A stretch of DNA of 64,000 nucleotides, taken from contig NC_091938.1 in the NCBI RefSeq assembly GCF_041260155.1, positions 18,994,632 through 19,058,631 of the forward strand. The letters run 5' to 3'. This DNA is from Ptychodera flava. Taxonomy: Eukaryota > Hemichordata > Enteropneusta > Ptychoderidae. The translations under genes were made by a program, and so were the position numbers. The notes under the pieces were generated by a model. It searched no databases, had not been told where the DNA came from, and was given only the letters and a program-made list of their open reading frames with translations. This document shows positions 1-64,000 of this stretch, piece by piece. Position 1 is the stretch's first letter. Each line of letters opens with the position of its first letter.

Positions 1-1899
1 ACCCAGATCAGGCAAAAATACTCGACGATGACATTTGCTTCCATCAGCAACAACCGCAAACAACGTTAACGGACACTAGTGTTGCTAAGTTACTGGTTTT
101 AGGAGATCGTGATCTCATCTTATCTGCGTGTCTGTGAGTGTTTGTGCGCCCGCGTGTGTCTGCGTGGGGGTTGGTTGTGGTTACCTTTAGGCCGAATACT
201 CTGTGGAGAAAAATCGCACAACTACATCAGATCGTTTCTACATCGTACACTTTGTGGGGGCTTGAAAAAATGGCCCATGAAGGATTTGAAGCCACGTCTT
301 TCGAATTCAGTTCGAATGCTCCGCTGAGCTGGTAGCCCGATCAAGTTGACTGACGTGCGTTGTTTTATTGTCCTAGTGTATTTACTACAAGGACAGCGCG
401 CGTCAGCCGACTTGAACTAACTCATGTCAACCAGCAAAGTAGTCTTCAGGAGAATGGACGAAATGAAAACACGAACTCGAACTTTTCCTCACAAATAAAC
501 TGGCCTGGTTGGGATTATGACACTTCCACTAATTCTGCTATTCTCGACATTTTCCCACAAATGTTTTTGACACCTTGCCCGGAATTGTACTTGGTTGGTC
601 AAAGTGGCTGCTCTGACCATTTTTATGATACGTCCGCATATTTGGTCATGTGTTAATGTTAGACATTCCTTTGCAAATAACTAACCTTTAACTACAAAAA
701 AGCAGTTACACCGCTAAAAAGTTTAGTTGAGATGCCATGGAAAGCTGGCTGATTTTAATACTTATGAGCTGAGCAACATCATTTTACATAACAATGTACT
801 GACTTCGTGTCGTTGGCTCGTTTTTTTCTGTGGTCTGGCAGTGCAATGGAGGAGCCACCATTCTGGCTCGGTCAACAACACGAGTATTAGCGATGAAAAT
901 AGCGCCCTCCGTGGTGTTTTTGATAAATTCAACATTGTTATGATTTCTATGGGCCTTATAACTCCTGATATTACCACAGAATGCTACAACAATAATTAAG
1001 AACAGTCTGCATTATTATTCAAGCAGAAAAACACACTCACAAAATAGTTCAAATTAAAGTTCAAACTAAACAACCATCTATTCAGGTATCAAAACTTAAA
1101 ATCCGCACTATTTTCCACCCGAACTATCTTTGTGGGTATCAAACCCGGAAGTCTTTTTGTGATCTTGAGCCAATATAGTGAATCTTAAATTGACAAATGT
1201 GCATCATTTTAATACCAATTAAAGTACTGGTGCATCTGACTAAAATGCTAAAATAAAACAGAATTTAGCCTGACACTTCCATTGCTACACCTGCCGACAG
1301 ACGTACGCCCTTGGGCCCAGTGGCAGCATGTGCGTCACCTTTGTACCAAGCCATATGACGTAAAGACACACTCCTGGCAAAAACATCTTGAGTGTCAAAC
1401 ATTCATATCAAAACACTTTGCGATTGCTTAATAGTTCACTTCCCATAAAAGTAATGTTTTTTTAACAAACAGCAATTTCTCCTCAAAATTAGACCCTGGT
1501 TTCAGGGTGTTAAGCCTATTTTCATCAACGTTTTACAGAAATTTTGAGTAATAAATTTTTCTGTAGAAAAAACTTTACGGATGTATTTGCACGAACTTTT
1601 GATATAAAAGCCATATATTGTTAATCTAGCAAAAAAAAATACTTGTTTGACAATGTAATTGACAAATAGCTATGCCATACCCCTATTCTTGGTTGAGTCC
1701 AATATTGCCGCTCAGGTGTAGTTTTCATATTCCTCCATATTTTCAAATTATGCAGGGAGTGACAGAGTATGCAAAAATTGTCATTTTTCACCATAGGACA
1801 TCATATGTATTGAAATATGTCCCACTAAAGGGTTTCATTGGAGCCGCCAATAAAGTCACCCGTCTATACACTTGCATATTCATTGTCTGCTCCAATCTT

Positions 1900-2225
1900 C
1901 ACCTATCTGGTTCCCCTACGCTCGTATCAGATCACAATTATCCCCCAGGTTTTGAGTCACGCATGCTTCATTTTTGTTCCATTCTCCACCTGTCTGACTC
2001 TTCCCAGGCCCGTGTCATATAACGATGATCCCCAGGGCCCGTCCCATGTCATAGCCCACATATGCTAAGTCGTCGGTTCTGTTCCTACCTGTCTGATCCC
2101 AAGGTCGCATCATATCACCATGATCCCCTGGGCTCGAGTTACCCGTCTATACCCAAAGCATTGTCTTCTCAGTTCTCCACCTGCCTGTCTCCCCTAGGCT
2201 CGTATCATATCACAATACTTGTGCA
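1900..2225 (+). repeat. degenerate tandem repeat, ~92-bp period, about 4 units
   Basis: A block resembling CTCGTATCATATCACAAT, usually preceded by CCCAGG or CCCTAG and followed by CCCC, recurs near 1917, 2004, 2098 and 2191 (spacing 87-94 bp). Linking text such as 'CACCTGTCTG' also recurs. The units are well diverged, so this is an old minisatellite rather than a coding sequence. Confidence 0.6.
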
Positions 2226-2857
2226 GTAAAACACCGTCCTAGCCAGGGAACTGTGCCAACAGGACAGCGCACGTCGACCACTGGAACTGATCCGTGTGCT
2301 AATTAAGTTGGTAGAACATGGAGGTAGAAAGAAAGTCTTTCATTAGGGAGCTACTGATCAATAGCTTCTAATATAAACAAGGTTCTGATATATTGTCAGC
2401 ACTAGGAACCTATCAAAACGAAAATGTGAAGTCCTTGGACATTTGCTTTCAGAAATATGGAAAATATGGTATAGACGTATTTATCATAACGGTCTATTTA
2501 AGAAAGAAAGTTTATTCTAAAAAGTATGTATGGAACCTCAATGTGTTAAAATACTCCATAAATATACTCCATTTTTTAAAGAATATTAAACTTGATCTGG
2601 AAAACCATAGACTTTAGGGAAACTCTCTAGGGTTAATGTTTCCTTAGGGTCAAGACTAACATATGTGACTTACAAACGGATTAAAGTAAGTATATGTTGA
2701 AAAGCTTTTACTATCAAGATGCCAGAAAGTCAAACAATTTAATTACATTGTGATTTTTCTATATATGATAACTGTTAAAGATTGTTAGTCTTCTAAATCA
2801 TATATTCTCTTCCTGTGTGTAATATTGAACTCATCTGTGTATGGCATTAGTTGTAAT

Positions 2858-2899
2858 TTGTGTGTGTGCGTGTGTGTGTGTGTGCGTGTGTGTGTGTCT
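2858..2899. repeat. (GT)n microsatellite
   Basis: Imperfect GT/GC alternation seen directly. It has no associated gene. Confidence 0.8.
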
Positions 2900-4056
2900 G
2901 TAATGTTAAATGTTTTAAAAAGACGTGTACAAGATTTTTAGTTTTTAATTTAGACTAAACATCCTCATTATGGACGAGTAGTAGATTACCTAGATGATAG
3001 ATCCCCCTAGATGATAGGGAAGAAATCATCATACATAACAGCCAAAATACAACAAACACAACAAAGCTAATAAAAACATGGAACCAAAAAGTAATAATAT
3101 GACCAAAACAACAAAATGCAACATTACCTACAAGTTAAAACTATTCAACAATGAGAGATTCATAAAAACCTTAGCAACACACAAACTCACAAACATTGAA
3201 AACTGCGTGCTTGACAAAGGCTTAAAATTATATATATTAAAACACCTAATCATCCCAATAGAATCAAACTGTTACATAATTACACGAGTACATCTGAAAA
3301 AATGACAATTTTCTGGCTTGTATTGCCGATTGAATACCTCATGTACATACTTGTAATGACCGCAATAATTTAATATGTTAGCAATTGATGGCGATGTTTG
3401 TGATGGTTGTCTATAAGGGGCAGTCACAATACTATAATGGTTGAAAGGTACAAGGTTTCCTTTAAAGGAAACGAGACGAAACCATATTTGAGTCTAGTGA
3501 TAAATAAGTGCCTATTTTTTCCGAAGAGTAGGAAATGTGCCTTAATTAAATTTTAGACACTGATGTTCTGGGAGTTATAACCGCGCATCATACTCTATCG
3601 TGCTTTTACTTTTTGTTTGTGTCGTGTTTTTTGGTTGTCGGGGACTCTGGATGTGCAGCGTGTACATAGGATGAAGGTAGCTTATGAATAAGGTAGGATC
3701 GGAGCGAGCGTACACATCATCCGATACAAAGCTTCAAAAGTCAAAGGCGTGAGATTTGTTTTTCCCGAGAGACGAGTATTCAAAGTCGTGTACACTTGAT
3801 GTAATCTGCAGATCATTCCACCGTGTCTAGTTATCTCAAACAAAATGATACCCCTTGAAAGACAAGTTGGTCGCCAAATTCAGGATTGGTTGGCCACCTA
3901 CCTTAAGCAAGGAAAACCATTACAAACTAACTCTAATAGCCGGAATTATAAAGCTTCTAAATAATCATCACTCCTCCTACATTTGGTCACGTGACAACAC
4001 TCGCCAGATGACGTATTAAATGGTCATCCTTAACAATTCTGTAGACGTTACTAGTC

Positions 4057-4144
4057 ATGGCGACTGAACGGTACTCCATGCGACGAAGAAGAACGTACCT
4101 GTGGCTGTTACTCTCTTATGTCTCAGTAGAGGTTGCATCTCAAG
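4057..4144 (+). CDS. receptor exon 1: start codon and signal peptide
   Basis: The exon opens with ATG at 4057 and encodes a basic stretch (RRRR at residues 9-12) followed by a hydrophobic core around LWLLLSYVSV, ending VEVASQ. This is the layout of a secretory signal peptide. It closes with CAAG before GTGAGT, leaving one base (phase 1), which joins the exon at 16346 to make Gly. An exon of identical length and phase at 61875 begins with the same three residues, which supports this start. Confidence 0.75.
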
Positions 4145-6368
4145 GTGAGTTATTGTTTGTATGATGCAGATTTGAAATACGAATATTCAGGACAATTATC
4201 AATCTTATATCTATCAATGATGTTCCGAAAACAATAGCTCAAATCGCTTTGAAATTTTGTTTTCATTGTAATAATGCGTTTTTATGGAAATCTTTGTCAT
4301 TGTAGCTCGAATAATGCCTACACATCTCTTGATTCTTTTAAAAGTTGTTTGCACGGTTCTTAAATACATGCACATATCTATTGCTTAAGACTCCTTGGTA
4401 GATGTACGGTTTGTGTCGGACAATTCCAAACTGACTATGCCACTGCCATCCTTGTTAAATGATTTGGAGGCAGCTTGCCATGTAAATGTGGCAGCATTGT
4501 TAGCACTTCCAGAATGTGCATCATGAATAAGGAAACTGATACTTACATTTACCATGAACAACCCAACGCTATAGCTGGCAGTCGTTCGTTTTGAACTACC
4601 ACAGCGGATCAAATGTGAGCACATTGTCAAACAAGCTATATTGTTGTTTTGAATTTGACTTAAATTAAATTCAATATTACGGAACGCAGACACATCAATG
4701 AATTACATTGAACTTTTTCACGACCTTTTTTTTGGCATCAATACATTTGAACATGCCGTAAGTTTCAGGATTGATGAACGAATTTAGTTGGATTTGATTT
4801 CTCGTCAACCTAAATATTGAAATTAGTACGGGAACAGGTTCGGAAAAGCGATTAGGCCTACTTCGAAATGGTCTAGCTTCCATTCGGAACAACGGAGCGC
4901 GATACGTTCGATATATTTAGCGAAGGAAACAAGGAAGTGTAATTTCATTGTCTTTGAAGAGATGACAACAAGATTAGTAATACATTCAAAGAAATTTGTT
5001 CAATGGGGCTTTTGTTGCGGTGTCTTTGCTGCGTTGTAAACCACCATTAGTAAAATTAGAAATGGAATTTCTCTGATGCATGATAATGAATATAAATATA
5101 AATTTGACACTAATCACTTAATGGATATTTTTTTTGCTTTCTTTTCCTGCACTCTTAATGGTGTGTGTTAATGAAAAACATGGCTTCAATACTTGTTTTA
5201 TTATTAGATACAATATAATAGTTGGAAAGTGAGGAAACTAATTTATTTGCTTCGGTTTTCGTTGTTGTTTTTGGTTGATTTTATAGCTTATGAAAGCGTT
5301 TATGATTGTAGGTATATAAAAAGGACAATAACAAGGACTTCAGAACGTTTACCTTCTTCATTAACTGGTAACTAATTTATTTCCAGTCGTCTTGTTTCAC
5401 TTTCAAAAAGGCCGAAGTAAAGAAATTATTTGTTTCGCGTCCTCGCGCGCGAAGGAAACAAATGAACAAATAAAATAAATGAATGTGGAAAAGACTATAC
5501 CGAGTAGCTTTTCCGATGCAAATCTTTGTTTACAAATTTAGTAAAATATACTATAATGTATATGCTCGCAAAATTTCACATTGTGCTTCAAATTATGAAG
5601 ATTGAAATGAAGTTTCCGCTTTGATTCTTAAGCCCCTGTTAAGAAAATTGAGCAACATATTTGTATAACGGTTGCAATTTCAATACAAAACAAAGACAGA
5701 AACACCTCATAATCGTCTTAACACTTTGATGCATCTGGCTTGTTTTTGAGCCGGGACTAAAAAGCTGCGCAAACATTTCGTGGAAGTAATTAAGTAAATA
5801 TAAAACGTGTGTGCGTAAAATTTTCTTTATGTGTTTTTAACTGCTCATTTTCAAAATTTTGAGTAAAATGTATGCAAAAAATTTCTTTGCTGCGGCCTAA
5901 GCCAATACTTTAAATTCTATGGTGGCTCTCTTTCTTATACCGATGGACTAAACCACACAATATCAAGAGATCTTAGATTCCGCGTCTGTATCAGATCAGT
6001 ATAGTTGCCATGACACCAACGGTTATTATGTTAAGTGCAACGCAATTACCCAGACACATGTTAAATAATTCATACAGAGTTCGCTCATCAAAGGTATGCC
6101 GTTCAGGTTCATAAATGATAGTGAATAATACATGATTGCCTTCCAAAAGAATGATATTTTCAAACTATAGACATGTGCTCAAACGTTGCAAATTAAAAGC
6201 GGCAATTGTAAGTGCTCATCTCAAATACGAGTAAAGCAAAGAAATCTCCATAATTGATATTTAATAACTGTCTGGCACAGTGAATATTATGTCCACTAAA
6301 GTATTGCAGAACCTTGCTTTTTTCTTATAACAAAGCTACTGGTTCTAAAACAAAAGTTTTGCTTTCAA

Positions 6369-6463
<95 letters not shown>

Positions 6464-9400
6464 CACATGAACTGGCCCGAATTCCCACCTGTGTGACGTA
6501 GAACAGGACGGATAAGAAATCCGAATTACCCCTGTTGTACGTCATCAACCGGAACTTTTTTCTTGCATGGCCATGGTACCGTACCGTTCATACATGCGGG
6601 TCGCATGTAGACCGATTTGTCGTGATCGATGCCTTGCTCTCATGACATTTTCACAGAAAGGTGACCCGATAAATCCACACATGGAAACATAGAAGGCATA
6701 TCCAGCGAAATTTCGAGTCGCTAAAACTATAGCTGTTCCCGAGAATCGAATGGGAATACCGCCGATCGTTTTATTTTCATGGCTTAGCTTAGTAACGTCG
6801 CAGCGCCAGTCGAGTCGCGTCGTAAGGCTCAATATGGACGTCGTACCTGGCGATCCCGGTTGGCAATAAACCTGAAATCTACACCTCAACGGAAGTTCAA
6901 CTGAATAAATAAGTACAGTATTATCTTCGGGAAAGCGACATAGGAGGCATAAGCATAAAGTCATTCGACTAACAACGATAAATTTCCTTCATCATACAAA
7001 AATTCCGTAAATTCTCGCTCGGAATCAAACCTCGGAATCAAACGGCGTAAGGCTGTAGCGAAGACATCAGCTGTTGAGTTGTGCAGTGCAGTGCTGTGGA
7101 ATCCCGATGTGCTTCGAAAGTTGACTCAGACAACACTCAAAACAGAGTTTCCGTCAAGTGAAATTAGGATGTATCTACGGGTGAGATATATGTCACTGCA
7201 AACATCAAAGTATATATGTGAAACCTCTCTGACTGCCGATGGCCGACTTGATTTTGTGTTATGACATTGCGAGAAAATTATTTCAAGTTCAAAGTTCACG
7301 TGACTGAATATGTATATCCACAGAAAAATAGAAAGACAGACTAGCAACGGGTATTGTTCAAGGTGTAAAGCGGTAACGTAACCCTTCCATGTACGCCTCG
7401 CCTCAGGTAGCTCTCGACTCTGTTTTCCGAAGAGTGCCGACCATGCATCCTTCGGTAGTTCGCCAATTTTTAAGCCAAAGTATGTTCTTGTTGTTGTTGT
7501 CGTGTGGTGCTGAGCGGAATTGGGCATACCGGCGAAAACGGGAAAGTTTTGAGCTTCGGGGAGGTGAGTTTTACCATTTTATAAACTACTCTTACATTTT
7601 AATGAATATATAATGAGTGTGTTTGAACCTAATTTGAAAGTCTTTTATCGATACTGTCAAATTTTACTCAATGGTTTACGGTCAGTCATATCGTCTTTTG
7701 GAAGTTCGTAAGGAGGGAGAGTTTATGCAACTGCTGGCGTATCATGTTTTGATCGGCGTGAAGCAGTATTTCTGCCCTAAGAGCACACAAACATGGTTGC
7801 TACGCGACAGGCAGCACGACGCCATCGACGTGTCGCCTTGTCAAAACAAAGACACCTGTGAAGCTCATTTTAATATGAAAAGGCCATAGTTTATCAAGAC
7901 GACCATGAATCAAACGGCCTCGTTGCTAGTCTTTCTTTCTATTTGTCTGTTGTATATCTGACTTGTGAAGATGCCAATTGGCGTATCAACATTTCGACTT
8001 TATCGGATTTTTGAATGAATTTTACCCTGTAAATCATTTGCATAACTCCTAGGAAATATGCCGTTTACTCGTTAAATGAAAGTAATCAGGGAAATAAAAC
8101 ACCTATTGCGACAATATTTTGATGACAATAATTTTGATCCATCCAAATCAAACGAAAACAAAGAAAACTTCATGTCATAAGAATATAATCCTAAAGAATG
8201 TTCTTGTGTTTGACGTCATCGTATACTGGTGTTTTTCGCACATAACTTCTCGCTTCCGGCTCAAAGTTATACAGCTCCTCGAAAAAACACTCGAACTGGA
8301 TGACGTCAAACAGTATACACATATTGACTGGCCAGGAGGGCAACAGCATACGTCTGTACCCCGAGGGACTGTGAGTCACCCCCAAAAACAGACTGTGTCC
8401 CGAGGCCATAGGCCGAGGGAAAGTCTGTTTTGGGGGGTGACTCACAGGCCCGAGGGGTTAAAGACGTATGCTGTTAAATGGCCAGTCAATATGTGTTTTA
8501 TAACACACCTCATCCGTAGCCATGCATAAGAACGTACTATACACAAAACTTGTCGCATGAATGATGTAATATGTTGAAGTGGTTCGGCAAAAAACGTTTT
8601 TCCCGACAGGGTCGCAATACTTCTGCAAAACGTTCAATGCACCTTTGATTATCGTTTCCGTTCGTTTCGAGTCCTTGTTGGAAACCAGAGCATTCAGTTC
8701 TTCTTTAGAAAGTCGGATAAACCGAGAAAATTCTCGACTATCGTTTCGCTCGTCCGCAGACGACATCTTTATTTACATTCCAGTTCGCGCATGCGCCAAT
8801 GTATTTTTGACGTTAGCGGGCATCATTTCGGAACTGATGCCTGGCAGGCAACAGTTCCGACAAATGATGGCCGATGACGTCGTTTACGTGGATCAGCACA
8901 AAAAGAACGCATCCCACGTGACTATCAATTGGCGAATTAGAACACAGACTGCGGATGAGGTGTGTTATAGTATACACATATTGACTGGCCATGAGGGCAA
9001 CAGCATACGTCTGTACCCCGAGGGACTGTGAGTCACCCCTAAAAACAGACTGTTTCCCGAGGCCGTAGGCCGAGGGAAACAGTAATTTTTTGGGGGGTGA
9101 CTTACAGGCCCGAGGGGTAAAAGACGTATGCTGTTGCCCTCATGGCCAGTCAATATATGTTTTGTAACACATCTCATCCGTAGCCATGCATAAGAACGTA
9201 CTATACACAAAACTTGTCTCATGTAGGCCTATGATGTAATATGTTGGAGTGGTTCAGTAAGAAAACGTTTTTCCTAACAGTTTCGCAATACTTCTGCAAA
9301 ACGTTCAATGCACCTTTGATTATAGTTTTCGTCCGTTTCGAGTCCTTGTTGGAAACCAAAGCATTCAATTCTTCTCCAGAAAGTAGGATAAACCGAGAAA

Positions 9401-12400
9401 ATTCTCGACTATCGTTTCGATCGGCCGCAAACGACATATTTGTTTACATTCCGGTCCGCGCAAGCGTCAATATCGTTTTTGACGTCAGCGGGCATCATTT
9501 TTCGGAACTGATGCCTGGCAGGCAACAGTTCCAACAAATGATGCCTGATGACGTCGTTTACGTGGATCAGCACAAAAAGAATGCATCCCACGTGACTATC
9601 AACTGGCGAATTAGAATACAGACTGCGGATGAGGTGTGTTACAAAAAAAAATGAAAAGCCATTTCATCCCAACTTATGAACTTGACCGACTATTGAGCAT
9701 TTTCTTTTCATTGAAAAGAGTTATACGTATTAATGGATATTAGCAGATAACTTTGAAGTTTTCTGAATTTTATTGAACGTGTTTGGCTTGAAAACGGAAG
9801 TCTGCAGATTGTAAAAACTGATCCCCGTTTCACAGAGCTGGTATTTGACGCTAAATGGCAGCCTAAAAGCCGTTGGTAAGGGAAGCGCGTCGAATCAAAA
9901 GCGAATAACTAACGTCGAAATCAGATGAACTGAACGTGAAGACGGGCTAGTTCGAATGCATTGCCAATCAGCTCTTGAAAACAGAGTGTGATGATTCTTA
10001 AGTATCAAATTTGGTAAGTGAGGTAACAGGCGACATTTAAAATATATACAGAACAAGATCGAATAACAAATACAAAGAAAACCAGATATGAACTGAAAAT
10101 GCTCACGTGTTTCATTATATATTGCATTTATGTGCAAGTTTGAACCTTTGCTACATGCTTTGCTACATTTAAAGTGTTATGATCAACACAATGAATTTCA
10201 CCACAGATCAATTCTAAAGGTCATTAAGTATTCAAATATGTAATTAGCTGAAATAAAAATAACTAATTTCTTTGAGTACTGTCATTGTATCACAATATAG
10301 CATGTGTAATTACCTTTGGTCAAGTCCTTCAAGCTCTATATGCCAAACCGTGAAAGCTTGTTAGCTATTTATGCAAATTATGAATTAGCTGACATGAAAA
10401 TGCAAAATGACTTTCAATACTGTTATAACCTGGTATAATGATCAATGTACACAGCATGTTTCGCCAAATTTTATCAAGTAAATGCCAGTATATATCCCTA
10501 ATTTGGAAGGTTCATTAAATATGCATATTGGGAATTGGCTGAAAAAAATGTCAAATGACTTTCAATAATCTTGTATCATAGTATCTTTAATGTACATAGC
10601 AAGTTTTGCCAACTTTGGTCAAGTCAAAACAGATAAATATCGCTAATAAATGCGGGATATCGGACCGCAGGCGGGCGAAGATTGCATTATAAGCGCGCCA
10701 ACCCAAACTCACTGCATGGACATCACATTTACGAAATCGAAGTCCAAAGTCAACTACGTCATTGTTAGAATAAGAGAGGTTTTCCATCACACGGGAGCAT
10801 ACCACCACAAATTTTGCACAGATGGCGTTGCACTGGCATTGAAAAAGGGTGCATGGGAGCATGGGAACGCGGGCAGTTTCCCTCGCTATGGGTAGGAAAT
10901 GCATTGAGCAAGACACACTTCCGGGTTCGCAAAAAAACGAGGATCCCATTTACGGGGCGCTCAAATATAACTATTTGCTGTGATACATAGCAGAGGCGTA
11001 TATGTTTGTGATGCTGAGAATAACATCAGTAAATAAATGACGGGTTTTAAAAGTTGACGTTTTTTGCGATGAAACAGACTTCTGAAGGTAGCTCGCTTGG
11101 GGAACACGTCATCCCGGCCGCTGTCCGCTTTGACCCCAGTAATTCACACTGGTTTGGTCGGCCCCAGGTACCCAAGTCACTTCGACCCCGTCACACTTTT
11201 GCCTACACACTACGGGTTTTTTGGCAGCCAATTTGTTTCACGCGTAGTCGTCCTAATGAATTATTCATGACCCACTACGGCAGCGACACGCTGTCTCATG
11301 GACGTTGACGCCCGTCAGAAATATATAACGCTATTGCCGCCGTTTCACGCTAGCATTGTCCTAAAGATTCTCTAAATATATAGTATACATATACATGAAA
11401 ACGTATATGTAAGTATTTTACTTACATATAAAATAAATTACGAAAATTCTGCCAAAATTATGCTGACACAGACAAGCGGTTATGTCCGAATCGCGTACAG
11501 CACCACTGCTAATTAAGCCCTGAAACCAATTCGTACAAGAAAAGTAGGCGTAATTTAAAATCGAAAACGATACGATTTTGTTACGATGAACATCCGAAGG
11601 ACTGTGTCTTTTCTTTCATTTCGTGCGAAAAATGAAAAAATTGAACCGGCGAGTTTTAGGTATTGCAAGTGTGGATGAATGATACGAAAAATTCCCATAG
11701 TAAACAATGGTTTTTGCGCCGTCGTCGGTACCTTGTGGATCGCTTGCTTCAATTTTTTTAGTGTTTCATTCATAAATACAAAAATTCACACCTGAGACCT
11801 TGAGATGCCGTACTACAATCGTATCGTTTTCGATTTTTAAATATATGCTTAAATTCTTGTGATTTTACACTTGAACCGCCGTCTGTAGTTCGACAAAAAA
11901 CACATTGCCCGCGCCTCATAGGAAAACAATGGCGTCTACTATCTGCAAATTCATGGCCGCTATCGTGCCGATCACTTGCTTCAATATATTTATTTCATCA
12001 GCTACGAATGTAAAAATCTAAATCCGTAATCTTTAGATGTCGTTCTACAATTGTATCGTTTTCGATTTTTAAATATTGGCTTAAATTATTGTATTTTTAC
12101 ATTTTTACCGCCTTCTGTTGTTCGGCAACGCACATACTCGCGCCCCATAGAAAACAATGGGCGCTGATGATCTACCAGCTTTGCTGCTATCGTGCCGATC
12201 GCTTGTTTCAAAATAATTATTTCACCCGCTTTGAATGTAAAAATCTAAATCTATAATCTTGAGATACTGTACTACAAGGGTGTTATTTTCGATGTTTGGA
12301 TATTCCGTTAGTTTCGTGTAAATTTACTATTTTACTCTCGTGATTTGGCGACGTACGCGCGTATACGTTACTCCCTCCCTCCCGCACCCAGTATTATCGG

Positions 12401-14067
12401 CTGTAAATTCTTCGCCGCTACCGTGCCGATCGCTTGCCTCAAGATACTTATTTCTTCAGCTATGACTGTAAAAATCTAAATCTATAGTCTTAAGATACTG
12501 TCCTACAAGGGTATTATTTTCGATGTTTTGCTGTTGCGTTGGTTTTATTTAAATTTACATTTTACTGTCGTGATTCGGCGACGTAATTTATTACTCCCAA
12601 GCCCATACAAAATATTTACCGGCTGTGATTATTCACCGGTCCCGAATCAATCGCTCGCTTGGAGATTATTATTCCTTCAGCTATTGACTTTAAAAAATAC
12701 ACAAATAATCTTGATGTTGTGCACTTCAATTGTATGGTTTAAGATTTTTGAAGTTTTGCTTTAATTTTTTAAAGTTTACATTGTTACAGACGCAAGTAAT
12801 TCAGCGCCTTACATGCAGAATACCCTATAGATAACAACGGCGTTTTCACCGGCTGCAATGCTTTACCGACCCCATTTACATCGCTCGCCTATTTATGCTT
12901 ATTGCTGCCACTATGTAAATAAAAAATTACACATATTATCTGGAGATAATATGCTGCCATTGTGGGTTTTCGATTTTTGAATGCATACATAATTTGTTCA
13001 TTTTTTGCATTTGTATTGCTGGTGTTCGGCGACATCAACATGCGTTGCGCGATATTGTAAACATTGGCTGTATAATCAGTCTGCAGGTGTATTTCAATAA
13101 TCCGACATATCTTGGGAAGTATATCCCATTGCCAACAGTAACACGTATTGTCGGGATTATCGTACGGAAAAAGACTGCAAAAGTAAGACTTATGAATCTT
13201 CATCAGAATTGAACACATCATGATTGTACACGAGTATCAACCGTGAATGCACGTTGAGCTCGGCAGTTACACAAGCATGGTACGCTACATGCATAGCCCT
13301 ACGAGTATGGCGACAGTGTCCGGCTTTGGCTACGCCGCCTACCGGAGGTGGGAGGCGGCGTAGCCAAAGCCGGACACTCTCGTCATACTCGTAGGGCTAG
13401 CTACATGCACTGCCGCGATGCCGATCGTATGCATTCCAAGGCCTATCCCGGAATTTGTTTCACAAACAACCTCAAAGGAGAGCAAACATACTTCTATGGA
13501 CAATGACGAACACGTTTCTTGGCGAAGCAAAATCAAAACAGTGCAGAAGTACATGAAGTAGGTCATGGCCTTGGACTCTGTGCACGAACCTGATTGGACA
13601 CTTCAATACCTTTGACCCAAAGTTATTATTCATCAGCACTTCCATGCCATGAGGCTAGGTAGAGAACGTATGTACTCATTTCTGGCGATCGAGCAGCGAG
13701 GGAAACAATCAATTACCAAGGATAAAGCTAATTTGCTAAACGATATTTTATCTTGAATAGTGAGTTGAATGAGTAATAAAACATCATATTTTTAATGTTC
13801 AATACGAGGTTGAAACACGGAGGGACCGTGGTTGAAACCAGAGCTATCCAGCTGTAGCCAACCTGGACAAGCACATTTCACAGCGCCCTCAAACAGTCGA
13901 TTGTTTTCACTTGTCATACGCGGCGTAACAGAAAATTAAAACTTTCATAACTTCATTAATATCCAAGCCACGCCCACCAAAACCTTTTCAGTTCTAGCCA
14001 TTTGAATTCTGAAGATGTCTACCAATTTGACTGAAATACGTTCAGCCGTTTTTGAGAAAATGGACCA

Positions 14068-14102
<35 letters not shown>

Positions 14103-17100
14103 CACAGACAGACACACAGACAGACAGACAGACAGACATCGCTGCGACATATGCTCACGTGTTCACACGTGAGCAAAAAGGCCAGTTGAAAACAACGTTA
14201 CACCGAGAAAACGTACGCGCAGAGTGTACCAAACTTAAGCAGATCCCGAACGGTGCCCTTCCAAGTTTTCAAGAAATTCATTGAAATGCGTCCTGATGGA
14301 ATGCTTGCTGTAAGTAGTCTAGTTTATCCTACCATAAATCACAAAGTATGCGGCAACATCTTGTGAAAGAATCAGCTACTGTGTATCAACTCCGTCAGAG
14401 CCCTCAGATGAAATTCAGGACACAAACGACAAAAGAAAAACAAACTAATCGTCCCGTTATGAAGGCCCTCATCACAAATCAAATACAGAAGAATCCCCGA
14501 CTCATAGATGCCGATTAAAGCACTATGTCAACAATTTCACCAGTTACGCTAGTTTGGCTTCAGCAGAAGCTCAAAGTGTCAGCTATAATGAGCAACTTGA
14601 GATTCGGCAAATCTCAAATATACACAGGCGAACTAGGAGTACTTAGTCTACATTTTCGTAAAACATGAATTTATATTAATGTAATATATTGATATCAATA
14701 ACCGTGTTAGTATTTCATTCGGGTTGAGCTTCCTTTCTGCTTAGCAGCAGCCGATAAAATCACTAAACGTGTATGAATTTTATATGACATAGGCCGGCGC
14801 GTCAAATGCACAAGTATACTTCTACTATATATAAGACGCTCCGGCCTATATTACACATAATTCAATACACGTTAAGTTATTTTATCGAGTGCTGCTCAGC
14901 ATAAAGGAAGCTCAACAGTGATGAAATGCTTAGCACGGTTTTATTGATATCTATATTCATAATAATGATTTTAGTTTTAATAATGACGAAAATAATATAA
15001 TACTTTTTAGACTGTTTACTCCTAGTTCGCCTCTGAAATATGTCGCCAGATCATCAATTGAGTGGTGAACATGGCTTTATTATGACACGTGAAGTTGTCA
15101 GCTTTGTCCTTTGTCGACTCACACACTCTTTCTGATACAGTAGATTTAACATTGAGAGTGCCAACGTACATTAGCTCATTGTATAATGCTGCGTGATCTA
15201 CTACTACGTAATATGAACGTCGCATCTGTGACTTGATGAATGGAAATGATTGACATGCTGAAAAGCTGCTTATTAGCGCCGCTGTCAGAGATGCGGAGCT
15301 TATCAAATAGGCTGACTTTCCGTCGTCGTCGTCCGTCCGTCGTCCATCAACCATTGCCTTCTCCTCTGAAACCGCAAGTCCGATTGCTTTGAAATTTGAT
15401 ATGCAGATCACTTGGGGTGACCTCACTTAAGTTTGTTCAAATGTTGGTGAAATTTGCATATTTGTATTTTTTGGGCATTATTTGCTGTCTTTGGTAAAAA
15501 AATCTTCTTCTCTGAAACGGCATGTCCAATTGCTTTAAAATTTGATATGCAATTACTTTTGGTTACTTCGGTTAGATTTGTTCAAATCGTGGTGAAATTC
15601 ATATATTTGTATTTTTAAGGCAACTTTTGTTAGTTTTGGTCCAAAAATCTTTAAAAATCTTCTTCAAAACTACAGGTCAGATAGTTTTGATATTTGGTAC
15701 ATAGGTCCCTAGGGATGATCTATTTCAGATTTGTTCAAATTGTGCAGAAATATGCAAATTTCTATTTTAAGACAATTTTTTTCATTTTTTGTCAAAAAAT
15801 TTGTTTCATCCTAACCACTTGTCTGACAGCTTTGATATTTGGTATACAGGTTTATAGGTATGAGCGAAATGTGATATATTAAAACTAGGATGAAATCAAC
15901 AATTTTGTATTTTGGGGGCAATTTTTGCAATTTTTGGTCAAATAACCTTTTTGTAAAATGCCATGACAGCACGGCATCGATCACGACAAAACAGTCTGTG
16001 TCGCGGCGTGCATGTATGAACGGTACTATTGCAGGAAAAAGTTCTGGTTGATGCCGTACAACAGGGGTAATAAGGAGTTCTTATCTGTGCTGGTGTACGT
16101 CACACAGTGGTGATACTGGCCAATTCATGAGATAATGTGTATATTACAGGAAATAGTAATCAAGAGATGATTAAGCGAGAGAAGTTGAGCTTGATATGAT
16201 TGGTTTATTATCTCTTTGTCAATTGATTCTCCAGTTCTAAGGTATGAATGATCATCTCTTATTGTAAATTAAATTGTTGCGGAAATTAAAAACGGAGGTC
16301 TTGTATTTTTCTGATCAGTACCGCAAGTTTACTTAGAAAGTCTAGGGTGTTGGAAGGACTATGGACGAAATAGAGCGATTCCGACTTTGGAGCAACAAGA
16401 CGGTAGACTAGATGGTCAGTATCAGAGCCGTGTTGACCCAATCAGAAAATGCAAAGAAGCTGCCATGTGCAGATGTTACACTGTGTTTGCTGTACAAAAT
16501 GGAGGTTGGTGTGCATCAAGTTCAAATGCTGAATACACCTACATGAAATACGGACCATCTGATGCCTGTAAAGGAGACGGCGAAGGTGGACACGGCGCAA
16601 ACAATGTGTATAGGATAAGTACGTGAATTTGATAAGAATGCCTTATTAAAACAAAGTTTTTAATCATCGCACTAAATAATACAGAGATAGTGCGTAGAAA
16701 CGAATGTTTTCCCTGAATCTGAAAAATCAACCTTGACTCTTTTCAGAATCCGATATTTTACCAAGTTTGTTCATGAATACCTGCAATTGTCGTTAGCATT
16801 CGTCGGGATCCGTAGATAGAAAAGCTTAAATGCTTAATGCACATGAATTCACAAAAAGAATGCCATAGCCCTGTGAAATAAAAAGGTGTCTGCTCAGCTG
16901 TTTTAGTAAGGTCTTCGGAAGAGCACATTCTGAAAAATAGATGGTGGTATTATAGCGAACTGGCAGTTTCCGTCCAGATAGTTTCAATTTTTTGTATGAC
17001 ATTGTTTTTCCCAAATCAGTAAGTCTTAATGTATGGCAAATAAAAAGTTTCTCCCTGTAAAGTAATAATGGTGAACGCAGATCGTGACAATGGTTGAAAG

Positions 17101-20100
17101 TAAGGACGCCAATTACTATATTTCCAAAAGGTACACTAATAAAGTAATAATGCTAGTTATCTTTGTATGTCTAAAGTTTATATCCAGATCAGATTAAATG
17201 GCAAACTTTCGGATTCAACAACTCCAAAATAACAATGTTAGGAAGTTAAGATTTACTACTTTGACTTGAAATCTCTCAAAAGGATTCTAATGATGTTTCT
17301 ATTTGTTCTGATTTCCGATGTCAACACAGACACTTCTTATAGTTAAAATGCTGTACTGTGAGATAGGGCAAACTTACATTATTTTACCGTGTTCTAGAGT
17401 ATTTACATAAGGAGTTAATAGTTTTTGCTTCGGTAACCATATCTATTGTAAATGATAAATTAAATTAAATGAATTTACTGGTATGATACATGTACAATAC
17501 AACATAATGAATATCCTTGTACGATATGGTGATTTACTAGCAATTATATTGCACCAGTATCTCATCCTCAACCTCATTCTTAAATGGAACATTTCATGAA
17601 GAAATTTATATTTCAGCTAACTTCCAAAACCAAAGTGTTTGCATGTGTGACCTGCCCACAACAGTTGAGACAGACACGACATCGCTAACCAGTGAAAATG
17701 CCGAAAAAACAACAGTTGCAGATGGTGCCATCTCGACTGCTATCAAAACATATACTTCGCCTATAGAATCATGCTCATTCCGCTACACCAGTTCTAAAAG
17801 AGGGGAAGTTATCAACATCCCCCATTCGTCACGTTTATTATTCATCTGCCGACCTGGATTTGAATTTGCCCACTCCTCGTTGACTCACTTCACTGCTACC
17901 TGCATGGACGGAGACATGTACCCGAATCATGACTCTTGCACAGGTAATTTCAGACTTGCGTTCGTTATATTAAGATTAATAGATTGGTTACCACTGGGTT
18001 CAACAACAAATAGTAATATCGACAAGTACAAGCCATAATGTTCATCTTAATTGGTGCCAACGGCGTCATTTTATTGGGGCTACCTAACTGGCTGAAAGCT
18101 ATTCTTCGTTCTCACTAGTACACGTGTTGATCAAACGGACACGTCGCAAAGGTGTTTTCATTTACAAGTTGAGCTGAATATATATACACAAAATGCATAA
18201 AGAGTGTCGTACAAGATAAAAATTGTTTCGACTTTTTAAAATGAATATTTTTCCAACACTCAATGATTTCAGCTGCTATTAAAATGACTAGAATTAAAAA
18301 GTTTATAAAAAGCATATGCTGTCTAAATACTGCAAGAAAATCGCAGTGTAAAAAGGACGAAAGAAAGATGATTTTGCAGACTACATGGGTGTTGCTGTCT
18401 CATCTACAGACTTCTTTTCGAAATTGGACGACATGAGTTATTGCCTATCTTTGTTCAGTAATGTGGGGAATCTACTACTCGAATGAAATGCATTAGATTT
18501 TGTAATTGTAGATTTGACCTTATTAAAATGTGTTTCTGAGTCTATCAGTATCGTAGAGAGAACATTCTAAACATTAAGGGTAAAATCACATTAAAATTTG
18601 TTTCTAACTATGCCTTCAAGGAAAAGAAGGCTTTTAATCCTTTTTGTTTTAAGTTTTAATAGCTTCCTTAAATTTGTCATTTAGGCTGAAAGTGATATGA
18701 AAATAATTAAATTGACTAAATGTATTTATTGCATTGATTTATCGTGAACAATAATACTTGTTTTATTGTAGTTTAAATGGGCCGGGTTTGAGGCTGTGAG
18801 TGGGACGGTCTCCGGACGAGGCCACTTAATAGTTAATCAGTATTAGTCCGTGGGCTGGAGGGGCCCACCGTGCACCCCCCCCATAACCTACTACATGGGT
18901 ATTTTTTTGTTCTTTGGGATCTGCTGAACTAGAAAAAAGATGTTAACATTGGATATTTTGGGATGCACTACCTGTCTGCACTGGTTTTTGATTTGTATGT
19001 ACCGCAAAAAATGGCGAAAAATGGGTAGGGGTAGGGGGTACTATATCCTCCCCTAAATTGAGTAAACTAGCATGAAATAGCACAAACCTTACATTTTTGG
19101 AAAGCTCAGATACTGCTCTTTCTGAGGAATACCAACTTTAGCAAAATTAATTTGTGTACATAGAGTAGGACGACTTTAAATTGAATTTTTTTGACAATTT
19201 TGAAATTTTTTACCCAAAATACCATGTAACAATTGTGATTTACTTTTTATTAAGCAAAATTTTCACAACTTTTTGTGTTTAAATTATTCATTCCGACATA
19301 TTAAACAAGAAAAAAAGTGTTAACATCAGATATCTAACTATACACTACTTCTCTGGCGTCAATTTTAAATTGCGTGTATCTGTATGGGGTGTACAAAAGC
19401 TGGGGGTAGGGGTACAACATTCTTTCCTTGATGAAGTAAACTGGCTTGAAATGCCATATATCTTATAGTTTTAGAAAGCTTAGATACTGGGCTTTCTAAA
19501 ATGCATAAGTTTTTAGTAAAAAAATATGACGTCATAGAATTGGATAACTTTAAATCGATTTTTTCTGGTAATTCAGCAATTTTAACTGGAAGAAAATATG
19601 ATAACTATTGTTTCCTCCCAATGAAGCAAATCAAACAGATTTATGGATGTTATTTACTAATTGTAATGTGCTGAAGAAGAAAATAAATGTCAAAATTGGG
19701 TATTTACAATGAATTATTGTCTCTACTCACTAAAATTGCAAGTTTTGCTACATTGGTATATCGCGAATGGGCATTTTATTGTTATGCAATGAACTAATGC
19801 ACAGGCACAAGAAGACACATAGTCATATTGCCATTTTCTCCTAAAGTAAATAGATTTTTGATGACTGTCTATTTTTATAATTTACTTTTTAAATATTTTT
19901 TTATAAAATAATTTTGATAAGACGTATTTGGAAAATTGTCTATGCCTCCTTGTCTTACTTATACAGCAAGCATTACTAACAATCTATTAGGCCGTGGGCT
20001 AAAGGGGCATCTACGTGCACCTCCCCCCCCCAACCGCACAGGATAACAAACCTGTATTTTTCAGAAGCCTTGGGATCCCTAGAATAAGAAATAGGATTTT

Positions 20101-23100
20101 AACAGACAAAATATAGGGACTCAATAGCTGTTACGGTCATGTTTTGAAGGGTACCGCAAAATCACGATTTTGTGACCCACATGGATTTTTGTCAAACCTG
20201 TCTTCATGTACGTCATCTGCTGAGCTTACTGTTCAACATGACCTGGCTTATGGGGTATCATTAAAAAGGTGATTTATTCTTCTTGAAAATGGTATATAGC
20301 AATATGCAATATCTTCTATAGTTTTTATGAAGTAGGGCCATAATTTACCCCATACCCCAAAGTTTATGTCGCAAATTACTGTCAAAACTAATCTAAATTC
20401 TACCAATTATTTACCTAGACATAATACAAAGGGCAATGGTGTGTCTTAACTTTGTGTTATTTGCTACAGGTACATGTTAGAAACCTGAAATAAACTTTTG
20501 ACAGAAAAAATATTGGGATCCTGTAGCTGTAATAGTCATATTTTGAAGGGTTCCGCAAAATCACAGTATTACTGAATCACATTCGTTTTTGTTAAACCTG
20601 TCTTCTTGTAAGTCTTCTGCTGAGCTTATTTTGAACATAAAGAGACATATGCGGTATCATTTGAAAGTTAATTTACTTTTCTTTAAAATGATATATTGCA
20701 ATATGCAATATCTTCTATAGTTTTCATGAAATGAGACCAAACTTACCCCATACTCCAAAGTTTTATGTTGCAAGTACAGTCAAAACTAATGTCAAATTCT
20801 ACCAATTATTTTCCTAGACACTTTACAAAAGGCAATGCTTTGTATAAAATATAGTTTATTTGGTACAGGGACATGTCAAAAATATGAGTTTGACGTTTAA
20901 CAGACAAAATATTGGGATTGAATGACTGTTACTTGCATGTTTTGAAGGGTACCGTGAAGTCAGCGTATTACCGACTCGCATATGTTTTTGTTAAATTTGT
21001 CGTCTTGTAAGTCATCTCCTCAGCTTACTTTTTTGTATAACCCAGCTTATGGGCTGTCATTAGAAAGACAATTTATTTGGCTTTCAAATGACATATTGTA
21101 ATATGCAATATCTTCTATAGTTTTCATGAAATAGGACCAAATTTTACCCCATACCCCAAAGTTTTATGTCGTAAATTACTGCCAAAACTAATCTTAAATT
21201 CTACCGACTATTTACCTAGACATTATACAAAGGGCAATGCTTTGTATCAAATTGTTTTATTTGATACAGGTACATGTTAGAAACTCGAAATAAACTTTTA
21301 ACCCAAAAATATCCGGATGCTGTAGCTGTAATATTCATATTTTGAATGGTACTGCAAAATCACAGTATTGCCAACTCGCGTACATTTTCGTTAAACCTGT
21401 CTTCTTGTAAGTCGCCTACTGAGCTTATTTTTTATTATAACGTAGCAAGTTGGGCATCATTAGAAAGTTAATTTACTCTTCTCTAAAATGATATATGCAA
21501 TATGCAATATCTTTTATACTTTTCATGAAATAGGACCACAACTTACCCCATACCCCTAAGTTTTATGTTCCAAATTACAGTCAAACTAATCTCAAATTCT
21601 GCCCTACTATTTACCGGGATATAATACAAAGGGCAATGATTTGTATTAAATTTAGTTTATTTGCTACAGGCTCATGTTAGAAACTTGAAACGAACTTTTA
21701 ACAGAAAAAATATTGTGATGCTGTAGCTGTAACAGTAATATTTTGAAGGGTACCACAAAATCATGGTATTGCCAACTCACATACGTTTTTGTTTAACCTG
21801 TCTTTTTGTAAGTCATCTGCTGAGCTTATTTTTTTAACATAAGTTGGCTATTGGGGTACCATTAAAAAGTTTTTTTCCTTTGATATAACATATTGTAAAA
21901 TACAATATCTTCTTTAGTGTTCAGGAAATAAGACCAAAACTTATCCCATACCCCTAAGTTTATATTGCAAATTACTGTCACTACTGATTTCAAATTCTAC
22001 CAAACTTTTACCTAGACATATTACAAAAGACAATGATTTGTATGAAATCTGTTTTATTTGCTACAGAGACATGTCACAAATATGAGATAGACTTTTAACA
22101 GACAAAATACTGGGATTGAATGGTTGCTGCTGTCATGTTTTGAAGGGTACCGTAAAGTCACAGTCTTGCCCACTCGTATGTGTTTTTGTTAAATGTGTCA
22201 TCTTGTAAGTCATCTGCTGAGCTTACTTTTTACTCTAACCTTATCTCTAACTCTAATCTTATGGGCTATCATTTGAAAGACAATTTTTGCCAAAAAGCGA
22301 CTGACATAATGTAATATTTAATATCTTCAATAGTTTTCATGAAATAGGACCAAAACTTACCCCATATCCCAAATTCGCAAACTGCAAAGTTTTAGAACAG
22401 ATGTAGTTTGCAAATCAAACTAAGGGCTGGAGTGATGAGGTTTTGGCTATTTCATTACAACTTAAGATGATAATGCACTTTATGATATGCTAAAATAAGA
22501 GTGATAAAATCTTTGTAATGATACCCTACAATCTGGGTTATGGACAAAATAAAGGTTGGCAGATAAATTTCATGGAAGTGTTTAATAAAATTTCACGGGT
22601 TTCAGCAATATATCCTGCTATCCTTCAAAATATGATGCTAACAGCTATTAAATCGCAATAATTATCCTGTTAATGGTATCTTTCATAGTTGAAAATGTCC
22701 CTGTAACAAATAAAATAGGTTTCATACAAAGTTTGTCTTTTTTATAGAATTTTTCAAAATTAAATGCTAGTTTTGACAGTAATTTACGACATAAAATTTT
22801 GGGGAATGGGGTAAGATTTGGTCCTATTTCATGAAAACTATAGAAGATATTGTATATTACAATATGTCATTTTAAAGCCAAATAAATTGTCTTTCTAATG
22901 GCAGCCCATAAGCTAGGTTATGCAAGAAAGTAAGCTGAGCAGATGACTTACAAGACGACAAATTTAACAAAAACATATGCGAGTCAGTAATACTCTGACT
23001 TCACGGTACCCTTCAAAACATGCAAGTAACAGTCATTCAATCCCAATATTTTGTCTGTTAAACGTCTAACTCATATTTTTGACATGTCCCTGTACCAAAT

Positions 23101-26100
23101 AAAATATATTTTATACAAAGCATTGCCTTTTGTAAAGTGTCTAGGAAAATAATTGGTAGAATTTGACATTTTTTACTGTAACTTGCGACATAAAACTTTG
23201 GGGTATAGGGTAAGTTTTGGTCTCATTTCATGAAAACTGTAGAAGATATTGCATATTGCAATATATCATTTTAAAGAAAAGTAAATTAACTTTCAAATGA
23301 TACCGCATATGCCTCTTTATGTTCAAAATAAGCTCAGCAGAAGACTTACAAGAAGACAGGTTTAACAAAAACGAATGTGATTCAGTAATACTGTGATTTT
23401 GCGGAACCCTTCAAAATATGACTATTACAGCTACAGGATCCCAATATTTTTTTCTGTCAAAAGTTTATTTCAGGTTTCTAACATGTACCTGTAGCAAATA
23501 ACACAAAGTTAAGACACACCATTGCCCTTTGTATTATGTCTAGGTAAATAATTGGTAGAATTTAGATTAGTTTTGACAGTAATTTGCGACATAAACTTTG
23601 GGGTATGGGGTAAATTATGGCCCTACTTCATAAAAACTATAGAAGATATTGCATATTGCTATATACTATTTTCAAGAAGAATAAATCACCTTTCTAATGA
23701 TACCCCATAAGCCAGGTCATATTAAACAGTAAGCTCAGCAGATGACGTACATGAAGACAGGTTTGACAAAAATCCATGTGGGTCACAAAATCGTGATTTT
23801 GCGGTACCCTTCAAAACATGACCGTAACAGCTATTGAGTCCCTATATTTTGTCTGTTAAAATCCTATTTCTTATTCTAGGGATCCCAAGGCTTCTGAAAA
23901 ATACAGGTTTGTTATCCTGTGCGGTTGGGGGGGGGGGGAGGTGCACGTAGATGCCCCTTTAGCCCACGGCCTAATAGATTGTTAGTAATGCTTGCTGTAT
24001 AAGTAAGACAAGGAGGCATAGACAATTTTCCAAATATGTCTTATCAAAATTATTTTATAAAAAAATATTTAAAAAGTAAATTATAAAAATAGACAGTCAT
24101 CAAAATCTATTTACTTTAGGAGAAAATGGCAATATGACTATGTGTGTGCGTTTTAAAGTCTTCTTTTTCAGCCTGTGCATTAGTTCATTGCATAACAATA
24201 AAATGCCCATTCGCGATATACCAATGTAGCAAAACTTGCAATTTTAGTGAGTAGAGACAATAATTCATTGTAAATACCCAATTTTGACATTTATTTTCTT
24301 CTTCAGCACATTACAAATAGTAAATAACATCCATAAATCTGTTTGATTTGCTTCATTGGGAGGAAACAATAGTTATCATATTTTCTTCCAGTTAAAATTG
24401 CTGAATTACCAGAAAAAAGCGATTTAAAGTTATCCAATTCTATGACGTCATATTTTTTTACTAAAAACTTATGCATTTTAGAAAGCCCAGTATCTAAGCT
24501 TTCTAAAACTATAAGATATATGGCATTTCAAGCCAGTTTACTTCATCAAGGAAAGAATGTTGTACCCCTACCGCCAGCTTTTGTACACCCCATACAGATA
24601 CACGCAATTAAAATTGACGCCAGAGAAGTAGTGTATAGTTAGATATCTGATGTTAACACTTTTTTTCTTGTTAATATGTCGGAATGAATAATTTAAACAC
24701 CAAAAAGTTGTGAAAATTTGCTTAATAAAAGTAAATCACAATTGTTACATGGTATTTTGGGTAAAAAATTTCAAAATTGTCAAAAAAATTCAATTTAAAG
24801 TCGTCCTACTCTATGTACACAAATTAATTTTGCTAAAGTTGGTATTCCTCAGAAGAGCAGTATCTGAGCTTTCCAAAATGTAAGGTTTGTGCTATTTCAT
24901 GCTAGTTTACTCAATTAGAGGAGGATATAGTACCCCCTACCCCTACCCATTTTTCGCCATTTTTTGCGGTACATACAAATCAAAAACCAGTGCAGACAGG
25001 TAGTGCATCCCAAAATACCAATGTTAACATCTTTTTTCTAGTTCAGCAGATCCCAAAGAACAAAAAAATACCCATGTAGTAGGTTTATGGGGGGGGTGCA
25101 CGGTGGGCCCCTCCAGCCCACGGACTATATTGGCTTCGACCTCAGAGCGTTCCCCCACCCTCCTCCCTATCCTACTAGCTTGCAATTGAATTTTTAACGT
25201 TTGTCCACAAAGCTATTGTTCCCGCCAACGAATAGCAACAATGTCAGACAAAGCACAAAGTTTCCGCGAATGGTGTGAGGCAGCAGGCCTAACGGAGGAT
25301 ACACATGACGTGCTAACTACACAAGGCATCCCATCAACCGATGTCCTGAAGCGTCTCAACAATCAAGACATCATCGGACTTATTCTGCCTATAGGCCAAC
25401 GCAGACTGCTCCGCTGGGCATGGAACAACTTAGACGCAAAACCGGCAAAACAACAGGCACCTCAAGACCAACCTACACACGGGACAGAAACATCAGGGGC
25501 GACTACAAAGTCCCTTGCCAAAGATGAAGAGCTGAACAAACTCCTCGAAGCTTTCAGCAACGACGCGCTAAAAGACATTGTATCGGACCAGCGCATCACA
25601 TCCCAAAATCTAGTGAAGGATGAGCGTAAACCATTACTGATTCCGGACCATATAACCACAAAGGCTGCTTCGCTGGACTCTTCCGACGAGACGGAACTAG
25701 CAGCGGAAGGGGACATGAAGCTAGTTATGCGGACCGCCAAGCGTAGACCGAAACCTGACCAAGTTTCCCTTCCTCAGTGGATATCAGCCAACGCCCGAAT
25801 TTTAAAGACATTGATTAACCGCGGCATGTCCACGAAAGACACATTTGCGTACCTCGATCACACAATTAACATCGGGGATTACGCACAATCTTTTACGAAA
25901 TCATCAGTTTTATCGTATGATCACGAGTATCGCAAGAAACAGGCGACGGACTCCGATCACATGGGGTTCCGGGACCTCCATTTATCACTGTATCACCTTG
26001 ATAAATGACAGGCAAACGGAAATACGCCGAAGAAAAACACTACGAAGGACACTGCGCGCCGCAACTTTGTCACACGAGAAACCGAAATCTGCTTTGATTT

Positions 26101-29100
26101 CCAAAAACCAACCGGCTGCAACCGCACTTCCTGCCGTTTCGCGCACGTGTGCATAGAGGAAGGCTGCTGCAAAGACCACCCATAACACCGCCACAATTCG
26201 CTGCTCAGCCAAGAACTGGGTGGTCAAGCCTAGCATAAGGTAGCTAGCCCTCTGACTGATTGCCTGGAAAAATGGGAAAACGAACTCAAATACGACATGG
26301 ATCGCGACTTCATTCTAAACGGCATAAAATACGGTTTCGACATCATCGACCCTGGCACCCCCCTTCAAAAAGTGGAACGATCGAACTATGCATCATGCAC
26401 TGATCCAGCTTACTGCCAGGCGGTCGAACAACAAATTTTACACGAGATATCAGCAGGAAATTACAAGATCACGAACAGTAAACCGCACATTATAAGCAGC
26501 CTCGGTGCTATACCCAAGAAACAATCAAACAAGGTTAGGGGAGAACCATTTGATTTCGGGGGGGGGGGTATGGAGGAAGAGGGTATGGGAGCAAATTTTT
26601 TTTCCTGTCAGAGTGACAGCAATTTTTTTTTTCTACTGTCAGACCTGCATCAATTTTTTTTTCCAAATGGAGTAGCAGTGCAATTTTTTTTTATTGGTCA
26701 TCAAGTTTGTAATGCGTTGTATATAAGGGAGCCGTCATTATTGACGGCCTGAAACTCCGAAATTTCGAGTGACCCTCCCCCCTTCACCAACCATGATGAA
26801 TTTGAGTAACCTTCCTCTCTAACTCTGAAATTTTGACCATTCCCCCCTTAGAAAAGTTAAATACCAATACATGTAATTGTAAAATTTACAAAATACAGCA
26901 ACAGTAAAGACCCTTCAAATCCTGATGTGCCCTGCTAGACTATCATCAGTTATCTCATGATGGTTCAAAAAAGGTGAACACATCAAAATGAAATTCAAAG
27001 TCACAATAAAATAAAGATATAAAACATCACGCAGTATCTAATCATATAGTATATTGTTTAATTTGGATGGATATTATGACAGGGTTTTCACTAGGATATC
27101 TGACCGGGCAGAATTTGAAAGTACAGGGGGAGAACATGAGAGAGGCTTAGGGGGAAAGTGTCACAGGGGCTTTCCCCTATCTTGCATGGAAATTGTTAAG
27201 ATATTGATGTGTGCAATGGTGCAGTCTGGTGCAATCTGAGAGGTTTTTTAATTTGTTTACTAAGTGAAACTGTTAGAATACCCCAAGGGGGAGAGCACGA
27301 GAGGGGGTTCCCCCCTCGTATTGGAAATTTTGAGAAATTGATGTGTTTAATGGTGCAATCTGAGAGGAGTTTCAGTTTATGTTGCACTCGGTAAAACTGT
27401 TTGAAAATGACATTGAACACTGATATTTTTTACATTTTTTGCATGATCAGTTTTTGAGTCTCAATATTCAACAACCAAACAATGACAATACAATTTGTGA
27501 AAAACAGTTCTGTTTGCCAGAGACTGAAGACAAATATACAGGAACGGAAAATCTGTGACCTTCTTGTGTCATTTCTCCAGCTGCCAGCTTCTAATGAAAA
27601 GCCTGAATATGGTATGTTTGCGATCCGGTGTTTGTGGTCAGAAAAACAAGGCTCACACATTGTATTTCATTATATTTTTTTTCCTCAATTTTTCATTGTC
27701 AAGGTACATCTTTCTGACAAATTTATATTGAGAAAATAATATATTGGTTTTAACACTAGTTTATTGACTCCTGTCTTGTGTTTTAAATTTTCACAATTTA
27801 CAGAAGTCAAATAGTCCCCTTTAGATAGTGCCTATGCCATTGAGATATTGCAACAGAAATCCTGAAAATGATTTCTTGGGTCAGAAAATGGAAGGAAAAC
27901 ATTGAGTGTACTGAGGTGTAAAGTAGACCTATGTAGTGCATGCTTATATCATAAGTGCTGGGAAAAGAAACATAAGAATTGCTTGTGGTAAAACATTTGC
28001 GCCGCCTATGGCGGCGCGCCGGCAAAGAATACATGAGAATAAGGTTTCCAAATTTTGCTTATTTCTGGTGCATTGTGACAATTTTTTTTTCTCTTCTGTC
28101 TGTTATGACAATTTTTTTTCTCAGGCCATGACAGGATCAATTTTTTTTTCTTCTCTCTCACCTGGTGACAATTTTTTTTTTCTCAAAATCCTCCATACCC
28201 CCCCAGAAATCAAATGGTTCTCCCCTTAGACTCATTCACGATTGCAGCCAACCTACCGGCAAAAGCGTGAACTCATATGCATCTACAAACTCGTTCAAAT
28301 ATGAAACTATCGATCACGCTGTCGCTATGTGCAAGCCAGGATCGTACCTGGCCAAAGTCGACCTGAAATCCGCTTATCGCTCTGTACCCATAAGTATTGA
28401 CTCACAGCGTGCTACGGGCCTACGTTACAAATTCACGCAGCATAAAACTTAGACATACATGGTCGACACACGCCTTCCATTCGGTGCAGCGAAGAGCCCG
28501 GCAATTTTCACTCGCATCACGCAAAGTATTACAAGAATGATGCGCAGGAAAGGGTATGATGTCGTCATCGTGTATCTCGACGATTTCCTAATCATCGCGG
28601 ACTCTAAACTAGCGTGCGAACAAGCCTTTAACGCCTTGCAACAACTACTTCAGCAACTTGGCTTTTCCATAAACTGGGATAAGGTGGTCGAGCCTACGCA
28701 ATGCTTAACATTCCTAGGGATCGAGATAAACGCGCACACACGGACTTTGTCCCTAGACGGTACCAAGCTACAAGAAGTAAGTGACCTCCTGGAATATTGG
28801 CTTCCAAAGCGGCGAGCGACGAAACGCGAGCTTCAGCAATTAATCGGCAAACTCAACTGGGCGGCAAGAGTTATTCGCGGCGGGCGCACATTTTTGCGGC
28901 GACTCATCGATGTGACAAATTCGGTCTCACGACAGGTTCATCACATACGCCTTAACAGACAAGCGAGAGCGGACATCAGCTGGTGGGCGAATCTCATATC
29001 AGCAAATCTTTTAATGGTACGGCCCCAGCAGATTTTCACCACTGACGCATGCTCAGCAGCGGGAGCGGGCATTTACGCGAATGACTGGTTCTACACACGA

Positions 29101-32100
29101 TGGTCAGCGGACCACCCAACTACTGCGGATGCGCATATCAACCTCAAGGAACTTTACACCGTCCTGCTTGCGTGCAGGCGGTGGCATCGTTTCTGGGACA
29201 AACGCCACATAGTGGTATACACGGACAATACCACCACCATGTATATAATAAACTCTGGCACGTCACGCAATGCAACAGCCATGGAGCGGCTACGCGAACT
29301 CTTCTGGCTGTCGGCAATCTCCAACTTTCAGATTACAGCCAGATATGTCAGAACTAATGATAACGACGCGGACTCCTTATCGCGCCTGCACGAAATTAAA
29401 CACTACTTCAGAGCTTTAGACACCCTGCAAAGTCGCGAGGCACACCCTTTACAGGAATGGCACTACCATATGTCTGTTTCCACACACTCCTTATTGCTCC
29501 AGGACCTTTGTAGTAAGAACTTTACAAACTAAGTAACATGCACGGACTCTTTTAACGACAATGACGCTATTTCCAGGGCGCCGGAGGGCTAGCGCCTACT
29601 ACTAGTGTTGGGAGCTTTTGGCGGAAATCGGCTCATAGCCTGTCAACATTGGAATAAGGGGTGGACCATTTGATATCCTGGGGGGGGGGCTTGGAAGATT
29701 GGTGGAGAGCCATTATTTTTTTTCCCACGTGCTTCACCATGAATTATTTTTTTTCTACAGGGCATATGCTGGCAACTTTTTTTTTTCACTTTCCTTCTTC
29801 GAGATATATTTTTTTTTTACCAAATTTCGGTGCAATGTTTGTTTGCTTGGTTTTTCACACCCAGTAACAAGATGCTGTTCTATCGCACACAGACTATATT
29901 CAAGAAACTAAATAAAGATATGTAAATACATGTACATTTTTGATTCACTTTACAAAAACATATTTGTAAAATCATGTACATTTATGGCATTTACTTGTTA
30001 TTGTTGTCCTTACATTGAAAGTAGCCGGGTAATTTAAGAAAGTAGATGGGTAGACTGCGAGGGAGCGAAGCGACTGAGTGGCGAGTGAGCGTAGCGAACG
30101 AGGGGGGGGGAAGAGCGCGAGAGGGGGGTGTCCCCCCTCTGCAAGGCGAAAAATGAAATTTTGGAGTGGAAATGGTTTTCTCTGGTGGCATCTGAGGTGA
30201 CATTTACAGACTGAAACAGTACTTTTGTTGTGTGTCTTAGACGTGGCTCACATACAACAAAACAAACAAACATGATTTTGTTTTGTTTGTATTATTTATG
30301 ACACACTTATGGTTTTATTTGCAGTGAAGATGTAACATTTAATCTTAAAGCACCTGCTGTCTGCTCATTTCATTGCCCATTTCCCATTCTTCATTACCAC
30401 ATAGTAGTTTCCCCAAAACCATCAAACTCATTCAATTCTAATCAAAACACATTCGCTTTTGTTAAGAAAAACATTGGTAAGATAATTCACTATAACAGTG
30501 TTCGCATTTACGAATAAAACATGCGTATATAGAAAACTCATAACAATGAAAAAATGTGTAGAGAGTCGATCCAATGCGTTATAATATTACGCATTGGATT
30601 GAGTCTCTACGCATTTTTTCATTGTTATGAGTTTTCTATGCGCAAACGATAATAGTAAAATGTTTGCAGGCTGTCTCTCTTCTTGTGGTATTTTGACAAA
30701 ATCCTTACATTCAGATTTTTATGACACATTTCTGGAAAACACTGGTGAGCAATTTCAATTTCAGCATACTTCATCTAATCAGAAGGTCATGTATACTGTA
30801 CAATTGTTCATATTCAGTTATTGTTCCTCAAGCTTGAAATGGTTTATGCTTTATAAAACTCTAGAGCTACTGCTTGATTTTTATTGATGCTGCAGTGTGC
30901 ATCGAACAATTGCCAAGATTTTTTTTTTTTCCGAGTCGCAATGGTCCATTATTTTTTTTCCATCAGCCACCTAAAGCCAGATTTTTTTTTTCGAGCAACT
31001 CCACCTGGCATCTTTTTTTTTCCCCCAAATCTTCCAAGCCCCCCCCCAGGATATCAAATGGTCCACCCCTAAGTTGTTGACCTTGACCCCCAACACTTGC
31101 GTCTGTCTGTATGTTGTCAGTATAGGCATCATTTAAGTGAACAATAATACTTGTTTTATTGCAGTTTAAATGGGCCGGGTTCGAGGCTGTGAGTGGGACG
31201 GTCTCCGGACGAGGCCACTTAATAGTTAATCAGTATTGGCTTCGACCTCAGAGCGTTCCCCCACCCTCCTCCCTATCCTACTAGCTTGCAATTGAATTTT
31301 TTTTTCTTCTTCTTTCTTTCTGCTTTCGTCTTTGAATATGTATCTTATTACGCCTAGAGTGGCGGAAATCGGCTCATAGCCTGTCAACATCGGAATAAAG
31401 TTGTTGACCTTGACCCCCAACACTTGTGTCTGTCTGTATGTTGTCAGTATAGGCATCATTTAATTCCTAAATATGGCAAGGTCATTTCTATTTACTAAAA
31501 GTGGTTTGTCAAGAAGAATGTGCGTTAACTTTGGTGATATGATGTTTACAAATGAATGTAAACTGTACTAACAACTCTGTCAGCGCGAAAAAAGTCATAG
31601 TTACCAATACCACTGGCCAGTTCTAAACTACCATTATTAGTTAGCCAAGTTTTCTGCAAACTCAACAAGTCTAAAGACGTAACGAAATTTTAAAAAAAAT
31701 CTGAAAGTTTGGTAGCCCATTAATATTCCAGCTTTCTGTGCTTATTGCTTTAGAAAATAGCATCGGATGAAATAGTGCACACTCACAAAACCAGTTCCGA
31801 TCAAGCGTTGCCGTCGGTTGATGACTTTGAATATTTTTGTTTTTTTTCTATACTTTTCTTACAATTTCGCCACCTAATATCGATTGAAAAGTGCATAGTG
31901 AAGCCTAAAATTTGCAGAACATTTTGAATTAGAAGGCACTTTGAGACAAAAACAGATAAGAGTCATCAAAAAGCGGGATCGAAAAATAGCCCATTCTTTA
32001 TTTAAATGCAGATATCGACGAGTGTGTAGGTGGTCGAAATAAGTGCGGTCTCAACAGACAATGTCAAAACACAATCGGTAGCTACAAATGTCGTTGTATG

Positions 32101-35100
32101 GATGGATACGGCGAGGAGCATGGAGTCTGCATACCTTCTGGCCTTCAACCTGCCGAGGAAGTATACAATGATAAAATGGGTAAATCATCTCGGTTTTGAT
32201 CTTCCTTTTGAATGATATTATTAAAATTGATATTCTAAAATTGGATAGATACATGCCATTTTGATCAATGAAATCATCCTACAATTATGAAGTCTATTTT
32301 AAGAAAGTTGTCGCATATGGTGTGGAAAATGACAATGGGTAATACGGTACAGATGGCAGAGTGTAGAAAACACAAGTACTATTTTCACCTTCAGTTTTGA
32401 TAATTGTTTAAGAACACTACATTTTTTCATCATATTAGGTCCACGCAGCCTCATTTATAAAATATACATTATCAAGGACAGAAGCATTGCAATTTTCTTT
32501 TACAGTGGAGTTCTTAAATGAATGATTTTTTGATTGTGTGAACGCAAAAGTGCATTGCATGCTAAGAAATGAAGAGACACAACGACATATTGATCAAACA
32601 TGCCGAGAAAACACAAGGACCCAGACTCTTTTTTAGAGAAAGAATTACATGTAATCTTGCCAATTACTTTAAAACGCAGTATAGGGTCATAACTTCTCGA
32701 ATACGATTTGCGATATAATTGGGTACCGGGTCTTTTGTAAATTTGTCAACATGATAACAACAGTACCATGAAAGTTCTTGAAAGCCTACGTGTAAGACAA
32801 AAGAATCTTAACACTGCACTGCATATGGGTAAGTCCTAATCAATATAAATAACACTCAAAATCGATTGATAATTTTTTGGTTTATCCTTGATTCAGAAGC
32901 CGAGGGTAGATTTTGCAAAGAAACTCAGGATGGGATTTGGGAAGCAACTTCAGCTAACAACTTTTCCCAGTTGAAAGCCTGTGAAGGTGATGCAACAGGT
33001 ATGTACTGTGTTCTAATCGTTATTCTTGCCCTTCGCACGTTTTGTGACAATTTTCTGGTTAAAATGTGATTTGCCACAAAGACAACCATTTGTTAAATGG
33101 ATTTGAAAGTCTTTATATGTTCGATTTCTTCTTTCGTTAAATAAAAAATAATAATATTTATTCTCCTCTATATGCCAACAGAACATAACAAATAAAAGCC
33201 AAAACTAACAGGCTCGGCAAGCCTCGTCATTAAATTTTTGTTTTTCCTCTCGCACTTGCCCATAAATAAACGTTAATCGTCAGGGCGTCGCCCATTATTT
33301 CTATAGTATATATATCAAAAACATATTCTTCACACAGGTTTGATTTTTTAGCCGAATTGTAGGTTAACATTTGATGTTTATTCACAGGTTACATGAGACG
33401 GTATTGCAACGTCAATGGTGAATGGGAAACACCGGACACAACTGATTGTCGGACAAAGGAAGTCACAGACTTCGCAGAAAAGGTTTGAAATTCAGTGAAT
33501 CATGCCATAGTTTCGGTAGATTTTTGTAATTTGATGTTTTATTCCATATAATGTTCCAGCTAAGGCCCAACATGTGGCAATTAGAAATCTAGACTAACTA
33601 CAATAAAACACACAACACAGTGTTGCAGTAAAACACTGGTCATCTGGGGTGCAGGGAATAAGATTCCCGACTCCAGACGCCAAGGAAAAAACCCCGGGGA
33701 AAAAAGGGGGAGAAAAAGGGAAGGAAAAATCAAACAAACAACTAACAACAACACCAACTACTACAATCAAAATCTCGGTAAAAGGGTTGCAGGTGGCTAA
33801 CAGTTTTTGGCTACACTTCTGCAAAATTACTCAAGCCATGAGACACCATTTTGGCGACTTGTGTACGTTGACTAAAAGGTCTAGCAAGATAAACTAGTGC
33901 TGCCATTGAAGACCAGTCACCTTGTAACTGAATCATTTCAAGAGAGGCTCCACACTGGTGAGCAAAGGTAGCCCCTCCACGGCGAAGACTGTGACCTGAA
34001 TACTGTGATGCATTGTGACCTGTGAGGTTGACCCAATCTTTAAGGGTCTTGGCAAACATAGCATGGCTGATGGGCTGTGTCTTTTGGCCCACTGTAGTAA
34101 GAAAGGCTGGGGAATGCACATCAGTTTGGAATTGCCTAAAATGATGCTCTACGGCTGCAACTGCACACAGGGGTGAACCTGGTGTACGAACTACAGGTAC
34201 AAGCAAAGTACGTTCGCCAAATTGAATAGTCTTGGTCCATTTGGCTTTAATAACCATGCCCCACTCGAAAATGAAGACATCCCCCCTGGATAGGTGACAA
34301 TCAACACTGAATTTAGCCCCTGAAGGTGGTACGAGATTTGACTTTCTGAAAAAGGTTTGAAAGCCAGTTAAAATGGCGGCCCAATAACCGGAGTTGACTG
34401 GCAATAGAACATTCACTTTAGAAAACACCTGCATAAGCATGCTAGGGGTAATCGCTAGTTTTCTTGATGGCTCGTCGCCTAAAAGACGGCGAATACCCTT
34501 CAGTGTACATTTGACAATATAAGAATCATGAAATTGTGGATCTGGGTAACCAAGTTCAAGGTGCAGCTTGCGAACTGCACTCATGTAATTAACTATAGAT
34601 GAGTACTTCCTGTCCCTCGCAAGGTACACTAAATACAAACAAATAAGTTCTGTTGAAGCTGGGAGCGGGTCCTGTTTTAGTTTCATACAAAACAGCAAGA
34701 AGGACTTCCACTGGGACTTACGAGTCGAGGTAGTTGCAGTAGCATCAGTGTTCTGCCTGAAGACACTCCACTCCTGGTATAGCTCTTGCCGAAAACTCTC
34801 TGAAAGAAAAGTCATTATTGTGGCATGGTGAGTGTCTGAAAACGTTGCCACTGATTTGGTTCACACAGCCGAGATAGTGCATCAGCAATATTGTTGTCGG
34901 CACCTTTGATATGACGGGCAGTAATATGAAAATTGTTAGTAGCTGACAACCAGAACAATTCACGTAGCCAGCCCATAGCAATGACATTGTGACATGTTCC
35001 CTTATTGATAAAGGCGATTGTTTGCGTATTGTCTGAATAAATAACAACATGTTGATTTTCCCACTCGCGAGACCATTTCCTTGCCGCAAGCAAAATGGGG

Positions 35101-38100
35101 AACAGCTCTAAATAATTGATATTACTTGAAACTTCAGTCGGAACATGAACTCGGTTCCACCAAGGCAATTCTCTGATCTCACTTGGTTGAGGGACAGCAT
35201 CAGGATGCCACGCCCCTGCTACCCAGTTACCCTGGAAATATACCCCATAACCTGAAAATGAGGCATCAGTCTGTAAAACACACTGTGGTAATGGTTCATT
35301 ACGGATGATTTTTGCTTTGCCATTGAAGTTTGTAGCAAAGTCTAACCACCACTGTAAGTCTTTGCGAAACTCTTTACTAATTCTAATCTTGTGATGAGGA
35401 CGTTTGAGTTTGTTCATCAAATCAATGATACGTCTCGTAAATGTACGACCACCTTTGACAACGGTAGCGGCAAATGACAAAATACCGACAAGCGATTGCA
35501 AATGTCTTTTAGTTAGCTTGCGTTTTGAAGACACAATAGTTAACTCTTTGACTTCAGTCTGGCTAGCTTATCTTGAGGTAGCCTAACTTCCATTGCAATT
35601 GAGTCTAGTTCGATACCTAAAAATGTAATAATCTGTGCAGGTCCGCGCACCTTGGACCAACTGATATAGAAACCCAGATAACGTAAAAGACGAATCAGTG
35701 TACGTTGTGCTTGTAAGCAATCATCGTACGATTTGCTGATGAGAAGGAAATCGTCTAAATAGTTCACAATAGTAAAACCACGTTTTCTCATCATACGTGC
35801 GATGGAGTTCGAGACGCGAGTGAAAATACTAGGTGCACAGGAGAGACCAAAGCAAAGACAATTGTCAATGTAATATAGGTATTGCTTAGCATCATGAGGT
35901 CCGAACATCCATTTGAAGCCTTGCAAGGTGCGGTGCTTGGGATGTACAGGTATAGACCTATACGCCTTTGAAATGTCCACGATAGCAAAATAACAATTTT
36001 TGGACATACTGTCCATCACATTGTCGATCGAGCTGTAGCTGGTTTTTGGCGGGGACATGTGATCGTTGATTGATTTGCCTAATGGTCGAGAGCAGTCTGT
36101 TATAGGCCTATAATCATCAGAGTCTTTTTTGGGGACAGCCCCATAGGCGTGCACACAATGGGGTTTCTGTGACCCCTGACATGAAATTTTCCCTTGTTCA
36201 AGTTCGGACAAAAAGAGTTTATCCAGCTTAGGTTTGACTTCTGCATTGGTGGCTGATTTGTAATTGTCACACTCGTACCTTTTAATGTGATTGGTATCAT
36301 CCACTATCTTAAAGCCATGCCGAATGCCGTCAAGTAAAAAATCTTTGTCTGGGTCGTCGGCTAGTTCATTTTCCCAAGCGTGGGTATTCAGCTGAGACCA
36401 TGGTAATGTATAGCGTTGAGAATCATCGACTACGTTAGCGTTCACCGTTGGCGGAACCTTAGTGTCAAAGTGTTCACACAAAGTAGCATTTTTTGTAACT
36501 CCAGACGGGATGTACAACACAGCGGTGTTGTCAAGGTCATCAAGACAGTGCTTTTGAAAGTCATTTCCGTTCTGACAAGCAGACTTGACTTGGCTTGAAT
36601 TATCACAGAGTGTTCACTTATCAGTCTTTTTCTTGCTCTCCGCCGTTTTCTTGGTATATGTGGTACAATCATCTTTTCGGTGACCGTGTTCGCTACATAG
36701 CAGGCAAACATGGGCATAACGACATTGTGATGAGTTGCAAATCCCGGTGTTGAAGCGTATACAAGCGTTTGTTTTGTCGTCTTTCTTCCCCGTGGAGGAT
36801 TCTTTCCCTTTACGAGTACGAAATCGTGCGAGAGTGTCACTTGGGCCAAAAGCGACGTTGTTAGCATCTGAATTTGAAGGCCCCCATTTGGCACCTGTAC
36901 ACTCGAGGTCGTCACGGTACGTGTTGTCATATAACATGCAGGCACTGGCTTTGTATTTATTTGCTTTACTGGCGATGAAAGCAAGGTGCTGAACGTAGCC
37001 CCGAATTTCGTCTGATTTCTGGTCGACCAGAATACTTAAAATCTTCATATTTCCTTCCCAGAATTGAGCCCAAGTGATTTCATCAAACCCTTTCGCTGGT
37101 TTGCCGTTTTCAAGGCGAATGAATTCATGAGGCCGTGGTACAGATCGACGTTTTGGCGCGAAAGTTGTAGCATTGCAAATGTTATTGAATTTTGAAAACT
37201 CACCAGCTTCGCTTTTCGATGACGTTGGAAGGCGACTCAGTAACTGTTCTATATTATCCAGTTCCTGTAGTGAGGGCACATCACTTTGTGGCTGATTCTG
37301 ACCTTTCTCCCGTTCGCTGGGGTTCATGTTCTCAACGTCGACACGGTTGGCCGACGCGCCAAATTTGTCATCGATGGCTGAAGTTTTGGCGGGCTGAGCT
37401 GCGGTCGAACCGACTGATGGTGGATGACCCGTTTTCTCCATCTTCCTGGTTCTAGGTGTACTCGCCTCATCGGTAGTCTGTAAGGAAGTAACCGCCTCAC
37501 GTACTAGACAGCGCTGCCCAGGCAAAATATCCAAGTCACGAAGATCTTGTTCTTGTATCGCGGTTCGGAAGGTAGTGAAGCCATTCCGAACAAGGCATGC
37601 GATGGTATCTTCAGACAGACCAAATTCATCCTTTGCAAGTTTCTCCATTCGTGTCAGTTCTGATTCAATCGGTTGAACTGCCTCTGATGACGATGGCTTC
37701 GTTACTCTTCGACGACTCCTGGCAATTTTTGTCGTCATTTTATTGATAACGCATAAACTTCTAAAGCTGAACAAGACTCACGCCGTACAGGCAAACAGAT
37801 ACAAATCACGTGACCAACTATAAAACGTCATCTTGAATAATCAGGCTCATTATAATATTATAAGCAGGCTTATACTACTCACAAAATGGTCATATTACCT
37901 ACCGTTAGGTACAAAAATAACGTATTGTCTCCATAATAATTACAACTTAAATTTCTATTTCAGGTTAGCGATGTGAACAGTACAGCCGATGCGGTCTTAC
38001 TTTTGAATGCCCTAATCGACATCCACAACTCGCAGAATCATTTTCATGGTGGTGATTTGCTTCTGTTAAGTGATATCATGCTCACAGTAGCAGCAACTGT

Positions 38101-38743
38101 TGCCTCTTCTGAAGTGGACCTTATTAACACTAGTAGTTATACGCAGGTACCTCATTTAATATATGTCATTTTTGTTTAATAAATCTGATCTTTAAACCGT
38201 ACCGGTATTATATATCATACTGACATAAATAAAGGCCCGCAGGGACAAAATGGACCTTGACCTTCAAACAAACACTTTTAAAAGAAAAAGCAATTCCTGC
38301 AGAACAAACATATGGGCGTTTCAAATGTTTATTAATCCCAAAAACATATTACGCTGTCCAGTACTACTTAATGTGTCAGGACAAGGAGTTCATTGTATAT
38401 CAGTCAAATTTCTTGTACCTTATGCATACATTGTCACAACATTTCTCACTCTAATTTTGGGGTATTGTGCCAATTCTTTCAAACAAAATCAGAACAATAG
38501 TACCAAGCTATAACGTAACCGTAAACCTAAACCACATATCTGTTTTCCTTCACAGCTTTTCATGGAAGAAATGGGCTACCTTTTCGCCCCTAACCTAGAA
38601 CAAGCATGGAAGCACATACAACTGGTGAGATTTTTCATATATCTTAAAATTTTAATACCTTTTGCAAAAAAAACACCACAATGTCAAAGTAACTAAAGTA
38701 GAATTTTAAAATAATGTGATAATATGTTCACTATTTCATATAA

Positions 38744-38808
<65 letters not shown>

Positions 38809-41800
38809 AGTTTTGGAACAAACATAGGGATTGTACAGTTGTTCTCAGCTCTCGATTTCTTTACAAAGACAGTCTATGACTTCATGTCTCGGTTTCGACA
38901 GGACGTGGTGTTCGTCAGCAGTACAATCAGTAAGTAGACCCTGTTTATATACAGTAGCACTACAGGCTTTGAATGCTACTACTGTTTTATAGCTATCACT
39001 TGGAGTTACTTTCGTTTGTTTCATTCCATTAACTTACGCTGTCAATTTACGGTTTTTCTATAACAGGGTTTCATGGAATGTTTGCGGTACCGTCAAGTGA
39101 ATACAATGTTTTCCCGTCTAAAGTAACAAAACCCATGAAGAGAAGATTATTGCACAGTACTTTAGATGTACCATCCAGCTATATCAAACTACCTTTTGTC
39201 GAAGTTGATAACATATATAATGCTTCTCAGCATACAGGTAATATGACAACGTGAACTCGACCGCTCGAATAAATTCGGACAATCTATGATGTTTCTACGA
39301 TCGAATGGTTTTCAAATGTAAAAATATTGTCAAAACTTCAAGAACTGACGAAAGACGTTGCTATCGTCATTGTTCTTGTCAATGATAAGTCAGGTTAGTT
39401 GTGACTGGGACTAGGTGGAATATTTCATAGTAATTGTTGAATACTTTCATGTAGATATAATGTACCACAGACCGTTGAAGTGATCAACTATTATTGCAAT
39501 GATATTATATCGGGCTGAAATGAGCTTGAAATTTCTTGTCTGTCCATCTGACTCGAGTACAGATATCTTCACTACTTCTTTGTAGTCCTAAAGATCACAC
39601 TAATGAATCCCTTCGAACGTCAGGAATCCTACAAACGCCATTTGGTTGATGAGAAGAAATAACACACAGAATGTTATACAAACTTGAAAAAATGTTGAGA
39701 GTTCAGAAAGGGGCGCATAATCTCGTAGACGAGTAACGTTCCTCAAACATGTGTCGCAGTGGGTCACAATTAACACATGCAACCATATTTGTTACGCCAA
39801 TATACTAGGTACACCGTTTGTGGTAATAGTGCTCATCCTAGACAACCCAGGAGACATCATCCCCTCCGAAAAAACAAGGTAAGGGCTATGAAATATGCCG
39901 TTCAAACATTGCAGTAGCTCAGGATGGAAGTATTGCTATAAATGGGCTAATTCATGCATTCTTTTGGTATTATCTTAGATTGTCATAGCTGGAGTGGTCC
40001 TCAGTCAGGTACGGGTTTGTACCGACATGGCTTTGGCTTGGGCTGCAGCTAACCAGTGATAACCAGTCACTACACCCAAGTCTTCAGCTCACTTTTGCGA
40101 TGCACGGGTACAACGCAATATGCTTCCATTGTTCTAGCCATCGACGTGTCCACATGCCTGGCGGCCATATTGTACTGCTAGCTGGTTTGCATAACAAAAG
40201 CAGTCCCTGCTAAGTGCAGGCGGTATCCCCGTAGCATTGACCTCATGTACCCTTTTGAATTCTCCGTACGCAAACAGCGTACGTAGTTACCAATGCGTCG
40301 GCAAGAGGATACGTTTGCCTGCAAACCAGAGCCAATACTTCGGACAATGGAATAAATAAAAAATCCAAAGCTACGTCCATTGAATGGCACGGCCAAGGCG
40401 GTGAAGGACGTTGCCTGGCTTGAACTTGCAGAGCTGAAGCCCAGCTTAGTACGTCGGACACCAGTTTGTAATGGTATTTCTGAGTCGTTCATATCCGTTC
40501 CATTGGAGGAACAAGTCAAGCCGTCCCATCAAAAATACGTTCTCATTTTCAGTCATGCACAACTGAATAAGTGACTTTCGTCTCGCACCATCGGCACCAT
40601 CTGCCAAGTCGTTTGCAAGAGGTAGCCTTCTAGATTAGCATTGCCAAGTTGGTCAAGTTCGGCAGCATTCTCTATAGTGCCAGGCAGCAAAGTACGTCCA
40701 ACTCCGCCAGAAAAGGTCACCATGCTATCCTGCCAAGTCCGCTAAAAAGCGATAAAAAAAACCCCAGCCCCCCTCGGATGTTTGGGACTGGCGGACAGGC
40801 TTGGTAGCTTTTCTAGATAGAGCAGCTACTCAATTAACTCTATGCTTTATATTCATAGGCCACAAAGGCAGGCATGGATTAAATCTATTACAACAATAAA
40901 GAAAATTAAGAAGGTCAACACACCTATTATATCCGTATCAGTCTACCCAAAACAGCAAGAAGACATTGACTTAGATGTGAAAATGAGGTTTTATACAAAA
41001 GAGGTAATCAGTGAAATGCAAAATATATATTTTATTGACATCTCCTTTTGTAATACATTGTAGACTTTTAGCTTCATAATTCATATTCAATTACGCGACA
41101 GGCAGAAGCTGAGCAGTCGATCAAATAAATCACAAACTTTAACTTACTGTAATTGTTCTTTTCTGTGATTCTTTCTTCTTGCAGGAAGGATACGCACCAA
41201 AATGTTCTTTCATTGGTTTCGAGGCTACATACGGGTATTTGAATAAGTTGTTCTTCTCCTTTGTATTCATATCTATTTCAGTCTTGATTTAATACAAAAA
41301 GATCTTGCAGCTATGAAATAAATGTGCCTTTATTTTAGCCTTCATAAAAGATTTAAGGAGACGTCATAGTAGGAATCTTAGCAGCACATTGTTTTCTGTT
41401 ATTTGAACTGCCGGTTTTGTTTTATCGACTTATACTTATATAGTGCAGATATGTTCATTATCTCATCTATTAAAATTGAGATTTTACCTTGTCTTTAAAT
41501 GGCAACATTCTGCTCATTAAAGTAGTATTATCCTTATATTTAAGGATATGGAGTAGCGATGGTTGTAGGACAACAACGCTAGGTAAAGATGAGAAGTGGA
41601 ACTTTGTAGAATGTGTCTGCAGCCGGTTTGCTAACTTTGCGGTCATTATGACCATGGGAATGGAACCAAAGGTATTTAATGCAGAAATCACAACTATTGA
41701 ATGAGTCACACTATTTTCCTGGAGTTTTGAGGGGCTCAAGCCAACTGGGCGAGGGCTCCTATTGAGTTCGTTCGGATTCTCCTTCTTCTAAATATTCTTA

Positions 41801-44800
41801 TTTCTGTCTTCTCCCGTTAATTCTTTTGTAGCTCCTAATCTTAGAAACTATCGCTCACATCATTACAAAATGTCACACCGTGTTAGGAGAAGTGCGTATT
41901 ATACATGTACTTCAATTGATCACCTAACCTGGCGGCCATGTTGAATTTGTGATAGTCATGAAATTACGTCTTTTCAAAAACAACAGGGCCAAATCACTTC
42001 AAATTCTTTGGCAGAATGCTATCACTTGGTCTACTAAAATTTGCAAATAAGTCGTAAGAGGTCACATGTCGTTGGCCGCCATATTAAATTTTCGAAAAAT
42101 TTCAATAAATCTGTGGAAATCTTCTCTCTTGAACACAGTGAGCCATGTAACCTAATTTGGCTCACACCATTACCAGTGGGAATGCTTGCAGACTTGTATT
42201 AGGATTCACTTCAATTTGACCGCAATATTTCCATAGACGTAAAACCAATGATAACAATGAAATAATAAAAAAAAATCTTATTCATCAGATTAAGCAGGCC
42301 ATTTGACCCAAATAGACAAGTATGGCACCAATGTTTTGCTAATTTTGGATGACGTTGAAATACTGTATCATGTAACTAAGTAACTACAGGAGTTCTGTTT
42401 ATTATAGACCATTATGTAACAAAAACGTTTTTCAAAAATTTAAGATGACCTTTGACCTACTTTCACATGTCTCAGCAACCATGGGAGCTAGAGGTTTTTT
42501 TTGTTAGATAATGACTAGTTGGAGAAAATTTTCCCAAAAACGTTAGATGACGTTGGATGAACTTTGAACTACTTTTCTATATATTAGCAACTGCAAGGAC
42601 ATTAAGGCTAAATTTGTCTCCAAGCTTTTTGAATGACTTCTGCCCTACTTTCCTTTATCTCGGCAACCACAAGAATTAGAAGTAGATGTAAATTACCTAC
42701 TACTCTAGCTCATCACTTTGAAGTACGACTCATTAATTATGCGCATACATAATTGAAGGCGGACAAATGGGGATAGACATCTTGTTCCACTTTCATATGG
42801 AACACTGTGAACCACAATTCCAAGCGTAGAAATTAGGCTTTTATTGCAAATTAGTATCCTGCTTGGGCCCCGGTAATTGCGCCTGCAGCTTAATTCTTCT
42901 TTCTCTCCTTCTTCCTCTTCCACCAATTCTTTATCAGCCTTGATTCACCGAACCATTTAGCTTCTGAAGCTTGGCACATGGCCCAGGGTCTCTTAAAACA
43001 TTTGAAAACATGGTCATGTGACCTGGAAGCCATATTGCATTTCCCAAATATCTTAAAATGGCTTCTCATGAACCAAAGAGCCAATGAACGCGAAATATGG
43101 CTTGTGCCATACAGGCCTCATACCCTTTAAAGTTTGCCCTTAAGATTTCAAGCGGTCACATTACTTTGGCCCCCATATTGAATTTAAGGGAAACACCATT
43201 TAATTAACAAAATTCTCTTATCAAGAATTGGCAGGCCATTTACGCTGAAATTTTGCCTATATCGTCACTAGTGTGAGTATTTGAAAGATTGCAAAGTCAT
43301 TTCAGTCGATAACTTCGGTTTGTTGTCATATTTCTGTTTGCGAAAAACCTGCAGTCATCATCATGATATAATATTTAAAAAATCTCCTTCTACGGTACTG
43401 AAATACCATTTTGAGGTCAAATTTTGCCCCTATTATAGCTGAGGAAGTGCTTACAATTGTGCAAAAGGCATTTTAAGTGCTTTCACAGCCATTATAGAAT
43501 AATAAGCATGAGGTAATATCGAACAATCCTCTGCACCAGAACACACGAACTAATGACAAGTATGGCATCAGAATGTTCTGAGATGATTTTTAATGAGCCT
43601 TGACCCACTTTCAGATATCTTAGCAAATACAATGTCCAGAAGTTTGCTGTAAGTGGGAATTTGAGTAGTATGGCACCAAATATTTCTTCCAAAATTTTGG
43701 ATAACCTGGACCTGCTATCATATATCATTGTAATTAATCTCATAAATTATCTGCATATGTAATTATTATCTAAATGATAGGGCGAAAGATATTGTTTCCT
43801 TGGATATAGATCGGACAAAAAGTTTGTTCAGGTTCTTGTATGATATTTGCAAAATCACACATCTCAGAAATATACATGCTTTAGTGTAGTTCTGTTATGA
43901 AATGCTATGAGGCAGATCCTCAATGGCTTTCAGTCTAATATTCAATTCACGGTATGAATTAGGTAAACGTCTAACTATCAGATGAATATTTACAGCCATA
44001 AACAAATCGATAGTTGTTGCATTAAAGTCGTTTACATTGAACCGTTGACAGTATGGGAGCTAGACATACTATCTGAATTTAAGAGTTGCCAACACTAATA
44101 TAACAAAATCAACTCTGTGAAACCTGAAACATTGTCTTGAATGAGGTAACGAGTTGTCAAAAGAGCACCGGAAATCCACGCACACCCTGCTCGTAATACA
44201 TCACTTGCAAGAGTTATTTGTGCGGTTGTTTTGGCTACGTCTGATCTCCTTCCTACGGTGGCCCAAAACTACCTGTTCTCCGCATTCAAAGTCTGCGTCG
44301 CATTCAATTGTTTTTCTCTCACATATGTCTCCGCATTCAAAGTCTGCGTCGCAATCAAATGTTTTTCTCTCACATAAGCTTATGTCTCCGCATTTAAAGT
44401 CTGCGTCGCAATCAAATGTTTTTCTCTCACATATGTCTCCGCATTCAAAGTCTGCGTCGCAATCAGATGTTTTTCTCTCACATGTCTCCGCATTCAAAGT
44501 CTGCGTCGCATTCAATTGTTTTTCTCTCACATATGTCTCCGCATTCAAAGTCTGCGTCGCATTCAATTGTTTCTCTCTCACATATGTGTCCGCATTCAAA
44601 GTCTGCGTCGCAGTTAATTGTTCCTCTCCTAGATGGGCCACAGGCGGCCCAAACACTATTAATAAGCTTATTATTGAGTTTTCTCAGTTTTCTCTATCAG
44701 TTCTTCTCCCTTTCTTCACGCTCTGACTGATCGTAGGAAATAAAAAGAAATTACTTTATAGCCTAACCTAGCCTCTTGACTCTTTATTTATTTTACACCC

Positions 44801-47800
44801 ATTACAAGGACGTTTATCTCTCATATACACACATCTTGTAATTAATTAGTCAACATGACTAATTATGCTAATCCATGGACTTATCAGGGATTTTATAGCT
44901 TAGTCAACATCGCGAAAGATAGGAAAGGTTACTAAAACTCCTTTTTCATTTACATCTCTATCTTTCCAATGTTGACCAACCCTTGATAAGTCCACGGATT
45001 AGCATAATTAGTTGTGTTGACTAATTAATTACAAGATGTGTATATGAGAGATAAACATCCTTGTAATGGGGTGTAAAATAAATAAAGAGTCAAGAGGCAA
45101 GGTTAGGCTATATAGTCATTTATTTTATTTACTACGATCAGTCAGAGCATGAGGAAAAGGAGAGGGACTGACAGTGACAGAGAAAACTGAGAAAAACTCA
45201 ATAATAAGCTTTATTAATAGTGATTGGGCCGCCTGTGGATGGTCGTCGCAGTCAATGATTTTGTCACCAACACATGAAGGCGTTGGCAAGTTTTGGTGAG
45301 CGTGACCCTCGCTCCATGACCCATGATTGCATCCGGAAAAAGTATCACTCTTTTAGTGTTCGTGATCGCGAAAAGCTCATTTTTGAAGGTAAGTGACAAA
45401 GTAATTTATTGTATTGTAAGCTTATGGGGTTAATGATCTAGCCAAGGGGGTACGCTGCTCACCAGTATGGGCGCATCATAATGGGTCCAACATGAGCGTC
45501 CGAATGTAAAACGGCAGCCCGTCCCACAACTGCCAATACATCCAGGGCTAGACGGTGGCTAGATCATTAACCCCATAAGCTTACAATACAATGAATAACT
45601 TTGTCACTTACCTTCGAAATCAATGAGCTTTTCGCGATCACGGACACTCAAAGAGTGATACTTTTTCCGGATGCAATCATGGGTCATGGAGCGAGGGTCA
45701 CGCTCACGAAAACTTGCCAGCGCCCTCATGTGTTGGTGATAAAATCACTGACTGCGACGCCCATCTAGGAGAGAAACAATTGAATGCGACGCAGACTTTG
45801 AATGCGGAGACATATGTGAGAGAAAAACATTTGATTGCGACGCAGACTTTGAATGCGGAGACATATGTGAGAGAAAAACATTTGATTGCGACGCAGACTT
45901 TGAATGCGGAGACACATGTGAGAGAAAAACATTTGATTGCGACGCAGACTTTGAATGCGGAGACACATGTGAGAGAAAAACATTTGATTGCGACGCAGAC
46001 TTTGAATGCGGAGACACACGTGAGAGAAAAACATTTGATTGCGACGCAGACTTTGAATGCGGAGACACACGTGAGAGAAAAAACATTTGATTGCGACGCA
46101 GACTTTGAATGCGGAGACACACGTGAGAGAAAAACATTTGATTGCGACGCAGACTTTGAATGCGGAGACACATGTGAGAGAAAAACATTTGATTGCGACG
46201 CAGACTTTGAATGCGGAGACACATGTGAGAGAAAAACATTTGATTGCGACGCAGACTTTGAATGCGGAGACACATGTGAGAGAAAAACATTGATTGTGAC
46301 GCAGACTTTGAATGCGGAGACACATGTGAGAGAAAAACATTTGATTGCGACGCAGACTTTGAATGCGGAGACACATGTGAGAGAAAAACATTTGATTGCG
46401 ACGCAGACTTTGAATGCGGAGACATATGTGAGAGAAAAACATTTGATTGCGACGCAGACTTTGAATGCGGAGACATATGTGAGAGAAAAACATTTGATTG
46501 CGACGCAGACTTTGAATGCGGAGACATAAGCTTATGTGAGAGAAAAACATTTGATTGCGACGCAGACTTTGAATGCGGAGACATATGTGAGAGAAAAAAA
46601 ATTGAATGCGACGCAGACTTTGAATGCGGAGACATATGTGAGAGAAAAACAATTGAATGCGCCGCAGACTTTGAATGCGGAGAACAGGTATTTTTGGGCC
46701 ACCGTACCTTCCAGACAATGTTGCAACTCTTGCAGAGTTGATTTCTTGTTTTCGAGTGATATATATATAACCACTAGATGATAGTTACACCTGACAGCAT
46801 TGTCAAGTCCTCAGTATAGACATTATCTCTCGTTCCCGTATTTTCAACGGTTCAGTGCAAACCACTTTAACCTTTGGTCTCATCAACGCTGCTAGCAGCG
46901 TTAATTATGGTTGTTTACACTTATAACTATTGCCCTTGCCATTTGGATTTGCCCGGCAACAGTTACTGAGTTGCCATCACATTCACCCAACGATCTGACG
47001 CAATATAGCCTGCCACTAACGCGAGTCTGCTGAAGTTAATTCCTTGAATTTACTCTGTTTTCATATCCATATGCCCACAGACTTTGAGCAAGTCTACATT
47101 GTATCACTTACGATCATGGTGTATTGTGGTTAGGTCTTCATAATTTTTTTGAACTATATGAGTGCCAGCATATCTTCTTTCAAAAAGAACTTTTTGTTAT
47201 CAAATGCAAAGAATGAAAATCAGATAAAGACTAGATAAGGCAAAGCAAAAACTTAAAAATTAATTTTATTATTGGCAAGAAACCAGAGTATTCAACATCT
47301 ATCTCCCAAACATTTGCTTATCGTCCAATGCATGCTTACCTTATTGACAACGTAAGTTATTTAATGAAAATCGATTACTACACTTACATTCATAGCCCTT
47401 TCTGGAGACCGCTGCGGAAGTTATTTTGACAATTTCCTGCATATTCTCCGCATCGTTTATAACTGCAAGCTTCGTAGCTATATGTATGGCAAGGTAAGTG
47501 TTGATATGAAATAAGTTTACTTAAGCTTTAACAAACGATAAGAATGTTTCTATCACAGATCGAAAACTACACTATCGTGGTGATAAAAGCACTGTGTCTC
47601 TCACTATGACTCAAAGTGTGCAATATCTTGGTCAAAGGAGAACTGGCACTCAGGTGGTAAAACAATAGCGAGCAATGCTGTCATGTACCCTAAACTAATA
47701 CAGAAGTTTGGGGCACAAGGGAAATACCAGGGTGAAATAACTAAATTATTTTAACACGAAGATAAGCTAAAACGGTGTATAAAGTATGTTTAAATTATGT

Positions 47801-48260
47801 TTTTTTGAATTGACATGCTTTCTGCAACGCCATAGTTGTCACGTTCCCTTTGCTTTCACTTTTCTCCACTTAGTACGCATCCTTCGTATCCCCATCGTTT
47901 ACAATACTCATTCCCGGGTTCCGACTTGATGCTTGCTCACTTTTGACGTCTGCTTTCTCCTTTTTGGTATTTATCCATTTATATCATGCGTTCCACATAC
48001 AGATTCAAACTTCCTTCATTTTATAGTAATTTTACATTTAAGCTGAATATCATTTCATTCTATAAATATAGGTTGACATCCGACTTTTATGTGGTAATAT
48101 CCCAGACTGTTGCATCTCTTTTACTGTTTCCTATCATGGTTGTTACAGCTGTTTACCTTGACATCGAAAAAGATGAGGTAAGTAGGTAGGTAGGTAGATA
48201 TAATTGCATGTATGTTATTGCGTTAGTACATGTATGTATTCATCCATCTATGTATCTATG

Positions 48261-48305
<45 letters not shown>

Positions 48306-51300
48306 GTCTGTTTTTCTATCTATCTTTCTATCTATCTATCTATCTGTCTGTCTATCTATCATTTTACTGTTTAAGCAGTTAAATTCCGCAATACTTAGTG
48401 TGCCGCTGTTTAACATATTTGATTTGATACATAGTGTAAAAACTTTCCATTTTACTTTTCGCCTAGAAATATTGTCGACTGGTGGCGGTCTGTAGTCATG
48501 TATTCATGCTGAGCAATGCTTTCTGGATGCTGAACCTAAGTGTCCAATTCTTCATCAGGCTGAAGTACCATATGTACCGAAGTACAAGAGCAAGGTTATA
48601 GTCCAATGTTTTATTAAAGTCGATTAACCAGGGTATTTGTTAACTTTACAATACAGAAGAGGTTATCATTTAGTAAAGAAACATCACGTGATATCGTTGG
48701 AAGAGGGTAAAACGAATCATTTCATACAGCTGTTTGCCTGAGTGTTTGCTTACTGACTACAACGATACAACTTAAAAACTGCTCTATTGATATAATGATA
48801 AATTAAAAACAGCTATAATTGTCACTAATTGTCACTGCGGCATCCATCCCATTGCTAACCATTGTTGATACCCTCTTGGCGGTGGATAAAGGACGCAATA
48901 CAATAGCTTGACAACAAAGTAGGCAATAAAATTAGTCCATTTAAATTTCCTTTCCATTCGTTATCTTTCAGATTATGTTATGCGATGAGTGGATGGTTAT
49001 TACCTGTGGAGCGATGGCGTTTCTGATGACCAGGCTTGAAAGAATATATGAACTGCAAAGGTAATCATTATAATTTTATTCATATACTACAAACTGCCTG
49101 TACGTTACTAATCGAAAATACCACGTTGTGTAGTCGTAGGTTTGGGAAGGTACAAATGGATATTTTAAAAGTGTCTCGGTTGGATATGTTGTTTTAGTAT
49201 ATTACCAGCTACCAGTTTCGAATTCGTCTACAATTGGAAAGAAATAGTATGTAAATAGTACAAACGCCAGATGTAAATATTGGGTACTTGAGATATTGTA
49301 TCTAGTAAGATGCAAATAACGCAAGTAGTTTTACAGTTTTACATAAAGCTTATATCTCCTCATAATCCTAAATAATGTGTAAAATATCTGACAAACCAAA
49401 TGTAGGTACACATGGTCGTACGTTATCTGTATATGTCAGTTGTCCAGAGTTTTACCATTATGTGAATCAATTATTTCGTGAGATTCAAATTTCCAGAATC
49501 AATAAAACTATTCTTCTCTTGTTAACAGTTGCCAGATTATCATATCTTCGGTCACGTACGTTGTTATCGATGTGACGATCATGCTTCTCGCAGTGGTATG
49601 TACATTATTTAACCGGATGGATCCGGATATGCTACCAAATGTCATCCATTTTAGCCTATGAACATTATGTTTTGAAGCTTTTTAAGGCGTGTCTTTTGAT
49701 CTGATCTTAGTAGTGAAGCTGAAGTTATCCATTTACTTATTATCTTGTCAACATTAGGAGTTTAGGTAAATTCTGCACATTCCTTCAGAACATGCATCAA
49801 TGATCACTAAGTTGCAGTTACCTGTCCTATACAACCTATCAGACAAAGCACTTAGAATATTAGATGACATCCAAATGGACTTTATCTCGTCTATCCTGCC
49901 CAGCTTTGAAAACACGAAAGTGCAGAATTTTTCAACCATAAGTGAGGTTTGAATACGCGTCACTGGTATACTAGTATGTGTATCATCTTGGCTGAGCATT
50001 TTTAGATTGTGTCATCATTGACGACTAGTTGTGAAATCAGGGTTATCACGAAACACATCCATGAAGAAAGTTCATTTTATACAAGTTTAAGCGCATTTTG
50101 TTTTCATATATAGGCTCAAACGCCGACATCCTAGGCAAAGTGACTCAAAGTCCTCGAGAATATACACTCTTCATATATTCACGAAAGCTAATACTTTCAC
50201 GAATAAATCATTCTGTTCGAGTCAGTAGTGTAATGTGGATTCATTTATAGAATAAGATTCATTTATAGAAGTAAGCCACAGGCGACCCAATAGGTTCTGA
50301 GTTTTTCACACTGTTTTCTCTATCATTTGCTCTCCTTTCTTCATGCTCTGAATGATCGGAATAAATAAAATAAATGGTTTATATAACCTAACCTAGCCTC
50401 TGTGACTCTTTATTTATTTTACACTCCATTACAAGGACGTATATCTCTCATACACACATGCTGTAATTAATCAGTCAACACAACTAATTATGCTAATCCG
50501 TGGACTTATCAGGGGTTGGTCAACATCGGAAAGATAGTGATGTTAATGGCCCGTTTTAGTAACCATTCCTATCTTTCGCGATGTTGACCAACCCGTAAAA
50601 TCCCTGATAAGTCCACGGATTAACATAATTAGTTGTGTTGACTAATTAATTACAGCATGTGTGTATGAGAGATATACGTCCTTGTAATGGAGTGTAAAAT
50701 AAATAAAGAGTCACAGAGGCTAGGTTAGGTTATATAAACCATTTATTTTATTTATTCCGATCATTCAGAGCATGAAGAAAGAAGAGAAAATGATAGAGAA
50801 AACAGTGTGAAAAACTCAGAACCTATTGGGTCGCCTGTGAGTAAGCCTTAGCATTCATCGACTTCTCTCTAGGTAACCACAATTGTATACTATTACGATT
50901 ATAAAATGCTTGTCAGTTTGATCAAGCTGTTCATGGGACCGGAAGAGGATATTTTATGGTAAGACATTGTAGTAGCTTGTTCCCAGAGAAAACAGGTCAT
51001 AAGAAGACAAACGATACTTAAACTATAGCTATAGCATGTGGTGGTTTGATATGACAATGCCGACTGTAATCTGACTTATGCAGATCTTTAGAACCTTGTG
51101 GTAAAGTTACATTGATAGAGATACCATTAGTGAAAACGTTCAACGACACTGCGTGTTCTCTAATACAGTACCTCTCTATTTTGAATCTACTTGTTTTTTT
51201 TTAATCAAATTAACTTTGACAATGTAACTGATTAACTCCAGAAGCTTCGGCTGTAACAATTAATGATTATTGTTTTTTCACAGCAGAAAGATTAACTCTG

Positions 51301-52400
51301 CCATGATACTTCACGGTATATTCATCTTCTGCCGTTGTGCTCACATCGCAGTTGGCCTGACAGATAACTCTGTACCATCTGTATACATTTTGGCATGTTG
51401 TATTTTAATGGAGGTGAGAGATGATCAGTCTTTATCTTCCTAAATGCCAAAAATGATATGTCTCTAGGTCATGGATGAATTAATAATCACATATCATTTA
51501 TTATTGATTATTGACTACTTCTGGAAAGACATCGATTTCGATAAATATGAGAGCCATGACATTTATGTTCCTCCTTATTGTTTTCCTTCAGGGTTCTGTG
51601 GTTTTCCTCGGATTTTTCGCTACAAATAGAGAGGTTTGTAAATATCATATACGTCCTATCGTTCCTATTACTGAAATGTCATCGGTGACATGTTTCAAGC
51701 GTTTTTTAATGTACGTGCAATCCCAGGCAAACAATTTCATCCTGCTGTTCAATGGTCCTAGTGAGCAAACTTTGTATTGCCATAAGTTGTATTGTTCGGT
51801 ACAACGACCATGCAGTATGAAGAACGATGCTGTATGCTGGAAACATATAAGGTAAATCACACTGGTCTTCTTTTTGCCAGCTGCTGATTGCCCTCAGGGT
51901 TCGATACTTCAAAAGTGACAGAGAGCTCAAACAAGCATTGGCAGATTTCGAGGCTGAGGATTCTCACAGACTTGAGATTCAGAAGGAGGCTCTGAGCACG
52001 CTAAAGAGTCAAGGGGAATCAGGTCTACAGATGCAGCAAACACGGCGGGCAAAGGTGAGCAAAGTTTTGAAGATTTAAATGACTCACGGTGCTAATGGAC
52101 TTAATATCAACAACGATGAAATCTCGTTTATTTGACGGAAACCAATGAAGTAGTATGTATACAAATATTGGCCTCGACCTCATCTATGTCTGCATGACTG
52201 TGCATTTTCTCCCTGAAAATTTAAATCAAGCATTACATATCATTTGATGCGCTACACTGTTTTGCCTATTATACAACCAGGGACAAGAGAGGCAAAATTA
52301 GAGTGACAATGTAATGTTCTGATTTGCATAGATTAAGTGCGAGAAGAGTCAGAAGATGATGTCGGAAGGACAAGAAGAGATAGTATTGGAGGATGTATAG
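4057..52400 (+). CDS. adhesion-GPCR-like receptor gene (GCW domain, sushi, EGF, HormR, GAIN/GPS, multi-pass TM), 23 exons
   Basis: Exons read by eye: 4057-4144, 16346-16618, 17617-17943, 32012-32179, 32897-32998, 33388-33482, 37964-38146, 38556-38624, 38809-38929, 39067-39237, 39809-39878, 40859-41003, 41185-41234, 41545-41671, 47396-47493, 48072-48177, 48972-49060, 49529-49595, 50873-50958, 51284-51413, 51592-51633, 51881-52054, 52332-52400. Each has AG/GT borders. Phases match at every junction, and the total (2850 nt) is a multiple of three ending in TAG. The predicted product of about 949 residues has a signal peptide, an ectodomain of adhesive and ligand-binding modules, a GAIN domain, hydrophobic helices and a charged tail. 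It should be a plasma-membrane receptor with an extracellular N terminus; the ligand is unknown. Extracellular modules are mostly phase 1-1, as in exon-shuffled genes. Further exons may have been missed, especially between 41671 and 47396 and around 49595-50873. I recognise the architecture but not an orthologue. Confidence 0.8.
6371..6459. repeat. (CA)n(TA)n compound microsatellite
   Basis: About 27 CA units run directly into about 17 TA units. Open frames crossing it (poly-His/Thr, poly-Ile/Tyr) are artefacts of the repeat. Confidence 0.95.
6455..6660 (-). repeat. dispersed repeat, copy A (inverted partner of 15950-16135)
   Basis: The reverse complement of this stretch resembles 15950-16135. 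Shared landmarks include GGCATCGATCACGACAAA, CATGTATGAACGGTAC, GTACAACAGGGGTAAT and ACGTCACACAG. A 139-codon minus-strand open frame (6545-6964) covers part of it, but its reading frame is not kept in the partner. I therefore treat the pair as copies of an unidentified interspersed repeat. Confidence 0.55.
7443..7563 (+). CDS. candidate alternative first exon
   Basis: ATG at 7443 opens a 40-codon stretch with a basic N-terminal region, the hydrophobic run MFLLLLSCGA and a following basic segment. It ends at a GAG|GTGAGT donor. The exon leaves one base (phase 1), exactly what the exon at 16346 accepts, and lies in the same orientation inside intron 1. It could supply a second signal peptide from an internal promoter. 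It is not similar in sequence to exon 1, and a chance open frame remains possible. Confidence 0.3.
8317..8496. mobile_element. hairpin element copy 1 (near-complete palindrome, 180 bp)
   Basis: The left arm starts ACACATATTGACTGGCC and the right arm ends GGCCAGTCAATATGTGT. Inside, GGGTGACTCACA, CCCGAGG and CATACGTCT recur in inverted order around a centre near 8406. This is a non-autonomous foldback (MITE-like) element. A second copy lies at 8974-9160. Confidence 0.75.
8500..8968 (-). mobile_element. captured-exon unit copy 1, with inverted ends
   Basis: The unit begins ATAACACACCTCATCCGTAG and ends CTGCGGATGAGGTGTGTTAT, a 20-bp inverted pair with one mismatch. Its middle holds a minus-strand open frame starting with ATG at 8766. 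That frame reads MSSADERNDSREF followed by a stretch of the type LSKEELNALV...NKDSKRT...LQKYC. This pattern resembles the helical segment preceding the DUF3504/tyrosine-recombinase domain in QRICH1, ZMYM2 and Crypton-derived proteins (family knowledge, moderate confidence). A second inverted pair around GGCATCATTTCGGAACTGAT lies near 8820-8880. No transposase is present, so it is probably non-autonomous and carries a fragment of an autonomous relative. Confidence 0.5.
8974..9160. mobile_element. hairpin element copy 2 (near-complete palindrome, 187 bp)
   Basis: It has the same architecture as 8317-8496: ACACATATTGACTGGCC at the left and GGCCAGTCAATATATGT at the right, with matching inner inverted blocks. 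It lies 657 bp after copy 1, immediately between the two captured-exon units. Confidence 0.75.
9164..9642 (-). mobile_element. captured-exon unit copy 2, with inverted ends
   Basis: This is a diverged copy of 8500-8968 at an offset of about 667 bp. The minus-strand frame is kept (ATG at 9437, starting MSFAADRNDSREF), with mostly conservative changes from copy 1. The right end GCGGATGAGGTGTGTTAC is followed by a run of A. Together with the preceding hairpin it makes an alternating hairpin-unit-hairpin-unit array. Confidence 0.5.
10200..10640 (+). repeat. degenerate core repeat, family 2, about 3 units of ~145 bp
   Basis: The block 'ATTAGCTGA...AAAATGC...AATGACTTTCAATACTGT' recurs near 10243, 10382 and 10533. 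Between these blocks lie recurrent TATATCCCTAATTTGGAAGG- and TAGCAAGTTTTGCCAACTTTGG-type segments. The same blocks recur near 55380-55440 and at 58740-59180. Nothing in it is coding. Confidence 0.6.
11540..13150 (+). repeat. diverged tandem satellite, ~229-bp period, about 7 units
   Basis: Recurring landmarks are GTGCCGATCGCTTG (about 11737, 11965, 12192, 12423, 12650, 12882), TCGTATCGTTTTCGATTTTT, CCATAGAAAACAATGG and GTAAAAATCTAAATC. Spacing is 227-232 bp. Neighbouring units differ considerably, so the array is old. It lies wholly within intron 1. Confidence 0.75.
13284..13409. mobile_element. 104-bp palindromic MITE with 10-bp flanking duplication
   Basis: Two 47-nt arms (13294-13340 and 13353-13399) differ at only two positions and flank a 12-nt loop. 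Both sides carry the direct repeat GCTACATGCA (13284-13293 and 13400-13409), the footprint of an insertion. It has no coding capacity. A 9-10 bp duplication would suit a Mutator-like element, but that family is a guess. Confidence 0.8.
13930..14180 (+). repeat. core-repeat element end: family 2 tail, (CAGA)n and terminal hairpin
   Basis: The segment CAGTTCTAGCCATTTG (shared with about 59152) is followed by AGCCGTTTTTGAGAAAATGG, a CAGA tetranucleotide tract at 14068-14138 and a perfect 9-bp hairpin GCTCACGTG/CACGTGAGC (14153-14174, loop TTCA). The order core repeat, microsatellite, terminal hairpin is typical of non-autonomous Helitron-like (HINE/MINE) elements. Confidence 0.5.
14626..15032. 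mobile_element. 407-bp palindromic foldback element
   Basis: The ends are AGGCGAACTAGGAGT and its complement ACTCCTAGTTCGCCT. Inside, TTGATATCAATAACCGTG, TTGAGCTTCCTTTCTGC and CATAGGCCGG recur inverted on the right side. The centre lies near 14820. I see no clear target-site duplication and no coding capacity. Confidence 0.7.
15290..15960 (-). repeat. core-repeat element, family 1, about 4 units of ~148 bp
   Basis: A 'GATATTTGGTATACAGG'-type block recurs near 15391, 15537, 15690 and 15834, separated by TTGTTCAAAT, GCAAATTT and TTTTGGTCAAAAA blocks. At the left are a GTC/CGTC microsatellite and a weak hairpin near 15272-15296. The same element in opposite orientation lies at 57960-58583. The layout is Helitron-like and non-autonomous. 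Confidence 0.55.
15950..16135 (+). repeat. dispersed repeat, copy B (partner of 6455-6660)
   Basis: It is homologous to the reverse complement of 6455-6660 as judged by shared landmark words. It lies directly after the core-repeat element and 210 bp before a receptor exon. Confidence 0.5.
16346..16618 (+). CDS. receptor exon 2: Cys-rich GCW...RAIPTLE domain
   Basis: It encodes a complete domain of about 91 residues. Landmarks are GCWKDYGRNRAIPTLE at the start, then SRVDPIRKC, GWCASS and YGPSDAC, with GDGEGG near the end. Domains of this pattern occur in many cnidarian and invertebrate-deuterostome extracellular proteins. I know the pattern but no established function, and a carbohydrate-binding or WSC-like role is a guess. 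Both borders are phase 1, so the domain is a shuffling unit. The AG acceptor is at 16344-16345 and the GTACGT donor starts at 16619. The following intron (16619-17616) shows nothing recognisable. Confidence 0.8.
17617..17943 (+). CDS. receptor exon 3: Thr/Ser-rich linker and sushi-like module
   Basis: After CMCDLP comes a Thr/Ser-rich linker of about 35 residues, probably O-glycosylated. It is followed by a Cys-containing module with C-x-F-R, the hydrophobic run RLLFICRPGFEF, and ATCMDGDMYP...SC. The ICRPGF-type segment and the closing C...W-less C resemble a CCP/sushi repeat, but only part of the consensus is visible and the usual Trp is absent, so the call is moderate. Phase 1 at both ends. 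In the following intron, 17944-18743 shows nothing else before the retroelement nest begins. Confidence 0.7.
19988..23973. repeat. inner pair of related inverted ends inside the foldback element
   Basis: TAGGCCGTGGGCTAAAGGGG at 19988 and its complement ending at 23973 resemble the outer ends of the same element, and each is followed by a C-rich tract. The flanks are CAATCTAT on the left and ATAGATTG on the right. These are inverted rather than direct copies, so this is not a simple nested insertion with a target duplication. Confidence 0.7.
20100..22400 (+). repeat. ~400-bp tandem repeat, six units (left arm and centre of the foldback element)
   Basis: The landmark GAAGGGTACCGCAAAATCAC and variants recur at 398-401 bp intervals. 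CAATATCTTCTATAGTTTTC and the ACTTACCCCATACCC block recur with the same spacing. Units differ from each other by an estimated 15-20%, far more than the two arms differ. Confidence 0.85.
26538..28225. mobile_element. 1.69-kb TTA-flanked inverted-repeat element with phased T-tracts (copy 1)
   Basis: The ends are GGGGAGAACCATTTGATTTC and the complement GAAATCAAATGGTTCTCCCC. Direct TTA duplications lie at 26535-26537 and 28226-28228. The TWA duplication and G-rich ends suit the PIF/Harbinger group (family knowledge, inferred). No transposase is present. Four T-tracts of 8-10 nt start at 26596, 26623, 26654 and 26684, and four more at 28082, 28112, 28141 and 28172, all with T on the plus strand. 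A CpG-rich hairpin-like segment (GCCGCCTATGGCGGC) lies near 28000. It is inserted in the Ngaro-type retroelement. Confidence 0.8.
27120..27395 (+). repeat. internal ~165-bp duplicated unit of the TTA-flanked element
   Basis: Two copies of GGGGGAGA...GAGAG...CCCCT followed by GGAAATT, ATTGATGTGT and TGGTGCAATCTGAGAGG start near 27127 and 27289. A diverged third copy lies in the sister element near 30100-30220. Confidence 0.6.
29658..31069. mobile_element. 1.41-kb TAA-flanked inverted-repeat element with phased T-tracts (copy 2)
   Basis: The ends are GGGGTGGACCATTTGATATC and its complement, with TAA at 29655-29657 and 31070-31072. T-tracts start at 29716, 29747, 29777 and 29809, and at 30919, 30952, 30982 and 31013, again all T on the plus strand at ~30-bp spacing. 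The second copy of the retroelement's B repeat near 31398 shows the uninterrupted site. No transposase is seen. A palindrome (30522-30644) sits inside it. It belongs to the same family as 26538-28225. Confidence 0.8.
30522..30644. repeat. ~120-bp palindrome inside the TAA-flanked element
   Basis: The arms contain AGAAAACTCATAACAATG, AAAAAATG.GTAGAGA and ATCCAATGCG with their complements on the right, around a centre GTTATAATATTAC. It could be a small MITE inserted in the larger element or part of its own structure. Confidence 0.7.
31464..32011. other. intron remainder after the retroelement nest
   Basis: AT-rich sequence with no recognised feature until the acceptor AG at 32010-32011. With 17944-18743 it forms the original intron of about 1.35 kb, now expanded to 14 kb. 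Confidence 0.6.
32012..32179 (+). CDS. receptor exon 4: calcium-binding EGF domain
   Basis: It encodes DIDECVGGRNKCG, then C-x3-C-x-N-T-x-G-S-Y-x-C-x-C and MDGYGEEHGVC, which is a complete EGF_CA module. The D-I-D-E-C start and the Asn/Tyr pair are the calcium-binding residues of the family. A short tail (PAEEVYNDKM) follows. Phase 1-1. Such modules rigidify stacked ectodomains and bind partners. The next intron, 32180-32896, contains nothing recognisable. Confidence 0.9.
32897..33482 (+). CDS. receptor exons 5-6: hormone-receptor (HormR) domain
   Basis: Exon 32897-32998 encodes RFCKETQDGIWEAT...ACEGDATG and exon 33388-33482 encodes YMRRYCNVNGEWETP...DC. Together they give the C...G.W...C and G.M.R.C...G.W...C pattern of HormR domains, which commonly precede GAIN domains in adhesion GPCRs. 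The junction is phase 1 and the exit is phase 0. The 389-bp intron between them is featureless. Confidence 0.75.
33600..37800 (-). mobile_element. DIRS-type tyrosine-recombinase retroelement, antisense in an intron, fossil
   Basis: Three parts lie in the usual order on the minus strand. They are a Gag-like region with a SAM-like N terminus and CCHC-type zinc knuckles (about 36.6-37.8 kb), reverse transcriptase with YLDDF plus RNase H (about 34.8-36.5 kb), and a tyrosine recombinase with an HSLRRGG motif (about 33.8-34.85 kb). It looks nearly whole, with about one or two breaks, so it is young. I could not find its terminal repeats, so the ends are approximate. It lies between the HormR and GAIN exons, opposite to the host gene. 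Confidence 0.8.
37964..41003 (+). CDS. receptor exons 7-12: GAIN domain
   Basis: There are six exons: 37964-38146, 38556-38624, 38809-38929, 39067-39237, 39809-39878 and 40859-41003. The first encodes a helical stretch (STADAVLLLNALIDIHNS, then a GGDLLLLSDIM run) typical of GAIN subdomain A. Later exons encode beta-rich segments such as TPFVVIVLILDNPGD and TPIISVSVYP, expected of subdomain B. All junction phases agree. Introns 39238-39808 and 39879-40858 show no recognised element. Confidence 0.7.
38748..38806 (+). repeat. (CT)n microsatellite that forms a splice-acceptor pyrimidine tract
   Basis: An uninterrupted CT tract of about 58 nt ends directly in the AG (38807-38808) of the exon starting at 38809. 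It therefore serves as the polypyrimidine tract of that acceptor. Confidence 0.85.
41185..41671 (+). CDS. receptor exons 13-14: GPS motif, cleavage residues replaced
   Basis: Exon 41185-41234 encodes EGYAPKCSFIGFEATYG and exon 41545-41671 encodes IWSSDGC...KW...ECVCSRFANFAVIM. This gives the C...W...GC...C-x-C...FAV-hydrophobic-M pattern of a GPCR proteolysis site. The usual His-Leu-Ser/Thr at the scissile bond is Arg-Phe-Ala here, so the general base and nucleophile are both missing and self-cleavage is not expected. The exit phase is 0, matching the first membrane exon at 47396. Confidence 0.8.
41832..41891 (+). CDS. candidate 20-codon exon resembling the start of TM1
   Basis: It lies between a TTTTGTAG acceptor and a GTGCGT donor, phase 0 at both ends, and so could be included without shifting the frame. 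It encodes a segment with LETIAHIITK, similar to LETAAEVILT in the first membrane exon at 47396. It may be an alternative or relic duplicate exon; chance similarity is possible. Confidence 0.3.
41920..43740 (+). repeat. degenerate intronic repeats, GGCCGCCATATTGAATTT family and others
   Basis: A 'GCGGCCATATTGAATTT'-like block recurs near 41933, 42072, 43025 and 43163 (paired spacing ~138 bp). A second block, 'TTGACCTACTTTCACATATCTCAGCAACCA', recurs near 42450, 42560, 42632 and 43594. The units are strongly diverged. This fills much of the intron after the GPS exon. Confidence 0.45.
44272..44630 (-). repeat. 51-bp tandem repeat, left arm, 7 units
   Basis: Units contain CCGCATTCAAAGTCTGCGTC. 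One unit junction has an extra AAGCTT-containing insertion, matching a similar variant in the right arm, so the arms are homologous. Confidence 0.9.
44639..45237. mobile_element. 599-bp palindromic MITE, CACAGGCG family, copy 1
   Basis: The ends are CACAGGCGGCCC and GGGCCGCCTGTG, and the two halves mirror each other around about 44940. It is flanked by GATGGGC (44632-44638) and GATGGTC (45238-45244), a 7-bp duplication with one mismatch. The other arm of the host foldback element, near 45755-45770, shows the uninterrupted site. A related copy lies at 50277-50839. Confidence 0.85.
45764..46690 (+). repeat. 51-bp tandem repeat, right arm, 18 units
   Basis: The unit contains GACGCAGACTTTGAATGCGG and GTGAGAGAAAAACATTTGAT. 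Units are almost identical; the main variants are CATATGT, CACATGT and CACACGT. One junction near 46527 has the AAGCTT insertion. Confidence 0.95.
46705..47395. other. intron end before the first membrane exon
   Basis: No recognised feature. It ends at the CATAG acceptor at 47394-47395. Confidence 0.5.
47396..49595 (+). CDS. receptor exons 15-18: transmembrane helices 1-4
   Basis: Four exons (47396-47493, 48072-48177, 48972-49060, 49529-49595) encode hydrophobic helices. The first holds AAEVILTISCIFSASFIT, the second VVISQTVASLLLFPIMVV, the third LCDEW...CGAMAFLM followed by RLERIYELQR, and the fourth IIISSVTYVVIDVTIMLL. The Cys before helix 3 fits the conserved extracellular disulfide Cys of GPCRs. 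The R..RIY after helix 3 and VVID in helix 4 recall class C (GABA-B-like) receptors rather than the HYF/WMLvE pattern of adhesion GPCRs. All phases agree. Confidence 0.7.
48251..48360 (+). repeat. (TCTA)n microsatellite
   Basis: Tetranucleotide TCTA repeats with TCTG interruptions just after exon 48072-48177. A shorter GTAG run starts right at the donor (48178-48197). Confidence 0.9.
50277..50839. mobile_element. 563-bp palindromic MITE, CACAGGCG family, copy 2
   Basis: The ends are CACAGGCGACCC and GGGTCGCCTGTG, with a perfect 7-bp duplication AGTAAGC at 50270-50276 and 50840-50846. The two halves mirror each other around about 50545. It ends only 33 bp before the exon at 50873, so the acceptor's pyrimidine tract abuts the insertion. 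Confidence 0.9.
50873..51633 (+). CDS. receptor exons 19-21: remaining transmembrane helices
   Basis: Exons 50873-50958, 51284-51413 and 51592-51633 encode VTTIVYYYDYKMLVSLIKLF, then MILHGIFIFCRCAHIAVGL and, after LTDNSVPS, VYILACCILME continuing as GSVVFLGFFATNRE. I count two firm helices and one weak amphipathic one here. With the four upstream helices this makes six clear helices plus one uncertain, so an exon may be missed or the topology may be unusual. The TDN before the last helix again recalls class C receptors (ND/TD before TM6). Confidence 0.65.
51881..52400 (+). CDS. receptor exons 22-23: cytoplasmic charged/coiled-coil tail and stop
   Basis: Exon 51881-52054 encodes LLIALRVRYFKSDRELKQ and a Glu/Lys/Leu-rich stretch likely to form a coiled coil. 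Exon 52332-52400 encodes IKCEKSQKMMSEGQEEIV and ends at TAG (52398-52400). Both are in phase 0. The coiled coil would suit dimerisation or scaffold binding, which is inference. The tail is short. Confidence 0.7.
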
Positions 52401-53008
52401 AACTAAATGTGCTGCGTCACTTTATTTTGAGTTGTACGGCAGCTGAAAATGCCTCATTATTATTTACTTGAATATCGTCCGAATACTGATCTAAGTAACT
52501 ATGAGGAGAGTGAAGGAATGATTGTTGAATCAAGAAATAGTCAAAATGTCGATCGCTTTAAAGCAACTTGAAAGGCACACCAAGACATAAAAAGGACTGT
52601 AGCTGTGACTTTTGATCGACAATATTTTTATTGTATTTGTGCTATGACACCAGCATGTTTTTTCTTCTTTCAGAACAAGTTTTATTTCCATGTGTAAAAT
52701 TTGATCCGGCTACACTAGATGTTACTCACAGGCGTGGTCTAAACCTCACTTTTGGGGATTTCGACATTATTTTAGGAATAGGACGTAGAACTGTATGTTA
52801 CCAAGACAACATACCAAGAGGAACGTGTTTCTCAAACTTTAAATAGTGATAGCAAATTTAATCATATCTCCTAAAAATATCTTTGGCTTGCATTTCCAAA
52901 TTGGGGGGGGGGGTGGGTATTGGTTTTCACACGGTATATGTATATGATTTTATGCGAAAATATTTGGTTCATAATTATTTTTAAAGTTCTCTAATTTGTA
53001 GCTAATTC

Positions 53009-53046
53009 AATAAAAGTGAACGAATTTGAATTATTAATCAAATAAA
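53009..53046 (+). terminator. candidate polyadenylation signals of the receptor gene
   Basis: AATAAA occurs at 53009-53014 and again at 53041-53046, about 610-640 bp after the stop codon on the sense strand. No other strong candidate lies closer, but the region is AT-rich, so chance hits are possible. Confidence 0.4.
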
Positions 53047-53499
53047 TTCTTGAATAATCTCATAGCATTTCTGATTTGTAAAACACTTTCTTTATTTTGG
53101 AAAATGTAAAATAGTCAAACTGCCATATTTGAATTATCATCAAGAAAAACAACATGTACACCAAACAGTGGACAGAAGCTGCAAATGTTGGTAATTTTTT
53201 AACATATTTTTATTTAATGTTTCAACTACAGTTCTTTGTTATCTCCCTACAACATGCTGAAACATACAATCTTCAACTTGACAATAAAGTCTATGTATGA
53301 CATTGTATATACAATTGTTATAATAGAATTGAGGTTCAGACTAAGATAAATTGCCAATGACAATATGCATAAAGGGTAGAAAAAGTGACAAAGTTGCCAG
53401 CTATCGAAGGAGTGCACGAGAGGCCAAGGTCGGTTGCGAATACAAATTACACAGCTACATGTTATAGTTTTGAGATATCTGCCGCATCGGCATCGGTGG

Positions 53500-54230
53500 C
53501 ACAACAGAAGTTAGAGAAATCCACCATAGAGCAAGTAGTGTAGAACCCTTGGTGACCAAAACGACGCAAGAATGTCAACAGACCATATCAATGCTCCTGT
53601 ATTAGCATTTGCAGGCTAATCACGATCATTTATTGTATAGCACACTATGCCAGTCTGAATGATCTTTGTTGAGTACTATCTCACGAGCATGATGGCATGC
53701 GTAAACCTATTTTCTATGCCAATAGGGGACTGACCACAGTGAAAAGAGATATCCAGTACACAAGTTAGAGTTTATTGAATTAGTATGTCACTAGGTAGTT
53801 CCGTCACCCTCTGTATCGGACTAAGTGTAAGTTGTTACAACAATAACCTCTCGACTTATTTCTTACCTAAGCAAAGTTAGCTGCTGCGGGATATTCCTGC
53901 CTAGCTGGCCTGGCTGCATATGACTTCACATTTCAATATGTAAGTAGCAAAGCCAACATCTGCACTGATACACTGTTTCGCCATACGCGAAGACTGAACC
54001 TTCGGTCCCCTTAGGGCAAGATTCTTCTGGCAGAAAATGAAATCAGATGTTCAGAAGAAGTGCTAAACCTGTTAGTAGAAGATGTTTACATAGACAACAG
54101 CTGCGACACTAAGCAGCACCCATATATGCATTTGCTCAAGCTGCTCGATGGAAGTCGTCTTCATCTATTTCCTGACCATATAACCAGATAGAAGTAACAC
54201 TCAGAATCTGGATTGCAATCACGTTAATAA
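53500..54230 (+). mobile_element. Ty3/gypsy-type retroelement fragment, fossil
   Basis: Scattered short matches in order suggest the end of a reverse transcriptase, an RNase H region and the start of an integrase region. There are no terminal repeats. It is heavily broken, with many breaks, and clearly old. It lies just downstream of the receptor gene. Confidence 0.6.
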
Positions 54231-54796
54231 ATGACCTGTTAACTGTGTGTGTAAAATGTCACCCTAGTTTGCCTTATTTTCTACATAGGACTTCCTTAAG
54301 AACATTGTGCATGTATCAGTTTTCCCTGCATCAAATACAACTGCTCAAGGAACTCTAAATCCCAAGGGAGGACTATGTAATAGCTTTCCCGCCGGATAGG
54401 CTATTGTCGTCGGAGCAACAGGACGGACATAACTTCAAACTGTACACGCTTGGACGACATAATACAATTAAGTGAATGGAATTAAGTTAATGATGTACTT
54501 TAATGTGCGCCTAGAGTTTTCTTTCCTATTATCGGAATAGCATGTTAATCATTGTAAATCTTTTTATCATGATCATTATTGTCAGTAGAAGTAGTTTAAA
54601 TAGTTTTATGTCAGCAAAATTATTAATTTATACAAAAATACAACACAATTGTGCGATATTATTCCCTTGCTTGCCTAATGAACCTGGTTCGGTGCAATTT
54701 CAATTTTTATCTGATGTGTAATAGCGAGTATGTGAGCGCGAGTGCTTCATGAACTCAACAGCGCGTGGAGGGGTCGCAATCAGAAATATTGTAATA

Positions 54797-54905
54797 GCTT
54801 AGCTCGGTCATTGAACCACTCTTTAACAAGGATGGGGATTTGGCCGAGCGGTTTTGACCAGGTGACTGGGTCACGTACCTTGTGATTCGAATCCGATAAA
54901 TCTAC
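54797..54905 (+). mobile_element. tRNA-derived SINE copy 1
   Basis: It starts AGCTCGGTCATTGAACCACT. An A-box-like TGGCCGAGCGG and a B-box-like GATTCGAATCC follow at roughly tRNA spacing. This is a Leu/Ser-tRNA-like head but lacks a complete cloverleaf. A second copy with the same leader lies at 58614. Confidence 0.65.
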
Positions 54906-55171
54906 CTATTTTCTATCCTGGGTTGATAGCTTGCTGGTGGAGAAATTGTCCCGAGGTTGTCTTTCGCCAAGTAAAGCAAGGTATTCATTGGTACGGTGCC
55001 ATTGCGTTGCTATGATGACTGTTGCTCAGGATATATGGGAATTTGGGTGTATTTGGTGACTTTATACCCTCAGATTATGAGTGATAATGTATGCGATTAT
55101 CCAGCATTGTGGCCCAGGATGTTTTCTACATCTACAAATTCACTGGCACCGCCAAAACTATAAAATAATAC

Positions 55172-55314
55172 TAATAATGTACCCCCTTGCGGTCAATAAT
55201 GGACTCAAGCAAACTTTTCCACTCCATAATGTACTCGGTTCCTCCTTGTCCTCGTACATTATGTCACGCAAAGTTTGCTTTTGTCCATTATGAACCCGGA
55301 GGGGGTACAATATT
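55172..55314. mobile_element. ~140-bp palindromic element
   Basis: AATAATGTACCCCCT, CAATAATGGAC, AGCAAACTTT and CATAATGTAC on the left recur as complements on the right, ending GGGGGTACAATATTA. It has mismatched arms and no visible coding capacity. Confidence 0.6.
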
Positions 55315-55329
55315 ACTTATAAGTAATTT

Positions 55330-55950
55330 TAATAAACTTTGTAGAGTCGTTTTTATCTTCAATGCGCATAGCATGTTTTGTAAGCTTTTATAGGATTAAT
55401 TCAGCTTTATATCCCTAATTAGGAAAGTTCGTTTAATATGCATCTTAATTAAAACTGGAGCAACAAGCGACCTAACGGCCGATACAGCTTCGCTGTGTTT
55501 TACAGAGAAAAACAATTGTGACATATGTATTGATGAAGAAGATGGATATCTTTGATATCTCATACCAGGATGGCCTGACCAAAATTGGCAAACATATAGC
55601 AGCAAAATACGCAATTGAAGATATCCTCATAATTTGAAAATATCACATTAAGATCATCGCAAAGAACATGTCAACCAAAGCATCAGACGAGTAGTTTTTG
55701 GAGCACAAATTTTCGACCAAAAAGGGCAAAAATTGACCCAAATTATACAAAATGGCAGAATTCATCATAATTTCAATATATCATATTAAGATAACCGATG
55801 GCAGCCTGTACACCAAATATCAAGCTCACAAATGAGCACTTTTTGAGAAACGACCTTTTTGACCAAAAATGACAAAAATTGCCCGAAAAATACCAATTGC
55901 AGATTTCATCATAATGTTAATATATCACTAAAGTGTATGTCCCGCATAAA
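55330..55950 (-). repeat. core repeats of families 2 and 1
   Basis: About 55380-55440 matches family 2 (TATCCCTAATTAGGAAAGTTC). From about 55620, family 1 blocks recur (CTGTACACCAAATATCAAG near 55803, GACCAAAAATGACAAAAATTGCC). Orientation is the same as 57960-58583. Confidence 0.5.
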
Positions 55951-57950
55951 TTCAAAGTTAATTTTGCTTAAAATGAGCCATGCTATATGATTTTGCCACC
56001 CCTACTTTATCAAATAAATGCATCACCCCAATGAAACGACGCGGTTAATATTATTAAAATGCAATATGTTGTGCGACTTTGAAGTTAGCTGCCATTCGGG
56101 TCGTTTCGGAATTCGCGGGCATTGCCACCGGAAATGACGTAACTAATAGAATCTACGAGTGAGTGTGTCACCTCGGCCATAGCGAATGCTTACCGCTGTG
56201 GCTTCAACATGGTGAGAAGTTACGCCTTTGGTGGCTGAAGTAACTGCAGCCATTGTCAGTTTATTGCATTTAGGATGACGTATTAGCCGCATTTGACAAA
56301 ATTACAAGAAAGGGTCGGAAAAGAGGCATTCAGACAAGCGTTTTCTGCGGTGCACATTTTCGAGTGCCGTGACTTAGAATAAACACGGTTCGGAAGCCAG
56401 ATGTACGGTAAGATAGACTTTAATTCCTGGAGTTACTACATCGATTATGTAATCGCAATGCCGTACCAGTACGACCATTGTCACCAGAAAGCTTCGCGTG
56501 TATCATCATCAACTGTGGACAAGAGCGAGAACAGCAGCAAGACTGCGACAGGTTGCCCAAAACATGTCAAGGATGCGGGGCCGCGGAGAAGTATGGCCGT
56601 GTTTACATCCCCCAAGACTGATCGCCGATTCAGATGCTTTACGAAAGTGATTGTAAATAATAAATGAATACAAGTACTAGATCCCATGCATGTGTGACTC
56701 TATAATTAGTAACGTTAGGAGATATCTAATTTTATATTCCTAAAAATTTACGTAGTGATGACTGACTCTTTGCGAGACTGAACGATAGGTTGTGTATAAT
56801 ACAGCACGGCGCTGCCAGTAACAGTGACAAAACGTGTAGCAAAGAAGTTATACTGTTGACGAAGCAGTCGCGTTGTCGTCATCTGTTCCCTTCTGCTCGA
56901 CTAAGTTTCCCCTAAAATATTTTAGCTTCTTTGAGAATTCCGCAGTCATGAAACAATGAACACTGTGCTTTATATCGCTGACACTTAATCAAGAAAAAAA
57001 AACTGCGGAAGCGTAGCTGATCACTCCGTCACAGAAATGGCCGGCTGAGCCGCCCGGCCTCGGGTGCCAGTGTGCCCGATATTTACATCATGTCAATTTT
57101 AATTTATCTCTTCCGAGAATTTGGCTAGACATGTCTTTACGGTCACATATTTTTAAAAGTGCCAATGTTCATGTGAGGTTTTATAACGCCAAACTGAAGA
57201 TTTTGCGGCGAGAATACTACCTTTGGTGTTTATGCTAACATGACCCTCAGCCTGTTCCACTTCCAGCTGTTGATAGGAAAGATGTGTGTTATGAACGGTG
57301 GACAATTTTCAACTTGATCTCTACTACATTTATCTACAAGCGTCATGGTGTAATTCAAATTTTTATATACTGATTTTGAACGAGGCAATTTGTGTTGAGA
57401 AGTAATAATAAGGTGGGATGGCAACTCCAGACTTATATTTATATTTTGTTAGCTTGCGGTTGTGTGTACGGTATTGCACTGGTGTGTTTGACTGTGGTCA
57501 CGGTGGGCTTGTCACTGACGCGACGGTCAACAAGAGTTCCGCTCTTGTTCTCGTTTAGGTTAAGGTTCCGACTGTTAAATTTGCAGGCCTGTAAATTCTG
57601 AACAGCTTTGTCATATCTTCTGTGACGATGATATTCTCAGTTGCACTGCTTTCACTCATGAAATTATCACTATCTCCATAGTCAATGCACGAAGTCACCT
57701 CACCCGTTCTATTAGTGACGTCACAGCTACCTACGCCAAAACGGGGCGAGCTCGGCAATTACCGGAAATGTCGCCATGATGGAAATCGAAAAGTGCAACT
57801 TTTCCGTGTTTTCGTCGAAATAACATAATACAACCGTCTAAAAAACCGCTCAAATAAGCTTCAGTTTGTGTGTAAATGTTTGTTTTATTAATACCAATTT
57901 CATTGACAACCAGAACTATAGTATATGCCCGAAGTCAAACGAAAAGTCTC
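55950..57950. other. intergenic sequence, no recognised gene
   Basis: Short open frames at 56401-56667 and 57392-57601 lack recognisable domains or splice partners. A GC-rich spot (GCCGGCTGAGCCGCCCGGCC) lies near 57041. I see nothing else organised. Confidence 0.45.
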
Positions 57951-57959
57951 AAAATGTGG

Positions 57960-58583
57960 CAGGACTCACACTTTAAGTTCATCTGTAGGAACCTGTATAC
58001 CAAATACAAAAGCTATTTGACCAGTACTTTTTGAAAAACAAAATTTTGAATCAAAAATCCACAAAACTGCCCAAAAATACGAAATTGTACATTTCATCAT
58101 AATTTGAATATATCACATTTGAACATTCCTGTGAACCTGTGTACAAAATATCAAAGCTGTCAGATTTAGCTGTTTGTTGAGGTTAAATAAATTTTTGACA
58201 AAAATGACAAAAATTGCCTTAAAATACAAATGTGCATATTTCATCACTATTCGAACAAATCTAAGAAAGGTCATCCCTAGGTCCCTGTATACCAAATATT
58301 AAAGCTGTCGGACCAGCTGTTGAGGAGAAGACGATTTTTGCCCCAAGATAGCAAAATTAGCTAAAAAATAAAAAAAATCATATTTTATCACAATTTGAAC
58401 ATATCTGATGAAGGTTTTCCATGGTGACCTGTACTCCAAATATCATGGGAGTCGGACCGTTTTGAAGAAAAAAGTTGGAATGAAAAAGTTGACGGATGAC
58501 GGACGACAGACGATAGACGCCAAACGATGAACGACGCCGACATCCACCTATAAGATAAGCTTCGTGTCTTTGACATCGAAGCT
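57960..58583 (+). repeat. core-repeat element, family 1, with microsatellite and terminal hairpin
   Basis: The 'CTGTATACCAAATATCAAAGC' block recurs near 57995, 58136, 58283 and 58431 (141-148 bp). It is followed by a GACGGACGA-type tract (about 58490-58535) and a hairpin AGCTTCGTGTC/GACATCGAAGCT at 58558-58583. This is the same order as in Helitron-like non-autonomous elements and the mirror of 15290-15960. Confidence 0.6.
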
Positions 58584-58613
58584 AAAAATACCAATGACTG
58601 TCAATAATATTAT

Positions 58614-58740
58614 AAGCTCGGTTATTGAACCACTCTTTTTGAGAGCGGGAATTTGGCCGAGCGGTTTTGTCTCTGGTTTCTATGCTAGGTGACTGGGTGG
58701 CGTATGTTGTGATTTCAAATCAGATTGAAACCCCTGTATT
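58614..58740 (+). mobile_element. tRNA-derived SINE copy 2
   Basis: It starts AGCTCGGTTATTGAACCACT and shares TTGGCCGAGCGGTTTTG and GGTGACTGGGT with copy 1. The B box is degenerate (GATTTCAAATC). It follows directly on the terminal hairpin of the core-repeat element. Confidence 0.6.
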
Positions 58741-59180
58741 ATATCGCAGTATATTTTATTTATATAGCAAATTTCGTCAACTTTGATAATACAGATATAT
58801 ATCCGTAATTAGGAAAGTCCTTAAATATGCATATAAACAATTAGCTGTAGTAAAATGCTAAATGACTTTAAAAGTGTTATAAAATGTTCTAAAATGTATA
58901 TAGCAAGTTTCGTCAACTTTGATAAAGTAAATTCAGATATAAATCCCTTATTAGGAAGTTCATTGATATACAAATTAATTAGTAATTTACACGTCATCCC
59001 TACGTATCTTTCACCGCTGATATATCCTAGCGTGATTAACATTTCTGTTAATTCTCATCAAATTTTGTGCAGCCGTTTTTGTTGTCAATGTGTATCATTA
59101 GTTATGCAAATAAGCATTAAATCTGCAAGCCGTACCCTGAATAACCTAATCAGTTCTAGCCATTTGCAAACTTTATTTAT
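58740..59180 (+). repeat. core repeat, family 2
   Basis: Blocks matching 10200-10640 recur: ATATATCCGTAATTAGGAAA, ATTAGCTGTAGTAAAATGC and TAGCAAGTTTCGTCAACTTT. The tail CAGTTCTAGCCATTTG is shared with about 13990. Confidence 0.55.
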
Positions 59181-59220
59181 GTGCCGAAATTTGTTTCGAT
59201 CAGAAAAACCCTGTTACAAG

Positions 59221-59326
59221 CGATAACGTTAGTAGCTAACCGATAACGTATCAAACCGATAACGTAGTAAAGTTTACCGATAACGTATAAAATCAACCGA
59301 TAACGTAGTAACAAACCGATAACGTA
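59221..59326 (+). repeat. cluster of six ACCGATAACGTA motifs
   Basis: GATAACGT occurs at 59222, 59242, 59258, 59279, 59299 and 59318 with variable AT-rich spacers (16-21 bp between starts). The constant core with variable spacers differs from a simple microsatellite. Confidence 0.8.
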
Positions 59327-59639
59327 GAAAATTCAGCCTTGCTCTCACAAGGTGTCATGCAACGCTGACATCGGCCATCCAGGTGGCAAGGTTATGTCAT
59401 ATTGTTTATGATGATATTCATTGAATTGAATTGAGTTGTTATCTTTATTTGCGCTAAAGGCTACCTGCACATTGTGCCACACAAAATGCCACACTACTAA
59501 TTCAGTCAAAGGTAAACTCTCAGAAAAAAACAATCAAACATGCAAAAATTTTAAGTGTCTTAAGAGTTTTCACTCCGTCTCTTGAACGCATAAAACAAAA
59601 GCTGCATACATTTCTGATAATATCAGAATTTTTACTTTG

Positions 59640-61310
59640 TAGTAATTGTATAAATCTATCGATATTTGGTAAAAATGTAATGGCAATTGGGTAAGTATTT
59701 TGTCCTGAATTCTGTGTACATACGACAAACTAGCAGGAAATGAAATTCGTTTTCAATTGACACTTTCTCGCAAATACACACTCTATGTTCTTTGACAAGA
59801 CCCTCTTTCAATATTAAATGAATGTGACGATATACGGAAGGATGTAAATACACTTTTAAAGCCTGGTTTCATGGAAATGTGAAAATAATTTCCTTAAAAA
59901 AGCGAATCCTTAAGTAATGTATTTTGTAGGTAACCTTTTGTAACTATTTATCCCATCGTGCCAATTCTGGACATCATATCTATTCAATGTTGTCTATACC
60001 GTAATAAAAATACAACTTCATTTCTACCCCCTGGCTGAGTCAACTTTCTGCAAACCCATATGTAAAAAGAACACATTTTAAACTTGTTGCCCAGCATCTT
60101 TTGTTTTGTTCTGCCACTTTAAAATGCTCTTGGTAAGCATGAAATGCCTATCTATTACGACTCATTTGTAACATACGAAACCAGTACTTAACCATTAGGA
60201 ATAATCTCATTGCTCTCAGCGTTGATCTTCCAAGTCCCCATTTCACTGCAGCATTTATTACACATTTCTTTTGTCTAATTAGCTGTTTACAAAAGTTTAG
60301 CATGTAATATTTTCGATATTGAACCTTCTGTATGCCCCCAAATCTCGCTTCCATAGTGTAAAATAGGAAGGATTTTGGATCAAATATTTAAAGCATATCT
60401 GAATAGCTTCATCCTTTAGAAAATGTATTTTTGAATTTAACATAAACATGCTTTTGTAGCTTGGTCAGCCAAGACCTCCTGCGCTTTACTCCAGAGACCA
60501 CTGGATGAAAACACAACACCTAAGTATTTCTGATATTTGTTTCCCTTATCATAAAACCATCGTTCATACTTGCGTAGTGGTCCACCCTTTCTGAATACAA
60601 CAATATTTGTTTTGTCAAGGTTACCCTAGTTTTGGAATTTCATGGTGACATGAGTTGACCTGTAGTTATTCAGTTTAGCGTAAACCTTGCTTCTCGTGCG
60701 ACGACATTCCTCATTGCAAGGGTTTTGACAGTTTGTAAAATAACTCATTGAATATGCAAACAGCGGTCTGAAGCTTAAGGTCGTCATCATGTTTGCTCAC
60801 TGATTCGAGGAATATCATCACAACGGCTTGCAGTTCCGGTTGGCTGTTCTCACAAATTTTCAAATCGAGGAGAATATTTGATAAAAGTCTTGCTTTCATT
60901 ACGTCTTCCTTCCATACTGTGCATGTGTGTCTTCTATGTTGTTCATCCTAGTCTCAAAACTTGCGAATTTCTCCTTAATTTCTTTTGAGTCGTTCGAAAG
61001 GGCGTTTAGTTCTCCAATATATTTTCCACATCTTCCCTGGTGGCAGCACACTCTTGCGTGTTTGACCTGGTCACCTTAGGTCCTGGGTTAGCCTCAACGT
61101 TACCGATTACCAATAATGCAAAGAAGCATATCCGAATGGCGAAGCTCAGCTTTCCTGGGTTGCATTACAATGGACTTGCATGTATGCCGGCTTTTGTGTC
61201 TTTGTTCCCTCGTGTCAGGCCACCACCACAGAAAATCCGATTTTTAGTCTGTATTGATCAAGAGAAATGCCCATATTGGCTTCGGTGACAGTTAAGATGC
61301 TTATTTAACT
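59640..61310 (-). mobile_element. LINE relic with 2A-like N terminus
   Basis: On the minus strand, 61290-61040 encodes a typical LINE ORF start (SLDQYRLKIGF), a hydrophobic segment and GNVEANPGP (61104-61078), followed by an Asn/Lys/Glu-rich coiled-coil-like part. About 60670-60140 encodes the end of a reverse transcriptase (KTNIVVFRKGG, YLGVVFSS, MEARFGG, LMVKYW), and 59853-59656 the terminal ENEFHFLLVC motif. The endonuclease and most of the reverse transcriptase are missing, and the remaining frame has stops and frameshifts. It is CR1/L2-like and dead. Confidence 0.65.
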
Positions 61311-61874
61311 TCGCAATGCGTGGTAAGAAAGTCGTTCATTTATCTCAGTTATTTCATAGGACGTATTTAAGCTTATCTTCAGCCTGACTGTTGCTTGATT
61401 ACCTGACCTTTAACCTCCCTCATGATGATATTAATACGCGATATTGATCTGTTTTTGTGATGTGAAATACAAATATCAAATATCAGCGATGCGTGTTTTA
61501 CTAAGGGTCATTCTAATAATGAAAACACACTCATATTCGTTCAAATATGGAAATACCATTATTGTATTGTCCACTAAATTTTTACGACCATGACTAAATA
61601 ACTTATTGATTTTTTAATATGTTTTCATTTGGAATTACTTCTCTTGACAAAATTAGCTTTGTGTGTGCGATCGCATAAATTCATACCGAGTGATATCTCT
61701 GCCAGGTTACTTTTGGCCCACGCTGACACTTGAGTCAATCATTCAATCGCTGTGTACACGTCACGATCATTACGATCGTCATTAACTTCATACTTGAGTC
61801 AGCCATTCGCGTTTGGTCGTTCAGAAGAGTGTAAGCTGCCAGGCGTCAGACATAATCCTGTCTAAAAAGAAGCA

Positions 61875-61962
61875 ATGGCAACTCGTCGCCACTTCATGGT
61901 ACGATATCAGACGTATATGTTCATGTTTATATCTCTGTGCCGAGTTAATGCTGACTATCAAG
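61875..61962 (+). CDS. first exon of a tandem paralogue of the receptor (partial gene)
   Basis: ATG at 61875 opens an 88-nt exon ending CAAG before GTAGGT, phase 1. This has exactly the length and phase of receptor exon 1. The encoded peptide starts MATRRHFM, has TY at residues 13-14 and ends in Gln; 11 of 29 residues match exon 1. It has a hydrophobic core MFMFISL suitable for a signal peptide. The rest of the gene would lie beyond the window; nothing resembling the next exon occurs in 61963-64000. Confidence 0.6.
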
Positions 61963-64000
61963 GTAGGTAATGTTCTAATATTGAAGATTCGAGATAAAAA
62001 AACATAAGCTGTTCTGTCTTTCCACCAGATTTACATTTTTCGTAATACTTCAGGTTTACATCAACACTTAAAACGTAGAAAAACAAGGTACTTAAAGTAA
62101 AGGTACGAGGCGTCCCATAGTTTTCTCTTCTTACCAATTGACCAAAACTATTTTAGAACATTATTAAAATTATTTCTTGTAATAGCTGGTTTGGATTTTA
62201 TTTTTCTTCTGATGACAGTGACGCTTGTCTTTATAGTATAAACCTCTGAGATATTCTTATCTGACACGAAAATGTTTAAAAATATGAAGAGTTTTTTCTG
62301 ATCTTAAGTTTTTATGGACATAGTTTGAAGCCCATGGAGCTTATGGAATCGTTCTGTATTTGTGAAAACAACAATTTTAAATTTCGGCTATGGAGTTCAC
62401 ACACTACAATCGAATTTTAAATATCGACAAATCTTAAGTAGTCGTTTATCTAATCAAATCACTTGCTCAGTTAACTCTGATATTTTTTCTTGATTATGAA
62501 AAGGAAGTTTTAATGTGGAAAGTTCGAGCAAAGGATAAAAAACTTATCATTTTTAGGCGTACGTTATCTTCAGAATCGTCTTTGTCGCCATATTGTTGTC
62601 AAAGAACTTGCCCTAAAAACGGTGCACTTAAGCGAAAGCGTGGTTAAATCCTCAAACCGATTAAACCGAACACAAAAATGTACCATGAAATTAATTCTCA
62701 CACAGGCTGTGACCGAAGAACATTTTATATATGCTCAGTTTGCAGACCAAGTGGTTTGATCAACCAACAACAAAAATTGTTGAACATGTTGCCATTTTAC
62801 GGAGGCATTTATTGCATTGAATATCATTTTACTGTATCCATCGGCTGTCGTAAATAAACAGTACTTTGCGTTTTCCCTAATTAATCTTGCCAAGTGCTTA
62901 CATTAGTACGCAAATGATAATTCAAAGTTTGTCTCCTCCATGGGGATCCAAACATGAAGGTCCTCGGAGAACAATACACTTTGAGAGCCGTATGTTTGGC
63001 TTACGTCAGTAAATATGTTGGCAAGATTCTTTCAAATTCGTATTCATAAAAAATTCATGAATATTTTATTTGATGTGATCAAGTTGATGTCGAGCGATCA
63101 TGTCCATTTTCGTATCGCAGATCTGCATCAACTTGTTGCTACTCTATAGTTACAGTGATTAAGTGAGATACATTAATGTATGATCTTCTTGGCACTGTAA
63201 CCCAAAGGCCGTTTGGTCAGTGATCGGGGCTTTAAGCATGCACTGAATGTTTCTTCTTTCCGAAGTCAATTTCTTTTTCGAAACTTATTAATATGGCTGA
63301 CATACTGCCATTTCTATTATCAAGACCTACATTTAATTAAATACTCAATAGTCCTCTTGTCCAGCAGTCGGGATGGATGTCTCTCTGATTTGTTAAGATG
63401 ATAGTGTTCTAATAAATGTTAATATCGATATGACGGCTCGTATTCTTATTTTCCTCAGTATATCAAGCTCACTTGAAATGTTTTAAATAACAATGAAGCG
63501 AGTTAATATCACGTAGTGAACCGTAACACGTATGCAAATATCTAAAATTGTATGTTTCCCTATAGAGTTAACGCAGGGATGATGGAAATTAAGAATTTCA
63601 AAAATTGGTACATATCAGGTGACTTTTTTCTCAGATTTAAAACATAGCATGGTGACTCGTGATGTTTATTTTTGATTTGATAAGAGATTAGTTGAAAATT
63701 TTATTGAGGAAAGTATCAGCAAAATGGTAAGTCTTTCATTTTCTACTCGCGAATAATCTTAATAAAGCTTTTTGGCACAGTGCATTATTTTGAAAACAAG
63801 GCTCCTCGAAAAACAGGTTACATTGCATTTAACATTAGTAAGTTGTTAGGCATTTACTTAATACAAGTAGACACTCTGACCTTGCTTGATTAATTTCTTT
63901 TAAACCTTGCGAAACATCAGTGCACTATGTCTTTCATTTCATAGCCAATTTCTAGTGCTATACCGTTTAATGTGGCTGACAAATGTAGCTTAAATGTCTT
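61963..64000. other. presumed first intron of the tandem paralogue
   Basis: AT-rich sequence without recognised repeat or domain. Short open frames such as 63213-63401 have no support. Confidence 0.4.

What the first reader, a model, noticed from the sequence alone, without database searches (positions are those of the whole stretch)
26538..31069. Four phased T-tracts at each end of two sister transposons, all on the same strand
Both elements carry four runs of 8-12 T at 27-33 bp steps (about three helix turns) at each end. The terminal repeats are inverted, but the T-tracts have the same polarity at both ends. Helically phased tracts should bend DNA, and the fixed polarity would break the symmetry of the ends. 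I know no description of this in Harbinger-like elements.
Basis: partly seen in the sequence, partly recalled or inferred. Interest (0 to 1): 0.75.

Follow-up and report, generated by a model that had tools for sequence, protein, structure and literature searches.

The report
T-tract arrays at transposon ends
Two related non-coding jumping elements end in mirror-image repeats, but just inside each end both keep four evenly spaced runs of T on the same strand, which looks more like a spaced row of protein docking sites that could tell the two ends apart than like simply bent DNA.

Summary
E1 (26538-28225, target duplication TTA) and E2 (29658-31069, TAA) have inverted terminal repeats of about 38-43 bp and, directly inside them, four runs of 8-12 T per end, 16 of 16 on the + strand, at steps of 30.5 +- 1.1 bp. 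Among all A or T runs of 5+ in the 64 kb these four arrays are the only chains of three or more at 26-34 bp. Tract number, spacing and distance from the tip agree between E1 and E2, while the spacers are 26.6% identical ungapped, about chance. So tracts and ruler are kept while most of the sequence between them is not. The bending idea is not supported: of four arrays only E2 left stands out, and only in one of two wedge models. The fixed polarity is real but, being probably inherited, is close to a single 1-in-2 fact. No further copy was found in what I could search (no host genome held), so conservation rests on two neighbouring elements. Best reading: a polar subterminal binding-site array, working like the subterminal repeats of hAT Hermes. 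New variant of a known kind; Harbinger membership rests mainly on the target duplication and is unproven.

The parts
26535..26537 (.). E1 target-site duplication, left copy (TTA)
   Evidence: joining the flanks with one TTA gives an open RT frame
26538..26577 (+). E1 left terminal inverted repeat with G11 run
   Evidence: 36 of 41 aligned columns equal to the right end (three gaps in the G run, one base beside it, one at the inner edge)
26596..26692 (+). E1 left array: four T tracts (T8, T10, T9, T9), 58 bp between tip and first tract
28082..28181 (+). E1 right array: four T tracts (T9, T8, T9, T10), 44 bp between last tract and tip
28189..28225 (-). E1 right terminal inverted repeat
28226..28228 (.). 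E1 target-site duplication, right copy (TTA)
29655..29657 (.). E2 target-site duplication, left copy (TAA)
   Evidence: uninterrupted relative of the site at 31360-31463
29658..29700 (+). E2 left terminal inverted repeat with G10 run
   Evidence: 42 of 43 columns equal to the right end
29716..29818 (+). E2 left array: four T tracts (T8, T8, T10, T10), 58 bp between tip and first tract
30919..31021 (+). E2 right array: four T tracts (T12, T8, T10, T9), 48 bp between last tract and tip
31028..31069 (-). E2 right terminal inverted repeat
31070..31072 (.). E2 target-site duplication, right copy (TAA)

Best explanation
E1 and E2 are non-autonomous DNA transposons whose ends consist of two modules with opposite symmetry: an outer inverted repeat of about 40 bp, and inside it an array of four sites in direct orientation at a step of about 30.5 bp. 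I infer that each site (T8-12, preceded by 1-3 A in 14 of 16 and followed by C in 14 of 16; in E1 also CAA and often TGACA before it) is bound by a DNA-binding protein of the transposition machinery, so that four protomers line up about three helix turns apart on each end. Because the sites keep one strand while the repeats are inverted, the protein row would face inward at one end and outward at the other, which could let the complex tell left from right and favour left-right pairing. The stiff T tracts may also keep the ends free of nucleosomes. Shown: anatomy, spacing, polarity, agreement between two families with diverged spacers. Inferred: binding, end identity, nucleosome effect, and that the elements moved by cut and paste.
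For: Bases between tip and tract agree between families: left 58/85/116/146 and 58/89/119/151, right 44/76/106/135 and 48/78/110/139, although the six matching spacer pairs are 26.6% identical ungapped and their alignment scores do not exceed shuffles (p 0.21 left, 0.25 right; 0.65, 0.30, 0.27 with ends trimmed). Inside the arrays E1 and E2 share one 33-bp blastn match, so it is the ends that are held. Inverted likeness runs to about bp 38-43; bp 46-160 of the two ends resemble each other directly (scores 29 and 25, null -0.2 +- 4.3 and -0.2 +- 4.5), much more than inverted (in E2 mostly the tracts themselves). In E1 CAA precedes 8 of 8 tracts (CAAA in one), and TGACA/TGTCA occurs in 6 of 10 spacer or flank pieces, reached by none of 500 shuffles (best 4-mers p 0.008-0.04, 6-mers 0.02-0.09). 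The left array lies 9.5-13 bp further in than the right one in both families. Precedent: Hermes BED domains need a short motif followed by an AT-rich stretch, Hermes sites are asymmetric between ends, and symmetrised LE/LE ends were inactive (PMC10368747, passages and section 8).
Against: No protein is known: 10 of 10 interior frames scanned gave no Pfam hit. E2 shows no shared flank motif (p 0.57-1.00), so the E1 motif is not common to both. Only two elements, side by side. Gapped spacer identity is somewhat above shuffles (77% against 67 +- 4%), all 36 E1-by-E2 spacer pairs together were above shuffles before trimming (p 0.001; 0.56 after one base was trimmed at each side), and E1 spacers resemble each other, so part may be duplication. 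E1 left and right spacers also match in the inverted sense (p 0.004-0.022 over all pairs; 0.06 for the three mirrored pairs). The Hermes precedent is not clean: restoring asymmetric sites did not rescue LE/LE, right-end repeats were not seen bound, and a donor with mutated inner left-end sites kept about 70% activity. In mPing/mPong the authors see no shared internal sequence and doubt sequence-specific roles of internal regions (PMC9921582).
Confidence: 0.5

Rival explanations
1. Nucleosome-excluding spacer: four long poly(dA:dT) tracts keep each end open so the transposase reaches the TIR; no protein reads the tracts and polarity is incidental.
For: The A/T-run load per 147 bp at the four arrays is reached by 0.1-0.3% of windows of the 64 kb, the arrays' own windows included. 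[quoted passage not shown]
Against: Does not need a 30.5 +- 1.1 bp step, exactly four tracts, or one strand at both ends. No nucleosome model was run.
Confidence: 0.22
2. Historical leftover: a roughly 30-bp unit was duplicated in tandem and one array was copied to the other end in direct orientation; tracts persist by slippage and gene conversion, not by function.
For: E1 spacers are alike within and between ends (p 0.001 untrimmed; 0.002-0.006 with one base trimmed); Tandem Repeats Finder sees a 31-bp period at 26590-26664; tandem repeats in subterminal regions are on record in Medicago PIF/Harbinger elements (PMC2213677, passages).
Against: With the shared CAA removed the E1 likeness weakens (p 0.03-0.10, then 0.05-0.31). 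E2 spacers show little (p 0.07-0.59), yet 8 of 8 E2 tracts are uninterrupted and in register with E1; neutral decay should interrupt tracts and shift spacing.
Confidence: 0.16
3. Intrinsic curvature: helically phased A-tracts bend each end to help synapsis.
For: The mean step is close to three turns (phase coherence 0.87 at 10.2 bp against 0.38 for random steps); E2 left is strongly curved in the Bolshoy-type model (110 degrees, 99th percentile).
Against: Three of four arrays are ordinary for the window in that model, and four of four lie below the 90th percentile in the other. The A/T stretches are 9-13 bp long, about a full turn, at one per three turns; from general knowledge such tracts bend weakly.
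Confidence: 0.07
4. RNA-level signal: directional T runs act as RNA polymerase III terminators or polypyrimidine tracts of splice acceptors.
For: T runs are directional on RNA and all on one strand.
Against: AG within 20 bases downstream in 11 of 16 tracts, against 64% of all positions in the elements, so no clear enrichment; no tRNA gene and no Rfam match at the gathering threshold in the window. RNA data were not available.
Confidence: 0.05

Closest known systems
hAT transposon Hermes, subterminal repeats (PMC10368747; passages and section 8 seen)
   Same: Short sites repeated inside the TIR; about 220 terminal bp needed in cells; sites arranged asymmetrically at the two ends; the binding motif must be followed by an AT-rich stretch. 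LE-STR2 to 7 are antisense and RE-STR1 to 5 sense; if both ends are read from the tip inward, that is the same absolute strand, as here (my inference).
   Different: 8-bp target sites and BED-finger motifs AAG(T/C), 17 and 14 per end and crowded towards the tips; here the duplication is 3 bp and the sites are homopolymer T tracts, four per end, on a regular ruler.
PIF/Harbinger superfamily: mPing/Ping/Pong and zebrafish Harbinger3 (PMC2836001, PMC9921582; passages seen)
   Same: 3-bp TSD (TTA/TAA, recalled for the superfamily), non-autonomous short forms moved in trans; a Myb-like ORF1 protein binds the TIRs of Harbinger3N_DR.
   Different: No T-tract array is mentioned in the passages I read; E1/E2 show no recognisable transposase or ORF1 remnant in the frames scanned.
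Medicago PIF/Harbinger subfamily MtPH-A6-4 (PMC2213677; passages seen)
   Different: 60-bp repeat units, 2-35 of them, in opposite orientation where both ends have them; here four tracts per end in the same orientation with unlike spacers.
Coral CMITE elements (PMC2872659; abstract and first quarter of the text seen)
   Same: Short non-coding TIR elements of an animal with unusual inner conservation.
   Different: Linked to piggyBac; no phased T tracts in the part that I read.

Membership tests
PIF/Harbinger | 3-bp target-site duplication, TTA or TAA | tested here: met
   TTA for E1 and TAA for E2; empty-site evidence for both (the E2 relative has one extra A)
PIF/Harbinger | Terminal inverted repeats starting with G (recalled) | tested here: met
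   GGGG at four of four tips
PIF/Harbinger | G(N)5GTT at the TIR tip, used to mine Medicago elements (PMC2213677) | tested here: not met
   E1 GGGGAGAAC, E2 GGGGTGGAC; a condition of that plant set, not of the whole superfamily as far as I recall
PIF/Harbinger | DDE transposase of the family in the element or an autonomous partner | tested here: inconclusive
   No Pfam hit (E up to 1) in 10 of 10 frames scanned, out of 37 stop-to-stop frames of 45+ codons overlapping E1 or E2; host genome not held
PIF/Harbinger | Myb-like/SANT ORF1 protein that binds the ends | not testable with these tools
   no host genome held
hAT (Hermes-like) | 8-bp target-site duplication | tested here: not met
   3-bp duplications; it may work like Hermes ends but is not filed as a hAT
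Intrinsically curved transposon end | Predicted curvature clearly above background at each end | tested here: not met
   1 of 4 arrays above the 95th percentile in one model, 0 of 4 in the other

The most novel reading that the evidence does not exclude
A kind of transposon end in which left/right identity is written as strand polarity of a homopolymer ruler: four T tracts three turns apart, in direct orientation inside inverted repeats, kept across families whose intervening sequence has turned over, and read by a dedicated protein or by the remodelling machinery of the host.
Probability: 0.22. Interest if true: 0.65.

Novelty: new variant of a known kind. Interest (0 to 1): 0.42.

Why it matters
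How a two-fold symmetric transposase complex tells its two ends apart is, as far as I know, open for most eukaryotic cut-and-paste elements outside a few such as Hermes. Ends with an inverted module and a direct, evenly spaced module would be a simple natural test case: flip one array and ask which pairings still work.

Tried and rejected
Looking for further copies. Of these 142 loci, 4 have a G run of 6+ within 250 bp inside the motif (L013, L033, L079, L124) and 0 have three or more A/T runs of 7+ there (a first pass was). A looser pattern gave 2 stretches, both without a T array. Of the 152 loci held from these three scans, 5 have a chain of four or more T8+ tracts at 26-34 bp (L190, L214, L221, L236, L261) and 7 others contain ACCATTTGAT, with no overlap; one search had looked at only 113 of the 152. 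No match of bp 26538-26720 in phage records. The other TIR pairs with equal TTA/TAA duplications in the window (7 of 9 rows) carry no array of 5+ runs.

Splice-acceptor and Pol III readings. Polarity swap in silico lowered the predicted bend in 8 of 8 array-by-model comparisons, but T-to-A in place fuses the tract with the A's before it in 14 of 16 cases, so I do not count it as evidence that polarity matters for bending.

Weak points of my own tests: wedge parameters are recalled, not from a call; spacer tests were run in several versions and all are given; the TGACA motif was noticed before it was tested, although the shuffle test takes the best k-mer of each run; the word DIRS-like is my label from the mix of RT, RNase H and tyrosine-recombinase-like domains.
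Full report
What is there. Two elements with clean boundaries: E1 26538-28225 (1688 bp, TSD TTA) and E2 29658-31069 (1412 bp, TSD TAA). E1 interrupts the reverse-transcriptase frame of a DIRS-like retrotransposon (my label): the flanks joined with one TTA read on in one frame...GAIPKKQSNKVRLIHDCSQPTGKSVNSY..., resembling GAVPKKDSDDYRPITDCSRPLGKSINDH of the second such element at 33811-37777. The downstream part of the split frame matches RVT_1 (2.2e-15). E2 sits in a repeat whose uninterrupted relative lies at 31360-31463 (GGAATAAAGTTG against GGAATAA-E2-TAAGTTG; one A differs). The ends of each element match inverted: 36 of 41 columns in E1, 42 of 43 in E2; between the elements 34 of 44 (left) and 33 of 43 (right). 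Inside the arrays blastn at E 0.01 finds one shared 33-bp piece, so E1 and E2 are sister families alike mainly at their ends.

The arrays. 16 of 16 tracts are T on the + strand, 8-12 long; 14 of 16 are preceded by 1-3 A and 14 of 16 followed by C, so the uninterrupted A/T stretch is 9-13 bp. Steps centre to centre: 28, 30.5, 30 | 29.5, 29.5, 31.5 | 31, 31, 32 | 31, 31, 30.5. Outside the arrays the window holds 199 T runs and 209 A runs of 5+, so there is no strand bias around. An exhaustive chain search at 26-34 bp finds no other chain of three or more with runs of 5+ or 6+; with runs of 4+ there are eight others of three to five runs, two of T and six of A.

Conserved ruler, mostly unconserved spacers. 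Bases between tip and tract: left 58, 85, 116, 146 (E1) and 58, 89, 119, 151 (E2); right 44, 76, 106, 135 and 48, 78, 110, 139. The six matching spacer pairs are 26.6% identical without gaps. Alignment-score tests at matching positions: p 0.21 (left) and 0.25 (right) untrimmed, 0.65, 0.30 and 0.27 with end bases trimmed. Against this, all 36 E1-by-E2 spacer pairs together exceeded shuffles untrimmed (p 0.001), which disappears when one base is trimmed at each side (p 0.56), and gapped identity is 77% against 67 +- 4%, so a weak remnant cannot be excluded. In E1 the spacers are alike within and between ends (p 0.001 untrimmed; 0.002-0.006 one base trimmed), partly through the shared CAA before each tract; with that removed p is 0.03-0.10, and trimmed further 0.05-0.31. 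E1 also has TGACA/TGTCA in 6 of 10 pieces; counts are 3 in 144 bp at the left, 4 in 137 bp at the right, 7 in 1348 bp between; E2 has none in its end regions. The simplest account is that tracts and ruler are under constraint while the rest drifts, with some duplication or homogenising inside E1.

Polarity. The TIRs are inverted, the arrays direct. Bp 46-160 of the ends: direct scores 29 and 25 against -0.2 +- 4.3 and -0.2 +- 4.5; inverted -9.5 and -20 against -20.0 +- 3.5 and -24.7 +- 3.3, so E1 also has some inverted likeness. Since both families probably inherited the arrangement, it should not be counted as 16 independent coins: within an array tandem origin explains equal strand, and left-versus-right is one 1-in-2 event. 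What makes it notable is that it is kept, together with a left/right offset of 9.5-13 bp.

Bending. Two wedge models (parameters recalled; a phased A6 control bends 104 and 85 degrees, a 15-bp-spaced one 21 and 11) place the arrays at 34, 73, 99, 76% and 16, 76, 89, 39% of 320 background windows. Mean coherence of tract phase is 0.82-0.87 at 10.0-10.34 bp per turn and 0.71 at 10.5. So spacing near three turns is real, while strong curvature is not predicted in general. That the mean step falls near a whole number of turns is itself only a modest coincidence. Tracts of about one full turn are, from general knowledge, stiff rather than curved; this favours a rigid or nucleosome-free end, or a protein ruler.

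How it most likely works. A DNA-binding protein of the machinery docks on four equal sites per end, about three turns apart. PIF/Harbinger elements split binding (Myb-like ORF1) and cutting (TPase) between two proteins (PMC2836001, passages). The Hermes work shows that a subterminal site can be a short motif plus an AT-rich stretch, that the sites differ between ends and that symmetrised LE/LE ends are inactive; it also reports that restored asymmetry did not rescue LE/LE, that right-end repeats were not seen bound and that a donor with mutated left-end sites kept about 70% activity (PMC10368747, passages and section 8). In this picture E1's TGACA/CAA-T9 is motif plus stretch. This is inference; no protein has been seen here.

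Membership. TSD and G-rich tips fit PIF/Harbinger; the transposase test is inconclusive and the plant tip motif G(N)5GTT is not met. I call the elements Harbinger-like, unproven. hAT is excluded by the TSD length.

Literature. Nine searches on the terms Harbinger, subterminal, poly-T, A-tract, T-tract, phased A-tracts, bent DNA, Myb-like, mPing, nucleosome and on the tip sequence in both directions listed no paper that I recognised as describing T-tract arrays in such elements; two searches returned none at all. Judged from titles and abstract openings, with several lists cut at 20 rows; only open-licence papers are held, and Repbase, where such families may be deposited without comment, could not be searched.

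Limits. The host is unknown and no genome is held. Everything on conservation rests on two neighbouring elements.

Noticed in passing
L214 2469-2630; L168 1824-1901 (minus strand); L174 7356-7397: Phage-like contigs with same-strand T8-9 tracts near C/G runs: six tracts at steps of about 31, 29, 31, 31, 32 in L214, 200 bp beyond the end of a terminase large subunit gene on the other strand (2828-4045, phrog_2, 1e-49); three at about 35.5 and 34 in L168, beside a terminase gene (1-1335, phrog_2, 1e-39) on the same strand; two in the similar L174, whose genes I did not annotate. Possibly packaging sites. Found by searching for this very pattern in a very large collection; no relative of the L214 stretch in the phage records.
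   Followed up: partly
30529-30639: Near-perfect 111-bp palindrome inside E2 (arms 55 nt, 93% complementary, 1 nt apart); folds as one hairpin, z -18 against shuffles. Perhaps a nested foldback element.
   Followed up: partly
25190-31463 and 33811-37777: Two DIRS-like retrotransposons (my label) in opposite orientation: one with an integrase-like frame (Phage_integrase, 7e-5, below the curated cut-off), one broken by E1 and with E2 in a repeat next to it.
   Followed up: partly
44277-44622 and 45769-46683: 51-bp tandem repeats, 6.7 and 17.8 copies, with the unit in opposite orientation in the two arrays; open in several frames.
   Followed up: no
20097-22232 and 22769-23861: 399-bp tandem repeat units, 5.3 and 2.7 copies, 77-78% matches.
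   Followed up: no
27149-27362 and 30107-30139: G-rich module (GGGGGAGAGCACGAGAGGGGG and kin) present in E1, there as two copies of about 80 bp that are 75% alike, and once in E2; the only inner sequence shared by the two elements at blastn E 0.01.
   Followed up: no
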